64,000 nucleotides of DNA, taken from Agarophyton chilense (lineage: Eukaryota; Rhodophyta; Florideophyceae; Gracilariales; Gracilariaceae). The position numbers and the translations under genes are program-made. Location: positions 248,001 to 312,000 of the forward strand of contig JARGXX010000098.1 in assembly GCA_030374765.1 (NCBI GenBank), in the 5' to 3' direction. Positions 1-64,000 of the stretch are shown here, piece after piece (the first letter of the stretch is position 1; each line of letters opens with the position of its first letter). The notes under the pieces were generated by a model. It was not told the origin of the DNA. It ran no database searches and saw only the letters and a list, made by a program, of their open reading frames with translations.

Positions 1-159
1 GGCTGCAATAACTCCATCAACCGTGTATTTCAGAAGATAGTGCGGCAGACACATGAAAATCTTAACTCGTCTTCAATATGTCACTTTGCCGATATGGGAA
101 TGCGCATTAAGCTTGCGGTTGCAGGATACCGTTCACTGACGAAATCTGTGGTGGAATAG
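1..159 (+). pseudogene. 3' end of an unidentified reading frame
   Basis: The first 159 bases are open in frame 1 and end in TAG. The roughly 52 residues have ordinary protein-like composition (Asn/Ser-rich start, then charged and hydrophobic residues), so this may be the tail of a gene or transposase that begins left of the window. I do not recognise it. The next 180 bases have stops in every frame and show nothing. Confidence 0.25.
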
Positions 160-340
160 GTTTTTGTAGACATTAGTCTGTGGCCAATGGACTTTTGCTT
201 CTTAGATTGGGCACAAATAAATAGAGCGTAAGCTATGCAATCCTAGACACGAGGTTTCAAAGACTGAAAATGGGGAGAATATTCCAACATGTGAAGGAAG
301 CGAAGGCTTTTCTTGATAAACACACGACTCCCCACCAAAC

Positions 341-690
341 GTGGAAGTCACTCACTGCGTACGTGAAGGGGACAACACAGGTAGAGGATATAATCGAAAA
401 ATGCATACCAACAACAAAACGGGAGTTATAGTATACGGTTTAAAACAGGTCTGGTTTTCCTCCCTCGAGCGCCGCGCCGGCTTCCTACTTAGCTCACAAT
501 CAAATGATTGCATCACAAAACAAAAGATCCAAGAAGCCGAGGAAGCAGTGGAAACAAAGAGAAAACTTGCGCAAAATCGACAGGAAAAGCGACGAGCATC
601 GGAGATTAAGAAAAAGGAACGAAAGCGAGAAAAGGCGGCCAGGCATGAGGGGAACCAGAAAAGTTGCTCTTAAGAGAAAGTTGAAGGATG
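341..690 (+). pseudogene. Lys/Glu-rich coiled-coil relic, 5' part, interrupted by E1
   Basis: Two overlapping frames (341-673 and 504-690) encode a very basic, Gln/Glu/Lys-rich stretch of the kind found in coiled-coil tails of transposon-encoded proteins. One frameshift near 650-670 is needed to pass from one frame to the other. Element E1 inserted after base 690, using ggatg (686-690) as target. The frame of 504-690 does not continue beyond E1. It continues without a break on the minus strand from 19930 down to 19692, next to the inverted copy of the same pentamer. Host identity unknown; probably an old transposon protein. Confidence 0.45.
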
Positions 691-1357
691 TGTAGTATTC
701 TACTATGTCGGGGAATCCTGTATGTTGGTTTTTCGCGAAGTCGCGGTTGGAACTCATAAGTGAGTGATGTCATCAAACTTGTGATATGAAACGGCACACC
801 GCGTAGGATGCTTAGAGGCAGAATTTCTTAGAGCGACACGTGGTATCACGAGTGGAATTGCTTGCAACGGCGCATGTAGTGGCGATCCACGTGGCTGGTT
901 TTACTACCCTTTGTAGCTAGACGTCCATTAGGGACCGTACCCATACAGTGGTTTGGCTAAGTGGCTGACCACTGGGTATTATTTATATATTTACTTGGGC
1001 ACTCACCCTGGTACACAGTATATAGTGTACAAGAGGTGAGCGCCGACTCCAAGTAAAGGAGAGAACATGGGCATCATGAGTATTCTGTTCCTCGCTTAGG
1101 ATTCCTTAACCGGAGATCCGGACGATCTATAATAGATAGTCAGCCGTTAACCACTTCACGAGCCGTCTCGTACCTACGTCCCATCAACGTTTTACAGTTG
1201 CACTGTTCACCCTCGCTGGCGAGTAGTGGCCTTACACCCCACTTCCAGCTCGCTGGTGTTGTAGCTCTACCACCCCTTTTCTTTCGCCGCAAGCAACCCA
1301 TCGGCAGTCCAAACGCTGTCGCAGGTGTTTGCTCTCTCCGTTAGAGCGGGTACTATA
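691..1357 (+). repeat. E1 5' LTR
   Basis: Starts TGTAGTATTC and ends TACTATA; the partner copies end TACTACA, so the last C has mutated to T here. Same length and content as 10672-11338 with scattered substitutions. It contains several short inverted repeats: AGTGG/CCACT around 960-973, GTACAC/GTGTAC around 1012-1031 and ACGAG/CTCGT near 1158-1171. Confidence 0.93.
978..993 (+). promoter_or_regulatory. TATA-like element in the E1 LTR
   Basis: An A/T-only run containing TTTATATATTTA lies about 290 bases into the LTR and is kept in the other two E1-family LTRs. It is followed within 50 bases by a GTACAC/GTGTAC hairpin. Position and composition fit a U3 core promoter; function is inferred only. 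Confidence 0.4.
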
Positions 1358-1359
1358 AG

Positions 1360-1377
1360 TGGTCTCCCGACTTAGAA
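1360..1377 (+). other. E1 primer-binding site
   Basis: Two bases after the LTR comes TGGTCTCCCGACTTAGAA. The same 18 bases occur at the matching position of E2 (52937-52954, minus) and E3 (54346-54363, minus). The complement ends in CCA preceded by A73 and a G72 that would pair with C1, the acceptor features of eukaryotic tRNA-Tyr. Confidence 0.75.
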
Positions 1378-1572
1378 CCACTGTGGTCAGCTGCACTGAA
1401 CAATTCGCTCTTGGAACGAGGAATCGATATCGATACTTGGAAGAAGTGGAATCACTACAGTTATTGTTTATCTAACCACCTCCGGCAATTGCGGAATTCA
1501 TCGTGGTTGAACACGTGGTCGAGAAGTCGAAGACAACATTTGGTTCGCACCTAGACTCAGGTTTGGTCTAGG

Positions 1573-3726
1573 ATGCAGAACACCCGAAGCCCGTCGAGTA
1601 CTGGTCGCCCCAGTCCTGCGGGACCACCCCCGAAACCGAGGCTCGCCTCATCTGTTGAAGCCGGAGAGCGGCTGTATCGTCAAGCGATGTCGCGCTCACG
1701 CTCGGTGAATGATGAACGAGATCTCTCGGATGTACCGGCCCCTGTGGCAGCGGCAGTCACGCCCACCACAGAAGCCGTAGTTGACCCTGAGGTCGTCGGA
1801 CCTCAAGAAGAGGATGATTCGCGCAGGGAAGTGCGTCGTCTCAAGTCTGAGTCAAACGCTTCGCATGTGCGCATGGATTCGTTGGAATCGCAGATCGCTG
1901 CTCTCATCGCTGATGTTGAACAATTACGCAGTGCGCATCAAGCACTCATTCGTCAAGACGATGGGAAGCAGGTATCTGCATTAGTGAAAACATTACGTGA
2001 TGATTTGAACCATCTACTGGATAGGTACGGGAATACGCCCGATGCGCTACCCGGCTTAACCGTGGATGTAGAGGAAGTCCTCACTCTTTTTAAACCTCGT
2101 TTAGAACGCGTGCAGGCGGCAGTTTATGCGCAGAGTGCTGCTAAACCAGTCGTGCTGGAAGAGGAAGGGGCTCCTTTGAAGGAAGCTCGTTCGAAGAAGT
2201 CGAAGTCACGACGTAAGAAGCGGAAGTCCGCACGTGATTCGAGTGATGAATCGTCAAGTACGGAGGGCTTCAGTTCTAGTACTGATGATTCTGGTCATTC
2301 AGATACGTCAGATGACGACGACAGTGATGATGTTCATCGAAGGTCCCGATCTCGGAAGAAGAACACGTCTTCTTGGTTAATGAGAAAAAAAGGCTCACCT
2401 TACAGAGGATTGAAGGTGCTCCCGTGCCCGAATCCGCTTTATCGGAAGGTCCTGAATTACAGGTACTACCGTCTGAAGGTGAAGAGCAAGAAGCGCTCAG
2501 GACGCGAAACCGCGAAGGTGAAGGATCACATCAAACGATTGATGATCGTCCTTAATGATTTAACATTTGATGGGAAAACACCCATTCTCGTTATCGAGTT
2601 TCTCCCTCGATTCGTTGCCGAAGCAGACACTCTAGAGATGAGTGAACCACAGGCATTTGTGTCTTTACCACACTTCCTGAAGGGTTTTGCTTTAGAGCAA
2701 TATCGTTCCGTATGCGGATCATAGACAGCCGATGAAGGCGGCGTTACCTCATGGCCAGAGGCGGTGCAGTATTTGCTGGGCAGTTACGCGACTTCAAACG
2801 CGATACGTCAGGCGATCCTGGACCTAAGGGATGTGACCCAAAAGCCTGAGGAGGGCGAAGCTGAGTACAGCTCAAGGCTTAACAAAGCTTCAGTCCGCTG
2901 TGGAAACGTCCACTCGACGGAGGACAAGATTAAATTGTACATCGATGGGCTGGACCCGAGCATCAAGTCGTTGGTAGCTCGATATCGAGAGAAGCATGGA
3001 AGAGTCTCCTTCTTGGAGTTAGGTCAGTTTGCGAAAGATGAAGGAGACGCGGCCAGAGCGCGTGGTAGCCCCCGTCGTTCAGTGGCTTTTGGAACCTCAA
3101 TGGGTAAGGAGAAGGTCTCCGCCAGAGTTAATCAGCGCAGCAAACTGCTACATCTGGAATCTCCAGTTGACTCACGAGAATCGTCGTTGGCACCCAAAGG
3201 GAGTGACTCGCATGAGAAGGCGGTCCATTTAATGGAATACACGGACTCTTCTGTACCTACAGGGGATCTCCCACACTCGGAGTCTCAGGACGAGGAAGCC
3301 CTAATGGTTATGGAGGGCCGTCGCCCTATGTACCGTCCTTACACGGTGCCACCACAAGGAGGTTTTAAGAACGGCAAACCCGTATGGGTGGATACTCGCA
3401 TGGCATACCGTTCACAACCTATGTTGACCAACCGTCGTGATGGTTTGATCTGTTATCCATGTTATGGAAAACACCATTTGAGTGCAGAATGCACGCTTCC
3501 TGCAAAGGATCTGAGCCGTATCATGACGAATTATGAAGCACTCTCAGAAGAGGAAAGGAGCCGCGTACCGGCGGGCATGTATCGGAAAGCCAAAAGTTGG
3601 TTTCCTCAGACACCAATGCGCCGGACGGACAAGCCGGTTGCTCAGAACGCTGAAGTGTTACAACCCGGAACCCCGGTAGGAAGAGGCGCCTTTGAGGCGA
3701 ATAAGCCGGTGCAACCGGAAAACTAA
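1573..3726 (+). pseudogene. gag: E1 gag, one in-frame stop
   Basis: Structural protein of the retrotransposon particle, 717 codons before the stop. ATG at 1573 opens a Pro/Ser-rich head, then a coiled-coil-like stretch, an acidic/basic low-complexity linker (about 2190-2390), the conserved capsid-like core (about 2430-3060) and a zinc knuckle C-x2-C-x4-H-x4-C at 3451-3492. An in-frame TAG at 2722-2724 interrupts it; the frame resumes at once, and E2 gag has a sense codon there (its block GGVTCWPEAVQYLL is matched by GGVTSWPEAVQYLL after the stop). It ends TAA at 3724-3726 directly after a candidate frameshift heptamer. Confidence 0.85.
3717..3723 (+). promoter_or_regulatory. Candidate -1 frameshift heptamer, E1 gag-pol
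   Basis: GGAAAAC, with GAA and AAC in the gag frame and the gag stop TAA immediately after. The pol frame is -1 relative to gag and is open from this point. E3 has the identical heptamer (59528-59534) and E2 has GAAAAAC (50701-50707, minus), all at the gag-pol junction and in the same phase. Confidence 0.55.
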
Positions 3727-6700
3727 GTGAGGGAGCCCCTAGGGGGTCGGCACTAGTCGATCCCGTAGTGCTGACCAGGGAGAGCTCGCCTCCCTGCTCC
3801 CGCGCTTGGAAGCCCAAGATTCTCTTGAGGCCTCAGAAAATTCCGCCGTACGGAATCAATCCGCCGGACGGGAAGCGAGTACAGTTTGACTGTGAGTTAC
3901 ATCGTTCTTGGAGACGTTATACTTGTCCGTCAAAACGGGAAAGATACCTCATAGTAGTGTCTAAAAGAAACTATAAGGTCTATGCCGACATCGGCTCTGA
4001 CAGGAATCTGTTATCTCTTCGATTGACTATCCTGGACACAGGTGCTGATCCGAACTTTATACGGGAATCGGAGCTCGCTCCTGCTGAATTAGAACGTATT
4101 CGATACGGTCTTTTACCGGACATCCGGGATGCCAACAAAAATGCTGTGAAGACACTGGGAACAGTTCGACTCGTGGTGTGTTTGGGACGCTTTATAGTCC
4201 TAGTCGACTTCATCGTCTGTAAGACGTTAGCTGCACCAGTGGTACTGGGATTTGATTATTGCGACAGGTTTGTCGAAGCCATTCGCCCGCGAAGAAAATT
4301 AGTGGAACTAGATGATGGATCAATGGTACCAATTGTTCGCAAGCCAATGCGTCGTTGCCCCGAAGCACCTCCACTTCCACTATCTATGGAATACGGGAAA
4401 TCCCAAGGACGTGTCTCGCCGAGGATTCGAGTAGCGAAGAGTGCCATGTTGAAGGCGCAAACCCAAACTTGGGTTCAAGTAAGAACAGAACGACACGGAC
4501 TCGTGGTAATCAAACCGAATACTCGGATGTACTAATCCCGTGGATTGCTAGTCGCTAACGGCATTGTTCAGGTTGATCCTGGTAGCCCCTTTTGGATACT
4601 GGTGAGTACCTTCACCGATTACGATTATCATATACCGAAGAATCAGGTTGTTGCAACAGCTTTGCCTCATCTCACAGTGGTGGTCCCTACTCATATTTCT
4701 ACTGCAGAAGTATTGGGATTAACCCATGTCGGTGACACAGACGAAGAACTGCAAACTCCGTCTGGAGATCAATTGCAAACGGCAATGGATCCAGAGAGCC
4801 TGGTCGATGAGCTAGGCTTAGCACATGTGTCGGAACACTACAGAGCGAAGATCAGGTCTATGCTGAAAAATTATACATCCATGTGGAGTGGAAAACTAGG
4901 AGAGATCTTCACTACGGAACAACACATTGATTTGGTCCCAGGGTCACGACCCATCTCCCAACCACCCTACAGAGCGGGACCGCGAACTCGCCAAATCGAG
5001 GAGGAGAATGTCAGCAAAATGCTGGAAGAAGGAGTAATCGAAGCAGCTCAATCTGCATGGGCCTCACCAGTGGTGCTGGTTCCAAAACCTGATGGTTCTT
5101 CACGATTCTGTATCGATTATCGAAAACTGAACGCGGTTATAATTCGAAATATATACCCGTTGCCTCAAATGGACGAATGTATTGACAGCTTAGGAGAAGC
5201 GAACGTGTTCACCACGTTGAACGCCAACTCTGGCTATTGGCAGGTGCCTGTAGCGGAAGAAGACCAAAATAAAACCGCATTTGCGTGTCACGCCGGTCTC
5301 TATCATTTCAAAAGGATTCCCTTTGGCTTAACGAATGCATCGGCTACTTTTCAGCGTACTCTGGACATCTTGCTCTCAAGATACAAGCGGAAGACTTGTT
5401 TAGTCTATTTGGACGATGTGATCATCTTTTCCCAGGATGTAGAAAGCCATTTACGGCATGTCGAGGAGATTCTCAAAGCACTACAGAGCGCAGGTATCAC
5501 CTTGAAGTTCAAGAAATGCGAATGGTTCGCTGGCACCGTCCGGTACTTAGGACATGTGATCACGACGGGACAGCTTGCCATTCAAGAGGCACAAACAGCG
5601 GCTTTCCGTGAAGTACAACCTCCGTCGAAACAGAAGCAATTGGGTTCTTTTCTCGGCTTGTGCAACGTCTACCGACGATTCGTGCCGCGATACTCGCATA
5701 TAGTGGCACTGCTCAACGCAAAGCTGCGCAAAGGACAACCAGTACAGCTGGAACAATTCAGACAAGCGGAAGCGGAAGCGTTCGACACGCTGAAGACAAA
5801 GATTATTACAGCCCCAGTCTTGGCGCTGCCCATCCCCAACCTGCCATACTCAGTGGATACCGACTCTAGCGAGTACGAAGTATGGTGTGCCCTTTTTCAA
5901 ACACACCCTGATGTTGAACGCAAACCCATTGGTTACTGGTCAAGATCGCTGAACGCAGCTGAGAAGAAGTATTCAGTTTCAGAAAAGGAATGCCTTGCAG
6001 TCGTTTGGGCTCTAACCACATTGCGACCGTATCTCCAAGGAGAACGTTTTACCGTCAACACGGATCATTCGTCTCTACGATGGTTACTGTCCATTACAGA
6101 CCCGTCTGGTCGTCTCACAAGATGGCGCTTACGCCTTTCTGAATTCGATTTCGAAGTGAATTATAAGAAGGGATTGGCCAATGTCCAAGCTGACGCGCTA
6201 TCGCGACTCAAAACACTGGGCGAAATCCAAGGCGAAATCGATGAAGAGATACCTTGCTTCTACATGGAGACCCATTCACCATCTTTTGAAGAAGAGGAAC
6301 AAGAGACCCTTGATGATTATTCGGATGCAGACCCGTTCCTTGCATTAGCAGACACTGACCCTTCAGTTCAACTCGAGCGAATCTCGTGCACTGAGCTCCT
6401 CAATGAGCAACACGCCGATACGTTTTGTGCGTCGATACGCTCTCGTCTTAACGGGGGGGGGGGAGGAGCTCCCCTTTTCACTCGATTCACGAGGAATAAT
6501 GTTAAGACATGTCGAAAAGCATGATCAAATCGTGATTCCACACGCCTTGAAGAGTCGAGTACTCCATCTGGCACACTACAGCAGATTGTCTGGTCATCCA
6601 GGAGGAACGAAGTTGTTCATGACTCTAAGAAGAGATTTTTACTGGCCTACTTTGGCAATGGATTGCCATGCTACAGTGAGGTTGTGTATAACATGTGCGA

Positions 6701-7733
6701 ATAATCACGTGAAGCTTTACAGGAAGCGGAAACCGATGAAGTTATTCCAGGCGAAAGCGCCTTTACAATATGTCAGTATCGACATTCTAGGGGAATTGAT
6801 TCGCTCAAGGCGAGGTTATCGCTACGTATTGGTAATCACCGACCGCTTCTCGAACCTAGTGCCGACTGTGCCGCTGAAGCGGATAACCGAAACGAAACCG
6901 TAATCGCACCGGCGTTTATCAAACACTGGGTATTTATATACGGACCACCAGAAGTTCTGTTGTCAGATAATGGGAAGCAATTCGTTGCGAAGTTCTTTCA
7001 GAATGTTTGCCGCATTATGGGCATTCGAAACGTGTTTACCACGACCTATCATCCGCAATGCAACGGTCAGGTGGAGAGTTTCAACCACACGCTGATAGCA
7101 GCACTACGACACTACATCGCGGACCACTCGAAAGAATGGGACATTTTTACTGATATTCTGTGCTACGCGTACAAGACGAAAGTGCATACCTCTACGAAGA
7201 CGGCACCGTTCGACCTCGTGCTCTCACGTAACCCTCCGGCTTTACCGGTTGAGCTCGACGACGAGACAGAATTGGACGCGCCGACCCCGGCTAAGTACCA
7301 TCTGAAATGGAGGAATGACCTTAAGGCCAGAGCGGAAGAAGCCGCTAAGGAGTTATCAAAGACGCAAGCTCGCTATAAGCGAAACTCTAACGCCACAAGG
7401 CGAAGAGGAAATCCGGCAATCCGAGTAGGAGGTCACGTCTTCGTTCGAGTCGAAAGACCGGACAAACAGGAAGAATCTCGTCATAAGTTGTTGCCGATAG
7501 CGGCTGGACCCTTCAAAGTGGTGGAACTTAACGAATAAACAGTGGTCATCAAGACAGGTGAGGACGTTGAACGTGTATCGCGCGATCGCGTTGAAGTCGC
7601 GCCTGACTCGCAAGTGGAAGTCCAGGTATCTGGTAGAACTAAGGAGGCAAGTGCGACGGAACGTCAAGGCAAAAGCCCAAGTGACTCTGGGGAGAGTGAA
7701 CCGCCACCAATGGCTCGAGCGGAGGAGACCTGA
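3720..7733 (+). pseudogene. pol: E1 pol: protease, RT, RNase H, integrase
   Basis: Replication polyprotein of the element. In order: aspartic protease with DTGAD near 4033; reverse transcriptase (about 4900-5560) with YLDD near 5405; RNase H (about 5850-6210) with a DTDSS-type start; integrase with zinc-binding HHCC, catalytic Asp residues and the YHP..NGQVE motif near 7047-7080; and a GPF motif near 7507. Damage: TAA at 4533-4535, frameshift in an 11-G run at 6453-6463, a compensating shift near 6890-6900 (TAA follows at 6901) and TAA at 7536-7538. The RT motif-A aspartate is AAC (Asn) at 5220-5222, where E2 and E3 have Asp. It cannot encode active enzyme. Confidence 0.88.
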
Positions 7734-8550
7734 TCTCCCACTGCCGGCGGTTGCGTACGCCAATCACGGACAGCTTCCGAAGTATCGGGATATGCTCCGT
7801 GGCACGCGCACACCCGTAAGTACAGAAATGGAACCTAAAAGCAGGAAAGCTGTTTTGGAATTTGGCCCCAAGGACTTGGAAACGAGTGCACGCGAAAACG
7901 CGCCTTTGCCGCTTCAGGCTGAACCGTCAGATGAAGCGCCACTCGCTGTTCCGCCGATATCGGCTCCCATCCCTCGTGGGCAGGAAGAAGAAGAGTTATC
8001 GCCTTCTGTCGTGGTGCAAGAACCATCGTCCACCAAACAGCGGTCAGAATCGGATGAACCGAAGGAGGTTCATCCAAGAATGGAATTGAGAAGTAGCAAG
8101 AAGTACGCTTCTATGGAACCTGGAAAACAGGATAGCTCTTTATCTAAGAAAGGTTGTCAAGGAATGATTACACTGCCCCTGCGGGCAGAACGACAGTTAG
8201 TCGACGAGCGAACGCTTAGCGACGCTGAGAATGCTAACACAGAGACGCTTGGGTCAGCCCTAAGGCATTTCAAACCTGTTAACAGGAGTCTCGCGCCAGC
8301 AGCGAAAGCATTGGGAAACGCCCAGGAATATGTTATGGATCGCATATGTGAACATGGCGAGCATGAAGATACTAGAGAATTACTGTATCGAGTCCGTTGG
8401 TACGGTTTTCCTCCGGAAGCGGATACGTGGGAACCTATAGCTCATATCCCCCGTTCGCAACTCGTGCGATATCATCGACGCATGCGATTACCACTCCCGA
8501 GGGAGATTGACTCCTCGATAGTCGGGCTCATGGGCACATCCCATTTCTAA
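7734..8550 (+). pseudogene. E1 chromodomain-bearing 3' part of pol
   Basis: In the +1 frame relative to pol, a Pro/Glu/Ser-rich linker leads to a chromodomain at about 8325-8490. Visible are EYVMDRI, YRVRWYGF, DTWEP and a helix ending in RYHRR, the usual chromodomain order. Chromodomains steer chromovirus integration toward modified histones. In E2 the chromodomain is also out of frame with integrase, whereas in E3 it is fused in frame. The open part of this frame begins upstream (7558), but that stretch overlaps the true end of pol. Confidence 0.75.
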
Positions 8551-8562
8551 GTATGGGCTACA

Positions 8563-8760
8563 AAGGTAGTAAAAACTCAAAAAGCGAGAAGAATACAAGA
8601 AGTCATGTGGAAGAAAAGTGAAAACAAACAAGCACAGGACATTTACTGATTATCACCTAGGAAGAACTCGAGAAGCGAGAAGAAGAAGTTAAGAACTCGA
8701 GAAGCGAGAAGAGATGAAGACTAGAAGATAAGAAGGGAACATGAAGACACAAAGTCACCA
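8563..8760 (+). repeat. Purine-rich spacer with short repeats, E1
   Basis: An A/G-rich tract lies between the convergent ends of pol and the antisense frame. A 20-base unit starting AAGAACTCGAGAAGCGAGAA occurs at 8662 and 8691 (period 29), and a diverged copy lies near 8573. E2 has an equivalent GAA-rich tract in the same place and orientation (44983-45200). Confidence 0.6.
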
Positions 8761-8821
8761 GAGTTTATTGGTATCAAGATATCACCGCAAGGGTGTTGAC
8801 TAGGAGTCTTTTCTAGTACTA

Positions 8822-10504
8822 TCAAAGAGACGTGCGAACACGCAGGTTCGCAAGAAGCTGTGCGCGATCACCCTCAACCTGGTCCACGGGAAAGCCCGCA
8901 TCTAAGAGGAACTGCCTCAGCGGATCCAAGCCTGGATCTTCGACCGGCACTGCACTCGGTTGTTGGGTAAACCCATAAGAGTACTCTTGAGCAACTCCCG
9001 TCGCTGCGGATTGATCGACGGAAGTCGCTACGCCTCCCAGCTCTGGCTCTTCCTCGTAACCGAGTTCAACCTCAGCTCCCGGCTCTTCCTCGTACGGTTC
9101 CTCTCCGTTCTCGGATGGAGTAGCATCGTACACGTATCCAGTAAGCTGGTTCGGTGGCATGTCACGCGGGTTCTCCCTAAGAAAGCAAGCCTGCTCGGAG
9201 GTGATCAACTGGCGCGTCCAGGGGTCGTACCAAACGAAATCACCAGCACTTGCTGTTCGTCCAGGAGACTGGTCGTAGTGTCTTGAACGGGTTCCGCGAG
9301 CAGATTGATCAGCTGGCACTCCAGACCAGTCGACACTGTCGATTACATCCATAAGATGGAGGAAGTCGGCATGGTTCGCACGGGATCCCAGGACAAGGGA
9401 AAGATCGAGTTCTCTCGCATACTTTCGTGTTGTGGGCGACATGTACCAACCTCTAAAGCTATCATAAGCATCCCACAGGAGGAAGACGGCCACCTTGGCG
9501 ATAAACTCGGTATAAACCACCGTCCAATATCCCGAGAACGGGTCGTTAACCAACGCGGACCCGATGTAGGAGATCACCAGTGGGAGCTCCACAGGGCAAC
9601 CACGAGGACTCTCGATCGCCGCCCAATGCTCCGGAATACCGATGTAGAGCCCGAAGCGCGCGTTGCGCCGGATGCGGTCAATCTCGATCATTTGATACGG
9701 CACCAAATAGCCCAAACGTGATCGAGTACAACGTTTCAAACGGGGATAATCCCAATAGGGAATGTCAGGCTTTCGAAGGAAGCGAAACTCCGCACGGAGG
9801 AGAGGTTGCTGAAAGCAGAGAGCTGCATCACGCACACCGCGCACACCGCGCCAACCGCTCACATCGACTTAAACGAGTGTCTCGATATACGAGTAACCTT
9901 CACCGTCGGTACGGGCTTTCCAGGTATCTAGTTCCCAGTCCTGCGGGAGGAGAACCGTACTGATGAATCGGTGAAGACGCTGGTAAATCAGCTTGGTGAA
10001 CCGCGTACGGGCTTCAAACAAGGTTTCCGTTGAATATCGCGCAATCGCGTTGTCTGGCAAAGCAATATGGCTCGCCCAGTCGTCGCTATAAATCGCGTGT
10101 CCCGGAATACCGTCAGGGAAGTACCCACCGTGTACATACTGTTGTATCAACGCGTCATCGCGGATAGCAACTGGATCAAACCAGGGCTCTTGCGCGAAAA
10201 TTTCAACGTTGTCGAGAGGATCTCATCCATGGAAATCCGCAGGGTGCGGGTAGCTCCGCTGAGCACAACGAGAAGGAGCTCGAATCACACCCGCAGAGGC
10301 GACGTAAGCCGCGTTCGGCATCGGAGCCACGGTTGGCCGAGGTAACGGTACCGACCGGAATCCGGTGCACGGTGTGGGGAACGAACGGTATGGACCGAGT
10401 TGAGAAGTAGGCTGCAACGCAGAACCAGCAGTATTGGACGGAGCCCCAGAAGGCACATCCTAAGACGAGGGCTGAAACGGGTTGGACCCGGCGTTCGGAT
10501 CCAT
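8822..10504 (-). pseudogene. E1 antisense accessory frame (unknown protein)
   Basis: Antisense to the element, between pol and the 3' LTR. From ATG at 10504 one frame runs 561 codons with only three nonsense codons: TAG 10460-10462, TGA 10223-10225 and TAA 9869-9871. It aligns throughout with the antisense frame of E2 (43126-44982). Shared motifs, E1 then E2: PWFDPVAIRDDALI / PWFHPTAVRDDELI, YQRL, LRAEFR, SRLGYLVPY / SRFGFLVPY, PRGC, DPFSGYW / DPNSGYW, LLWDAYDSFRGWY / LLWDAHDHFRIWY, DVID, SPGR. The tail is acidic and Pro-rich. I recognise no domain, signal peptide or membrane span. Protein-level conservation between diverged elements suggests it was under selection; this copy is broken. Confidence 0.8.
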
Positions 10505-10659
10505 CGCGAGAGATCAAGATGAAGAGCGGTGAGGAACAGAATGCTGTTGAGAACTGTAAGAGTTGGTCATGCGGCGAGGAGTTCGTGATGACGATGGGTA
10601 CCCGGAACAGCGGTCTAACTGCGTATAAACGCTTCTTGCGTCCCCCATGGTTCGCGCTT

Positions 10660-10671
10660 AACGAGGGGGTA
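10660..10671 (+). other. E1 polypurine tract
   Basis: AACGAGGGGGTA abuts the 3' LTR. E2 has the similar AAGGAGGGGGAGA in the same position. This primes plus-strand DNA synthesis in LTR retrotransposons. Confidence 0.7.
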
Positions 10672-11338
10672 TGTAGTATTCTACTATTTCGGGGAATTCG
10701 ATATGCTGGTTTTTCGCGAAGACGCGGTTGGAACTCATAAGTGAGTGATGTCATCAAACTTGTGATATGAAACGGCACACCGCGTAGGATGCTTAGAGGC
10801 AGAATTTCTTAGAGGGACCCGTGGTATCACGAGTGGAGTGGCTTGCAACGGCGCATGTAGTGGCGATCCACGTGGCTGGTTTTACTACCCTTTGTAGCTA
10901 GACGTCCATTAGGGACCGTACCCATACAGTGGTTTGGCTAAGTGGCTAACCACTGGGTATTATTTATATATCTATTTGGGCACTCACCCTGGTACACAGT
11001 ATATAGTGTACAAGAGGTGAGCGCCGACTCCAAGGATAGGAGACAACACGGGCATCATGACTATTCTGTTCCTCGCTTAGGATTCCTTAACCGGAGATCT
11101 GGACGAGCTATAATAGATATTCAGCCCCCAACCACTTCACGAGCCGTCTCGTACCTACATCCCATCAACGTTTTATAGTTGCGCTGTTCACCCTCGCTGG
11201 CGTGTAGTGGCCTTACACCCCACTTTCAGCTCGCTGGTGTTGTAGCTCTACCACCCCTTTTCTTTCGCCGCAAGCGACCCATCGGCAGTCCGAACGCTGT
11301 CGCAGGTGTCTGCTCTCTCCATTAGAGCGGATACTACA
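10672..11338 (+). repeat. E1 3' LTR
   Basis: 667 bp, TGTAGTATT...ACTACA, same length as the 5' LTR but with substitutions scattered from the first 20 bases on. Followed by gaaca (11339-11343), which does not match the pentamer left of E1 but is the reverse complement of tgttc at 20602-20606. Confidence 0.93.
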
Positions 11339-13040
11339 GAACAACCAACAGGCTCAACTCTACACCATATGCCCTCCCTACCTAGCGCCTTGCTAAAAAA
11401 TGCAAGAATTCGAGTACTGAACGACGCCTTGAACCTCCTCTTCGAGCCAATTCCCGAACTGTGGAAGTCTTGGATAAGGTTTTCTTCAGCTGATGGAACA
11501 GCTCACGTCTTTCACCCCCTTCTGGCCAGTCACTGTGCAGATATTCCAGAGGCAAATACCTTCTTTTCTTTTCTCATGGCACTCTCACTGAATGCCCATG
11601 CCATCGATGTCTCATACAGCGAGACTATCTCAACCTAACTACTCCCTCCTCTGCATGCCTACGCTAAACTTCTCATACACGCAATTTCCGGGCAAAAAAT
11701 TCTTCTATATTGCTCAAATCCGAACAGGAATCTTCTCAACACCGTCTAAAGAAATCTAGAGAACACAGGATCCAGGCGAAAATTCTTCTGAAGTCTCAGT
11801 CTCTCTCCCAGTTTCCATTCTTCTTGAAACAGTATCGTAATCTTAACTGGATTCCAGGCCTCAATCCCTACAGAACTCTCAGTTTCGAACCGCTCCATAA
11901 CCTGCACCTCGTAATATCAAAGCTCATAAAAACCAGCTGCAATAGAACGATTATATTCTGAAACATTGTCCACAACCGTCGGCTCCAGCGCTCCTCGAAC
12001 ATTTAAAAGCATACGACCACTTATAATAAACCACTTCAATTCCGTAACAGCCGTGAATCAAAGGAATAACCCAGCAACTGGTCTTATCATCGATATCTCT
12101 TAAAAGGACAGAATCAAGTCGCTGAATGGATTCTTCACAAAGGATGGTTTACGCGGTATGCTTGAATCAAACGAAGATAAAGCTTTGGACATGATATTCC
12201 CTTTCATCGGGGCGTTCTTCGAAAGTTGATGCGGTAAAGAGAACCAGGCCCCCATCACTACTGTGCTTACCAGGTACTCAGACCTCGTCGGTACTTTGTG
12301 TCATTTCGATTCCAAACCGCACAGGACACCCACCACTCTTGAGCAATTTCGAAAGAATATCATCACCTTCAAGCACAGCGCTTTACAGACATTGGAAGAG
12401 TTTCACATTTCTGGTCTTGGCACAATCTAATTTCACCTCCTATACCATCTCTTCAATGATATTAGTTGCCTTAGAAATATAACCTACTATGATGCTGGCG
12501 TTTATAGGCATGCTCATCTAGTTTTCAAAACACACTGCAGCAATTCCTCCCAACGAACTTTGACAGCCGCGTCAGAGACCGTTCTATCAATCGATCATCA
12601 TCACATTCAGAAGCAATGAAGAGAAGACTACAAAAACGTCTTCTCTCATGGATTATCTACATCTTCAATCCGCGCTCTCCAAAACTTTTGAAGAGATCGT
12701 TGCAGTGCTCTATTTTCGGACCTCAAAGATGTAGAGAGCATCATATATGTGGAAACGGAGTCCTTTCAATCCATTGTATCCAGCAACATATTATAACTTT
12801 TCAGCTATGAAACTATCTTTATCCTGTCACAAATCTGGGACGCAGCCCTCACCCTTTTTTGAAACTCATAAAGGAATCGCTCTCCGAGCAGAACACCAGT
12901 TTCTGTGCTAGAGATATCACCTTATCCTTTGTCAATTCTTCTAGTATCACTGGTTGGGCTTTCCCTTCATTCGACATCTACGAGGTGGAAACGAACACTA
13001 TTTCCCTGGCAAACACGCACCCCCCACAGTATAACTCAAT
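11339..13040 (+). pseudogene. Large CACTA-related (Plavaka-like) transposase relic, 3' part
   Basis: Frame 11339-11638 and later blocks (11710-11961, 12616-12810, 12859-13044 with frameshifts between) read like the large transposase-type proteins of CACTA-related elements. Visible blocks include PSLPSALLKNARIRVLNDAL, PELWKSWIRFSSADG, HPLLASHCADIPEA, GLNPYRTLSFEPLHNLHL and IYEVETNTISLANTHPP. The family call is from memory of such proteins and is tentative. The N-terminal part is on the minus strand at 20607-21720 and joins this one in frame across the swapped pentamers, so a single gene was split. Confidence 0.5.
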
Positions 13041-15935
13041 TTAAATGGTTTGTGTACGCCACGGTGAGCACCTTGGCGGCCATGGCACTTTCGGCACGCA
13101 GGCACCCCAAATCCAATGTAATATACATTTCAGGTTCTTAAAACAAGGGTTATAATACCAAATGGTCGTGGTATGAAACCGGTACATGTCCCAGGGTTCG
13201 GAATAGCTATGGTGGCAACCCGTCACCTTCGTGTTCAAAAGGACACTCGTGCGCTTATATCCTGTGATTTTCGAACGAACGATTGTCACAGAATTGTATA
13301 TCTGGGAAGAAACAGAGAGTGTACTCTATTTTTGCACATAGCGTTGGAAGCAGCTGCCGAAAGCGGGGATGTCCATCGTAAGTCGTGCGTATAAGGTTGT
13401 GAACACTAAGCTGCCTTCCTTCTTATCCCTGAGTACTCAGCGCAGTTTGATTTCATCGCTCGAATTGCCGAAGAGAATTTCGCGTACGAAGGGCTCTGGA
13501 GGCAAAACGAAAGCGTCTAAATCGAATCGTGCTGCTCCTATGCAGAATGTTGCGTCTGCAATTTGCCCTGCTATGTGAGTGAAATTTATGATGGGGCTGA
13601 CGAAGGTAAAAGTCGATGATGTTGTTGCCGCTACATCAATTGGGACAGAAAGAGAAGGTATGAATACCAGGCTTCATGGTTCAGCTCTGGGCAAAGGGTT
13701 GGTAGTGATTGGAATTTGTAATATCACCGTTGACGGCAGGCTGCCGTATCCCTATGACTTTGGAGGCATACATGCCCCTCCTGGGACTTGAGGGGCAATG
13801 CTGAGGGCGTGGACGCATGCATAGGAGCTGAAGATGATGCCTCCCAAAGCGGAACCGAGAAGAGTTGAGGTACAACCAGGCCCAGCTCCTCAGCCACGCA
13901 TGTTTCTTGATCGAGGGCCATCTCTACAACCTCGAAGGAAGTCGAGGATAACTCAAGGGCCACTGAAGATACAGGGTGCTTATTCTGTTTCTGATCCTTC
14001 CTCACCAACGACTTTTTCCGTCCCGACCCCTCCCTTGACGCCTCCCACTCCTTCGCTGCGACCCGTTTCTTCCTCACCACCCCGCTCCTTTTTCAAAACC
14101 TGCTCATTCATCACCAGAGAATTTTCAGAAGCCTGATGCGAAGGACGTCATCAAAATGTGCAAGGATCCAATGTTGAAGATGTCGACGATAGACATGGGA
14201 TACCACACCCAAAAGACAGTGTTCATCGATATCTAGAAGATTAGGATACCGGACCAGACTGCCCACGGGATGAGCGAAAGCCACAAGCAGAAATTTGCGG
14301 ATATCTTTAAGAAACGCGGGCTTCTTGGAGCTCTTGGTCTCATGAGTGTGGCTGTGGCTGAAAAAGTGGCAAGTACTGTTAATGAATAGGATGTGGTAGT
14401 CGTGGAATGCGTGTTGGTGGACCGGCCTTATGATGTTATAGCTCCGCTGTACCTTTTGAATTACAATAAGGTACGTTGGAAGAATATCACAAACGAAGTG
14501 AGTGTAATTATGTGGAGCGGAATCGATGAGAAAAAGATCACGGAGAGTGAAATTATGTGGGTCGGGGCCCTTTTCAATGAAAGAATTGAAGCCATGCCAA
14601 GGATGAGATTCGTGGACAAGGTGCATTCGGCTGTGAGTTGAATAAAAACTCTTAAACAAGAACACTGAGTTTCCCCGCGGGATAAAACATCTGCCGAAAT
14701 GGAAAATCGCTTCAACAGTACTCGTTTCGTTTCCGGGGTTGAAAAGGAACAGTATTCTCGCTATGGCAATATAGCGTTAAAACTGAATAACACCGAATGG
14801 ATGCTTGAGAAGTTTGAATAAATGTGCGAGAAAGAGACCAAGATAGTTCTGACTCACCTCCAGCATCCTCAGCTCTTCCAATTGGACGGCCAAAAGTTTG
14901 GGTATGCAATGGAATGAATAAGGCTCCTGGTGCGGAAAGTTCGGAGAACGCAATGATAGAGTATATTCGAAGAAGCCCGTACATATTTATTCGGGAGAGT
15001 TCTGGGAGTGTATGCTGCAGCACTAATGGTCGGGGCTGACAGAGAGAAAATTATGGACGATTTCTTCTAAGAGTCCTTCAACCCTTCTACGGAAAATGAA
15101 CACAGTATTTCTGTGTCTGAATTCGAATTCGGACAGGTTTGCTGATCCGCTGGTTCTACCTCGCCGGGCCCTAATGACTGATTCCATCAAGAGATCAGCG
15201 AAAGCCCTGAAGATGAAGCTTGGAGGTCTCTTTGGAATGGAGAGGTTTTGTGTCCCCCTCTGTTCCTCGTGCTCTCTCTACCGCTGTTGCTCCATTGTAT
15301 GACCCAGCACCAATCGTTGTCCCAGTTCCACCCCAAACTGCGGATAAAACTGTAATCACAGGTGGGCGGAGGAGCAAAATGAAGAGCACTGACGTGAACT
15401 GTGCCGATCCAGAGAGAGATAAAAGCAAGGGTGTCAAAGGGAAGAGAATAGAGGAAGAAAAAGATTTTGTTTAATATACCAACCCGGTGAAGAGAAGGAT
15501 GGTATTTCTTTTAACAGAAATGGTGGGATTCTTTTAGAAGATAGACGTTAATGAGTTGCTGGATGAGATGAAGGAAAAGGTGCTTAAGACCAAGAAGGGT
15601 TCGCTTTGTCGCCGAGTCAATGTTGTTGACTAAATCTTGCTCTAAATGTGATGAGTGTCATGCAGATGATCTATAAAACACTCCCGACCGGTTCCACTTT
15701 GACATTCATAAACATCCAAATCATTGTGCAGTTTGCATTCTGAACAATCAAATTTGGATTTGTAAGTGGTCTTGCAGACTTAGCATCGTCCATGATATGT
15801 TTGATACGTCAGAGAACAATCCAATTTCCTTCTTTTTCGATTGGTCTCCATTTAATGAATGCCGGTACCAGCCATATATGGGGTTTCTATTTCATCATCC
15901 TCCTCACATTTTCTTTTCATAGTTCGAATAGCATC
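13041..15935. other. Decayed sequence without a recognised gene
   Basis: Many short open stretches on the + strand (13173-13394, 13369-13578, 13579-13791, 14393-14641, 14824-15039, 15220-15474) are separated by single stops and would fit a worn-out coding region, but I cannot name a family. 13998-14080 is Pro/Ser/Thr-rich. No RNA gene, terminal repeat or LTR was found here. Confidence 0.3.
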
Positions 15936-17756
15936 CTAGTTGTTATCTATTATTCCGTCAGCTTGATTAAAATAGAAATTATGCGGTGTAAGATTCAATC
16001 TGTTTCCGTATGCACCCTTGTAAAGATTCCAAGCATCAACCACGCAAATTGCCAGCAAAGAAGTATTCACTCTAAATGACCATTCTTTCACTTCAAACTT
16101 CTTTTGCATATTCAGATCATCTCGAAGTGACCTATTATGACTATCAACTCTTGAACAACAAGAATAGTACTCCTCACAAACTTTTGGAATAGCAATGGAA
16201 AGCGGAATTTTCTTTGTTATTCCATCAGTGGTCCTCCATCTTTCACGAGAAATGGGAGTTCCTGGTTGGGTACTGCTACAAGTGCTGATGAAATATCTCC
16301 TCTCGCGGTCCACCCAGAGCACATACGTCATCTTCCGATCCAATTCAGGCAGTCCCGAGACCATTGACACGTGCTGGCCTTGTGCCGTCATCGTAAGTTC
16401 GGAAAGATGTTTCACAGGAAACCTTCTGGTGGCTGTTTTTACCACCCCATTAAGTCGCATTCTTCGTTTCAAAAGTTCTTCAGCGGTTTCCACAGATGCA
16501 AAATATGAATCGGCACAAACGATTCGATCAGTGGCGAACCAATTTTCAAGAAGTCTTATTAAAACAGCTGTTCCATGTGCATGTTCTGATTCAAAAGGCT
16601 GTACATCTTGTTGCGTAGCTCCCATTGTGATTTCTATTTTGAGAATAATATTTCTTCTTCCACAACACACTGTCTTTAATTCACAACCATTTTCAGGTTT
16701 CCTATCAAGAGCAGTGTAGATTGGAAGTCCAATTTCAATCCAGTTCCCTCCAAGTCCATACAAACGTGAGATACTTTCGTCCACGCACAAAGTGTGTGAA
16801 GGAGTTACTAACACTTTTGGATGGTCATTTATAGCTTTCAAAAACTCAGAAACGCATGACCACCTGCATTCTTCTGATTTTTGATCGTTTTCAGAGCCAC
16901 TGAAAACCATGAATTGCCTTATATGTTCAAACCATTTTCGTGACATGATCTTTCCGAGCTGCGGAGATTCGATATATTTAGAAAATGTGTCTTTAGACCA
17001 AAGCGATCTGCTATTTGAAAACTCGAAGCGTGTCATTAACACCATCAAACCGAAAAACTTCAAAATTTCACCTCCTGTAGTCTGCTTTAGGCCTTTTTCT
17101 TCCTGTCGAGAGTTGGTAGATCGAACTATTTTTTCCAAATGAGCTACAGGAAACATCCACATGAATGAATCGTATGGAGAGAGTCCCGAAGGTGCATGAA
17201 TGGCGGAGATAAACTCTCCAACAGGGTCCGTGACTTTCCATTGATGCCTTTGCACTGGACCATTCAGAGTCAAGGATACATTTTCAGGTCTCCATTTCGT
17301 CGAATGAACTTCCACAAAGCTGTGTTGCGTGTCATTGTTTTTCACAGTAGGAGGGCTCAACGGATTCATTTTGTGACAGTGCTCGCCAACCGTGACAGTA
17401 TACTGCCCTTCGTTGTTTGAAACTTCAGTAGTAATAGCAACACCATTTTTCTCCACGTTGGAATTGATGGCATCTTGAGCAGTTTCCTGAACCGTGACAT
17501 GATCTCCGGCTTTTATATTGCAAAGTTTGAGAGTGCATACTTTCTTGCGACCAGGTAGCTCGAAGTTTATCGTGACAAAAGTGTGTCTCCGATTATTTTT
17601 GACAACAACGTCCACTTTTGTAACACTTCCGCGTACCAGTTTCTTCTTCCATTGCGTGCCAAAGAAGCGTTTACAGTCGCTATCTGATGCGGTGAGATGT
17701 GCTCGGGTGTGTACTCTGTTTCCCACTACACAACGGGGATCCATGGATGATGACAT
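15936..17756 (-). CDS. piggyBac-family transposase, intact frame
   Basis: 606 residues from ATG at 17756; the frame is open for a further 111 bases upstream but without ATG. It matches the DDE_Tnp_1_7 (piggyBac/PGBD) fold. The head carries a long variable region, then blocks such as PYDSFMWMFPV, GLMVLMTRFE, a first catalytic Asp in LCVDESISRLYG, a second in VCADSYFAS, a DRERRYFIS block, and near the C-terminus EEYYSCCSRVDSHNRSLRD followed by a hydrophobic helix. PiggyBac enzymes excise at TTAA precisely. I searched the flanks by eye and did not find a convincing TTAA-bounded inverted repeat pair. There are no internal stops, unlike every other DNA transposon here. It lies within the inverted segment. 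Confidence 0.85.
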   Translation of the reverse strand: MSSSMDPRCVVGNRVHTRAHLTASDSDCKRFFGTQWKKKLVRGSVTKVDVVVKNNRRHTFVTINFELPGRKKVCTLKLCNIKAGDHVTVQETAQDAINSNVEKNGVAITTEVSNNEGQYTVTVGEHCHKMNPLSPPTVKNNDTQHSFVEVHSTKWRPENVSLTLNGPVQRHQWKVTDPVGEFISAIHAPSGLSPYDSFMWMFPVAHLEKIVRSTNSRQEEKGLKQTTGGEILKFFGLMVLMTRFEFSNSRSLWSKDTFSKYIESPQLGKIMSRKWFEHIRQFMVFSGSENDQKSEECRWSCVSEFLKAINDHPKVLVTPSHTLCVDESISRLYGLGGNWIEIGLPIYTALDRKPENGCELKTVCCGRRNIILKIEITMGATQQDVQPFESEHAHGTAVLIRLLENWFATDRIVCADSYFASVETAEELLKRRMRLNGVVKTATRRFPVKHLSELTMTAQGQHVSMVSGLPELDRKMTYVLWVDRERRYFISTCSSTQPGTPISRERWRTTDGITKKIPLSIAIPKVCEEYYSCCSRVDSHNRSLRDDLNMQKKFEVKEWSFRVNTSLLAICVVDAWNLYKGAYGNRLNLTPHNFYFNQADGIIDNN

Positions 17757-17867
17757 ATTATATAAATTATGATAGAATGAAGTAAAGATGATGTTGTTTA
17801 AAGATTGTGGACGATCTTTCGTGATCTTTGAGGTTGACGCCAAATAAGAAGGGAGTGTTGACAACAT

Positions 17868-19691
17868 CTAGGCACAAAAATTTAAGGAAATTAACAAAGA
17901 TTAAAAAATTTATCGATGTTGTAATTTTGGCTTCATATGAGGCCAGTGGTCGTATAGATACTAGCACTGTGGGTTCTAGGGGAAGTGGAAACGACATTCC
18001 AAAAAAATTAAAAATTTTAAACTGCAACCGGTGTGAACTAGTACGAACCTCAATTTCACTAGACTTTTCAGGATTTTGCGCTCCACCACAGCTATCGAGC
18101 ACAGTAAACTTTCATTTCGAGAACACAGACATATCCATCCTGGGTTATCAAAAGAACTACTACCGCAGTTGGCGTGTCATTTTTTTCGTAACGTATTCTA
18201 ACTCCTCTATTGGGGTTTTTTATTTCGTTTCGATTTGCTCCCGTGCCTTACGCCTCATTCTCCAGCACTCAATGACGCTCATTTTCCTTTTGCTTGTCTC
18301 TCCACTCTTGTTTCTGACCCTCCCTTGTTGCACACACACAATTATACTTACCCCTTACACTTCAATCTCCCCGCTTGTTGTGCAGGTCTGAATGGAGCTT
18401 TAACCCCGACTTCGACTTGCATTCCCGGAGAGGCACTGCTGCTATGCTACCCGCCAGAAGGAAAGATACCGAGCGTATTAGTGTTGTGTGGTCTCCGAAC
18501 GTTGCACCGTAACTTCTGCCGAAGCCATAAACCATACAGATTTCCGACGTTCAAGGTTCTTGGAGTCAAAATATTCTCGATTACAGTTCCAAACTGAAGA
18601 TTTCCTTAGTCTCAATCAGTTAGTCTGTCAGTTAGAGATTTTTCCTATGGAATATGTCATCAATTACGGATAACCTGGTGTAGAATTTCAAGCCCAATAA
18701 GATGTATGAACTACCAGAAAGGAGATGCCCGAAAAATGAGTTCAGAAAAACTTTCATTCTTGACCCAATCAGGAACGCTTTTGACGAATGGTTTTTGGAT
18801 GGGAAAACTGCACCTTCTCGCGTGTTTCTCATGAAACTACCAAAATGTAACATTTTAACCTTAGAACCCATTTTAATTTAGTTATGTAGAGATCCACTCA
18901 GATCAGCCGTTCTTGGTTACTCCAACACTTTATCTGACATTCTAATCATCGGTACCGTCTCTTTTGGGCTCGTTATAAGGGTTTCTGTTACTTTGTAAGG
19001 TTTCAATTTTGGGTCAAATAAGGTTATAGTTCGAGTCCCAAAGATTTGGAAAAATAACGTTTGTATACCGTTGCAGTGCCTTCTTCGAAGACATTCCTCA
19101 CGGATCAAAAGCAAAACCACCAACGGTAAAGGCCTCCACGTCACCGCATCGATCTTAATGGAGACCATGGTTCCCAAAAAGCCCTTTCTCGACCGTTTCT
19201 TCGTTGTCCGGGTTCTAGATATGCTAATCATAGGGACGAAGAACCAACAAGGCAAGACAAAAAGTAAAAAAGTCTGCAAAGATTCACGACTTGATAATGA
19301 ACCCTTCTAGTCCAGGATAAATTGGAACAGCTTTCTATTTCGATCGGGCTCTGGAGATCCACGATCCACCAGTTTAAACACAATTTTAATTAGCGGGTAA
19401 AAAAGCTTCTCCCAACGCTACGACGAAGTTGGCCGCCGGTTGTTTGCTTTTCAAGGTAGCGAAAAAAACTTTTTTCCTCCCCCCGTGCGTGCTTCTCTGA
19501 TACCGTCCCAGGGCGATGTAGAACATCATCCGGTTTCCTAAGTACCGCGAAAGGCTAAAACTCAACGTTATCCAACAGGTCTGGTCACCAACTGAATAAT
19601 CAAAGACGAAATCATGCGTACCCGCAAGTCCAGAAACCACATCGTTCATCTGTAACAGCGCCCGTGCAGCATTCTGGGCGTTGTTGCCCTT
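17868..19691. other. Region without a recognised gene
   Basis: Several unrelated short frames on both strands (17828-18391 +, 17767-18102 -, 18917-19279 -, 19386-19649 -) with no family I recognise. 18181-18380 is T/C-rich on the + strand. It could hold the far end of the piggyBac element or older repeats. Confidence 0.3.
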
Positions 19692-19930
19692 TTATTTGTT
19701 CTTAACTTCATCCAATTTACATTGAGCTTTCGATATTTTCAACTTTTCATTGGAGTTCAGAGAGGTTTCAGAACAGTTGTGAAATGTCTTCGAGGGTTCT
19801 GCGCTTTCGTTCGACGCTTCGAACTTCTGCAGTGTGGTTTTAGTTGGACCTGCACTACATACAACGTTGGAATTGCTTTTCTTCTTCTGCACAGTCTTCA
19901 AAATTTCTTGAGCTTCGTAACTTTGATTTT
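19692..19930 (-). pseudogene. Coiled-coil relic, 3' part, displaced by the inversion
   Basis: The minus-strand frame is open from 19930 to its stop at 19692 and rich in Lys, Ser, Asn and Glu. Its first codons follow directly, in frame, from the frame that ends at 690 on the + strand once the duplicated pentamer (ggatg / catcc) is counted once. It is therefore the 3' part of the same relic, about 19 kb away and flipped. Confidence 0.6.
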
Positions 19931-19935
19931 CATCC

Positions 19936-20601
19936 TGTAGTATCCGCTCTAACGGAGAGAGCAGACACCTGCGACAGCGTTCGGACTGCCGATGGGTCGC
20001 TTGCGGCGAAAGAAAAGGGGTGGTAGAGCTACAACACCAGCGAGCTGGAAGTGGGGTGTAAGGCCACTACACGCCAGCGCGGGTGAACAGTGCAACTGTA
20101 AAACGTTGATGGAACTTAGGTACGAGAAGGCTCGTAAAGTGGTTGGGGGCTGAATATCTATTATAGCTCTTCCGGATCTCCGGTTAAGGAATCCTAAGCG
20201 AGGAACAGAATAGTCATGATGCCCATGTTGTCTCCTTTACTTGGAGTCGGCGCTCACCTCTGGTGCACTATATACTGTGTACCAGGGTTAGTGCCAAATA
20301 AATATATAAATATTACCCAGTGGTCAGCCACTTAGCCAAACCACTGTATGGGTATGGTCCCTAATGGACGTCTAGCTACAAAGGGTAGTAAAACCAGCCA
20401 CGTGGATCGCCACTACATGCGCCGTTGCAAGCCACTCCACTCGTGATACCACGTGTCCCACTAAGACATTCTGCCTCTAGGCATCCTACGCGGTGTGCCG
20501 TTTCATATCACAAGTTTGATGACATCACTCACTTATGAGTTCCAACCGCGACTTCGCGAAAAACCAACATATCGGATTCCCCGACATAGTAGAATACTAC
20601 A
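19936..20601 (-). repeat. Solo E1-family LTR, inverted
   Basis: 666 bp, the reverse complement of the E1 LTR, beginning tgtagtatcc and ending aatactaca on the + strand. No internal element sequence is attached. Left flank catcc and right flank tgttc differ; each is the reverse complement of one flank of E1. It shares some variants with the E1 5' LTR and others with the 3' LTR. Confidence 0.92.
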
Positions 20602-21720
20602 TGTTCTTCTATATCTGTGGGGATATACGCCACAATGGTGAAATCTTCAAAGATACACTTCTGACGAAGAGGTTGGGAAAGAAATGAACAGGTAGTGCGG
20701 AGGAGGTAGGACGTGACAGAGGTTAGCTTCAAAGATGTAGACAATTTCTCGGTAAATAGCTGGAGTAAACCTACAAAGAACTCAATCCTACTGTATTCAC
20801 GGTGTGCCACACATCTTCAGTGTCGGAGCGGGACATAACCAGATCTTGAAGACGACGGCAGAGGTCTCATGTGAGGCGGGCAGACATGGGGTGAGAGGAA
20901 GCTGCGGTGGGTACGCGGCGAACCTGTGATAAAGAGTAAAAGAAGGTATTCTGGTTGTTAGCCAGGTGAAGCTGTTGGAAAAGTACTTTCAGGGGGTCGT
21001 TTGTGTAGAAGGCGGCACGGAACGTACTGCGTTGCGAAGTAACGAAGCGCTTCTCGAAACCATCTTCAGTTGCATATCGTTCAAATATGGAGTGCTTGAG
21101 CTCCATTCATCGCTTTGAAGAGGCATTTGTTTCATTGAAACGTGTTTGGGAGAAACGAGGGTTAAGTACAAAGGGGATAAGCTCGTCAGCAGCCTTGTGT
21201 CCAATTTTTGGAGCGACGAACGCAAAACAAACGACGAGATAGTCCATATGATGTTCTTGGAGCGAAGGGTTAGACGGAGACGGCGAGGATGACGGAATGC
21301 AGACGAATAGGTGTGGTGTGCGGGGGGGTGAAGTGCTTGCATCATTTGGAATTAGCAGCGTGTCGACAGGCGGGGGGAGGAGGAATCTAGTAAGAAGTTT
21401 GAAAGACGTGCGTTCTCAGTGTGCTGCAATAAAACGAAAGGGGAATATGCATGAAACAAGATTAGGTTTGTTTTTGGGCGTTTTGAGCGGCGCTAGGGAG
21501 GTTGAGAGGCACCAAGTTGGCTAAAAGAGGAAGCTCTCTTCTATAGAGAGTTCCTAATGTGCTGGCGAAGGGATAGGATGCCTCTCGCCTTGTACGGGCA
21601 GCGCAGTGTGTAGCAGTAGTACATAATGAGAGCCGGCAAAGTATCAGAAGAGAGAAAGGGGTGGGCTTAATGAAGAAAGATGGAGAAAATCTAATTGAAA
21701 AACTTCTCAAACTAAACATG
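20602..21720 (-). pseudogene. Large CACTA-related (Plavaka-like) transposase relic, 5' part
   Basis: Minus-strand frames 21345-20989, 21106-20867 and 20810-20529 give consecutive blocks such as LLQLFTEKLSTSLK and QQLHLANNQNTFFYS, with frameshifts and stops between. The last frame runs into the solo LTR at 20606. Its natural continuation is the + strand frame starting at 11344. An E1-family element therefore inserted into this transposase gene and its two halves were later separated by the inversion. Confidence 0.5.
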
Positions 21721-21831
21721 ATGCAGTCGCATATGAAGACGGAAGACAGCTTAAAATGGAGGTAACTTGTTTTCTCACAAGATGCGAAGCAAAGTGAAAC
21801 TCCAATTTCTGGAAAATCGCTGCTTTACAGG

Positions 21832-22176
21832 TCAGTTTGGGGCTCCGCGTTTTCTTTTCAAAAGTTTCCAAGGGATTCTATTCGTAGCACCCATGACGGA
21901 TTGATCGCCGAAAAAATCTTCAAAAACCAACTTTTGGGGTTTGAACACACTGAAATCGATTCCATGAATGTTTAGAAGAATCTTTGTGCACGCATCTTTT
22001 TCGGCGACAATCTCCTTCTGACGCAACGTAATGTGGTCATAACTGTAATTAGCAAGCCTCAATCGCTCTATGAATGTATTTTTACAAGTTTTGGGCTTGA
22101 AACGGTCGAAGGCGTGCATTTTGTTTTCAATTGCTGCTCCCAGTAATATAGGAGCAAACGCAACACGCGGCGCCAA
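21832..22176 (-). CDS. Unidentified small frame
   Basis: 114 codons with balanced composition, no stop, lying downstream of the pogo-like relic on the same strand. No motif recognised. It may be a piece of an older transposon; a host gene is unlikely given its surroundings. Confidence 0.2.
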   Translation of the reverse strand: MAPRVAFAPILLGAAIENKMHAFDRFKPKTCKNTFIERLRLANYSYDHITLRQKEIVAEKDACTKILLNIHGIDFSVFKPQKLVFEDFFGDQSVMGATNRIPWKLLKRKRGAPN

Positions 22177-22369
22177 ATCCTCCTTGTGTTATTTTGCATC
22201 TCTTCGTAAAAACGATTGAGGAGAAGTACCGTTCGCCTCTATCTTACCTTCGTTAGTCTTTGGATTTTTTTTCTTAGGATCTTTTCATTGTGTTTTACTC
22301 CATATCTTCGGGATATCTCTGTTCATCTGCCTCTGAACTTTAATTTCCTCGCGCCTTTTTTGCGTTCTG

Positions 22370-24015
22370 TTATTTAGTCTCCTTTCTATATCTAGAGGGG
22401 TCTTTCATCCTCGGTACGCTTCTTGTGCTCTTTTGCCGAGGCTCTCTTGCGAAACGTCTTTTCGAATGCCTTCTTTTCTTCTTTTTCTGCAATGGCCATT
22501 CGTCTTTGAATGGTCTCTCCAAATGTGAGGTACACTGCGGGGGTCCCTTCGCAACAGTTGTACGGCCATTCTCTTTGTCGTCATCTGGAAAAAACATTTT
22601 CTTATTCGATGTCAAATTGACAATAATTCGCTCAGCTGTGCTACTCTTTCCGATTAGTTGTTCGAACTTCAAACGCTTGACTAAAGCAGACCCTTTCTCC
22701 TGTATAAGTTTAACCAAAGTTCACCCGAACTTTTCGTCAGTAATGCGCTGAACATCCCTTTTCCCCTCGATTAGTTCATGATGGCTGCTTTCCCACTTCT
22801 GCTCAGCCCATTACTTGAAACGATGATCCGCAAGCCGAAGTCCTGTGTTATGGAAGGCCTATTCAACGACGGATTTTTTGAGAGCTTTATAGCGTGCAAC
22901 GCCAAGCCTTAACTTGTTGGTCATATCGGTGAAATCAATACCGGTTTTTCTACAAAAAAATTTTACGCATTGCTTTGGAGGTCTTCTTGAATACATGGTT
23001 CACAGTGTTTTCATTTGCCAATAAGAAATGCTAAGTATTGAGCGGCCCTCTGACGATCTCCCTACTTTATAGCTTGGTCTAATAGAGCCACTCAAACCCG
23101 ATGGGCGACTTATGAACGTCGAATACAAATAGCAATTTAGTTTCTTGCCGCACGTATTGCTCAGCATGGAGTTTGAAAGGACTCATGATGAACGGAATCA
23201 CCTCTTTAGTTGTTGACCGGTTTTCTGTGCCTGACTGAAAGGATTCCACTGGGTACCATTCGTCCAGAGTCAACCAATGCGACAGCCCATGTTCATCATT
23301 AAAAATATTCTCCAGCAGAGAGGTAAAACAGAGCTGCATCACGCGTTTCCCACCGAATATAAAGAACGAAGGAAAGACATGACCAGCCGTAGACGTCATG
23401 AAAACAGCGGTGAGATACTTTCCCGGCTTCGTTGAGCCTTTCTTAAAGCCCATGTGGTTCGTACGTGACGAAAAAACGCTTTCGCAACCCTTTCTCGGTC
23501 GCTAACGACGTCGGTTTCATTCATATTACAAATACAGTTTGGATCATTAAGTATGCCCAGATTATCTGATTGTCATGCAATAAGATCGTCTCGAATCGTC
23601 TTTATTTGATTGGGATCTTCCGCAAAAAGCTCTATCGCCTTATTTTGTTCGAACTTGAGGTAGGCTATTTCCCTGTGCCTTGATCGAAATGAGCGGACCA
23701 AGGCATCGGACGGGACTCCGTTTACTAACGTTTGCCGACCGTAACCTGCAATTTGTTCTGTTATTCCTTTTGTTGTGTTCTCACTTGCTGCAAATTCTCT
23801 TTTTGAAACTTTTTGAAAGCGACAGACAATATGCTTCTCTTCGCAGTTGGTCAAAACGGAGAGTTTTCTACGACGAATGCTCTCGAAATTGTCATTGTAC
23901 TTAATCTCAAACTCCGCTGCCTTAGTAATATTTGGTTTGATATGGCAAACGGTGCCGTTGGAGAGCACGGTATTGTTGGAAATGGTTCCAATTGGCGTCA
24001 TACGGTGGAGTAGTT
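22370..24015 (-). pseudogene. pogo/CENP-B-like DDE transposase pseudogene
   Basis: Three minus-strand frames (24001-23573, 23453-23079, 22717-22370) in one order, broken by stops and frameshifts. The first holds a charged DNA-binding-like region ending in a helical segment. Just after it comes NDPNCICNMNETD, which corresponds to the catalytic N-M-D-E-T motif with D changed to N. The second holds YLTAVFMTSTAGHVFPSFFI and FVFDVHKS, matching the central DDE region and the second Asp. The last is a Lys/Arg-rich tail. It is inactive. Confidence 0.6.
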
Positions 24016-24699
24016 CGATGAATTTGGATCGTTGTTGACGTACTTTTTATTCTTTTCTTTGCGGTTACGATGCTCTCTGTTCTGTTTTATCATAAACTTT
24101 CCCATGATATTTAGTAAAAAGGGGACGTTCTGGGCAGAGACGGTTGAGGTTCAGAGGACGTTCCTCGACACCCGACAAAACTTGATTGTGTCTGAAACAT
24201 TGTAAATGACTGTAGGACAGACGCAGAATTGAATTCAAACTGAGATGTTCGACATTATAACGCGCTTTTGTTGTGAAATACCATATCCCTAGAGAGGCAG
24301 TTGTACTCTTTCTTGACACATAGAGGAAGCGAGATCATTGTGGTGCATGCTGACAATCGATAGGAAACTAAAGACACCGAGAGACTACCGAACATACCAT
24401 GTAAAGTGTTTTATTTGGTTACTCGTACGTGTGCTTCAGTTTACACTGCGCCTCACTTTGACCCCACGGGGATGAGAGCCTTTCCTGCCTATTTCTTTCG
24501 CCAGAGACTTTGTGGCACACTACGCCAAGGCAAAAGAACGCTCGGAATTTCTATGGTCTCCTCTCCTTCCCTACAGCGACAGGCTGCACCAACTGTCCTA
24601 TTATAGAGACCGTACGCCTCCTAGAAATGCGCAAAATTGGGCATTAGTTGGAAGGTTTGCCAATGCCAAATTTTCGAAGCGTATTTCATTTACACATAA

Positions 24700-25440
24700 G
24701 TATTCAGACTCGTACGCTTGCCATAATTGGTGTGGAATCGGGATTATTTCTCTCAGAAAGTTCACGGTACGCCTTTCAGCGACCATCGTGGCGTCGCAGT
24801 CCACCTTCACGCGCACGCCCTGCCGCGTTCGCGATCACTCATTTGGAGTAGTTGTACGGAATCTTTGGAAACGGCGTCACAACGCACCCAGGTCCAGTTT
24901 TCTGGCTCCAAGCGTCTGGCTATTTCTCGCTTAATGGGTTTAACGTATTTTAGACAAGCAAGATCGCTTCCTTTCCCGCGGTATCCGCATTTCAAACAGC
25001 GAATTTGCGTCTAACATAAATAGGTTTGGGGAGCAAGACTGTTTCTACAACTTCCACTTCATGCGCGGCGATATCGAGCGAATTGTGCGGGCTGTAGCTT
25101 AGCAATGTGCCAAAACGCATACGAGCCGTAACCAACACAGCGTGACACTTTTCTTAGCGACATGCCTCGTGTTGCGCCGCATGTCCTCCCCTGCAAGATG
25201 GTCGGACCTGGAGCTCATGTTCTACAAGTAAAGGCCTCATTTATCAAAGATATACTAGGAGGCGATGGAGTTTTTGTTGGAGGCTAATAAAACGGTTGTT
25301 TACAGCATATCGATGCCCTTCATGCAAGAACGTGCGGCGAAGTACGCTCATGCAATCTACGACAAGGGCATGCACTTCCTAACTGCGTCGCTTCATATGG
25401 GAGAGGGTGATTGGTATTGCTCGTCCGAAAAGACATAGGG
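24700..25440 (+). pseudogene. Probable PIF/Harbinger-like transposase relic, N-terminal part
   Basis: In broken + strand frames I read blocks such as SSPARWSDLELMF, LEANKTVVYSISMPFMQERAAKYAHAIYDKG and, upstream, GLTYFRQARSLPFP, which resemble the helical N-terminal half of PIF/Harbinger transposases (DDE_Tnp_4). The expected catalytic FIDGT block does not follow. A better-preserved relative is at 55186-55970. The stretch 25441-25699 shows nothing further. Confidence 0.35.
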
Positions 25441-25704
25441 GAGAGCATGTTATGTACAACGGGCATAAAAGCAAACATGCTCACAAATAGCTGGCTGTAA
25501 ACACTCCTGAGGAGTTTATTCCACATGCTTGCGGCCCAATAGAAAGACGTCGGCACGAATGAACGTTGTAAGTTAGGAGTGAATTGGATGATGCCTTTTC
25601 TTCTATATTTCAGGTGGTGGACACAAGGTATTGCAGCTATGAAGATTCAGGGTACAACTGCCGTTAGTATTTAGAGGTCCCCTTCCAAAGAGCGTCGTTA
25701 AACG

Positions 25705-26150
25705 TGTATCGCAATGACTGTTGGGTCAGCGTACGGGTTTCGACCGGTGGTAGCATGGTAGAGCGGGTCCTAAGGTTCGAATCCTTGACGGTTGCACTCC
25801 AAAAGTACTTGGTGCAATGGACTGGCTTTTACTGCGTAATCCTACATGTTGAAGCAACGGAAACGATGGCTTGAAGACCAAAGGGTGAAATCCATATACC
25901 AAAGGGGAATATCTAGTATCCTAACGGTGCCTACCCTACTCTAAGTGAGAAGCGTCACTCGAGCCAAGTAAATAGTACTGGCGAGGCGCTGGGATCTCCC
26001 TGACACTGTAATGCTAATCTATTACACTAATTAAAATAAATTAATAATCTACATGAGTCCACCTGAGGTCGATTCGTCCACGTGTCATCTGCAAGATCCT
26101 TCAGGGCCCGGCAGCTTACAGGGCTGAACCGTTATCATCGCTCCTTCACA
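25705..26150 (-). repeat. Solo LTR of the E3 family with clean target duplication
   Basis: 446 bp, same length and end sequences (tgta...cttcaca on the + strand) as the E3 LTR at 54367-54812, with many substitutions. It is flanked on both sides by aaacg (25700-25704 and 26151-26155), a perfect 5-bp duplication. Strand is set by analogy with E3, where the primer-binding site marks orientation. Confidence 0.85.
25751..25790 (+). other. tRNA-like A-box/B-box pair inside the LTR
   Basis: TAGCATGGTAGAGCGG (A-box-like, D-arm) is followed 7 bases later by GGTTCGAATCC (25774-25784), a perfect B box with AAGG/CCTT T-stem. The anticodon arm is absent. The same pair is kept in the E3 LTR (B box 54436-54446). 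It is not a functional tRNA gene. Confidence 0.5.
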
Positions 26151-26155
26151 AAACG

Positions 26156-26698
26156 CAGCTCAGAAATGGTTCAACATGGCCATGTCTTCGACAAGGATTA
26201 CCGTGTAGTGAATATTTAATGAGATCAAGATGGTTTTTATTATCGTGGATTTCAAGCGCGAGATTAGGTTATTTGAGAGCACGATCGGATTGAATTTTCT
26301 CTACTGCATGTTCTTGAGCAACTGTCGCAATTGCATCTATCCCAACCAGATACCGCACTACTTTGCATGCCCACCTCCATCGCTCGAGGAATAATTATTC
26401 ATGCACAGAGAACATTAAGATGGCCGAGCGGAGGTTGCGAGGACCACGTCAACGAATGAGAGCTTGCGAGCTTTAACGCGGACGGCGTCCGCAGAAACGC
26501 TCCGCGAGGAGAAAATTGCGCTTCTCTGTAGCGAATCCGCAGACTCCAAGTGCCAAAAACCACCGCAACGCATAAAAAACTTACTTCTGCTGAGACTGGA
26601 AAGAGCCTCGGAAAGCCTGTAGTTTCTTGATATCTATCCGTCTGTTCTTCTTTCGCTCCAACCCACGCTGTTCTAAGATCTTACGTCGCTTTTGTCCC
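26156..26698. other. Non-coding stretch, nothing recognised
   Basis: No frame above background, no repeat or RNA gene that I can see. Confidence 0.3.
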
Positions 26699-27062
26699 TT
26701 AATTTGAACGTATGACGCTCGAACTCCAGCTAATCATGCTCCCAGTCAATGCGGCCAAATGCTGCTTTCGGAGCGGGTCACTAAACGCTGAAAGCTCTAC
26801 TTTCCTACCAATACTTTGTACCTTCCTGCACTTCTTGCGGTTCTTAGAACTACCATCCGAGTCACTGCCTGAATCTTTATCGTTGTTCTTTTAATCGGGT
26901 GAGAGTGTACTGTTGTAGGATATGGAAGCGGCGATAAGAGACTTCTCTATGCGAGACTTCAGTTTCTGTTTTTTGGAAACCTTCTCTTTATTCTCACTCT
27001 TCTCTCGCTTGAGATCCTTCTCAGCTTCACGAATTTTTTCAAGAAGCTCGTTGAGCTTGCTT
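26699..27062 (-). pseudogene. Decayed Lys/Ser-rich coiled-coil frame
   Basis: Read on the minus strand, a Lys/Glu coiled coil (KLNELLEKIREAEKDLKREK at its start) is followed after one TAA by an Asp/Ser-rich linker and a basic tail. It resembles accessory proteins of transposons in general terms only. One stop inside; family unknown. Confidence 0.3.
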
Positions 27063-29330
27063 AGTTAACCCCCATTTATTCTGTTACGCAAATTTGTAAG
27101 TCAATTTTCTTTCGAAGCAGCTTCTTGTACACGAGTGTAACGATTTTCGGAACTGTTTCTAAATGACCTGGCAGGATATGTTTTTGTTAGAATTTCAGCG
27201 CGTAGCTACTGCTTCATAACAAGAGCGCGTTTGTCTATAAGCAGGTATGTACGCATTAGCAGCCCCCACCTTCTGTACAATTACAAGATCCTCCACAGGC
27301 GTACACTTCGGACGACAGCCGCTATTGTTGCGACGTTTGCCACCATGCATAGACGATGCCGCAACGGAGATTGCGTTCGATGGAGTAATATCCTGCGCAG
27401 CCTGAACAGTTTTATGATCAATACCTGTTTGCACGGGGTTGATGGACGCAGGCATACAAGGCCGGGCATCGAGTGAATGTTTCATAGAAGAGGACGAGAC
27501 ATTGTCGCTGGAAATAGCAAGGGATAAGGTTATGGGTTGGGGTTGTGAGGGATGCGGGACAAAGGCTACACAAAGGCTGCTGGTGATGTATATACCTTCC
27601 AGCCAAACTCAATTCCTCACGGCTTTGCAACTTCGTCACCAACTCGTGACAAAACGGACACAACTCAGCCCAGTTTGTCACGAGCCGGAGACAGAATTCT
27701 GCAAGGGTGCTAACACTGTCAATTTAATTCGTAACATGCTGCAGTTGTGTGACTGTTGAGGGCGTCTCGCAAGAGAAGGATGTAGAATTACAACATGCAA
27801 TCTGTTTAAAGTAGTTGCTTAGGTTGCACTACAATTACAAGTAGCGATCGTTAAATAGACAAGAAATAGAATATTATATTTGAATTAGTAATCTAATCTA
27901 GAAGACGTTTAATTAGAATGATGCTGCTGTTTTGGCGCAGTAAAGATACACGCCAATATTCCAGCCACTATAAAAGAGCTAGGAAAGAGAGAAATACTTC
28001 TCTTGTCCGACAAAAATCTATCCAAACAACCTTCAACCTCTTGAAACTCAACTTTTCCATCAGCATCACCGTCATTCCCCTCCGTCTTGTTTTTATTGCG
28101 CTTTCTACGCCACTTTCGCGGATTCCGCTGCACTGCGGTTTCTACACCGCCTACGCCGAATCGTCTTTTGCACAAAAGTGGCTCACATCCGCAGGCGCAC
28201 GGTCACCGATGACACATGCTCCGTTGGACCGGAACCAGAATTAGACATTTAGACGCCAGCACGCACACGCGCATATACAGCTGTTTTGTATGGAACAGCA
28301 CAAAAAAGAACAAATGTGAGTTACTATAACAAATACTTTGAGAACAACAGATTGTTGGGGGGCAATCAAATCTTTAGTTATAAAAAGTGACAAAATCAAT
28401 CCTCCATCAGGGAGCAGGCGGAGAGAGAAAGACGTAAACTGAATCAACCCGTGTAGTCCACAACACTGGTCTTACTGGCGACTACTCCAGAATGCCCTGT
28501 CCTGGAAATAACTCTGAAAGGTATCGCTTTCTATGATGATAATTCCGGACATCCGTCCTGAAAGAACAGGTAGTGAGAACGTAGCTTGCGCTGAGTACTC
28601 CGAACTCTTTGAGTTCTGAACTAACAGGTACACCCAGTGACTGCAAATAATGTAAGCGTGAAAAGAATGTGGGTACAGCAAATACTGTGGCCCACGTCAA
28701 TTCCAGTTGATTTAAAATCTCTTTATGAAACAAATACTGTGGGTGCTATGAGCTTCTGCATAACGGTTATCAATATGACTGTAACGTTTCTCAATTCGCG
28801 CGAAATTTATGATGAATTCAAACGTTATGACTCTCTTCATTTCCTTTATTCCCACCAAAACAACAGCGCATTCTCATATAAGTCTCCCAACTGCTCTCAG
28901 ATTCATTTCATTGCCTTAGAATACCAAAAGAGTAATGTCTGCTCCTATTACCAGTGGTTCTCCCATTATAGCGGCGTTTAGCCGCAGTCGGGCACTCTCT
29001 ATTGTCCCGCAACAAGCCCCCGTAGAAACCAACACCGGAAGTGATTCCAATTTCACCGACCTACAAAAAGGTACTGAACTTTCCGAGTCCTTGAACAAAA
29101 TTACCCATAAGACACACAACGTTCTCCGTATTTCAGATAGATTCAAAATTTCGGCGTGCATGAAAAACGAAGCAAACGAAAAAGGACCTAAACGCGTCAT
29201 CCCTAATCAGTTAAGCACTTCCCTGCAATTTTTAGGAGCAACACGAAAGCAAATCTCCAGAAAGCAAGCCGCATATGGAAAGATCGACATCAATATTTGA
29301 ACGAAGATGGCTTTTCTCAATACCGAGGAG
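27063..29330. other. Region without a recognised gene
   Basis: Scattered short frames on both strands. A minus frame at 28482-28733 reads like protein (block FFSRLHYLQSLGVPVSSELK) but has no upstream or downstream partner that I can name. No RNA gene or LTR seen. Confidence 0.3.
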
Positions 29331-30553
29331 TGATTATGTCGATTACACGCTCCACTTCCTATGGAATGCCACGCACATATCTCAAAGCACGCAGTGGAAG
29401 AGGCAGGAAATTTAGGCCGTGCTTTGAAGCTTGAAACTCCGATATGGTGCATGAATTTGATCGATTGGCCAAGCTTGGAGTTAATTTTAACTGGAAGACA
29501 CTCCAAAGTGTTGCCATTTCCTGAGTTGAAAAGTCCACAGCAACTTCTTATCACCGCCATATGATGGACGGCAACAAACAGAGTATTCTGTCATAATGCA
29601 TCACGAAAAGATGGATTCAAAATTTCAAAGATCACCAACGAATTGTACGCCGTCACAAAACAGGAAAAAACCTTCTCTCACCGGAAAAGGAGGACTTCAT
29701 TCACAAAAAAGAGGCTTATCAACTCGGTGTTCTAAATGGAGAGCTCAATGAAGATGATATTGAGAACGCTGATGATTGTTATCAACGTTAATAACGCTAA
29801 AAAGTTCGACTTCAGCGGTGATATGGGTTTCCAAAGGGCTAATATAGTGTTAAGTGAAGAAGGTATGACAATGGTTATGCGTATTAGCGGAGGACGTGAC
29901 ACGAAGATCGAGCCGGTCTTCGTGGGTTTTCAGAACAAAAACAGAAGTTACCAAATTAGTGGAGTATCAGACAATATTCATGAATTTTCTTACCGCAGCG
30001 GCCTAAATAGTTGGATGCAAACAATGTTTATGCCAAAATGGTTGTTGGAAAAGAAAATAATGAAACCATTACCCCATGGAAGGAAAAAGAGGTTGTTCGT
30101 TGACAACTGCAGCGGTCATAATCCCCCCCTGGTTTATTCTCCACGCGTCGCAGAAGATAAAAACAGAGCTCAGAAACTTTTTGAAGATTTTCACGCACTT
30201 CGTGCGACTTAAAGGCTCATTTATTATAAAGAAGATCAAAAAAGCATGGAGAAGTCATTTGAAAAAGTATAAGATGAACATGAATCTTAGTCAAAAGTGG
30301 TCGGGCTCTGGAAAAATTATTCAATCCCGGGAAGAGTTATTTTTTGAGATTGGCGGTACTGGCTATTTGAAATGTGAACAGACAGCGTGATATAGATGGA
30401 TTGAGTTACGAAAAGAAGGCTATGAATCTCGCAGGTATGGCGTTGAATGTAAACGGCAGATGGGAGGAACAGCAGCTCTTTCCACAGCTCCAGGAGATCA
30501 TTGAGAAGCACAGAAATCATTTTGAGGGAGCTCCGGTGGATGTGATTGTGTAG
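29331..30553 (+). pseudogene. pogo-like DDE transposase pseudogene, second family
   Basis: Successive + strand frames with about three shifts. A linker block WIQNFKDHQRIVRRHKTGK then LLSPEKEDFIHKKEAYQLGV leads to ENADD (catalytic region), then EEGMTMVMRISGGRD, FVGFQNKNRSYQISGV, and LFVDNCSGHN (the second catalytic D-N-x-x-x-H). After that come FIIKKIKKAWRSHLKKYKM and a C-terminal block NLAGMALNVNGRWEEQQLFP ending in TAG at 30551-30553. Order and motifs match DDE superfamily transposases; the frame is broken near 29790 and 30180. Confidence 0.65.
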
Positions 30554-30614
30554 TGAACGTTACGCCACCAAAAGAGGGTCCTGGAGCATGGTGAGAAACC
30601 CACATTTTTTTGGT

Positions 30615-30760
30615 CTTGCTATTTTAATGTGGCCCACATTAAATGATTCTGTACCACGATTAGTGTGGTACCACAATTGATGTGGTCCACTGTAATATTG
30701 GTTGCTTTGTTGTCAAAAGTGCTACCAAAATTGGTGCGGCCTACATTATTTGAAGTTACT
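30615..30760. repeat. Cluster of GTGG/CCAC palindromes
   Basis: AATGTGGCCCACATT (30626-30640), a perfect 12-bp palindrome TGTGGTACCACA (30664-30675), arms GTACCAC / GTGGTAC (30651-30671), and imperfect repeats near 30681 and 30734. They lie just downstream of the transposase relic and may be its subterminal binding sites. Confidence 0.5.
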
Positions 30761-31106
30761 TGGTGTAGACTACCAGATTGCAGTGCTGATCCTCAACATC
30801 CACACGTATTAAATTAAAATATGATGAGAACACCACACTGTAGTTGATCCATTTCTTCAACTTTATCTGAGATCGCTGTGCAATGCTTGAGAAATTCCAA
30901 ACCCGCACCGGCGACGCAGGCGTGCCGTTCGCCTTGCCTGTCCGCGCATGTGTCAAGTTTTCATTCAGGAAGCAGCAACAAGTAACTCGTGAACAAATGT
31001 GTCCGCCACAATTAAACGAGTTTGGACGGGACACTGATTTCAGACACTTCAATCTCGCTCGAAGCACACGCAGCGAAAGGTTTCTCATCAAATTCACGCT
31101 ACTGCC

Positions 31107-33095
31107 ATGAAAGTGGTTGCACTTCTAAGTGGCGGCAAGGACAGTTGCTATTCTATTCTCAGGAGTCGCATGCATGGCCATCAAGTGATCGCACTTGCTC
31201 ATATCACCCCCACGAAGGAAGAGGCTGACTCTTACATGTATCAATCCGTTGGTTCAAACGCTGTCCCTTTCATAGCTACGGCTCTGGGATTGCCGCTTTT
31301 TACGAGAGCGACACGAGCGCACGCCAAACAGCAGAAGTTGTTTTATACCCCAACTGATCATGATGAAGTTGAAGATCTCGTAGCTCTGCTGCAGACTGTG
31401 AAAAGAGAATGTCCTCAAGTTCAGGCTGTTTGCTCCGGCGCATTATGGTCCGATTACCAGCGCCTGCGTGTAGAGAGCGCCGCGTCACGGGTGAATCTCC
31501 TTTCCTTATCGTATCTTTGGCGTCGAAATCAACGAGAATTGTTAGATGAAATGATCGATGCTGGAATTGACGCTGTGATGATCAAAGTGGCTGGTATCGG
31601 ATTGAAACCGATGCATGTTGGGAAAACTTTAAAAGAAATGCGTCCCACCCTGCACCAACTAGAAGAAAAGTACGGATCGTACGTGTGTGGCGAAGGCGGC
31701 GAATTTGAATCTCTTGTTTTGTGGATGCCCGGCTTTCAAAAACGACTCGTTTTGGAAGATACAGAGATCGTCCTCCATTCTGATGATCCTTATGCCCCGG
31801 TATGGTATCTTAGAATTCATTCATGCCGTCTTGGTGAACTCACAGAAGACCATATTCAAACGAACCCTCCTCGGTCTCTAATTGCACCAAAAGTGTTCCA
31901 TCCCTCGATGAACTGGACTGATAAAATTCAGCAATGTGATGCCAACACGGCAGCCTCTGAAAGTGGAAAATTCCGAGACGACCAACTACTTCTACAGGTG
32001 AGCGTTGGATGCGGTGATAATTACCTCTTTGTCTCAATACAAGCTCCGGAAGACGGGAGGAAAGGAGTGGCCGAAGCGGCAAATCAACTCAAACTTGTCT
32101 TGGAGAACCATGAAGAATCTTTGGCTAGCGTAATTTATGTGACGTTGTCACTGAGATCGGTAGCAGGGTCGAGATACAAGGAAGCGAATGCTGGGTACAA
32201 CGAGGTTTTCGCTGTTCCCGAATGTACCCCTCCTCCTTCGCGAGCATGTGTCGCGGTATCACCCGAAAATCATGCAACGACAATAGAAGCGCTAGTGCGA
32301 AGAAAACGCAATCGAAACGCCCCAGGCGCATTCACGCTACATGTACAATCTCTGTCGGAATGGGCGCCACCTTGCATTGGGCCCTATGCGCAGATTGTGG
32401 AAGAAGACGGAGTTGTGCATGTTAGCGGCATCTTGCCGCTTTACGCCCCAACTGCGACTGTTCCAGACAATTTCGCTGGACGGGCCCAAGTTGCGGCGTG
32501 TGTATATAATCTTTCCAGGACATTGGAGGCGAGCCACAGCAGTGTGCGGAAGATGGGGTTATTTGTTGCGTACACGACTAAAGACTGTCTCATACAACAC
32601 GTGCATGAGGAACTCAAGGCGGAGCTTGGAAAGTGCGGGAAAGAAGACCCAGTAATTCTAGTACTACCAATTTCAGATTTACCAAAAGGTGCCCTTGTCG
32701 AGGTTCGAGCCGTTGGCGTGGTGAACGAGACTGATTTACAAATTCCCGAGAACGAACGAGACATCGAGGGTATTGAATACTGTTCGTTTCAGAAGGTAGT
32801 TTGCGGGATGTTTGGGTACACCGTTTTCGCCGGACAGCAGGAAGGCTGCATTGATGATTTTGAAATAACTTTGGCTTCGTTACTGAACGATTCATTTGAA
32901 AAGCACGGGAAGCTACTTTCGGTTCAGCTTTACTACAGCAAGGCATTCTGCGCACGAGATCTGCGCGAGCTCTTGCGGAAGTATGCCCCTGAAGCGGCCT
33001 TGACAATGATGAAATGCCGTGCAGCCTGCAGCGACTCATCGATAAGAAGCATAGCCGTATATGATTTATCGCGATATGAGAAAGAGGTGTCGTGA
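31107..33095 (+). CDS. DPH6: Diphthine-ammonia ligase (Dph6-type)
   Basis: Catalyses the ATP- and ammonium-dependent last step of diphthamide formation on elongation factor 2, in the cytosol. 662 residues, intronless. Residues 1-230 form the adenine-nucleotide alpha-hydrolase (PP-loop) domain: SGGKDSCYS at 8-16 binds ATP phosphate, and GEGGEFESLV near residue 197 is the family signature. The C-terminal two-thirds holds two RidA/YjgF-like domains (about 275-400 and 410-545; IGPYAQIV and VSGILP in the second), the layout of fungal and animal Dph6. ATG at 31107 sits directly before KVVALLSGGKDS, as expected for the family. Its 3' end faces that of the bHLH gene 192 bases away. Confidence 0.92.
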   Translation: MKVVALLSGGKDSCYSILRSRMHGHQVIALAHITPTKEEADSYMYQSVGSNAVPFIATALGLPLFTRATRAHAKQQKLFYTPTDHDEVEDLVALLQTVKRECPQVQAVCSGALWSDYQRLRVESAASRVNLLSLSYLWRRNQRELLDEMIDAGIDAVMIKVAGIGLKPMHVGKTLKEMRPTLHQLEEKYGSYVCGEGGEFESLVLWMPGFQKRLVLEDTEIVLHSDDPYAPVWYLRIHSCRLGELTEDHIQTNPPRSLIAPKVFHPSMNWTDKIQQCDANTAASESGKFRDDQLLLQVSVGCGDNYLFVSIQAPEDGRKGVAEAANQLKLVLENHEESLASVIYVTLSLRSVAGSRYKEANAGYNEVFAVPECTPPPSRACVAVSPENHATTIEALVRRKRNRNAPGAFTLHVQSLSEWAPPCIGPYAQIVEEDGVVHVSGILPLYAPTATVPDNFAGRAQVAACVYNLSRTLEASHSSVRKMGLFVAYTTKDCLIQHVHEELKAELGKCGKEDPVILVLPISDLPKGALVEVRAVGVVNETDLQIPENERDIEGIEYCSFQKVVCGMFGYTVFAGQQEGCIDDFEITLASLLNDSFEKHGKLLSVQLYYSKAFCARDLRELLRKYAPEAALTMMKCRAACSDSSIRSIAVYDLSRYEKEVS

Positions 33096-33287
33096 GGATG
33101 ATGTTTGGATATAACGACCGAGTATACAAAAATAAGGTTACAGCGTACTATGACACCACAAACCTTTGAGTACTCATGACTGCTATGTACACATGAGCAA
33201 AGGAACACGGTAGTGCGACCAAGCAACCGCTTTGACGGCTGTCGGCTGAGATTTTGAGAAAGAGAAAACGCATGATCTCAAGGGCGG

Positions 33288-34646
33288 TCATCTGAAGTTG
33301 ACGCGCTTCATCGCCGACGCCCCGTATGTGTTTCCGAGCAAGTCTGCTACTTCGACAGCTAGATCGACGCATTTCGCATCAAAGGTGCGCTGATCAGTAT
33401 CGAAAAAGACAGCGACTGCAGCCACATGACCACGAATAAAGACAGGTACGCCGAAGCAAACGACAAGAGAAGCATCTCGGGCGAGTTTAGATCTTTGAAA
33501 TGCTTCGTGGTCTTCCAGGGAAGGAAGCCATTCTGGTCTCATGGTGCACATGATTCTGCCAGGAAGGTCGACTCTTGCCTTGCAGGTGTACGGACGACTA
33601 CGGTCTCGAAAACGCTCAAGTTTTGGAATCAGATCCGGGTCGTCTGTATTGCCTAAAGAGGGTATGACTGCGAGGCCGAGGCGAAGTTGAGTGTCCGGGC
33701 CGAGAAGCATGTTAGAAGCAGTAAGGACCTGACTTTCGCCAGTTACGGCATGGAGTTGTTGACTGTTGGTGTTGCTCGGTGTGGGTTCCAGTTTTGGAAC
33801 CCAAGCTTCGGAATACTTCCAAGTGCCTTTGGCACAGATGAGTGAGAGATACGGAGCGAGAGCGTCCTGTATTGACAGTGAGCGACTGACTATGCTATTG
33901 ACCCACGCGCTTAGTTGAACGCGAGAACTCAAGGCAAGCTCAGCTTCTAGAAGAGTTTTGCGAGCGTGAATATCGCGAAAGACGCGAATAGTGTAGTCGA
34001 GAATCTGAGCCTTGTGTTTGATACCTGTGTTAGAAGGAGGTGGTGGTAAAATGCTCAAAAGCTCCTGAAACTTGGAGTTGACCTTTGCGCGACACTTGCG
34101 GGTGTGGGAATTATGTGTGTCTTTGAGTAGCGGGTTGATAGCGCCAGAATCGTGGTTTGAGAAGTGCGGGCGATGCGGCACAGGACTCGAAAGCGGTTGC
34201 GAGGACGTTGGTGGCACAGAGGCGTCAGAAGCTTCTGTCTCTTCCTCTAACTTGACGGAAAGGGACGCGGATGAGGCGGAGCGTGGCTTGCGACGCTTTG
34301 TTGAAGTGGCAGGCGGAGGGGCTGAGGAGGGGGCGCGGCGCTTGCGAGCGATGGATGCGGGGGGCGGGGAGACATGTGCGAGACTGACATGAGTGACGGA
34401 GGGCGGCGCACTGAGGGGGGGGTGCGAAAAGGCGCTGGAAACAGACAGGTGGTGGTGTGAAAGCAGCGGCGGCAAAGCGGAGACGGCAGCGGGCTCTGGG
34501 TTGGGCAGCGCGGTGGGGTCGAGATTGACGGCGCGGTGCGCTGGGTCGCGGTCGGCGGCGAAGAGCTCGAAGAAGGAGGCGCCATGGTGAGAAACATCTG
34601 CAAGCATGTCGAGCGACTCTGCGGCATCGGGCGCGTAGTGCGCCAT
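33288..34646 (-). CDS. bHLH transcription factor with C-terminal GAF-like domain
   Basis: 452 residues from the ATG at 34646. The frame is open far upstream, but that part is the shadow of the opposite gene and of the promoter repeats. The N-terminal half is low complexity, rich in Ala, Pro, Ser and His. A basic helix-loop-helix lies at about residues 175-235: SHTRKCRAKVNSKFQELL (basic region and helix 1), a Pro-rich loop, then HKAQILDYTIRVFRDI (helix 2). The last 120 residues look like a GAF-type sensor (LPGRIMCTMRPEW, GVPVFIRGHVAAVAVFF, then a terminal helix), an arrangement also known in some plant-type bHLH proteins. Probable nuclear regulator; targets unknown. The start could be slightly different. 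Confidence 0.75.
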   Translation of the reverse strand: MAHYAPDAAESLDMLADVSHHGASFFELFAADRDPAHRAVNLDPTALPNPEPAAVSALPPLLSHHHLSVSSAFSHPPLSAPPSVTHVSLAHVSPPPASIARKRRAPSSAPPPATSTKRRKPRSASSASLSVKLEEETEASDASVPPTSSQPLSSPVPHRPHFSNHDSGAINPLLKDTHNSHTRKCRAKVNSKFQELLSILPPPPSNTGIKHKAQILDYTIRVFRDIHARKTLLEAELALSSRVQLSAWVNSIVSRSLSIQDALAPYLSLICAKGTWKYSEAWVPKLEPTPSNTNSQQLHAVTGESQVLTASNMLLGPDTQLRLGLAVIPSLGNTDDPDLIPKLERFRDRSRPYTCKARVDLPGRIMCTMRPEWLPSLEDHEAFQRSKLARDASLVVCFGVPVFIRGHVAAVAVFFDTDQRTFDAKCVDLAVEVADLLGNTYGASAMKRVNFR

Positions 34647-35011
34647 CACGGAACTGACGGCGGGAACAGACGGTGGCGAATGCGGAGCAGCGGCGGAGCT
34701 TGGGGCGCCCGAAGCTGCGCAGCGCGCGGCTGCGCGCGGCTCGTCGTGTGCACGGCGCACCGCTGGCGCCGACGAAGCTCGGGCCGCAGCTGACGCGCCA
34801 CAACTGTTGGCAGCGACCAAGAATTCGTCACCACGTGTCCACGCCGTGCCGAAGTGAGCGAAGCGAAACGTGCCAAGCGAAACGTGCCAAGCGAAACGCG
34901 CCAAGCGAAACGCGCCAAGCGAAGCGAAACGCAGAAGCGCTAGCGCTAGACGGTGCTCCTTCGCGCATTGCTTCTTCGTCGAGGCCGTCCAGGTGGCGTG
35001 GGCACAAACCA
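34647..35011. promoter_or_regulatory. Divergent promoter of the bHLH and MRNIP-like genes
   Basis: 365 bases separate the chosen ATGs of two divergent genes. The middle holds a 14-bp tandem repeat (34861-34916). G+C is high and there is no obvious TATA box. Both genes are probably served by one bidirectional promoter; inferred from spacing. Confidence 0.5.
34861..34916. repeat. Four 14-bp tandem repeats in the divergent promoter
   Basis: Unit AAGCGAAACGTGCC twice, then AAGCGAAACGCGCC twice, followed by a partial fifth unit to about 34932. The motif GCGCCAAGCGAAAC recurs at the unit junctions and resembles E2F/MBF-type sites only loosely. Confidence 0.85.
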
Positions 35012-35701
35012 ATGGTACAGTTCGTGGCGGTGCAGTGCTTCCGCTGCCACCAGCTGCAGGTGTCGCAACGGCGGCGCGACTCGCGCTTCGTGTGCAAGCT
35101 TTGTGGTGCGCGCCAGTCGTTGCGAAAGGTGTTTGCGAGTTCCATGCGTGCCGCCGAACTGCGTCCGTTCGTGCAGAAACGCAACCTCGCCCGCGGCTTG
35201 GCCGCCGAGCGCTACGACGACGAATATCCCCCCGAATTGCAGTCCGAGCCCGAGCCCGAGCCCGAATGTGACGCAGACGCCGACGTTGGCGCAGACGCAG
35301 GGCGTGAGCGCGATGCGCAACACTGCTGCGAGGTGCCGGCAGCGTTCCGACCGTGCTCGCAGCTGCCTTCTCGCTGGCGCTCTCGTGCGGCGGCGGTGGA
35401 ATGCGCGATTGCTGCACCCTCGCCAGAGGAAGCGCAACTTTCTGAAGACGATGTTGTCACCGCTTTGCCGGATGCAGCCCGTGGGAGGCAGTGCGGTCGC
35501 AAACGAGCGTTCCGAAAACGCACGCCGAACAACCCGTCTCTCACCGCTTTGAAAGATGAACGCCCCACAAGTCGCCGCCGCACAAGTGCGCCCTATGCGC
35601 TCGTATCCAAGCCGCCGGTCGCCGACTCAAAGCAGTTTTTCGATGAAGGCATTGTGACTCGCCCCGACGACGAGGAGTACCAAGAAGAAGTTTGGTCCTA
35701 G
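35012..35701 (+). CDS. MRNIP-like protein (MRN-complex-interacting family)
   Basis: 229 residues. In animals the family helps the MRE11-RAD50-NBS1 complex in DNA damage signalling. The N-terminal 60 residues carry the family signature: two Cys pairs (C9-C12 and C28-C31, in FRCHQ and CKLCGARQS), then a VQKRNL block near residue 53. The rest is variable, acidic (a Glu/Pro run near 75) then basic, as usual for the family. The frame is open 339 bases further upstream, but ATG 35012 is placed exactly where family proteins begin. Its stop TAG overlaps the stop of the next gene on the other strand. Confidence 0.7.
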   Translation: MVQFVAVQCFRCHQLQVSQRRRDSRFVCKLCGARQSLRKVFASSMRAAELRPFVQKRNLARGLAAERYDDEYPPELQSEPEPEPECDADADVGADAGRERDAQHCCEVPAAFRPCSQLPSRWRSRAAAVECAIAAPSPEEAQLSEDDVVTALPDAARGRQCGRKRAFRKRTPNNPSLTALKDERPTSRRRTSAPYALVSKPPVADSKQFFDEGIVTRPDDEEYQEEVWS

Positions 35702-36492
35702 CGGTGTGACTTGGCAATTTGTTGCAACTGCCTGTAAACATCCATTTTGAACCGTCGCTGTAGCGCTCTTATCAACGGTTGAGCGATTAGCGCGGCGACG
35801 CAGTTTGGCTTGGAGAAGCTTCTCAGCTCAAATTGTACGTCGTCGCGCATCATCCGAACCGCAACGCTTTCCTCGCCCAGTAACACATGTCCCGGGGTAG
35901 TTCCCCACGCCACGTGCATCAAATTACGATCTTGTCGCACTGAAACCACTCTGTTGACGTTGATGGTCCACACGCACGGCAAGATGCGCGCTGCGATTAC
36001 CACCATGTCGTCCGGTGCCCACTTGGAATGACCAAGTCTCCATACGCGTGCCCACGGCACTTGGAACGCCGCTCCGCTTTGCAAAGCGCTGACTGAGCGC
36101 TGGTAAGTACTTCTTCCCGATCCGATATGCTTTTTAAGGTGGTTGATGTAGAAACCTCTCGGGCTTGCCGTGAGCGACTCGGCGCGAGGCTCGTACAACA
36201 GCGGTATGGAGCGTTGGCTCTCAGCAGCCGCGAGCACATGGGATACCTGCGGGGCGCCGAAAAGGCTCAAGTGCACGCCGAACAGGCGTAGCGTCACGGG
36301 CATTTGAATCGTGCAATCGGCCAACTCGTTTGCGCCAGCGTCGTCAGGAAATGGCGTTTTCCTCAAGACCTGTTGTATGTGTGGCGGCAGCAACGTTGAG
36401 CAGTTGAAACTGAGTGCGAATGTGAAACGTGTAAAACTATGGTTGGATGCCTGTCCACATGAACGGACACAGTGGTTGGCGCGGTATGACAT
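35698..36492 (-). CDS. DUF1990 (UPF0548) family protein
   Basis: 264 residues from ATG 36492. The C-terminal 150 residues match the DUF1990 fold: a YQRSVSAL helix, PWARVW, a Gly/Val strand region, then the signature WGTTPGHVLLGEESV near residue 195 and FELRSFSKP before a final helix with LIRALQRRF. The family occurs in bacteria and plants; biochemical function is not established. No signal peptide is evident. Convergent with the MRNIP-like gene, sharing the bases CTAG as both stop codons, and divergent from the large helical-repeat gene. Confidence 0.75.
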   Translation of the reverse strand: MSYRANHCVRSCGQASNHSFTRFTFALSFNCSTLLPPHIQQVLRKTPFPDDAGANELADCTIQMPVTLRLFGVHLSLFGAPQVSHVLAAAESQRSIPLLYEPRAESLTASPRGFYINHLKKHIGSGRSTYQRSVSALQSGAAFQVPWARVWRLGHSKWAPDDMVVIAARILPCVWTINVNRVVSVRQDRNLMHVAWGTTPGHVLLGEESVAVRMMRDDVQFELRSFSKPNCVAALIAQPLIRALQRRFKMDVYRQLQQIAKSHR

Positions 36493-36981
36493 GATATGAC
36501 ATGATCATGTGATTGAACTTGTATTTGCGCACAAGACACCGCTCCTACCCTTTGTCCAAATACGCAGGCACGACACGGAAATAGGTTGTGATGCTTGTGG
36601 CACCGGTGCAATGAGAAATGCCTGCAGAGGAGCTACCCTTCGTAGATGTATGCACGGGCAGCTCTCCGTCGTCCTATTTCATCGACCAACGGGGAGGCGA
36701 AATATGCCTTCGTAGTTACATTCGTGTTCATTCATCTGCCTCTGTTCGTGACGAATGAGGCGACGCTGCAAACAACCGCCTTTTCCGGACGTATCCCTGA
36801 CACTCGTAGTCTAAAACTTCGTCTGCGTTCAGATCTCAAGGGACTCGCAAGTGATTGCTTGAACGATTCTCTTTTTGCGCTCCTGGTCTTGGCCTTCACC
36901 GCTCACAGCTTTGGGCAGCCCTTCGGCGCTGTTCCCGAACTGCTGCCAGCTGCCTGCTACTTGAATACCTGCAGTCTGTTC

Positions 36982-39900
36982 ATGCCGGCGCCTACACAGC
37001 ATGCGTTCTCGTACGCGCATGCTGCACAGCTTCTTCGCTCTTCGCGCGCTTCCCCGCACGAGAAGATACGCGTAGCGCGTGATTTGCTAGCGCGTACGCT
37101 CATCCCTCATCCCACCACTCTCATTCTTGAGCACCTGTTTTATGCGCTCAAGAATTCATCGTCAAAGCCAAACGATTTTGTAGCGGATTACTGGCTGCTG
37201 TTGCACGATACGCTGCAGAATGCAGCTCTCAACTCGCAATATGTGCCAGAGTTTCCTGACTCGCTCATCGAGCATGCGGCTGCACACATTGTGCAACCCG
37301 CATGCACAACGGCTGTCGTTGAGGCATTGGGCACGGTTTTCAAGTACCCCCTGCCTCATTCGCTGCAAGCGTTTGGCACGTTGCTGCGCAACGTTGCCAC
37401 TCTTCTTCCTGGCGACTCGCACATTCAGTCCTTGGCAACCTCCGCGCTTGGCATGTACGGGGAAATGCAGCGCCAAGAACAGGATCACAAGAAGATGATA
37501 CTGATATGCATTCCTCTGCTAGAACCGTTCTTGTCGTCTGCGGAGCTGCGAGAGTCAGCTGAACCTGTGTTTCGTCACGCGTTTTTTGCTGAGCCCAACA
37601 TCGCTCGTGACCCTATCATTTCGTATATTGCGGAGTGCAACAGCGATGATTTGGCCACCGTATGTAGCTTTCTACTGACGGCGTACACCGAAGCCGAGAG
37701 CCACCGCGCCGAATCACTGGAGGTGGCTCGCCAACGAGCTGCGGTGCAAAAAGGGAGCGGGCAGCTGAAGAGAATTCGGCAACTCGTTGAGAGGCCGCAC
37801 GTGCTCCGGCTGTTTCAAGACATGGTTGCGGCTCTGAGCGTGAATTTGGTGCATGGGGAGTTGGTATGCGTTGCGCGGGTGCGGGCTTTGCGTGCTGTGT
37901 TTGTGACGGCGTGCGATCTGGACATGTACCGGCCGAATCTTGAGGATGTATCGGCCATTCAGGCGGAGAAGAAGCTGAAGAAAGGCAGCGAGAGTTTTGG
38001 GGTACACACTGTAGGATTGGAGATTCGACAAGCTTTTGGGGCTGTTTGTGCACTTGCTGAGCAAATTTGCAGCGGAAGGAAGTCAGGAGATGTGATGGTA
38101 GTCGTGGAAACTGCGCTTGCGATGGTAAAGCTTTCTGTGGACACTGTGGATAACGTTGTGCCGAGGTTGCTGACAGCGTGCGGGGAGGGAAGCTTCCATG
38201 ACGAGCGGCGCATGCTGTACAGCGAGCTGCTTGGGATATATGCTCGAACGCGGTGCGTTCCCAAGTTGATCGGATACTTGAAAGGAGCGGGGGACGGTTT
38301 TCTTTTCGCGAAGTATGAGAGCATATTCGGTGACGATGACGTGCGGCACGTCACGGCAGTGACAGTGTACGGGCTGCCACAAGGGCAGGCGGTGGAGTGT
38401 ATCGCGGCGATGGGCGGTGAGCAGATCGCAGTTGGAGAAGCGCAGAGCGTTGCGTTGTTGGCAGCGTTGGTGTTGGAAAGCAGTTGTGATGAGAAGGGTG
38501 TGGTGGTCGAGTGTGTGTGCGACAAGGTTATGGGCAAGATAGTGAGGTGCCAAGAGGAAGGAAGCGGTGGGAGAAATCGGTGCGCGCTGCTTTTCTTGCT
38601 GTCGTCAGTAGTGCTGTGCATTGTGAAATGGAAGTTGGGGGGATCGAAGAGCAAAGCGGTGGAGGCTTGCGTGAGAAGCGGGGTGCTGCAAAGCGTGAGC
38701 GGGTTTCCTTTTGGAATTGATGACTTGGGGGACTTTGCGAAGAAGTTTGGGCGAGAGGCGGAGAAGCGCGCGGGCGATGCGGTGGATGCGTGCGAGACGC
38801 TGTGCACAATGAGGCTGGCAGCGGCACTGGTGCACGTTGGGGATGCGGGCGGCGGCGAGGACGACGCGACGGCGCGACAGTTGTTGGGGGTTGTTTTCGA
38901 CGGGGTGGAGCGGCTGAAGGGGGAGGAGGTGCGGGGATGTGAAGGGGTGGACGGTGCGCGCTTGAAGGCGTTGTACAATGGAGTTGAGTTCGACAAGGTG
39001 GCTGCGCTGGTGGCGAGCGTGGTGGACGTGATGGACCACGTGGGGCTGGAGCGCATGGTGGGCGGGCTGGAACGCTTTCTGTGCAGCGCGAGTGCCAGGG
39101 AGGGTGAGTACGCAGCGCTGTGGGCGGACTTGCTGGAGAGCGCGACGGTGCAGCGATGGTTCGGGCAGGTGGCGCTGGGGGCGTTGAAGCGCGCGGAACG
39201 AGCGGCGGCGGCCACGGCTGAGGTGCGCGGCGTGCTGCGGCTGCTGGCGCGCGCGCCGCCCGGCTACTTGCGCCACGATCGCGACGCGCGCCAAGTGGCG
39301 GCGGCGGTAGCGCGGCTGTTCGAGCACCTCCGTGGTGACGAGCGCGCCATGAGCGCTGCGCTGCAGGCGGCGCTCAAGCTGCGGCGCGTCGGCGGCGCGC
39401 CCGCGCAGGCGCTGCTAGAGCACTTTGAGCTGCTGCTCGGCGGCGACGACGACGCACTCGACGCGCTGCTGGCCGGAATGCGCGACGGCGGCGGCGATGA
39501 CGATGACGACGACGACGACGACGACGACGATGATGCCGGCGCCAATGACGATGCGCTGCTGAGCGTGGCGCAGCGCGCGCTACGCTCGGCCGCCGCGTCG
39601 TGCGTGCGCAGCGCGCACTCGAAAATGCCGCTTTGCGCCCGCGTCGTGCGCGTGGCACACGCGCTGCTGCGCGACGCACACACCCCCGCCGCGCTCGCGC
39701 GCGACGCGCTGCGCGTCGTGCACACCGTCGTGCGCGCCGCGCGCGCGCCTTGCCGCGCTGTACTGCGTGTGAAAGGATCAGAGCCGTCGCGCGTGTGCCA
39801 CGCGCTGCGCGTCGTGGCTGAGGTGCTGCGCGTGCTTGCCGTGCTGCACGTGCACGGCGCGCGCGGCCGCCGCGCCTCCGCCGCGTGTCACAAGCTCTTG

Positions 39901-41073
39901 CGCCGCTCGCTGCCGTCTGCCGCCACGCTCAGCGTGCATCTCTTGCTCCAACCTCACCGCCACCTCGATGACGACGACGACGACGACGATGACGACGCCC
40001 CTGCTACTGCCGCCGCCGCCGCCGCCGAGCTGCTCCGCGCGTGTGCGCGCTGCGCGCACGCGCACTTGGCGCCGCGCCTGGTCGCCGCTGCGCTTGCCAT
40101 GCTGGCCGCCGGTCGCGAACCCGCGCGCACGGCCGCCGTGCACTTGCTGGGCGATCTGGGCGCTGCCCCGCCTGCCGTCGCGGACCTGGCCGCTGTCGCC
40201 GCGTGCGCTGCCTTGCGCCGCCAGCTTGACGTCTCGCCCAATCGCACCAGCCCCACGCGTCTACGTCACCTGCGCGACTGCGCTCTGGCCGCAGCCGCTC
40301 CGCTGTGCGCAGCCGCCGCGCCAGCTGCCCCGCCCGTCGTGCGCCTCGATGCGCGCCAGCACTTTGAAGGCTTTGTCTCCGCGCGTCTCCGCCGCCACCG
40401 CCACGCCGCACGTCTGTCGCGCCGCGCAACTGAACAGGTGCTCGGCGTGCTGGCGGACACCGCCGAGTGTGCCGCCCAAAGCGCCCCGCACAGCGTTGCC
40501 GCCGTCACCGACGCACACGCCATCCTGCATCACGCGCTGTGCGCCGCCGAACTTGCCATCGCGCGTCGTCCCCCGCACCGCCCCGCCACACCAGCCCTGC
40601 ATCACGTCGTCGCTATCGTCGCCGCTGCGCTCCGCGTCTCGTCCGCCGCTGCCGCGCGCGCCCCAGAGCAAAGTGTCGCGGCACGTGCGCTCGCGCTGTG
40701 CGCCCTCATGCTACGCGTTCCGCGCGCCGCCCCCGTGCATCTTGCGCTAATCGCCGTGCTGCGTGGCGCGCCGCGCCGCGCCGCGCACGACGCCTGGCCA
40801 CAGTCGTCCGTGCGTGCACTGGCTGCTGCGCTGCGCGAGGCAACGAATGTGCCTTTTGCGTCGGCACTCGCGGGCGAAGCTATTGCCGTCTTGGCAATTG
40901 CTACGAGACCTGTTTTGCGTCGCGCGCTGCTGCCTGCTGTTGGGAAGTTGTTGGTTGACGCCGATGAGCTCGCTGTCGCGCGCGCGCTGCCGGTCGCGGC
41001 GCAGGATGCGGAGCGAGACGTGGCGCGTGCCGCTCTGGCTGAGGCGCGTGCTGCCCGCTATCGGGGGCGCTGA
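36982..41073 (+). CDS. Large alpha-helical (HEAT/ARM-like) protein, family unknown
   Basis: 1363 residues from the chosen ATG at 36982; the frame is open back to 36646 and the start is uncertain. It is almost entirely amphipathic helix with Leu/Ala-rich pairs, as in HEAT or ARM repeat scaffolds. Two poly-Asp runs (39496-39535 and 39967-39997, from GAC repeats) interrupt the C-terminal half. From about 39.1 kb onward G+C rises sharply and the protein becomes very rich in Ala and Arg, while the frame stays open, so it is coding. Large nucleolar or transport scaffolds have this look, but no signature allows a name. Intronless. Confidence 0.6.
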   Translation: MPAPTQHAFSYAHAAQLLRSSRASPHEKIRVARDLLARTLIPHPTTLILEHLFYALKNSSSKPNDFVADYWLLLHDTLQNAALNSQYVPEFPDSLIEHAAAHIVQPACTTAVVEALGTVFKYPLPHSLQAFGTLLRNVATLLPGDSHIQSLATSALGMYGEMQRQEQDHKKMILICIPLLEPFLSSAELRESAEPVFRHAFFAEPNIARDPIISYIAECNSDDLATVCSFLLTAYTEAESHRAESLEVARQRAAVQKGSGQLKRIRQLVERPHVLRLFQDMVAALSVNLVHGELVCVARVRALRAVFVTACDLDMYRPNLEDVSAIQAEKKLKKGSESFGVHTVGLEIRQAFGAVCALAEQICSGRKSGDVMVVVETALAMVKLSVDTVDNVVPRLLTACGEGSFHDERRMLYSELLGIYARTRCVPKLIGYLKGAGDGFLFAKYESIFGDDDVRHVTAVTVYGLPQGQAVECIAAMGGEQIAVGEAQSVALLAALVLESSCDEKGVVVECVCDKVMGKIVRCQEEGSGGRNRCALLFLLSSVVLCIVKWKLGGSKSKAVEACVRSGVLQSVSGFPFGIDDLGDFAKKFGREAEKRAGDAVDACETLCTMRLAAALVHVGDAGGGEDDATARQLLGVVFDGVERLKGEEVRGCEGVDGARLKALYNGVEFDKVAALVASVVDVMDHVGLERMVGGLERFLCSASAREGEYAALWADLLESATVQRWFGQVALGALKRAERAAAATAEVRGVLRLLARAPPGYLRHDRDARQVAAAVARLFEHLRGDERAMSAALQAALKLRRVGGAPAQALLEHFELLLGGDDDALDALLAGMRDGGGDDDDDDDDDDDDDAGANDDALLSVAQRALRSAAASCVRSAHSKMPLCARVVRVAHALLRDAHTPAALARDALRVVHTVVRAARAPCRAVLRVKGSEPSRVCHALRVVAEVLRVLAVLHVHGARGRRASAACHKLLRRSLPSAATLSVHLLLQPHRHLDDDDDDDDDDAPATAAAAAAELLRACARCAHAHLAPRLVAAALAMLAAGREPARTAAVHLLGDLGAAPPAVADLAAVAACAALRRQLDVSPNRTSPTRLRHLRDCALAAAAPLCAAAAPAAPPVVRLDARQHFEGFVSARLRRHRHAARLSRRATEQVLGVLADTAECAAQSAPHSVAAVTDAHAILHHALCAAELAIARRPPHRPATPALHHVVAIVAAALRVSSAAAARAPEQSVAARALALCALMLRVPRAAPVHLALIAVLRGAPRRAAHDAWPQSSVRALAAALREATNVPFASALAGEAIAVLAIATRPVLRRALLPAVGKLLVDADELAVARALPVAAQDAERDVARAALAEARAARYRGR

Positions 41074-42122
41074 GTGTGGGTTTCGCGTCAGCGCTGTAGG
41101 TGCGGGAGCTGTGCGCCACGAGCATGGTGGCTCGCAACATCATTAGACACTGCGCCGTTCTTGACAATCTGCGTAAAAGGTCCACCATGGCCAACAGATA
41201 CGAAGGTTAAGGGCTAACCCTTAGCTTGATCTTAGGCTTAGAACTCCACCGGCCTCTCTGCATACAGGCAGGAGAGAATTACAGGTGTGCAAAATTTATT
41301 GGACAACGCGAAAACGGCTTACCGGCTTGGGGCACGGCAACTCTAAAAGTTGATTTACTGTTTGTAGATGAAGTCTGTTTCAAAAACATATCCCCTCCCA
41401 AAAATTTCCAGGAATTGACGTTTTGGCTACAGTACCGCGAACAAAATTACTCTCACAAAGTTTTGAAGTAAAAATACTGTTTCAAAAACATACACTTTAT
41501 TGCATCATATTTACTCTAACCCGAGTTCAGTAGTATATTTTAGCTCTTTCCTCTTTCAGCCTGGATAACGCTTATACAGCGCATATGCATTGAATCTCTA
41601 TGAAAGAATTGATAGCAGTAGAGACTTAACGCTGAAAAAAATGGCATAGAAATCGCTTTTTCTTCAAAGTCGCAGAACAGTTGTCTTGGATAGCCACTAT
41701 TGGATTTTGACGGGAGCCCTTCCGCCCTGAAACCCTATTTATTAAAGAAATTGAAAAGGGCTCAGCTAACGGGGGTGCTCCAATTCAAGGAAACCGAACA
41801 AATTCCTCTTGCGGTAATAGTTTTGAGCCAGTACACCACGCGCTCTGAACACTTACAACCTTGCAGCTCCCCACTCAAACCTTCCCACATTTACAAATAT
41901 GTCTATCGAAACACATACACCGATACCAGTTACCACTAACCTAACATCTCCTAGTCCTATTTATTTCGGCCCTGCTTTCCACGCATGCATCTTTATCGCC
42001 ACCCCTCAGCGCTTTTAAAACAAATTTCTTCGAACAAGACCCTCAAACAACAGCCTATAATAATGAATTCCCTCTTTTACGGCCCACTTCCTCTTAAACT
42101 TCAAGTACCTTCTTAACATCTT
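41074..42122. other. Intergenic, nothing certain
   Basis: No recognised gene. The 14-mer GTTTCAAAAACATA occurs twice (near 41379 and 41480). The end of this stretch is the left flank of E2. A short minus frame (42127-42015) is open and continues, in frame, from the + strand frame 56756-56840 when the second inversion is undone. Confidence 0.35.
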
Positions 42123-42127
42123 TAATG

Positions 42128-43044
42128 TGTGGAGCAAAACCCGGCGACGGGAAGTACTCTCAAGGTGTTCGAAGCCTTGCTCCCTGGGGGAGGCAGACTC
42201 AGAGACAGAGCCCTCCGTTCCACCCGTAGTGTGGGGTGTAAATCCCACGGGGGATTCCGGCAGTACCGACGGAGGTGAGGGGTAGAAACCGTTGGATCGG
42301 GAATGGGTATGGGTATCCCAAAGAATGGGGGAAAATCCGGCGAAGAGGAAAAACGGGGCGAGGGTCGGGCATTAACAGGCACCGGACCCGAGAACCAGAA
42401 AAGGGGCGAAACAACAAAAGAAACCCAATACAGGGGCGAAAACCTGTCCTCGAAAAGAAACACAAAAAGCACGCAACAAGTAAGCAGAACCCCCACGGGG
42501 TATCGTGCACGCAGGTCGTCTGAGCGGTCCCAAGGGGGTGGTTGCACGGAACCCAAACGTGGGCACTCTCCAAGTGAAGTCGTGTCCCTACGCAGGCGTT
42601 GCTAACAAGAGCCCGTTCCGGGTTGTAAGGCCGAAACGATGGCGACGAAGAACCTCTAAAGGTATCGAAGACCAACCTTGGTTTCCCTCTTACTCTGAGC
42701 TTCGGACTGTCAGATCTCATCTCCCTAAGTAGGGCCCACTAACTAAACTCTACAGTAGTGCACACCTGCTCAGGGGCATACACGTGGAGATCCAACTGTC
42801 AGGGCCCAAAAGTCCAACGTTCTAACAAATATCCGAAAATCGGTGCCAAAATTAAGCCACATGTATCACGGGGCCAATCCAACCATGGGCCATCCGAATT
42901 TTCACTTCATAGGCGAACTCTAACCAGAAAACAGTGCCACCTCAGCACACCTTAGAGGGGATCATAGTCATAACCCTCGGAGGGTTCAATCCTCATTCTA
43001 TGAGTTGCATCTTCAAGTATCCCCTAACTGGGCGTTGCTCTACA
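42128..43044 (-). repeat. E2 3' LTR
   Basis: 917 bp. In element orientation it begins TGTAGAGC and ends GCTCCACA. Differences from the 5' LTR noticed: A/G near 42146, A/C near 42242 and G/A near 43031. Frames inside it are not genes. Confidence 0.95.
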
Positions 43045-43060
43045 TCTCCCCCTCCTTAAG
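43045..43060 (-). other. E2 polypurine tract
   Basis: In element orientation, TTAAGGAGGGGGAGA directly precedes the 3' LTR. Confidence 0.75.
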
Positions 43061-43125
43061 ACGAGGAAGAACATTCCGAGCCGCGGGTGTCTCGCTTTCC
43101 GGTCACTATACATACTTCTCTCCCA

Positions 43126-44982
43126 ATGGGGTCCTTCACCACTTCTGAGGATCGCCACAAAACCGGCACATCGGTACAGCTTTCTTCTACTCCTCCGACT
43201 TTCGGCGATAAGCAACTTCTCGCAACAGCAGTCTCAACCAGCCCTGTCAAAGAAAAGAACCCATACGTCATCAACCCACTCTCGGGGCCGTCGGCCTCCG
43301 CGCCGGCGGACAACGAAGCTCCCCAGCAGGGTGGATATTTTTCCGGTTTGGATGCGGCTCCGTCAGGTACCGAACCTTCCGCCTCGGCGAGCAACCGACA
43401 TCCTCAGGAGGATTTGGACATTAACGCGGTGGCGTGGAACTCCGCTCATGCGATGCCCTTGGTAGCAAACTCCAGAGGTTGGATCTCAAACGAATCCTTT
43501 CGAAGGTGGAGTCCCCTTACCGATCCGGTGATATATTCCCGCGCTCCGTGGTTCCATCCGACAGCGGTTCGCGACGATGAGCTCATCGACTCCTACGTGG
43601 AGGACGGCTTATTGCCGGGTGGCCCACCTGTCGAGGTTGTACGTTCTCCCGATTGGAGGGCGCGGGTAGCCATAGAGCCTCAGTATCTATACCGCGGTCG
43701 CGGGGAGTCCCTGGACAAGGCGCGCGCAGCGATGGCGGCTCTGGCCTACCAGCGATTGGAGAGGTCACGCTTTGACCATCTGGTTCCCCCGGAGTACGGG
43801 TTCGATGTCGCCTATTACCGCACGTACGGTGAGGTCTCCTACGGGGATAACCTTGCAGCCTTTCCCGAAGCCGAGTTCCGCGGACCGGGTTTTCCTCTTC
43901 GAGAAGATATGCTCCAATGGAGTCGTCCCATCCTTCGGGCTGAATTCAGGTACCTTCAACGGCAGTTTACCCAGTAAGGGTTCGATCGACGCGTGCGCTT
44001 CGAGCGCCGCTCGCGCTCCCGTTTCGGGTTCCTTGTCCCTTATCCTCACGTGGAACTGGAGCGTATCCGTAACACGGCGAAGGTTGGGCGATTCGTGCCC
44101 CTCCCAGCTTGGTGGAGTAAGTTCGAGGTCCCCCGAGGGTGCTTTGCTGAACTGCCCCCATGCATCTACTATATTGGGTCTCGTTTGATGCACGACCCGA
44201 ACTCGGGATACTGGGCCCTCGTTGCAGCCGAGTGGGCAGCCCGCGTAGCGGCGCACCTCCTCTGGGATGCTCATGACCATTTCCGTATCTGGTATATTCC
44301 TCCGATGCTACGGACCATCATGCGTCAGATCGACCTTGTCCCAGCGTTGGTTTCGGCCAGCAGCGTGCAGGACCTGTATCCAATCTTGGACGTGATCGAC
44401 AACACCCAATGGGATCGAGTTCCAGTGGAAAATCAGCCCGCAGGGGAAGGATCCGCGCGAGACAAGTCTCCTGGCCGATACGATCCGGGCTCCGGTAACT
44501 GGGTCTATTACAATCCCTTCGAAGGGGTTCGCATCAGCGCGGCGCAAGCACGGGCGCTGATTGACTCGCCTCGACCGATGCCGGTGGGACACCCGACGGG
44601 GTTCATTTGTACCGACGATTACGAGTACGAGCCTCCCGTAGAACTGGACGATCCAGCGTTGGATAACGACATGCCAGCTCCTAGTGGAGTACTCCCTGTG
44701 GAGCCATCTGCACCCTTCCAACCAGTGGGAACGACCTCAGCTGCGGCGGCGAATGCATCCGGTGGCGGTCCATCTGCTCCCCCCGGGTGGGGTGTGAACA
44801 CCCTTGCGCAGGCGCCGGTTGCCACTCCGCAAGCGGATAGTGTGCGACAAGGCCTCGTGAACGCGGGCATTCCGATTCCCCCGGGTATGACGGATGTGAG
44901 CCAGATGTTGGCTTTCGCCTCGGCGTACCATCAGAGTCAGAATCCCAACGGTGGGGCGGGTCCCTCCTCGGGCTTTCCGTAG
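43126..44982 (+). pseudogene. E2 antisense accessory frame (unknown protein), one stop
   Basis: Antisense to E2, between chromodomain and 3' LTR. From ATG 43126 (the frame is open back to a GTG at 43087) it runs 619 codons with a single in-frame TAA at 43975-43977, after which the same frame continues. It is the homologue of 8822-10504 in E1 over nearly its whole length. Order: Pro/Ser-rich head; PWFHPTAVRDDELI; YQRLERSRFDHLV; ILRAEFRYL; after the stop SRSRFGFLVPY, PRGCFAELPP, YYIGS, DPNSGYW, LLWDAHDHFRIWY, DVID, SPGR, WVYYNPF; then an acidic Pro/Gly/Ala-rich tail. No known domain, no membrane segment. It starts about 80 bases inside the 3' LTR, so an antisense promoter would lie in the LTR. 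Confidence 0.85.
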
Positions 44983-45200
44983 TTCCGCCTTCGGGCAATT
45001 GTAGAGTCCATAGCTTGGCGACAATAGTAAACTTCTGATATTTACATAACTTCTTTTCTTCTTCCTTCCTAGGGTCTTAACTTCTACTTTATCTTCTTCA
45101 TTCCTTCTTAGGATCTTCTTCATCTTCTTCCCTTCCTAGGGTCCAATCTTCTTCTTAATCTTCTTCTCCACTTCGTGGGTCTTCTTTTTCTTTTTCATCA
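44983..45200 (-). repeat. Purine-rich spacer of E2
   Basis: TTC/CTT-rich on the + strand, hence GAA-rich in element orientation. CCTAGGGTC recurs near 45069 and 45137 with a diverged copy between. It matches the position of the E1 spacer 8563-8760, where the sense and antisense frames converge. Confidence 0.55.
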
Positions 45201-45371
45201 TAAACTGTCCCGATAACCGGTGTTGTGTTCCCCGGTTAACGGCGCTAGGCCGAGGGCCAGTAGACATTCCCTCTCAATACGTGTTCTTCAGGATATTCTC
45301 CTCAATTCCTCTTCAGAGGTCCAACATCTTCCTCACTTCGAGGTCGCATCCACACCAGTTCCCGTGGTGGC

Positions 45372-45733
45372 TTACCCGACTTGGGCACGATCCAGACTTG
45401 GAGGCAAGGTTACCGAAGCGCGTCGGTGATAGGATAAAACCTTAGACCTCGGAAGGTGCTCAATGGGTTCCACTGTATCCTCATCAGGCGATAATCCGTA
45501 CCATCGGACTTGGTAGCGAACTTCTCCCTCGGGGTTGTAGATGTGACGCACGATGCGATCGATAACGAATTCCTGCGGGTACACTTTTCCCTGTTCGGGC
45601 TTCTCTTCCATCTTGGAACGCTCTAGATCCCTTGAGGGTGTCAACGTAGGGTCTAGACACACCCCGGTGGGTTCTTTTCCATGTTGCGAGCGGGTCTCAG
45701 CACTTCGTCCAAACGGCGCCGAGTGGCCTGTGG
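45372..45733 (-). CDS. E2 chromodomain frame
   Basis: An open minus frame ending at 45372 holds a chromodomain: QEFVIDRIV, VRYQVRWYGL, DTVEPIEHLP and a helix VLSYHRR. The usual W of the DTWEP motif is V. It lies in the -1 frame relative to integrase, and the 960 bases between have stops in all frames, so expression would need splicing or recoding, or it is broken. E1 shows the same separation. Confidence 0.7.
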
Positions 45734-46696
45734 GCTACGTTGTAACTTCCCTCTACGGAGTCAAAACGGCCCAGTTTTTGGGTCCTTCTTAAAGCTGAGA
45801 TCTTCCCGATAACAACGGTGTTCTTAGATTCCGTGACGGTTGAGAAACCGCGACGCGGTATCGTCTCCAATCTCAGGGGGGTAAGACTTCAACGTCAACC
45901 CGAGCTACTGGGACGAAGGTTGCTCTTGTGCAACGCGCCGTGCAACAGAGGCGGTTTGCGCGACGGTTGGTCGTCAGAGCCTTTTGATTGGCTCGGTGCC
46001 ATTCGACGTGTGCCACATAAATGCGCGGGCGCCGGTTGCCACTCCGCAAGCGGATGTGAGGTGGCGCTTTCGACACGCGCTAGCACTCTCCTGAGCTGTC
46101 CCCGACGGGTCTCACTCATTTCTTTCCCATTCCTGAGGGTTCCAGTGTCTCTATAGGAGTTCCTATTCCCATTCCATAATGGAGAGCCAAATTTGGTCAA
46201 CCTCGTCGTCGAGATCTTCCCCGTGCGGGTCCGCTGACACAGCTCGTTCCCGAGAAAGCGGGGTTTGAGTGTGCGACACCTCAGTGTCTCGTCCGCGGCG
46301 GCGGGTGATCGTCGGCTCTGTAGGCGTTCCGGGTGCGGAGTTCTCCACACGACTATCCCTAGGCGGAGTTTCGTCATCTTTTCTGACGTCATGCTCGGCT
46401 GGGTCGACGGTGATGTCGCTACCCATACGCTGGGGTTGTGACTTCTCTGTCGCCGGCTCGGTCGGGCTCGCCGTCTCACTGTGAGAACTAGATTCCCTGT
46501 TAGGGCGACTGGCTGACGCCGAAGCATCATCCTGCGAAGGAACTAAGTCCTCCTCCCCCTCCTTAGGCGGAGAGCCAGGAGGCTTGATTACCTCCGGTGG
46601 GGAAGTAACTCTGTAAGAGATCGTTGACTGGGCCCTTGAGGGAGCGGGCCCAGGTTCGGGAGTATCCGAAGTGTTCGGTAGGTCGGTTAAACCACG
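45734..46696 (-). pseudogene. E2 linker between integrase and chromodomain, disrupted
   Basis: Short minus frames (46530-45895, 46426-46163) are rich in Pro, Ser, Thr, Glu and Arg, like the linker of E1, but shift frame repeatedly. A 28-bp stretch (46028-46055) is an exact copy of 44811-44838 in the antisense frame. Confidence 0.5.
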
Positions 46697-49600
46697 TTAC
46701 GGGTGCGGAAGTGTAACGGGGCGGGTGTTCGAATCTCCGCCTGACGGGTTAACTTCCGTTGAATCATCCCCTGTGGAGGGCGTTGGTGCCGACACCACTT
46801 CCACATTTGGGTTGGGCGCTCGTGTGATGCGGTCCCTGGAGATCCGTTCGTGGCGGTTAGCGATATCCAATACCACCGTGTCCGGGTCTACAGAAACCAC
46901 CCGATAGGGTCCGTCCACAATTGGGGAAAGCTTGTGCCTACGTTTCTTTTCAGGATTGTAGTATTCCTTTCGAAGGAAGACGAAGTCGTCGGGCTCCACC
47001 TGAGGTAGAGGTTTGCGAACCCGATTGTCAAAGTCCTTCTTGTAGGCGCGTTGAGCTTTGTCCATTGCTTTCCGGGCTATCGGCACCATCTTCGTAAGCC
47101 ACTCCTTCCAGGCTTCTCGGTACAATCCCGGTGACGGGTACGTCGACAGCGTCGGTTGAGCCTCAATGGCGACCGGCGGCGGTGTCCTCGACAGTACCAG
47201 TTCGAATGGGGATAACGATGTAACCCGATGTACCTGGGTGTTGTATGCATACGTGATAGCGTCTGTGTACAAGTCCCAATTTTTGATGTGATCCGCAACA
47301 TACGATCTCAAAGCGTTGAGTATCGTGCGGTTAAACCTCTCCACCTGGCCATTCCCCTGAGGGTGATACGTAGTAACAAATAAATTCCTTACATCAAGGA
47401 TTCGACATACATCCTGAAAGAACTTTGATGCGAATTGCCCTCCGTTGTCGGATAACAACTGCACCGGCGGTCCATATACGAACACCCAATGGGTCACGAA
47501 CGCTTGCGCGACGGTAGCGGCGGTGATCCGCTTCAGCGGCACAGTTCTCGTTAGCTTAGAGAATCTGTCAGAAATGACAAGCAGATACCGATGACCTCGG
47601 GGCGTCCTGATAAACTCCCCTAGGATGTCTATGGCCACGAATTCGAGTGGAGCCCGTGCCGGGAACAGCTTCAACTTCTTAGAGTGCTTCCGAAGTTTGA
47701 CGTCATTCTTGGCGCAATTGGCGCAGGCCCGTCTGACAGCGTAACAATCGAATGCCATTGCCGGCCAGTAAAAGTCCCTTCTCAACGTGAGGTACAGTTT
47801 TCTTCCCCCGGGGTGGGCGCCAACCTTCACATAGTGAGTGAGGTGTAATACCCTCTGTTGTAGGGTGTGCGGCACCACTATCCTCGGGCGAGGTCCAACG
47901 GTCCTGATTAGGTAACCCTGATCGTCGTCCTCGAAAGGTAACTGAAATCCTCCGTTGAGGCGAGCCCGAATCCGTGTACAGAATGGGTCGAGCTGTTGCT
48001 CGCGTATCATCTCCTCTGGAGAGATAGGTATAAAAGAGCCGGTCGGCGAATCCAGACTCTCGTTGACGAGTATATCGTCACAAACATCATCCGTCAGCGG
48101 TTGAGCTCCTCCCTCCAGGTCCGATACCATAAAACATGGGATGTTATCGTCCTCGTAGAGTTCCGTTTCCGCTGTGGTTCCCAAGCGGGATAGTGCATCG
48201 GCCTGAGTGTTCAGCTTCCCTTTCTTGTACAGGATCTCAAAGTCGAATTCCGACAGTCGGAGACGCCAGCGCATAAGGCGGCCCGAGGGTTCGGAGATCT
48301 CCAGGAGCCAACGCAAGCATGCGTGGTCCGTATGGACTTTGAAACGAGTACCCATCAGATAGGGGCGAAGTGTAGCTAAGGCCCACACAACGGCTAAACA
48401 TTCTTTCTCGGAGACCGAGTAGTTCCTTTCATCGACATTCAGGGAACGTGACCAGTACCCAATAGGGTGACGTTCACCATCCTCAGAGGAATGGAACAGT
48501 GCACACCCTACTTGGTTTGCACTAGCATCGGTGTCCACTTCGTAAGGGAGCCCAGGATTGGGTAGAGCCAAGATTGGCGGTGATGTTACGGCATTCACCA
48601 GTGCCGTGAAGGCAGACGCTTCTGCGTCGCCAAAAGGTTCCAGTTCAACTGGTTGTCCCTTCGTCAGGAGCCTGTTGAGGGGGGTGGAAATATCCGCAAA
48701 GTTCGGGACGAATCGGCGATACACGTTACACAGACCTAAGAAGGATCGCAACTCCGTTTGAGTTTTCGGGTGTTTTGCTTCCTTCAAGGATTTCACTCGT
48801 ACTTCATCGATTGAAAGCTGTCCGGGACGGATGATATGACCCAGATTCTTAACCGAATCGGTGAAAGACTCGCACTTCTTGAGTTTCAAGGTGATCCCCG
48901 CGTCGCGGAGTATCTTCATTACGTCCCTGACGTGTTCGAGGTGGTCATCCAGGTTGTTGGAGAAGACAATAATGTCGTCTAAATACACTAGACACGTCCT
49001 CCACTTGAAGGTAGCCAACAGAATGTCTATCGCCCGTTGAAACGTTGCGGGGGCATTTGTCAACCCAAAAGGTATCCTCCGGAATCGGAAAAGTCCTTGA
49101 TGACACACTAAAGCCGTTTTGTCTCGATCTTCCTCCCTAATAGGGACTTGCCAGTAGCCCGAATTGGCGTCGAGGGTAGAGAATACAGTAGCACTCCCAA
49201 GGGAGTCGATGTATTCGTCCATCAGAGGGATCGGGTACACATCCTTAATGGTTACCTCGTTCAGGCGTCTGTAATCGATGCAGAAACGCCACGATCGATC
49301 CGGTTTCGGAACTAACACCACTGGTGAGGCCCCAGCGGACTGGGCAGGTTCAATTACGCCCGCTTTAAGCATCTTCTCCACCTGAGATTTCTCCTTTTCC
49401 CGAGCTTTCAGTCCAGCCCTGTAAGGGTGTTGGGCAATAGGCCGAGTGTTCGGTAACAAGTCGATGCGGTGTTCTGTAATCCCAATAGTTCCAAGGGAAC
49501 CATCCCACATGGGGGTAAATTCACGAAGCATGTGCCTCAGCTTCTCCCGATGAGATGCGTGTACATGGTTGAGATCCCATTTCTCCAATTCCTGAACAGG

Positions 49601-50707
49601 ATCCGTCTGGTCTGCTCCTGTGATAGGGGCCGTAACCTCCTGAGGTTTAAAGTGTTCAACGTGTGGAGCTGCAGTCGTATGCTCACCGTCTTCCGCGATT
49701 TCGGCAGTGTCCTCCCCCTGCTTAGGGTCCGCCACACCAAGGATCTCTGCGATAGAGATCTTTGTAGGTACGACCGCATGCGGGTGTGGAAGAACAGAAC
49801 CCAGGATCTGGTGTTTGACCAAATGCTGCGTTGTCTTTCCAAAGTTGGCTACCAAAACCTTGAAAGGGTTATCCGGTTCCACGGAGACAACCCCATTCGC
49901 AAGGGCGAGTTGACGCCGCGTATACAGAGACGGGTTCGGTTGTACCACATGCACACCAATTTTCTTGGTAACAACTGTGACCCAAACCTGGGTTTCTGGC
50001 GGGATAGCCACTGACTTTGCAACCGTTACCCGTGTAGACACCGGGTCCTTCTTCACAGATTCCTGCGCGACAGGGAGAGGAACGCGTGTTCGCGCTGCTC
50101 CCTGTAAGGGTTTACGAACGATTGGGATCGTAGACCCGTCTTCGAGTTCCACAGTTCTATTCCGAGAACGGATGGCTTCCACGAAGCGGTCGCAAAAGTC
50201 ACAACCCAGTATGACTGGTGCTGCAAGTGACTTGCATACAATAAATTCTAGCTGAACGAGATAGGAGCCTAACCTCACCATGAGGGAAATTGTACCCAGT
50301 GTCCGTAGCGGGTTGTTGTTCGCATCGGCGATATCCAAACGTGGACCGGTACGAACTTGAACCCGGAGCAGCGGGGGTAATAATTCAACATGAATTAAGT
50401 TAGGAGCGGCTCCTGTATCCAGGACAGATATTTGACGAACCATAAACTGGTTGGACAGGCCGAAGTCGGCGAATACTTTATAATTCCGCTTGGCCATTAC
50501 CATAACTCGATCCGGAATACGGAGATTACGGGACCGTATCCACGGGCGACGGAGGACACTAAAGTATCCCGAGTTAACGTCGGTGTCAGCCGTTTTCCTT
50601 GAAAGGATAATCACAGCTGGGGAGCGAAGCTGGAGCGCCTCGGGCGTCTTCAACTCCGGCTTAGAAGACGCCGCTCCCGCAGGGGAGACTCCCAAGTTTA
50701 GTTTTTC
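46697..50707 (-). CDS. pol: E2 pol: protease, RT, RNase H, integrase, intact
   Basis: One open frame of about 1336 codons, -1 relative to gag, open from the candidate slippery site (50701-50707). Domains by residue from 50695: aspartic protease with LDTGAAPN near 90; RT with FCIDYRRLN, the motif-A aspartate in FSTLDANSGYW, and YLDDIIVFS; RNase H with VDTDAS; integrase with zinc-binding H-H-C-C (HLTHY, CANCAKN), catalytic D in AIDILGEF, D in LLSDNGGQF and E in NGQVERFNR; then the GPYRV motif of chromoviruses. All expected catalytic residues are present, so this could be active enzyme. It ends in a Thr/Pro-rich tail at 46697. Confidence 0.93.
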   Translation of the reverse strand, partial: EKLNLGVSPAGAASSKPELKTPEALQLRSPAVIILSRKTADTDVNSGYFSVLRRPWIRSRNLRIPDRVMVMAKRNYKVFADFGLSNQFMVRQISVLDTGAAPNLIHVELLPPLLRVQVRTGPRLDIADANNNPLRTLGTISLMVRLGSYLVQLEFIVCKSLAAPVILGCDFCDRFVEAIRSRNRTVELEDGSTIPIVRKPLQGAARTRVPLPVAQESVKKDPVSTRVTVAKSVAIPPETQVWVTVVTKKIGVHVVQPNPSLYTRRQLALANGVVSVEPDNPFKVLVANFGKTTQHLVKHQILGSVLPHPHAVVPTKISIAEILGVADPKQGEDTAEIAEDGEHTTAAPHVEHFKPQEVTAPITGADQTDPVQELEKWDLNHVHASHREKLRHMLREFTPMWDGSLGTIGITEHRIDLLPNTRPIAQHPYRAGLKAREKEKSQVEKMLKAGVIEPAQSAGASPVVLVPKPDRSWRFCIDYRRLNEVTIKDVYPIPLMDEYIDSLGSATVFSTLDANSGYWQVPIREEDRDKTALVCHQGLFRFRRIPFGLTNAPATFQRAIDILLATFKWRTCLVYLDDIIVFSNNLDDHLEHVRDVMKILRDAGITLKLKKCESFTDSVKNLGHIIRPGQLSIDEVRVKSLKEAKHPKTQTELRSFLGLCNVYRRFVPNFADISTPLNRLLTKGQPVELEPFGDAEASAFTALVNAVTSPPILALPNPGLPYEVDTDASANQVGCALFHSSEDGERHPIGYWSRSLNVDERNYSVSEKECLAVVWALATLRPYLMGTRFKVHTDHACLRWLLEISEPSGRLMRWRLRLSEFDFEILYKKGKLNTQADALSRLGTTAETELYEDDNIPCFMVSDLEGGAQPLTDDVCDDILVNESLDSPTGSFIPISPEEMIREQQLDPFCTRIRARLNGGFQLPFEDDDQGYLIRTVGPRPRIVVPHTLQQRVLHLTHYVKVGAHPGGRKLYLTLRRDFYWPAMAFDCYAVRRACANCAKNDVKLRKHSKKLKLFPARAPLEFVAIDILGEFIRTPRGHRYLLVISDRFSKLTRTVPLKRITAATVAQAFVTHWVFVYGPPVQLLSDNGGQFASKFFQDVCRILDVRNLFVTTYHPQGNGQVERFNRTILNALRSYVADHIKNWDLYTDAITYAYNTQVHRVTSLSPFELVLSRTPPPVAIEAQPTLSTYPSPGLYREAWKEWLTKMVPIARKAMDKAQRAYKKDFDNRVRKPLPQVEPDDFVFLRKEYYNPEKKRRHKLSPIVDGPYRVVSVDPDTVVLDIANRHERISRDRITRAPNPNVEVVSAPTPSTGDDSTEVNPSGGDSNTRPVTLPHP

Positions 50708-52728
50708 GAAGCGGACCCCACCGAATTCGGTGCGGCTGCCTCGAAGGGGACCGGTTGTTCCCCGTTCGCGGGTACAAGTTCTGTATCCCTGTCAGCAAGG
50801 TGAGCTCGGAGTATCCTTTGTTCCTCATAGGACCTACTCGGGACTCGAGCTTTCTTCTCAGGGGTCAGAGCCTCGTACTGAGCGATAATTCGTGAACCCT
50901 CCCGCAGGGGAAATGTGCAGTTTGATGCTTTGTGACCACGGAGTTAACACAAATAGCAAATCAGCTCTGCCGGGTTCGGTTGTGGACGTGAATCCACGCG
51001 ACGTGGTGCTGTATCCCTCCATCCGGGGCGAGAGAACCGAGCAGCGGTATTCGCAAAAGGTAGCGATGCGGCTGGCACCCTCCGTCCTTGGGTATAGAGC
51101 GCAGAGTTTTCATCCGTAGTCGGAGCAGATGTCGACGGCAACTCAGACGTACCCATAGATTCGGGGTTACTTCCCATGAAGTGCATGTTATCATTGACCC
51201 CCACAGGGGCAGGGCCTCCTGCGAGTGACAAAGACGAGTTACCTCCATCGGCGAGGAGTGCACGTGTCGGCCGACTCTTTCGGTTCTGCCGGGCACGGAG
51301 AGTATCCCCCTCAGCCTGGGCGTACTGAACCAGTTCCAAGTAGGTCAGCTTGCGCTTCTCTTCCCGATTTCGGGCAACCAATGCACTTATCGAGGGGTCA
51401 AAGCCATCCACAAACATGGTGCATCTTTCGTAGGCGGGGAATACATTTCCGCATCGGTGAAACGCTTTATTCAAGCTAGTTGAATACACCGTTTCGGTTT
51501 CCATTGGCTTCTGCCGCGTATCCCTTAATGCAAGGATTGCTTCCTGAATCGCATTTCCAGTAGCGTATGACCTCAAGAGGTACTGCACCGCTTCGGGCCA
51601 GCACGTGACTCCCCCTTCCGAGGCTCGGGATGATCCACGGATGGAGTTGAACTGGTCTTCAGCCATCCCCTTTAAGAAATAGGGTAATGCAAGATACGCT
51701 TGCGCTTCACTCATACCGAGGATGTCAGCCTCCTGGACGAACCTCGCAAGGAAATCGAGCACCAGAATTGGGTCTGTTCCTGTGAACTCCCTCTTCTGTA
51801 GGGTGATGCTCAGCCTTTTGATGTAGTCCTTGACCTTACCCGTTCCGCGGGATGTTCGATCTCCCGAAGGGTTATCCAACCGGTAATAGCGGTACGATAG
51901 CAGCTTCCGATAGAGAGGATTCGTCGGCTTCAGCTCCCTTAATCCAAGGTGTTTCCTACCCTTCTTCCGGGTACGGATTGCCCCTTGAGAGGTGTAAGTA
52001 GCCTTCGACCGAGTCGCCCGGGATGACCGGCGTCCATCTTCACTATCCGAAGATTCGGAGGACGAACTCGATGACGAGCAGTTGGGATCGGAATCCGATA
52101 AATCCTCTTGGAGGTGAACCCTCTTCTTGGACTTGCGGCGGTGCCGTTTAGCGGAGCGGTGTTCTTCGTCTTCCGAAACGTCGGGTTTATCCTTCGAGGC
52201 TTCTGTGTCTCCGTCCATACGGATAATGGCCTCGAGGGTGTCCAGCCGAGCTCGGAAGCGTTCCGCTTGCACGCGGTGTTCCTCCACGAGGCTCCGGTAC
52301 CCCTGGATAAAGACCCCAGGGGTACCAAAGCCTTCCAAAAAAGAGTTCACATCCCTCCTCAGGGTACGAAGGTCATCGGCGACTCCCCGCACCGGGGCGT
52401 CCTCCACCTTGAGGCGGAGGGTATTAACCTCCTGAAGGAGCTCGACGTGAGCCGCGTTGGCGATATCGATTCGAGTCTCCAGGCGCTGTAATTCAGGGTC
52501 GGCCCGACTTTGGGGTGCTGCTGAGGGGGTCTCCACCACTGGAGCTGGGCCCACAACCACGACCTCTCGAGGACCTGAAACCACTGAGGGTGCTCTCCGA
52601 GTGTCCGGATCGATATCGGAATCGTTCCGACCTTCGGGAATTGAGCTCCTCGGCCTAGGCGGAACCGGGGGCACTGAATTCGCTTGACGGTTCGATCCAG
52701 TCCTGGAACCACGGGTAATCGGAGACAT
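50698..52728 (-). pseudogene. gag: E2 gag with a stop inside the zinc knuckle
   Basis: From ATG 52728: Pro/Ser-rich head, coiled-coil-like segment, acidic Ser-rich linker, capsid-like core (KLLSYRYYRL, GGVTCWPEAVQYLL, RCGNVF), then the knuckle C-x2-C-x4-H-x4-C. A TAA at 50944-50946 occupies the first of the four residues after the second Cys. The frame continues 82 codons beyond it to the true end TAA at 50698-50700, next to the frameshift heptamer. Everything else is intact. Readthrough or a recent mutation are both possible. Confidence 0.85.
50701..50707 (-). promoter_or_regulatory. Candidate -1 frameshift heptamer, E2 gag-pol
   Basis: GAAAAAC in element orientation, with AAA and AAC in the gag frame and TAA next. 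Pol is open in the -1 frame from here. Same place and phase as GGAAAAC in E1 and E3. Confidence 0.5.
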
Positions 52729-52936
52729 GCTGCAGACACGACACCGACGATTCGGGGTAACGATGAAATTCGATCACGAGATTCCCGGAGAACGGATGAC
52801 GTAACACAAAAACAAAAATAAAAACCAATTCCACCCTTTCAAAAGGGGACCACTACAACAAATCTTCACGACGGTGCCTCCTCTTCCAAGAGATATTCCA
52901 ACACGTGGATGACCAACCCAAAAGTCCGAGAACGGA

Positions 52937-52954
52937 TTCTAAGTCGGGAGACCA
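52937..52954 (-). other. E2 primer-binding site
   Basis: TGGTCTCCCGACTTAGAA in element orientation, two bases from the LTR; identical to E1 and E3. The leader from here to gag (52729-52936) shows nothing else. Confidence 0.75.
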
Positions 52955-52956
52955 CT

Positions 52957-53873
52957 TGTGGAGCAAAACCCGGCGACGGGAAGTGCTCTCAAGGTGTTCG
53001 AAGCCTTGCTCCCTGGGGGAGGCAGACTCAGAGACAGAGCCCTCCGTTCCACCCGTAGTGTGGGGTGTAACTCCCACGGGGGATTCCGGCAGTACCGACG
53101 GAGGTGAGGGGTAGAAACCGTTGGATCGGGAATGGGTATGGGTATCCCAAAGAATGGGGGAAAATCCGGCGAAGAGGAAAAACGGGGCGAGGGTCGGGCA
53201 TTAACAGGCACCGGACCCGAGAACCAGAAAAGGGGCGAAACAACAAAAGAAACCCAATACAGGGGCGAAAACCTGTCCTCGAAAAGAAACACAAAAAGCA
53301 CGCAACAAGTAAGCAGAACCCCCACGGGGTATCGTGCACGCAGGTCGTCTGAGCGGTCCCAAGGGGGTGGTTGCACGGAACCCAAACGTGGGCACTCTCC
53401 AAGTGAAGTCGTGTCCCTACGCAGGCGTTGCTAACAAGAGCCCGTTCCGGGTTGTAAGGCCGAAACGATGGCGACGAAGAACCTCTAAAGGTATCGAAGA
53501 CCAACCTTGGTTTCCCTCTTACTCTGAGCTTCGGACTGTCAGATCTCATCTCCCTAAGTAGGGCCCACTAACTAAACTCTACAGTAGTGCACACCTGCTC
53601 AGGGGCATACACGTGGAGATCCAACTGTCAGGGCCCAAAAGTCCAACGTTCTAACAAATATCCGAAAATCGGTGCCAAAATTAAGCCACATGTATCACGG
53701 GGCCAATCCAACCATGGGCCATCCGAATTTTCACTTCATAGGCGAACTCTAACCAGAAAACAGTGCCACCTCAGCACACCTTAGAGGGGATCATAGTCAT
53801 AACCCTCGGAGGGTTCAATCCTCATTCTATGAGTTGCATCTTCAAGTATCCCCTAACTGAGCGTTGCTCTACA
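52957..53873 (-). repeat. E2 5' LTR
   Basis: 917 bp, nearly identical to 42128-43044. The outer flank is cacgt (53874-53878), the reverse complement of acgtg at 57763-57767. Confidence 0.95.
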
Positions 53874-54164
53874 CACGTCTATAATGGAATCCACATGGGC
53901 TGAACAGAGCTCACGGAGATGGGGCCAGAGAAGGTCGACAAGACCTGCGGGCATGTTTTCTCTAATTCCTTCGGTCTGGTGGGGTTCTCCTTGAGATATC
54001 CCTGGCCTAGAGGTAGCCCTTGTGAGGCTTTCTCGTAAACGTGCTGCTACCGTGGGTTCTCGGCGAATCCTTTCAGGGTTATGCAGTGGGGTCAGTACTT
54101 CTTGCGGCTGGCTCCTCGCGCTCCTTCTGTCGCTAGCGGTATCAACCTGAGGGTCATGCGACAT
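53874..54164 (-). pseudogene. gag: E3 gag, first 97 codons
   Basis: From ATG 54164, an Arg/Pro/Ser-rich gag head runs to the E2 LTR. The last codons (SIIDV) end exactly in the target pentamer. The continuation is at 57768 on the + strand. An E2-family element inserted at this codon and the 5' end of E3 was later flipped. Confidence 0.7.
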
Positions 54165-54345
54165 CGCCGGCGTTGCAGTCGCACTTCTTCCTGCTGTAGG
54201 AGTCCTGTGGTCTGGTCAGTTGGGTGTGGTTCCTGCATCCATAATGACGGTTGCTTCTGAACTTCTGGTCCGTTGGGGAATTAGACCAAAGCTTAGAATC
54301 CGGATGATTCTTCGTTCTAGTGGTCCATTCAATTATTCCGGAGGT

Positions 54346-54363
54346 TTCTAAGTCGGGAGACCA
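54346..54363 (-). other. E3 primer-binding site
   Basis: Same 18 bases as in E1 and E2, three bases from the LTR at 54367. It fixes the orientation of this LTR as minus. Confidence 0.75.
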
Positions 54364-54366
54364 AAA

Positions 54367-54812
54367 TGTAACGCAATGACGGGTGGCTCAGCGTACGGGT
54401 CTCGAAAAGTGGCAGCGTGGTAGAGGGGGTCCTAAGGTTCGAATCCTTGACGAAGGCACTCCCAGAGTACTTGGTGCAATGATCTGGAGTTTACTGTGTA
54501 GTTCTACAGGTCGGAGCTAAGAACAAGATGATTTGAAGACCAAAAGGTGGAACTAATATACCACAGAGGGTTATTTAGTATCCTAACGGGGCCTACCGTA
54601 ATCTATGGTAAAAGCGCAACTCGAGCCAAGTATATAGTACAGGCGAGGCGCTGAGATCTCCCTGGCACTGTAATGCGAATCTATTACACTAGTTAAAATA
54701 AATTAATAATCTAAATCAGTCCAACTGAGGTCGGCCAGTGTACATGGCATCTTTCAGTTCGCTCAGGGCTCGGCGGCTTACAGGTCTCAACCGTTATCGT
54801 TGTTTTTTCACA
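54367..54812 (-). repeat. E3 5' LTR (flipped with the inverted segment)
   Basis: 446 bp, same length as the solo LTR at 25705-26150 and clearly related. In element orientation it begins TGTGAAAAAAC and ends GCGTTACA. The outer pentamer is gaacg (54813-54817), so the 3' LTR, expected right of this window, should be followed by cgttc. Confidence 0.8.
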
Positions 54813-55185
54813 GAACGCCGTCGTAGGTCGGGTGGCTGGTGAGATATATATCGTCACTAAACATGGCAATTCCAGTCACAATTATAAAGCTAAGCACGTA
54901 CTAGACTTCTCTTACCTTTTTCGGTTTGTACAGTCGACCATTAAAGCAAATATGGTATTTCTTACGGATTTTTTGACCTGCATGAGCTGTACATCCCTGT
55001 CCATCAACGTGATCTCAGTACGCCTGCCACTTCTGTTGCACCTTTCAGTGGTTGGTGATGCACAACCTTACAGGTATCTTCAATCTACGTCTCCTAGGTT
55101 GAGCCCGTTGCGCAGCTCGTAGAACCGACAGGTCTTACGCCTCCGCTACTGTTTTGGTTTTTACCACATTTGGCATGCTCCCGTG

Positions 55186-55970
55186 TAATCTGTCGGAACT
55201 TTTCTGGAAAGTGCTGGAGACATTCTATGCTGCACCTTTACAGCTTTTTAGACCGTTTTGGATGGGTTTTTTTACGAGGAAGAGATCAAATATTGGCTGA
55301 CTTAGTTCATGATGAGGGTAAGCTACAAAAAAATTGCTCAAGAGTTGTAGACTGCACGAATATCCAGATTTTTCGACCAGGTAGAAACTGCTACCAACCC
55401 AATAAGCGTATACTATGGCTATTAGAGGTTTTACTGCCCTATATAACAAAACAACTACCACATCCGATGGTCTAATATTCCATCTATATGGGCCTGCATA
55501 GAGCCGTACACATTACCTAACTCTATACAGGATGAGCAACATAGACAATATGCTTTCGATCCACCTCAAAATTGATAGAAAGAAGTACTATACCATCTGC
55601 TAAGATGCATATATGCGAAAGGAGTGGCTACAAGTAGCGTTTCCTGGAGACGTCATTGTATTGGAACAGGCAGAATATAAAAAGCAAATGAGCTCTATAA
55701 AAGAAGAAGCAGTGGAGTAAATCTATTAGGAGATCCTGTTGAGTATTACGAGCCAAGAAATGAAGAGAAAAATAAAACTTCGAAAGTCGCCAGTTTTTAT
55801 TCTCAACAGCTGTTCCGTTCTATTGTTTTAATTTAAGACGTGCCTGGGCAATGGGAGTCAAGCACGAGCTCGGTACAACGGCCTTTCGCGGTTTCTTGCT
55901 CAATTTACCAGCCCTTAACCTTTGAATGTTGATGTAGCGAGTCCGGCGTTGGGAGCCTTAGTTTGTGAAT
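55186..55970 (+). pseudogene. PIF/Harbinger-like transposase (DDE_Tnp_4) pseudogene
   Basis: Broken + strand frames in family order: a helical N-terminal block ending near DEGKLQKNCSRVVDCTNIQI (the first catalytic region, usually F-I-D-G-T-N), RPG with Tyr and Asn residues, and a YGP-type block near 55480. Then follow SNIDNMLSIHLKI, a KKYYTI block, EWLQVAFPG, and near the end QEMKRKIKLRKSPV followed by CLGNGS. Several frameshifts and stops. The family's second and third catalytic Asp are not both readable. Confidence 0.55.
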
Positions 55971-56183
55971 TAATCATAAGTGGCGCATTATGTAGTGATT
56001 TCTGGAGGTATTAGAGAAGCTCTTGTACCGTTTCGGAAGCTCTGCCGAGCATATTTATTTAAAAAATGCACCCAAGACATCTATTAAAAATTGGCGCTCA
56101 TGTGGCGAAATGAGGCACTCTTTTTTCTTCTTGTCTCATTTTGACATCTGCTTCGAATTGGCGTTCTTCCAAATTTGCTCATT

Positions 56184-56516
56184 TCACTTCAAATACAGAC
56201 GTCGGGACTCCATGTGATCCATGTTTTTAGTTCTTTTTTCTTCTTGATTCATGTCTTTTTGCTCCAAACCGAGACGGTCTTCTTCGATAAGTTGACTTGC
56301 TTTCTTATTCAGGTTTCGTGATTCTATTTGCATTTGGAAGACCCTCATCTCGGGATCTGGGTCTCTTGAGCTTGCAAGTGCGCGAGAAGAGGAGCTTCTT
56401 TCCTTGTGACGACGTTGTCTCTTCAAAAATCGATCGCGCATTAGTTTTTCTGACTCTTGTAGCTTACGCTCTTTCAAAAGTTGATCCTTCTTGCAAAGCC
56501 AAATAGTCTCCTGCAA
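56184..56516 (-). CDS. Basic coiled-coil protein, probably transposon accessory
   Basis: 110 codons, almost wholly charged (Glu, Lys, Arg, Gln, Ser), predicted helical. Tails of the Myb/SANT-like accessory proteins of PIF/Harbinger elements look like this, and a PIF-like relic lies next to it. No DNA-binding domain is visible, so it is likely only the C-terminal part. Confidence 0.35.
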   Translation of the reverse strand: MQETIWLCKKDQLLKERKLQESEKLMRDRFLKRQRRHKERSSSSRALASSRDPDPEMRVFQMQIESRNLNKKASQLIEEDRLGLEQKDMNQEEKRTKNMDHMESRRLYLK

Positions 56517-56845
56517 GTTTTATACTTCAACACTTATATAGTCCAAAAAACGTTCTTTTTCCTCATATTTCTGTTGATTTTTTGACGAACGATCTTCTTT
56601 TTGTCCAAGACATGTCTATCTACATGAATCTATTTAAATAGATGGCATAAAGTCTTCAATATCATCTTTGCACAGTTTAAAATAAGCTTAAACGGCGAGC
56701 AACAAAAAAATCGTTGGTCTGTTAAAATCTCTTCTGAATACTTTTTCATGGCGCTGTGAGCGTAACACAGGTCGAAACAGAGCGCAATAAAATTATAGTT
56801 TGTCGTTGTAGCGAAAGCGTTTTGCGTTTGTTGATTCGAGCATTA

Positions 56846-57762
56846 TGTAGAGCAACGCCCAGTCAGGGGATACTTGAAGATGCAACTCATAGAATGAGGA
56901 TTAAACCCTCCGAGGGTTATGACTATGATCCCCTCTAAGGTGTGCTGAGGTGGCACTGTTTTCTGGTTAGAGTTCGCCTATGAAGTGAAAATTCGGATGG
57001 CCCATGGTTGGAATGGCCCCGTGATACACGTGGCTTAATTTTGGCACCGATTTTCGGATATTTGTTAGAACGTTGGACTTTTGGGCCCTGACAGTTGGAT
57101 CTCCACGTGTATGGCCCTGAGCAGGTGTGCACTACTGTAGAGTTTAGTTAGTGGGCCCTACTTAGGGAGATGAGATCTGACAGTCCAAAGCTCAGAGTAA
57201 GAGGGAAACCAAGGTTGGTCTTCGATACCTTTAGAGGTTCTTCGTCGCCATCGTTTCGGCCTTACAACCCGGAACGGGCTCTTGTTAGCAACGCCTGTGT
57301 AGGGACACGACTCCACTTGGAGAGTGCACACGTTTGGGTTCCGTGCAACCACCCCCTTGGGACCGCTCAGACGACCTGCGTGCACGATACCCCGTGGGGG
57401 TTCTGCTTACTTGTTGCGTGCTTTTTGTGTTTCCTTTCGAGGACAGGTCTTCGCCCCTGTATTGGGTTTCTTTTGTTGTTTCGCCCCTTTTCTGGTTCTC
57501 GGGTCCGGTGCCTGTTAGTGCCCGACCCTCGCCCCGTTTTTTCTCTTCGCCGGATTTTCCCCCATTCTTTGGGATACCCATACCCATTCCCGATCCAACG
57601 GTTTCTACCTCTCACCTCCGTCGGTACTGCCGGAATCCCCCGTGGGAGTTACACCCCACACTACGGGTGGAACGGAGGGCTCTGTCTCTGAGTCTGCCTC
57701 CCCCAGGGAGCAAGGCTTCGAACACCTTGAGAGCACTTCCCGTCGCCGGGTTTTGCTCCACA
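56846..57762 (+). repeat. Solo E2-family LTR, inverted relative to E2
   Basis: 917 bp, TGTAGAGC...GCTCCACA. It carries private substitutions (near 56856, 56910, 57012 and 57031 among others), so it is more diverged from the E2 LTRs than they are from each other. Flanks catta and acgtg do not match each other but match the flanks of E2 in reverse complement. Confidence 0.93.
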
Positions 57763-59540
57763 ACGTGCAATTCGCTACGGCGATCGTTGACCATACGGAT
57801 TACCTCATCATGCGAATCGTCCCTAAGCTAATAGACGAATATGATTTTATTCATAAACTCCCTCCTACAGGCCGTTCAAGGAGCAGTCACCCACCAGGAG
57901 AGCAATTTGGTCCCTAGGACCACTCCACCACAAATTAACCATCCGGTGTCCATATGGCAACCCCCTACCAAACTCCCAGGAGTGACGGCATTATCCGCCC
58001 CTCGCCGGGTATACCATTAGGAAAATCCCCTTGTTGGACAGTCTAGGAGCAGAAGAGAAGCTTCGCGTCTAGATGAGAGACCGCTTGCCCCACCCGACGG
58101 ATTATATGAGGTATAGCGACCTCAGAGCTCCATTGGATCTGATATATAGATCGATCCTTAAGGTCCCTATTCCAATGGTAAGAAAAAAGCAACCGCAGGA
58201 GAAAGAAAAACAGAAGAAGTAAAAGAAGAGACCATTTGAACACGAGTGATTCCGAATCGGCCTCGACCAAAACGACGGACTCGGAAGTAGATGAGGCTGC
58301 CGTTCGAGGCCTCAGACGACTGACCACCACCAACGAACTTTTCCTTAAGGTTTTAGACTACCGGAATTACCGGCTGGCCGACACGTCTGCGAAATATTCT
58401 GGTTCGGTGGCTCGCAGAGTCGCCAAATGGGGCAAACGGATGCAACTAACCATTCCGGACAACTTCTCGGGTTCCGATCCTAGTTCTGTCCTTAGATTTC
58501 TCAGTTTGCTCCGTACGGCCTACGATCAGAACGGTGCCCACGAGGGCGCCGCTCTGTACCTTCTCCATTTCTTCCTTACAGGACAGGCGCGTGACCGAGT
58601 GTTTTCGAAGATATCTGGCACAACTGACCTCGTGGATGTTCAAGACCGTGAGCTTCTCAGGTCATACCCTCCAGTCGTTCATTGCTTCTTGGAAACTTAC
58701 GCCACGGATGACGTCATAATGGATGCCCACCAGGAAGTCATCTTCTTCAGGCAGAGCTCCAACATGACCGAACCGGCTTTTGCAGACGACCTATGAATGA
58801 GTGCTTACCGATGTGGAAACGTGTTCTCCGAAGGACAACTTAAACGTCACTTCATCACGGGATTGCTCCCTGCCATTCCGACAAATGTGCGCAAATACCA
58901 CACGGAAGACCCATAATACTTCTTCCAAAGGCTCGTTACTTACGCCGAGGTTTATGGAAAAACCTATAAGATCTCCAGGCACAACGCTGATACAACCAGA
59001 AGACACGCAACTCTATTGCCTAAACCCAACCAAGCCCATTTGGTTAGCTTCACAGAATCGGACATGGATGCATCACTCTATTACGCCAATTCAGAAGCTG
59101 TGCTCGTGGTCAATTTCAGTGCTTCTCCATTCGGGCACCGATCATATACCTCCCAGGGAACTACAGCGACCACTGGACCACCCACACCCAAGGATTCTCC
59201 CTTTCCGCCTCGCAAGGACGTTTTTGTTCGCTCCCCAAGTGCTTGCTTCCTCTGCCTTTCTGTGACCCATCTTTGTGAATGTACGAAGTATGTGTCCGAA
59301 GACGCACGCAAAAACATCCTAGCCCTAAGGGAAGAGAATAGCCGAGTACGGAGATCCGAAGGATTGTATAACAGGGCACAGAAACGAACCACAGGGATCC
59401 CTGGAAGCTCACGCTATGCCACGCCTCCGGATACTCAGATCAAAGTCCCCCAGGTTCACGCCATTGTAGATCTTACAGACGACCCCGTGGGAGAACCCTA
59501 TCCTCAGGAAGAAACGGAAACCCCATCGGAAAACTCCTAG
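57763..59540 (+). pseudogene. gag: E3 gag, remainder
   Basis: It continues the 97 codons at 53874-54164 in frame from 57768. Stops at 57915-57917 and several times to about 58235, then the core frame 58236-58796 (block LFLKVLDYRNYRLAD, related to KLLSYRYYRLDN of E2). TGA at 58794-58796, TAA at 58914-58916, then open to TAG at 59538-59540. The knuckle is C-x2-C-x4-H-x3-C near 59245-59281, one residue short in the last gap. Distances to the conserved core equal those in E2, supporting a single gag. Confidence 0.7.
59528..59534 (+). promoter_or_regulatory. Candidate -1 frameshift heptamer, E3 gag-pol
   Basis: GGAAAAC, with GAA and AAC in the gag frame, one codon before the gag stop. Pol is open in the -1 frame from here. 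Identical to E1. Confidence 0.5.
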
Positions 59541-62500
59541 AGGGAACACTCGAGGCAAATCCTCCCTCTTTAAGCCCCTGCCTCAACCAATTGGACGGTC
59601 ATGAGCCAAAGAGCTCCTCAACTCCCAATGCAAACCACCCGCAGTGGACCACTCAGAATGAACCACAATTGGAACAAAGCAACGAACCCGTCTGTATCCT
59701 CAGGAAAGAGAATTACAAAGTTCGAGTAACCGTAGGACTTTATTCCAACAACTCTCTTGTGACCACAGCGGTATTGGATACAGGCGCTGGTCCTAACTTG
59801 GTCCATTTTAAGCTGCTCCCACTGGGTTGGTAAGATTTCGTTCAGGCAAAGAAGATCCCAAGGAGAACCGATGCGTCACGTAGACCAATGGACATTAAAA
59901 TGATAGCACCACTTTACCTCCACTTAGGACAATTCAAAGTCTGCACGTGGTTCCTTGTATGTCCTAACTTGGGCGCTGAGGCAATCCTAGGGACCTCCTT
60001 TATCGATCGATACATTAAGGCCATTTATCCAGGCCTTAGGAAAGTCGCATTCGACGGAGCACCTTCCATATCCATAACTGGTTCCACCCCAGGGCCAGAA
60101 ACTAACCGCAAACGAGCGGTTGTCTCCGAAAACACGAAGTCCAATAAGCTTCGCCTGTCAAAGGCCATAACGATACCCACAATAACCCAGATCGCTGTAT
60201 CGGTCTATTACCCATCTCCAGGTCTCGTAACGATTCAAAACCACCCAAAAATGGTTCTGAAGCACCTTACTTTGATGGCCAATGGATTAACGGACATCCA
60301 CCCCAACAGCTTTTTGGTCACAATCAGCAACTTCCGAGATAAACCCGTGCGGTTACCAAAAGGTAGAGTGATTGGTATCACTTTACCCGCGCCCGTGGCC
60401 ATTATGGAGGCCCAAATGGATAATCTTGCGACGCCAACTCCCGACGGGGACGTCGACTCTTGGGAAGGGACGGTCGCCATCGGCGAAGAATTCAAATCCT
60501 ATAGGCCCCACGTACTTGATCTCCTCAGGGAATACCAGGCCATATGGTCAGGTAGATTGGGCACAATCAGAGCCACTACACACCGCATTGACCTTCAGGA
60601 CAATGCTAAACCACAGTTCCAGCACCCATACCGTACCGGCCTTAAAGATAGGTAAATTGTCGCCGACCAGATGGAAAAGATGGGCAAAGCTCAAGTCAAA
60701 GAGCCGGCGCCTCCAATCCAATCCGAATGGGCAAGTCTCCTTGTCCTTGTGGCGAAGAATGATGGATTCGTCAGGTTCTGTGTCGACTACAGGAAGCTGA
60801 ACGCAGTAACCAAGAGGGACTCATACCCGATACCACGCATGGACGATTGTCTGGATTCCCTAGGCGAAGCTGTCTTATTTACCACACTGGACGCTAACTA
60901 AGGATATTGGCAAATACCTTTGGCCGAAGACGCGAGAGCACTGACAACCATTACCACCCACGGAGGTCTGTTCAGGTTTACTCTCTTGCCCTTCGGTTTG
61001 AAGAATGCCCCAGCCCAGTTCCAACGGGTAATGGACATTATACTGTCCAGAGTCAAATGGAAGTTCGCCCTGGTCTTTTTGGATGACGTTATAATCTTCT
61101 CACGGACCGTAAAGGACCACTTTCGCCACGTGAAGAAGGTGATAACAATTCTGCAGGACACTGAAGTAACACTGAAACACCGCAAATGCGCCTTCTTCCA
61201 GGCCTCAGTAAACTATCTCAGTCACGTCGTCCTCCCAGGAAAGCTAAAGATGGCCACAGGAACAACTTATGCGATTCGCCAGGCTAAGCCTCCTATGACC
61301 CACACGGAACTACGATCTTTCTTGGACCTGTGCAACGTTTACCGACGGTTCGTCCAAGGGTTTGCCGAAACCTCGGCCCCTCTCAACGTGATGCTGAAGA
61401 AGGGAACACCTTCGGAGATCGAAGCCCTTACGGACGACCAGTACGAGGCATTTCAGACCCTAAAGGACAAATTGCTGAACCCACCCATATTGGCTTTACC
61501 AAAGCCCAATAGGCCTTTCGTCCTGGGCACAGATGCCTCTGATGTCCAAGTGGGTTTTGCACTGCTGCAGGAACAGGAGTCACCGAAGGACTATCGATCT
61601 CTTGGCTACTGGAGCAGAACGCTCACCAGCGCGGAGCGAAACTACAGTACGACCCAAAAGAAATGTCTAGCGATAGTACGGTCCGTATTGACACTCCGTC
61701 TGTACCTCGAGGGAACCAGGCTTACCAGTACGACAGACCATGATTCACTCCGCTGGTTACTCAATATGACCGATGCATCGAGTCGCCTCGCTAGGTGGCG
61801 CCTCAGGCTATCAGAATATGATTTCGAGATAACTTATAGGGCAGGCATTAAGCACCAGGCAGCAGATGCCCTGTCGCGAATCATCACCAACGGAACTGAT
61901 GACACTCTATTGGACGACCTAATTCCCACCCTCTTTACAGACGATGGACCACAGAACTATACGGAAACAGATGACCTTATGGGTAAGGTTCAATCGGAGG
62001 ATCCTGAGTTAAAGAAGAACGAAGTATACCTATTGGAATGGGAGACAGTACCGCCCAATTCGGCATCACTTCAGGTTAATGCTATAGCCCCAGAGGAAAA
62101 ATAACTCCTCCCTATAGCTATTGAGGAACTTCTACAGGCGCAGGCTTAAGACGAGTATCGCAAGGAAACACCCCAATTGGTAGGAACCCAAGGATGCCTT
62201 TTTGACTATGACCGATTTGGACTACTATTTCGCTGCTCACCGCTGGATGGCCCACTCCAACGGGTAATACCAACTTCGCTAAGGGCGCCATTCCTATACC
62301 TCGCTCATTCCCCCGCCTGGCTGGTCATCCTGGAGGCCTAAGACTGTACCATACCCTAAGAAAGTGCTTGTAATGGCCACTAATGGCACAGGACCTATGG
62401 CAAACCGCACGGAACTGGACATCGTGCGCACAAATCCGAGGGTCTCGAGCCAACCATCAGGCCAAACTGAAGCTCTACTTCGCCGCAGGTCCGATGGAAT

Positions 62501-63734
62501 TTGTCGCAATGGATATACTTGGGTCTTTGTCTAAGTCCTTCCATGGGAAACGGTTTGTTTTGGTTAAAACCGATAGGTTTACCAAACTTACCCGGGCCTT
62601 ACCCCTAGGAAAGACATCGGCCACGGATGTCGCCACGGCCTTCTTGTCCCACTGGGTATATGCATATGGCATGCCACTCTACCTCCTTACGGATAAAGGC
62701 AGCCAGTTTGTATCCAAATTCTTCCCGCATGTTTGTGCTATATAGGTATCAAACATGTGACCACCACGGCGTACCACCCGCAAACCAATGGCCAAGCCAA
62801 ACTCTTCAACCGCACCCTTCTGGACGGATTGGCGCACTACGTTTCGGAGCACCAATTGGACTGGGACGAATACGTTGAGCCACTGGTTTATGCCTACAAC
62901 ACGCAGGTGAAAGCTTCCACGGAGATAAAACCGTTCGACTTAACGCTAACAAGAGCGCCACCGCCAATAGCTGTTGACTTTCAGGAGTCTTTCATACCCC
63001 ATGACATAAGCAAAGGGATATATCCTACCAAGGCAAAGCGCTACTCGTGCCGACGCATTGGGCACATCCTCCAATCGGCAAGAACTCTACTAACCAAAGC
63101 CCAACGGCGCTACAAGTTCAACTTCGACAAAGGCGTTTGGACCACATCGACCTTTGGGAAAGGAGACCTGGTTTACCTGGACCGGCCACCGAAGGACAGT
63201 GAGGAACTCGAGGACACTACGCGAAAGCTCTTACCCCGCTCTACGGGACCATACAAAGTCCTTAAGGCCAATGATCACACCATCACGTTGCTAATCGACG
63301 GCCTACAGGACACCGTGTCCATTGACCGCGTGACACGAGCTCCCAATTCCTCCGGACCACCAAAGTCCCAGCCCCCTGGCCTAACGGAAGCACCACGACC
63401 TCAGGTCCACGATCAAGTCTCCACACCCCCTAAGGCAATTCCTGAGGACTCGACTAGCCCCACGGACACGATGGTCAATGCCAACTACTATGACCCATCG
63501 CTCCCAACCGACTCCGATGGATTCGCTCCTCTAGACCACACTCTCCTTCCGGAGGATGAGCATCAAGCGAAATATGTAATTAAGCGCATCATCTCTGCCG
63601 GTCGGGAAAAAGATGGAACTTTGCGCTATCGCGTCCGTTTGTTTGGCTACACACCTGAGAAAGATACTTGGCAAGAGCCACAAACCATTCCGGCTAGTTT
63701 TATCGCCCGCTATTGGCGCAGAATCAGCCACTAA
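59535..63734 (+). pseudogene. pol: E3 pol with fused chromodomain, degenerate
   Basis: Protease with LDTGAGPNL near 59777; RT with FCVDYRKLN, FTTLDAN directly followed by TAA (60899-60901), and FLDDVIIFS near 61078; RNase H with GTDASD; integrase with AMDILG, LLTDKGSQF and YHPQTNGQ (the Glu of the DDE triad is not where expected: NGQAKLFNR has Lys); GPYKV motif; and a chromodomain (about 63565-63730) in the integrase frame (YVIKRII, YRVRLFGY, DTWQEP). Nonsense at 59831, 60653, 60899 and 62102; frameshifts near 62320 and 62740. Dead copy. Confidence 0.85.
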
Positions 63735-64000
63735 GAGCGCGGCCTTAAGGAGGGGGCAACCTGTGGTCCAAATTATCCAACCATTGGTCCAAATAATCTC
63801 AAAATGCCTCCCAAACCGCCTCCCGACACGACGGTTCGTCGTAGCTCCCGCATCAGGGAACAAAGTCAGTCCTTCGGAGACCCCTGAGGAGGACCCGGGA
63901 CGCTCTGAAGATGGGACGCTGTCCCAGGGCACGCCCATTTGAGATACAAGAAAGACCTTGGGAAAGCACAAGCACTACTTCATTTAACTTACTAGAGTAA
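63735..64000. other. E3 3' region, no LTR recognised
   Basis: A polypurine-like AAGGAGGGGGCAACC lies at 63747-63761, followed by TGTGGTCC, but what follows does not match the E3 LTR at 54367-54812. The rest shows no gene. If E3 is organised like E1 and E2, an antisense frame and the 3' LTR should follow right of the window. Confidence 0.35.

Follow-up and report, generated by a model that had tools for sequence, protein, structure and literature searches.

Two Ty3/gypsy retrotransposons, E1 and E2, lie in a stretch of 64,000 nucleotides from the red alga Agarophyton chilense (the window; contig JARGXX010000098.1), and both carry, antisense to pol, a long reading frame for homologous proteins. 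This homology extends across at least seven element families of the genome, one of them decayed. Many copies of the frame are open, it is antisense to pol in E1, E2 and a third family (L079), and the antisense protein has been under constraint. We consider it rather probable that this is an accessory or regulatory protein of chromodomain Ty3/gypsy elements, one that would be driven by the LTR and would have been inherited across many families.

The antisense reading frames of E1 and E2

E2 lies on the minus strand and consists of two LTRs, gag, pol and a chromodomain; since the last is downstream of RT, RNase H and integrase, E2 classifies as a chromodomain Ty3/gypsy element. E1 lies on the plus strand. 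The features concerned are as follows.

43126..44982, plus strand: antisense accessory ORF of E2 (ORF reading and profile matches)
42128..43045, minus strand: 3' LTR of E2 (matches the 5' LTR in 914 of 919 aligned columns)
43045..43057, minus strand: polypurine tract of E2, adjoining the 3' LTR (read by eye)
45423..45569, minus strand: chromodomain of E2 (Pfam PF00385, E 8e-9)
46697..50695, minus strand: pol of E2, with RT, RNase H and integrase (Pfam)
50944..52728, minus strand: gag of E2 (similarity to E1 gag)
52956..53873, minus strand: 5' LTR of E2 (LTR pair comparison)
7558..8550, plus strand: C-terminal part of E1 pol, with chromodomain (domain match)
8822..10504, minus strand: antisense ORF of E1, homologous to that of E2 (alignment and profile matches)
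10671..11339, plus strand: 3' LTR of E1 (its 5' counterpart lies at about 683-1355)

A sequence-only reading of this DNA had described the E2 frame as 619 codons long, antisense, and situated between the chromodomain and the 3' LTR. The position agrees with the coordinates of E2, the frame being opposite in strand to both pol and gag, and so does the extent, from the ATG at 43126 to the TAG at 44980-44982 on the plus strand (619 codons with the stop, 618 without it). The frame is not unbroken, as an in-frame TAA at 43975-43977 interrupts the window's own copy, leaving two stop-to-stop frames in the same phase (43060-43977 and 43978-44982); elsewhere in the genome there are E2-type copies in which the codon at this site is open. 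The window's E1 frame contains three in-frame stops (pieces 8825-9868, 9872-10222 and 10226 upward), and the LTRs of E1 are identical at 631 of 676 columns. RT-RNase H and a chromodomain were identified in E1, the integrase of the E1 type was recognised through linked places, and gag gave a sub-threshold match to Retrotrans_gag.

The same reading had matched the E2 frame to 8822-10504 of E1 and had noted that gag and pol of the two elements are well diverged, and both observations hold. Two open copies, one of the E1 and one of the E2 type, are 35% identical over 528 aligned residues (32% over 547 in an alignment of six families), and a profile of six open copies, two of which are relatives of the window copies matched, finds the two window frames with E-values of 3e-149 and 5e-148. 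Over the rest of the elements, RT-RNase H is 54% identical over 657 columns and gag 37% over 241 columns, so that the antisense protein (32-35%) is about as conserved as gag.

Several other features of the window were recorded. E1 and E2 have in common a primer-binding-site-like sequence, AGTGGTCTCCCGACTTAGAA, directly inside the 5' LTR (about 1358-1377 and 52937-52956), and a pyrimidine-rich (TTC) tract occupies 45040-45200, between the antisense stop and the chromodomain of E2. A third element begins at 56845 and runs on the plus strand to 64000; its 5' LTR, inverted relative to the LTR of E2, is 98% identical to it, its pol sequence is spread over several frames, and its antisense region would lie beyond the end of the window. 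An inverted E1-type LTR at 19935-20609 is perhaps a solo LTR or a fragment. The minus-strand ORF of 643 codons at 15936-17867 has a DDE_Tnp_1_7 transposase domain (E 3e-44), which we take to be of the PiggyBac type. Host-like genes in single open frames, for a diphthamide synthase with L-PSP domains and an MRNIP-type protein, occupy 31107-33095 and 34673-35701, and a G+C-rich stretch holds an open frame of 1475 codons (36646-41073) with no Pfam match above the cut-off. In the genome at large, models of hydrophobin, Fungal_trans and TGase_elicitor matched nothing, but as they were equally silent in 14 control genomes this says little about absence; a telomere pattern gave no match either.

Homologues across the genome

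We searched the whole assembly (79.8 Mb, 135 contigs) for relatives of the antisense protein and found hundreds. With the C-terminal half of E2 as query, the best 122 of 1606 candidates were scored, and for the E1 type the best 117 of 1598; a 49-residue stretch of the homologue in the L079/L082 family led to at least 150 further places, so that there are, without overlap, at least 122 E2-type, at least 117 E1-type and at least 150 further homologues. An open frame of at least 600 codons, with no stop in the match, is present at 55 of the 122 best E2-type places and at 17 of the 117 best E1-type places (some of these being near-identical duplicates), and 44 of the 150 further places are likewise open over at least 600 codons. 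The E1-type ORFs at L036, L037 and L038, each on a contig of its own, are identical, perhaps through recent duplication or assembly overlap.

Besides E1 and E2, the families that were read comprise four more with open frames (L083 to L086, with 652, 638, 639 and 624 codons from stop to stop, respectively) and the decayed L079/L082. The homologue in the latter (match E 3e-28) is on the strand opposite to a chromodomain segment, read by eye, about 2.9 kb away. Three loci picked by their integrase yielded one new family and two members of the E1 type. The many families that carry the homologue rule out a captured gene limited to one or a few copies.

Selection on the antisense protein

In all 15 between-family pairs of the six open copies, 31-56% of residues are identical, with pN of 0.30-0.50 and pS of 0.65-0.78; codon positions 1 and 2 are 0.48-0.72 identical and third positions 0.28-0.44, and dN is 0.38-0.84 against a dS ranging from 1.5 to saturated. 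Within families we compared variants private to one copy with variants shared among copies, using the best-scoring matches (48 of 122 for E2, 30 of 117 for E1), a choice that favours intact ones. For E2 (44 of the 48 copies used), the 638 copy-private variants gave a dN/dS of 0.83 and the 132 shared variants 0.49, the proportions of synonymous and nonsynonymous changes differing between the two classes (p 0.0009). In the other frames the shared variants gave 1.16-1.84, except for 0.58 in the wobble-sharing sense frame. Because the copies had been fetched by the protein score of the C-terminal half, the ORF was also divided: the N-terminal half, which was not in the query, gave 0.64 for shared variants (p 0.03), and the C-terminal half 0.33 (p 9e-5). 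For E1 (28 of 30 copies) private variants gave 0.91 and those shared by at least two copies 0.80, and the 27 events found in four or more copies 0.48; by halves, the shared ratio was 0.96 in the N-terminal and 0.71 in the C-terminal part, neither being significant.

Thus, selection is strong over long times, moderate in E2 and weak in E1, the older set; it almost vanishes once a copy has inserted, and the near-neutral copy-private variants are what decay after insertion would give. The past selection on the protein that the sequence-only reading had argued for is confirmed by the between-family values and by the shared variants of E2. That reading had also named a dN/dS near 1 across many copies as evidence against itself: the private variants of both families and the shared ones of E1 come close to this, and the shared variants of E2 and the between-family comparisons do not.

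The protein and its possible relatives

Conservation along the protein (in L083 numbering) is low in the first 140 residues, highest at 301-420, where motifs such as RSRxGYLVPYQ, ELPPxIxYxGS, SGxWxVV and LWxxYDxxRxWY are found, falls at 521-600 and rises again at 601-640. After residue 480 the net charge is -8 to -22 in all six families; in the first 100 residues it ranges between -5 and +15, which means that a basic N-terminus is no general feature. An AlphaFold2 model from 18 aligned sequences (L083 counted twice) is weak, with a mean pLDDT of 52.5 and higher values at model residues 14-110 and 263-383; an earlier model from E1 and E2 alone had a pLDDT of 33, at best about 74 in two helices at 568-602 of L003. 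The layout would accordingly be a poorly conserved and probably disordered N-terminus, a conserved core of about 380 residues, an acidic stretch and a short C-terminal helical module.

The claim that the protein contains no recognised domain survived a wider set of searches. Pfam gave chance matches only, NCBIfam (two proteins searched) no significant match, PHROGs (three proteins) one chance match with E 0.24, and the PDB by sequence one chance match with E 0.91 and none in a second search. Foldseek with the weak model found no fold match, the best E-values being 6.5 in the PDB and 5.7 in BFVD. Collections of viral and prokaryotic contigs held no relatives, which says little about eukaryotes, and literature searches found no recognisable description of the protein in titles and beginnings of abstracts, most subscription papers falling outside their coverage.

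Position relative to pol and the LTR

The placement of the frame between pol and the 3' LTR is seen directly in E1 and E2 in the window and, by reading, in L079/L082. Genome-wide, an RT lies on the opposite strand and on the expected side at 71 of the 122 best E2-type places, with left coordinates 3.5-4.5 kb apart, and otherwise at one, when at least 150 RT places are used; adding 32 hand-picked RT places raises the count to 93 of 122. An integrase is placed as expected at 30 of the 117 best E1-type places and never otherwise, among at least 150 integrase places. Places without such linkage may lack pol, or fall outside the matches listed. Beyond these two types linkage by coordinates is scant (2 of the 150 further places as expected and 3 otherwise; among the 46 of 97 L083-type places that were checked, 1 linked to pol and 3 otherwise), since most entries in the pol lists belong to other families.

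For L083 to L086 the position rests on the polypurine tract, next to ends that are LTR-like. All six families show, at most about 170 nt before the presumed start ATG, the complement of a polypurine tract together with an end that resembles an LTR; this complement is the only thing in common among the words upstream of the ATG. The ATG follows the complement by about 70 nt in E2, where the gap from the mapped LTR is 80 nt; across families the distance between ATG and LTR end is only about 35-170 nt, and E1 has an earlier ATG, within the open frame, that would sit still nearer to the LTR end. As a promoter outside the LTR would hardly fit into so short a space, an antisense promoter within the LTR is likely and would be the simplest source of the mRNA; in E2 this source is probably the 3' LTR.

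Mechanism and alternative explanations

We therefore propose, from the position of the start codons, that a promoter in the 3' LTR may drive an mRNA reading inward into the element, and that its product would act in trans as a regulator or cofactor of the element, either as a repressor or as a helper. Position and analogy suggest a regulator, whose most likely target would be LTR transcription, chromatin or integration, as for HBZ of HTLV-1. A bolder form of this proposal, namely a large undescribed accessory family that accompanies many chromodomain gypsy families within a single host lineage, has its antisense expression driven by the 3' LTR and represents a very old, HBZ-like but independently evolved regulator, is one we put forward only tentatively.

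One may also consider a role in structure or replication instead of regulation, the protein being a cofactor that is gag-like (a second such protein), associated with the capsid or a nucleic-acid chaperone. We regard this as unlikely, yet as a serious rival, because between E1 and E2 the protein diverges at about the pace of gag. Nevertheless, it has no similarity to E2 gag (E 0.6), nothing significant emerged from Pfam, the PDB or BFVD, and antisense expression would uncouple the dose of such a cofactor from that of gag.

Another alternative is suggested by p22 of the yeast element Ty1, a copy-control factor that limits its own element. A protein of this kind, selected through survival of the host, appears to us slightly less probable than a cofactor: if driven by the LTR it would resemble APH-2, APH-3 and HBZ, which according to PMC10186651 damp sense expression, but the E1 and E2 types each have more than 100 copies, with no hint of strong self-limitation.

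It is improbable that what matters is the antisense transcript, through double-stranded RNA or transcriptional interference, and that the frame is incidental. Non-coding roles of antisense transcripts are among those described for retroelements and retroviruses in PMC7264820 and PMC10186651, and near-neutral copy-private variants would suit such a role, but protein identities of 31-56% with near-saturated third positions in six families, together with 55, 44 and 17 open frames, more than 100 in all, need protein-level selection at some time.

Least of all do we credit a chance frame, which is excluded by the profile matches and by open copies genome-wide, or a shadow of sense-strand coding, the other objection that the sequence-only reading had raised against itself: although the wobble-sharing sense frame must, and does, have a low apparent dN/dS as well, and one sense frame is open over 411 codons opposite the antisense ORF in L084 (590-1822, plus strand; a frame with 3 stops in all) and over 298 codons in L083, the wobble-sharing frame contains 12-28 stops in all six open copies, which refutes the shadow for that frame, and the other sense frames contain 3-18, none being open throughout.

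Comparison with known systems

An LTR-driven accessory or regulatory protein would join a class of antisense extra ORFs that is already known, from plant elements such as Grande and Retand and from the fungal Boty (brtn). The precedent in Grande had been recognised in the sequence-only reading, correctly as to kind; the likeness to plants is one of analogy only, and brtn had been missed. The plant aORF-3R of Grande (gene23), RIRE2, Retand and PvRetro13 resembles the present frame in orientation, position, occurrence in many copies and conservation, according to PMC7264820, where the functions of antisense genes in LTR retrotransposons are given as not known. Retand, however, lies outside the chromoviruses, and where its antisense ORFs have a known domain this is mostly TRP28 (PF04195), as stated in PMC11963269, whereas Pfam-A scans of the six open members, up to an E-value of 10, gave no TRP28 match, the E1-type and E2-type proteins included. 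For Grande, the sequence preceding gene23 is described as containing a promoter; in the present elements the ATG is only about 35-170 nt away from the LTR end.

Chronos of oomycetes is likewise a Ty3/gypsy element with a chromodomain, distantly related to chromoviruses, but has a second RNase H (PMC5348765), whereas E2 pol shows one RNase H region by Pfam; the main text of that paper does not contain the word antisense. HBZ of HTLV-1 is an antisense gene with its promoter in the 3' LTR (PMC10186651), and the comparison concerns how such a gene may work, given that the promoter here is a proposed one; HBZ is a bZIP protein, no bZIP domain was matched in the Pfam scans of the six open members, and we claim no evolutionary relation.

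The many open copies, the at least six divergent families in one genome and the clear core make this system suitable material for codon models, structure and expression tests, which would help to establish how generally Ty3/gypsy elements use antisense LTR promoters to make a protein. The source paper for brtn of Boty-like elements is reportedly Zhao et al. 2011. As cited in PMC7264820, PMC8365987 and PMC4227169, brtn occurs in Boty-like elements of Botrytis and Sclerotinia; it is an additional gene, antisense and situated between pol and 3' LTR (PMC7264820), and since the gag-pol of a Boty-like element also includes a chromodomain (PMC4227169), brtn would be, by description rather than by sequence, the nearest known case in position, orientation and chromodomain alike.
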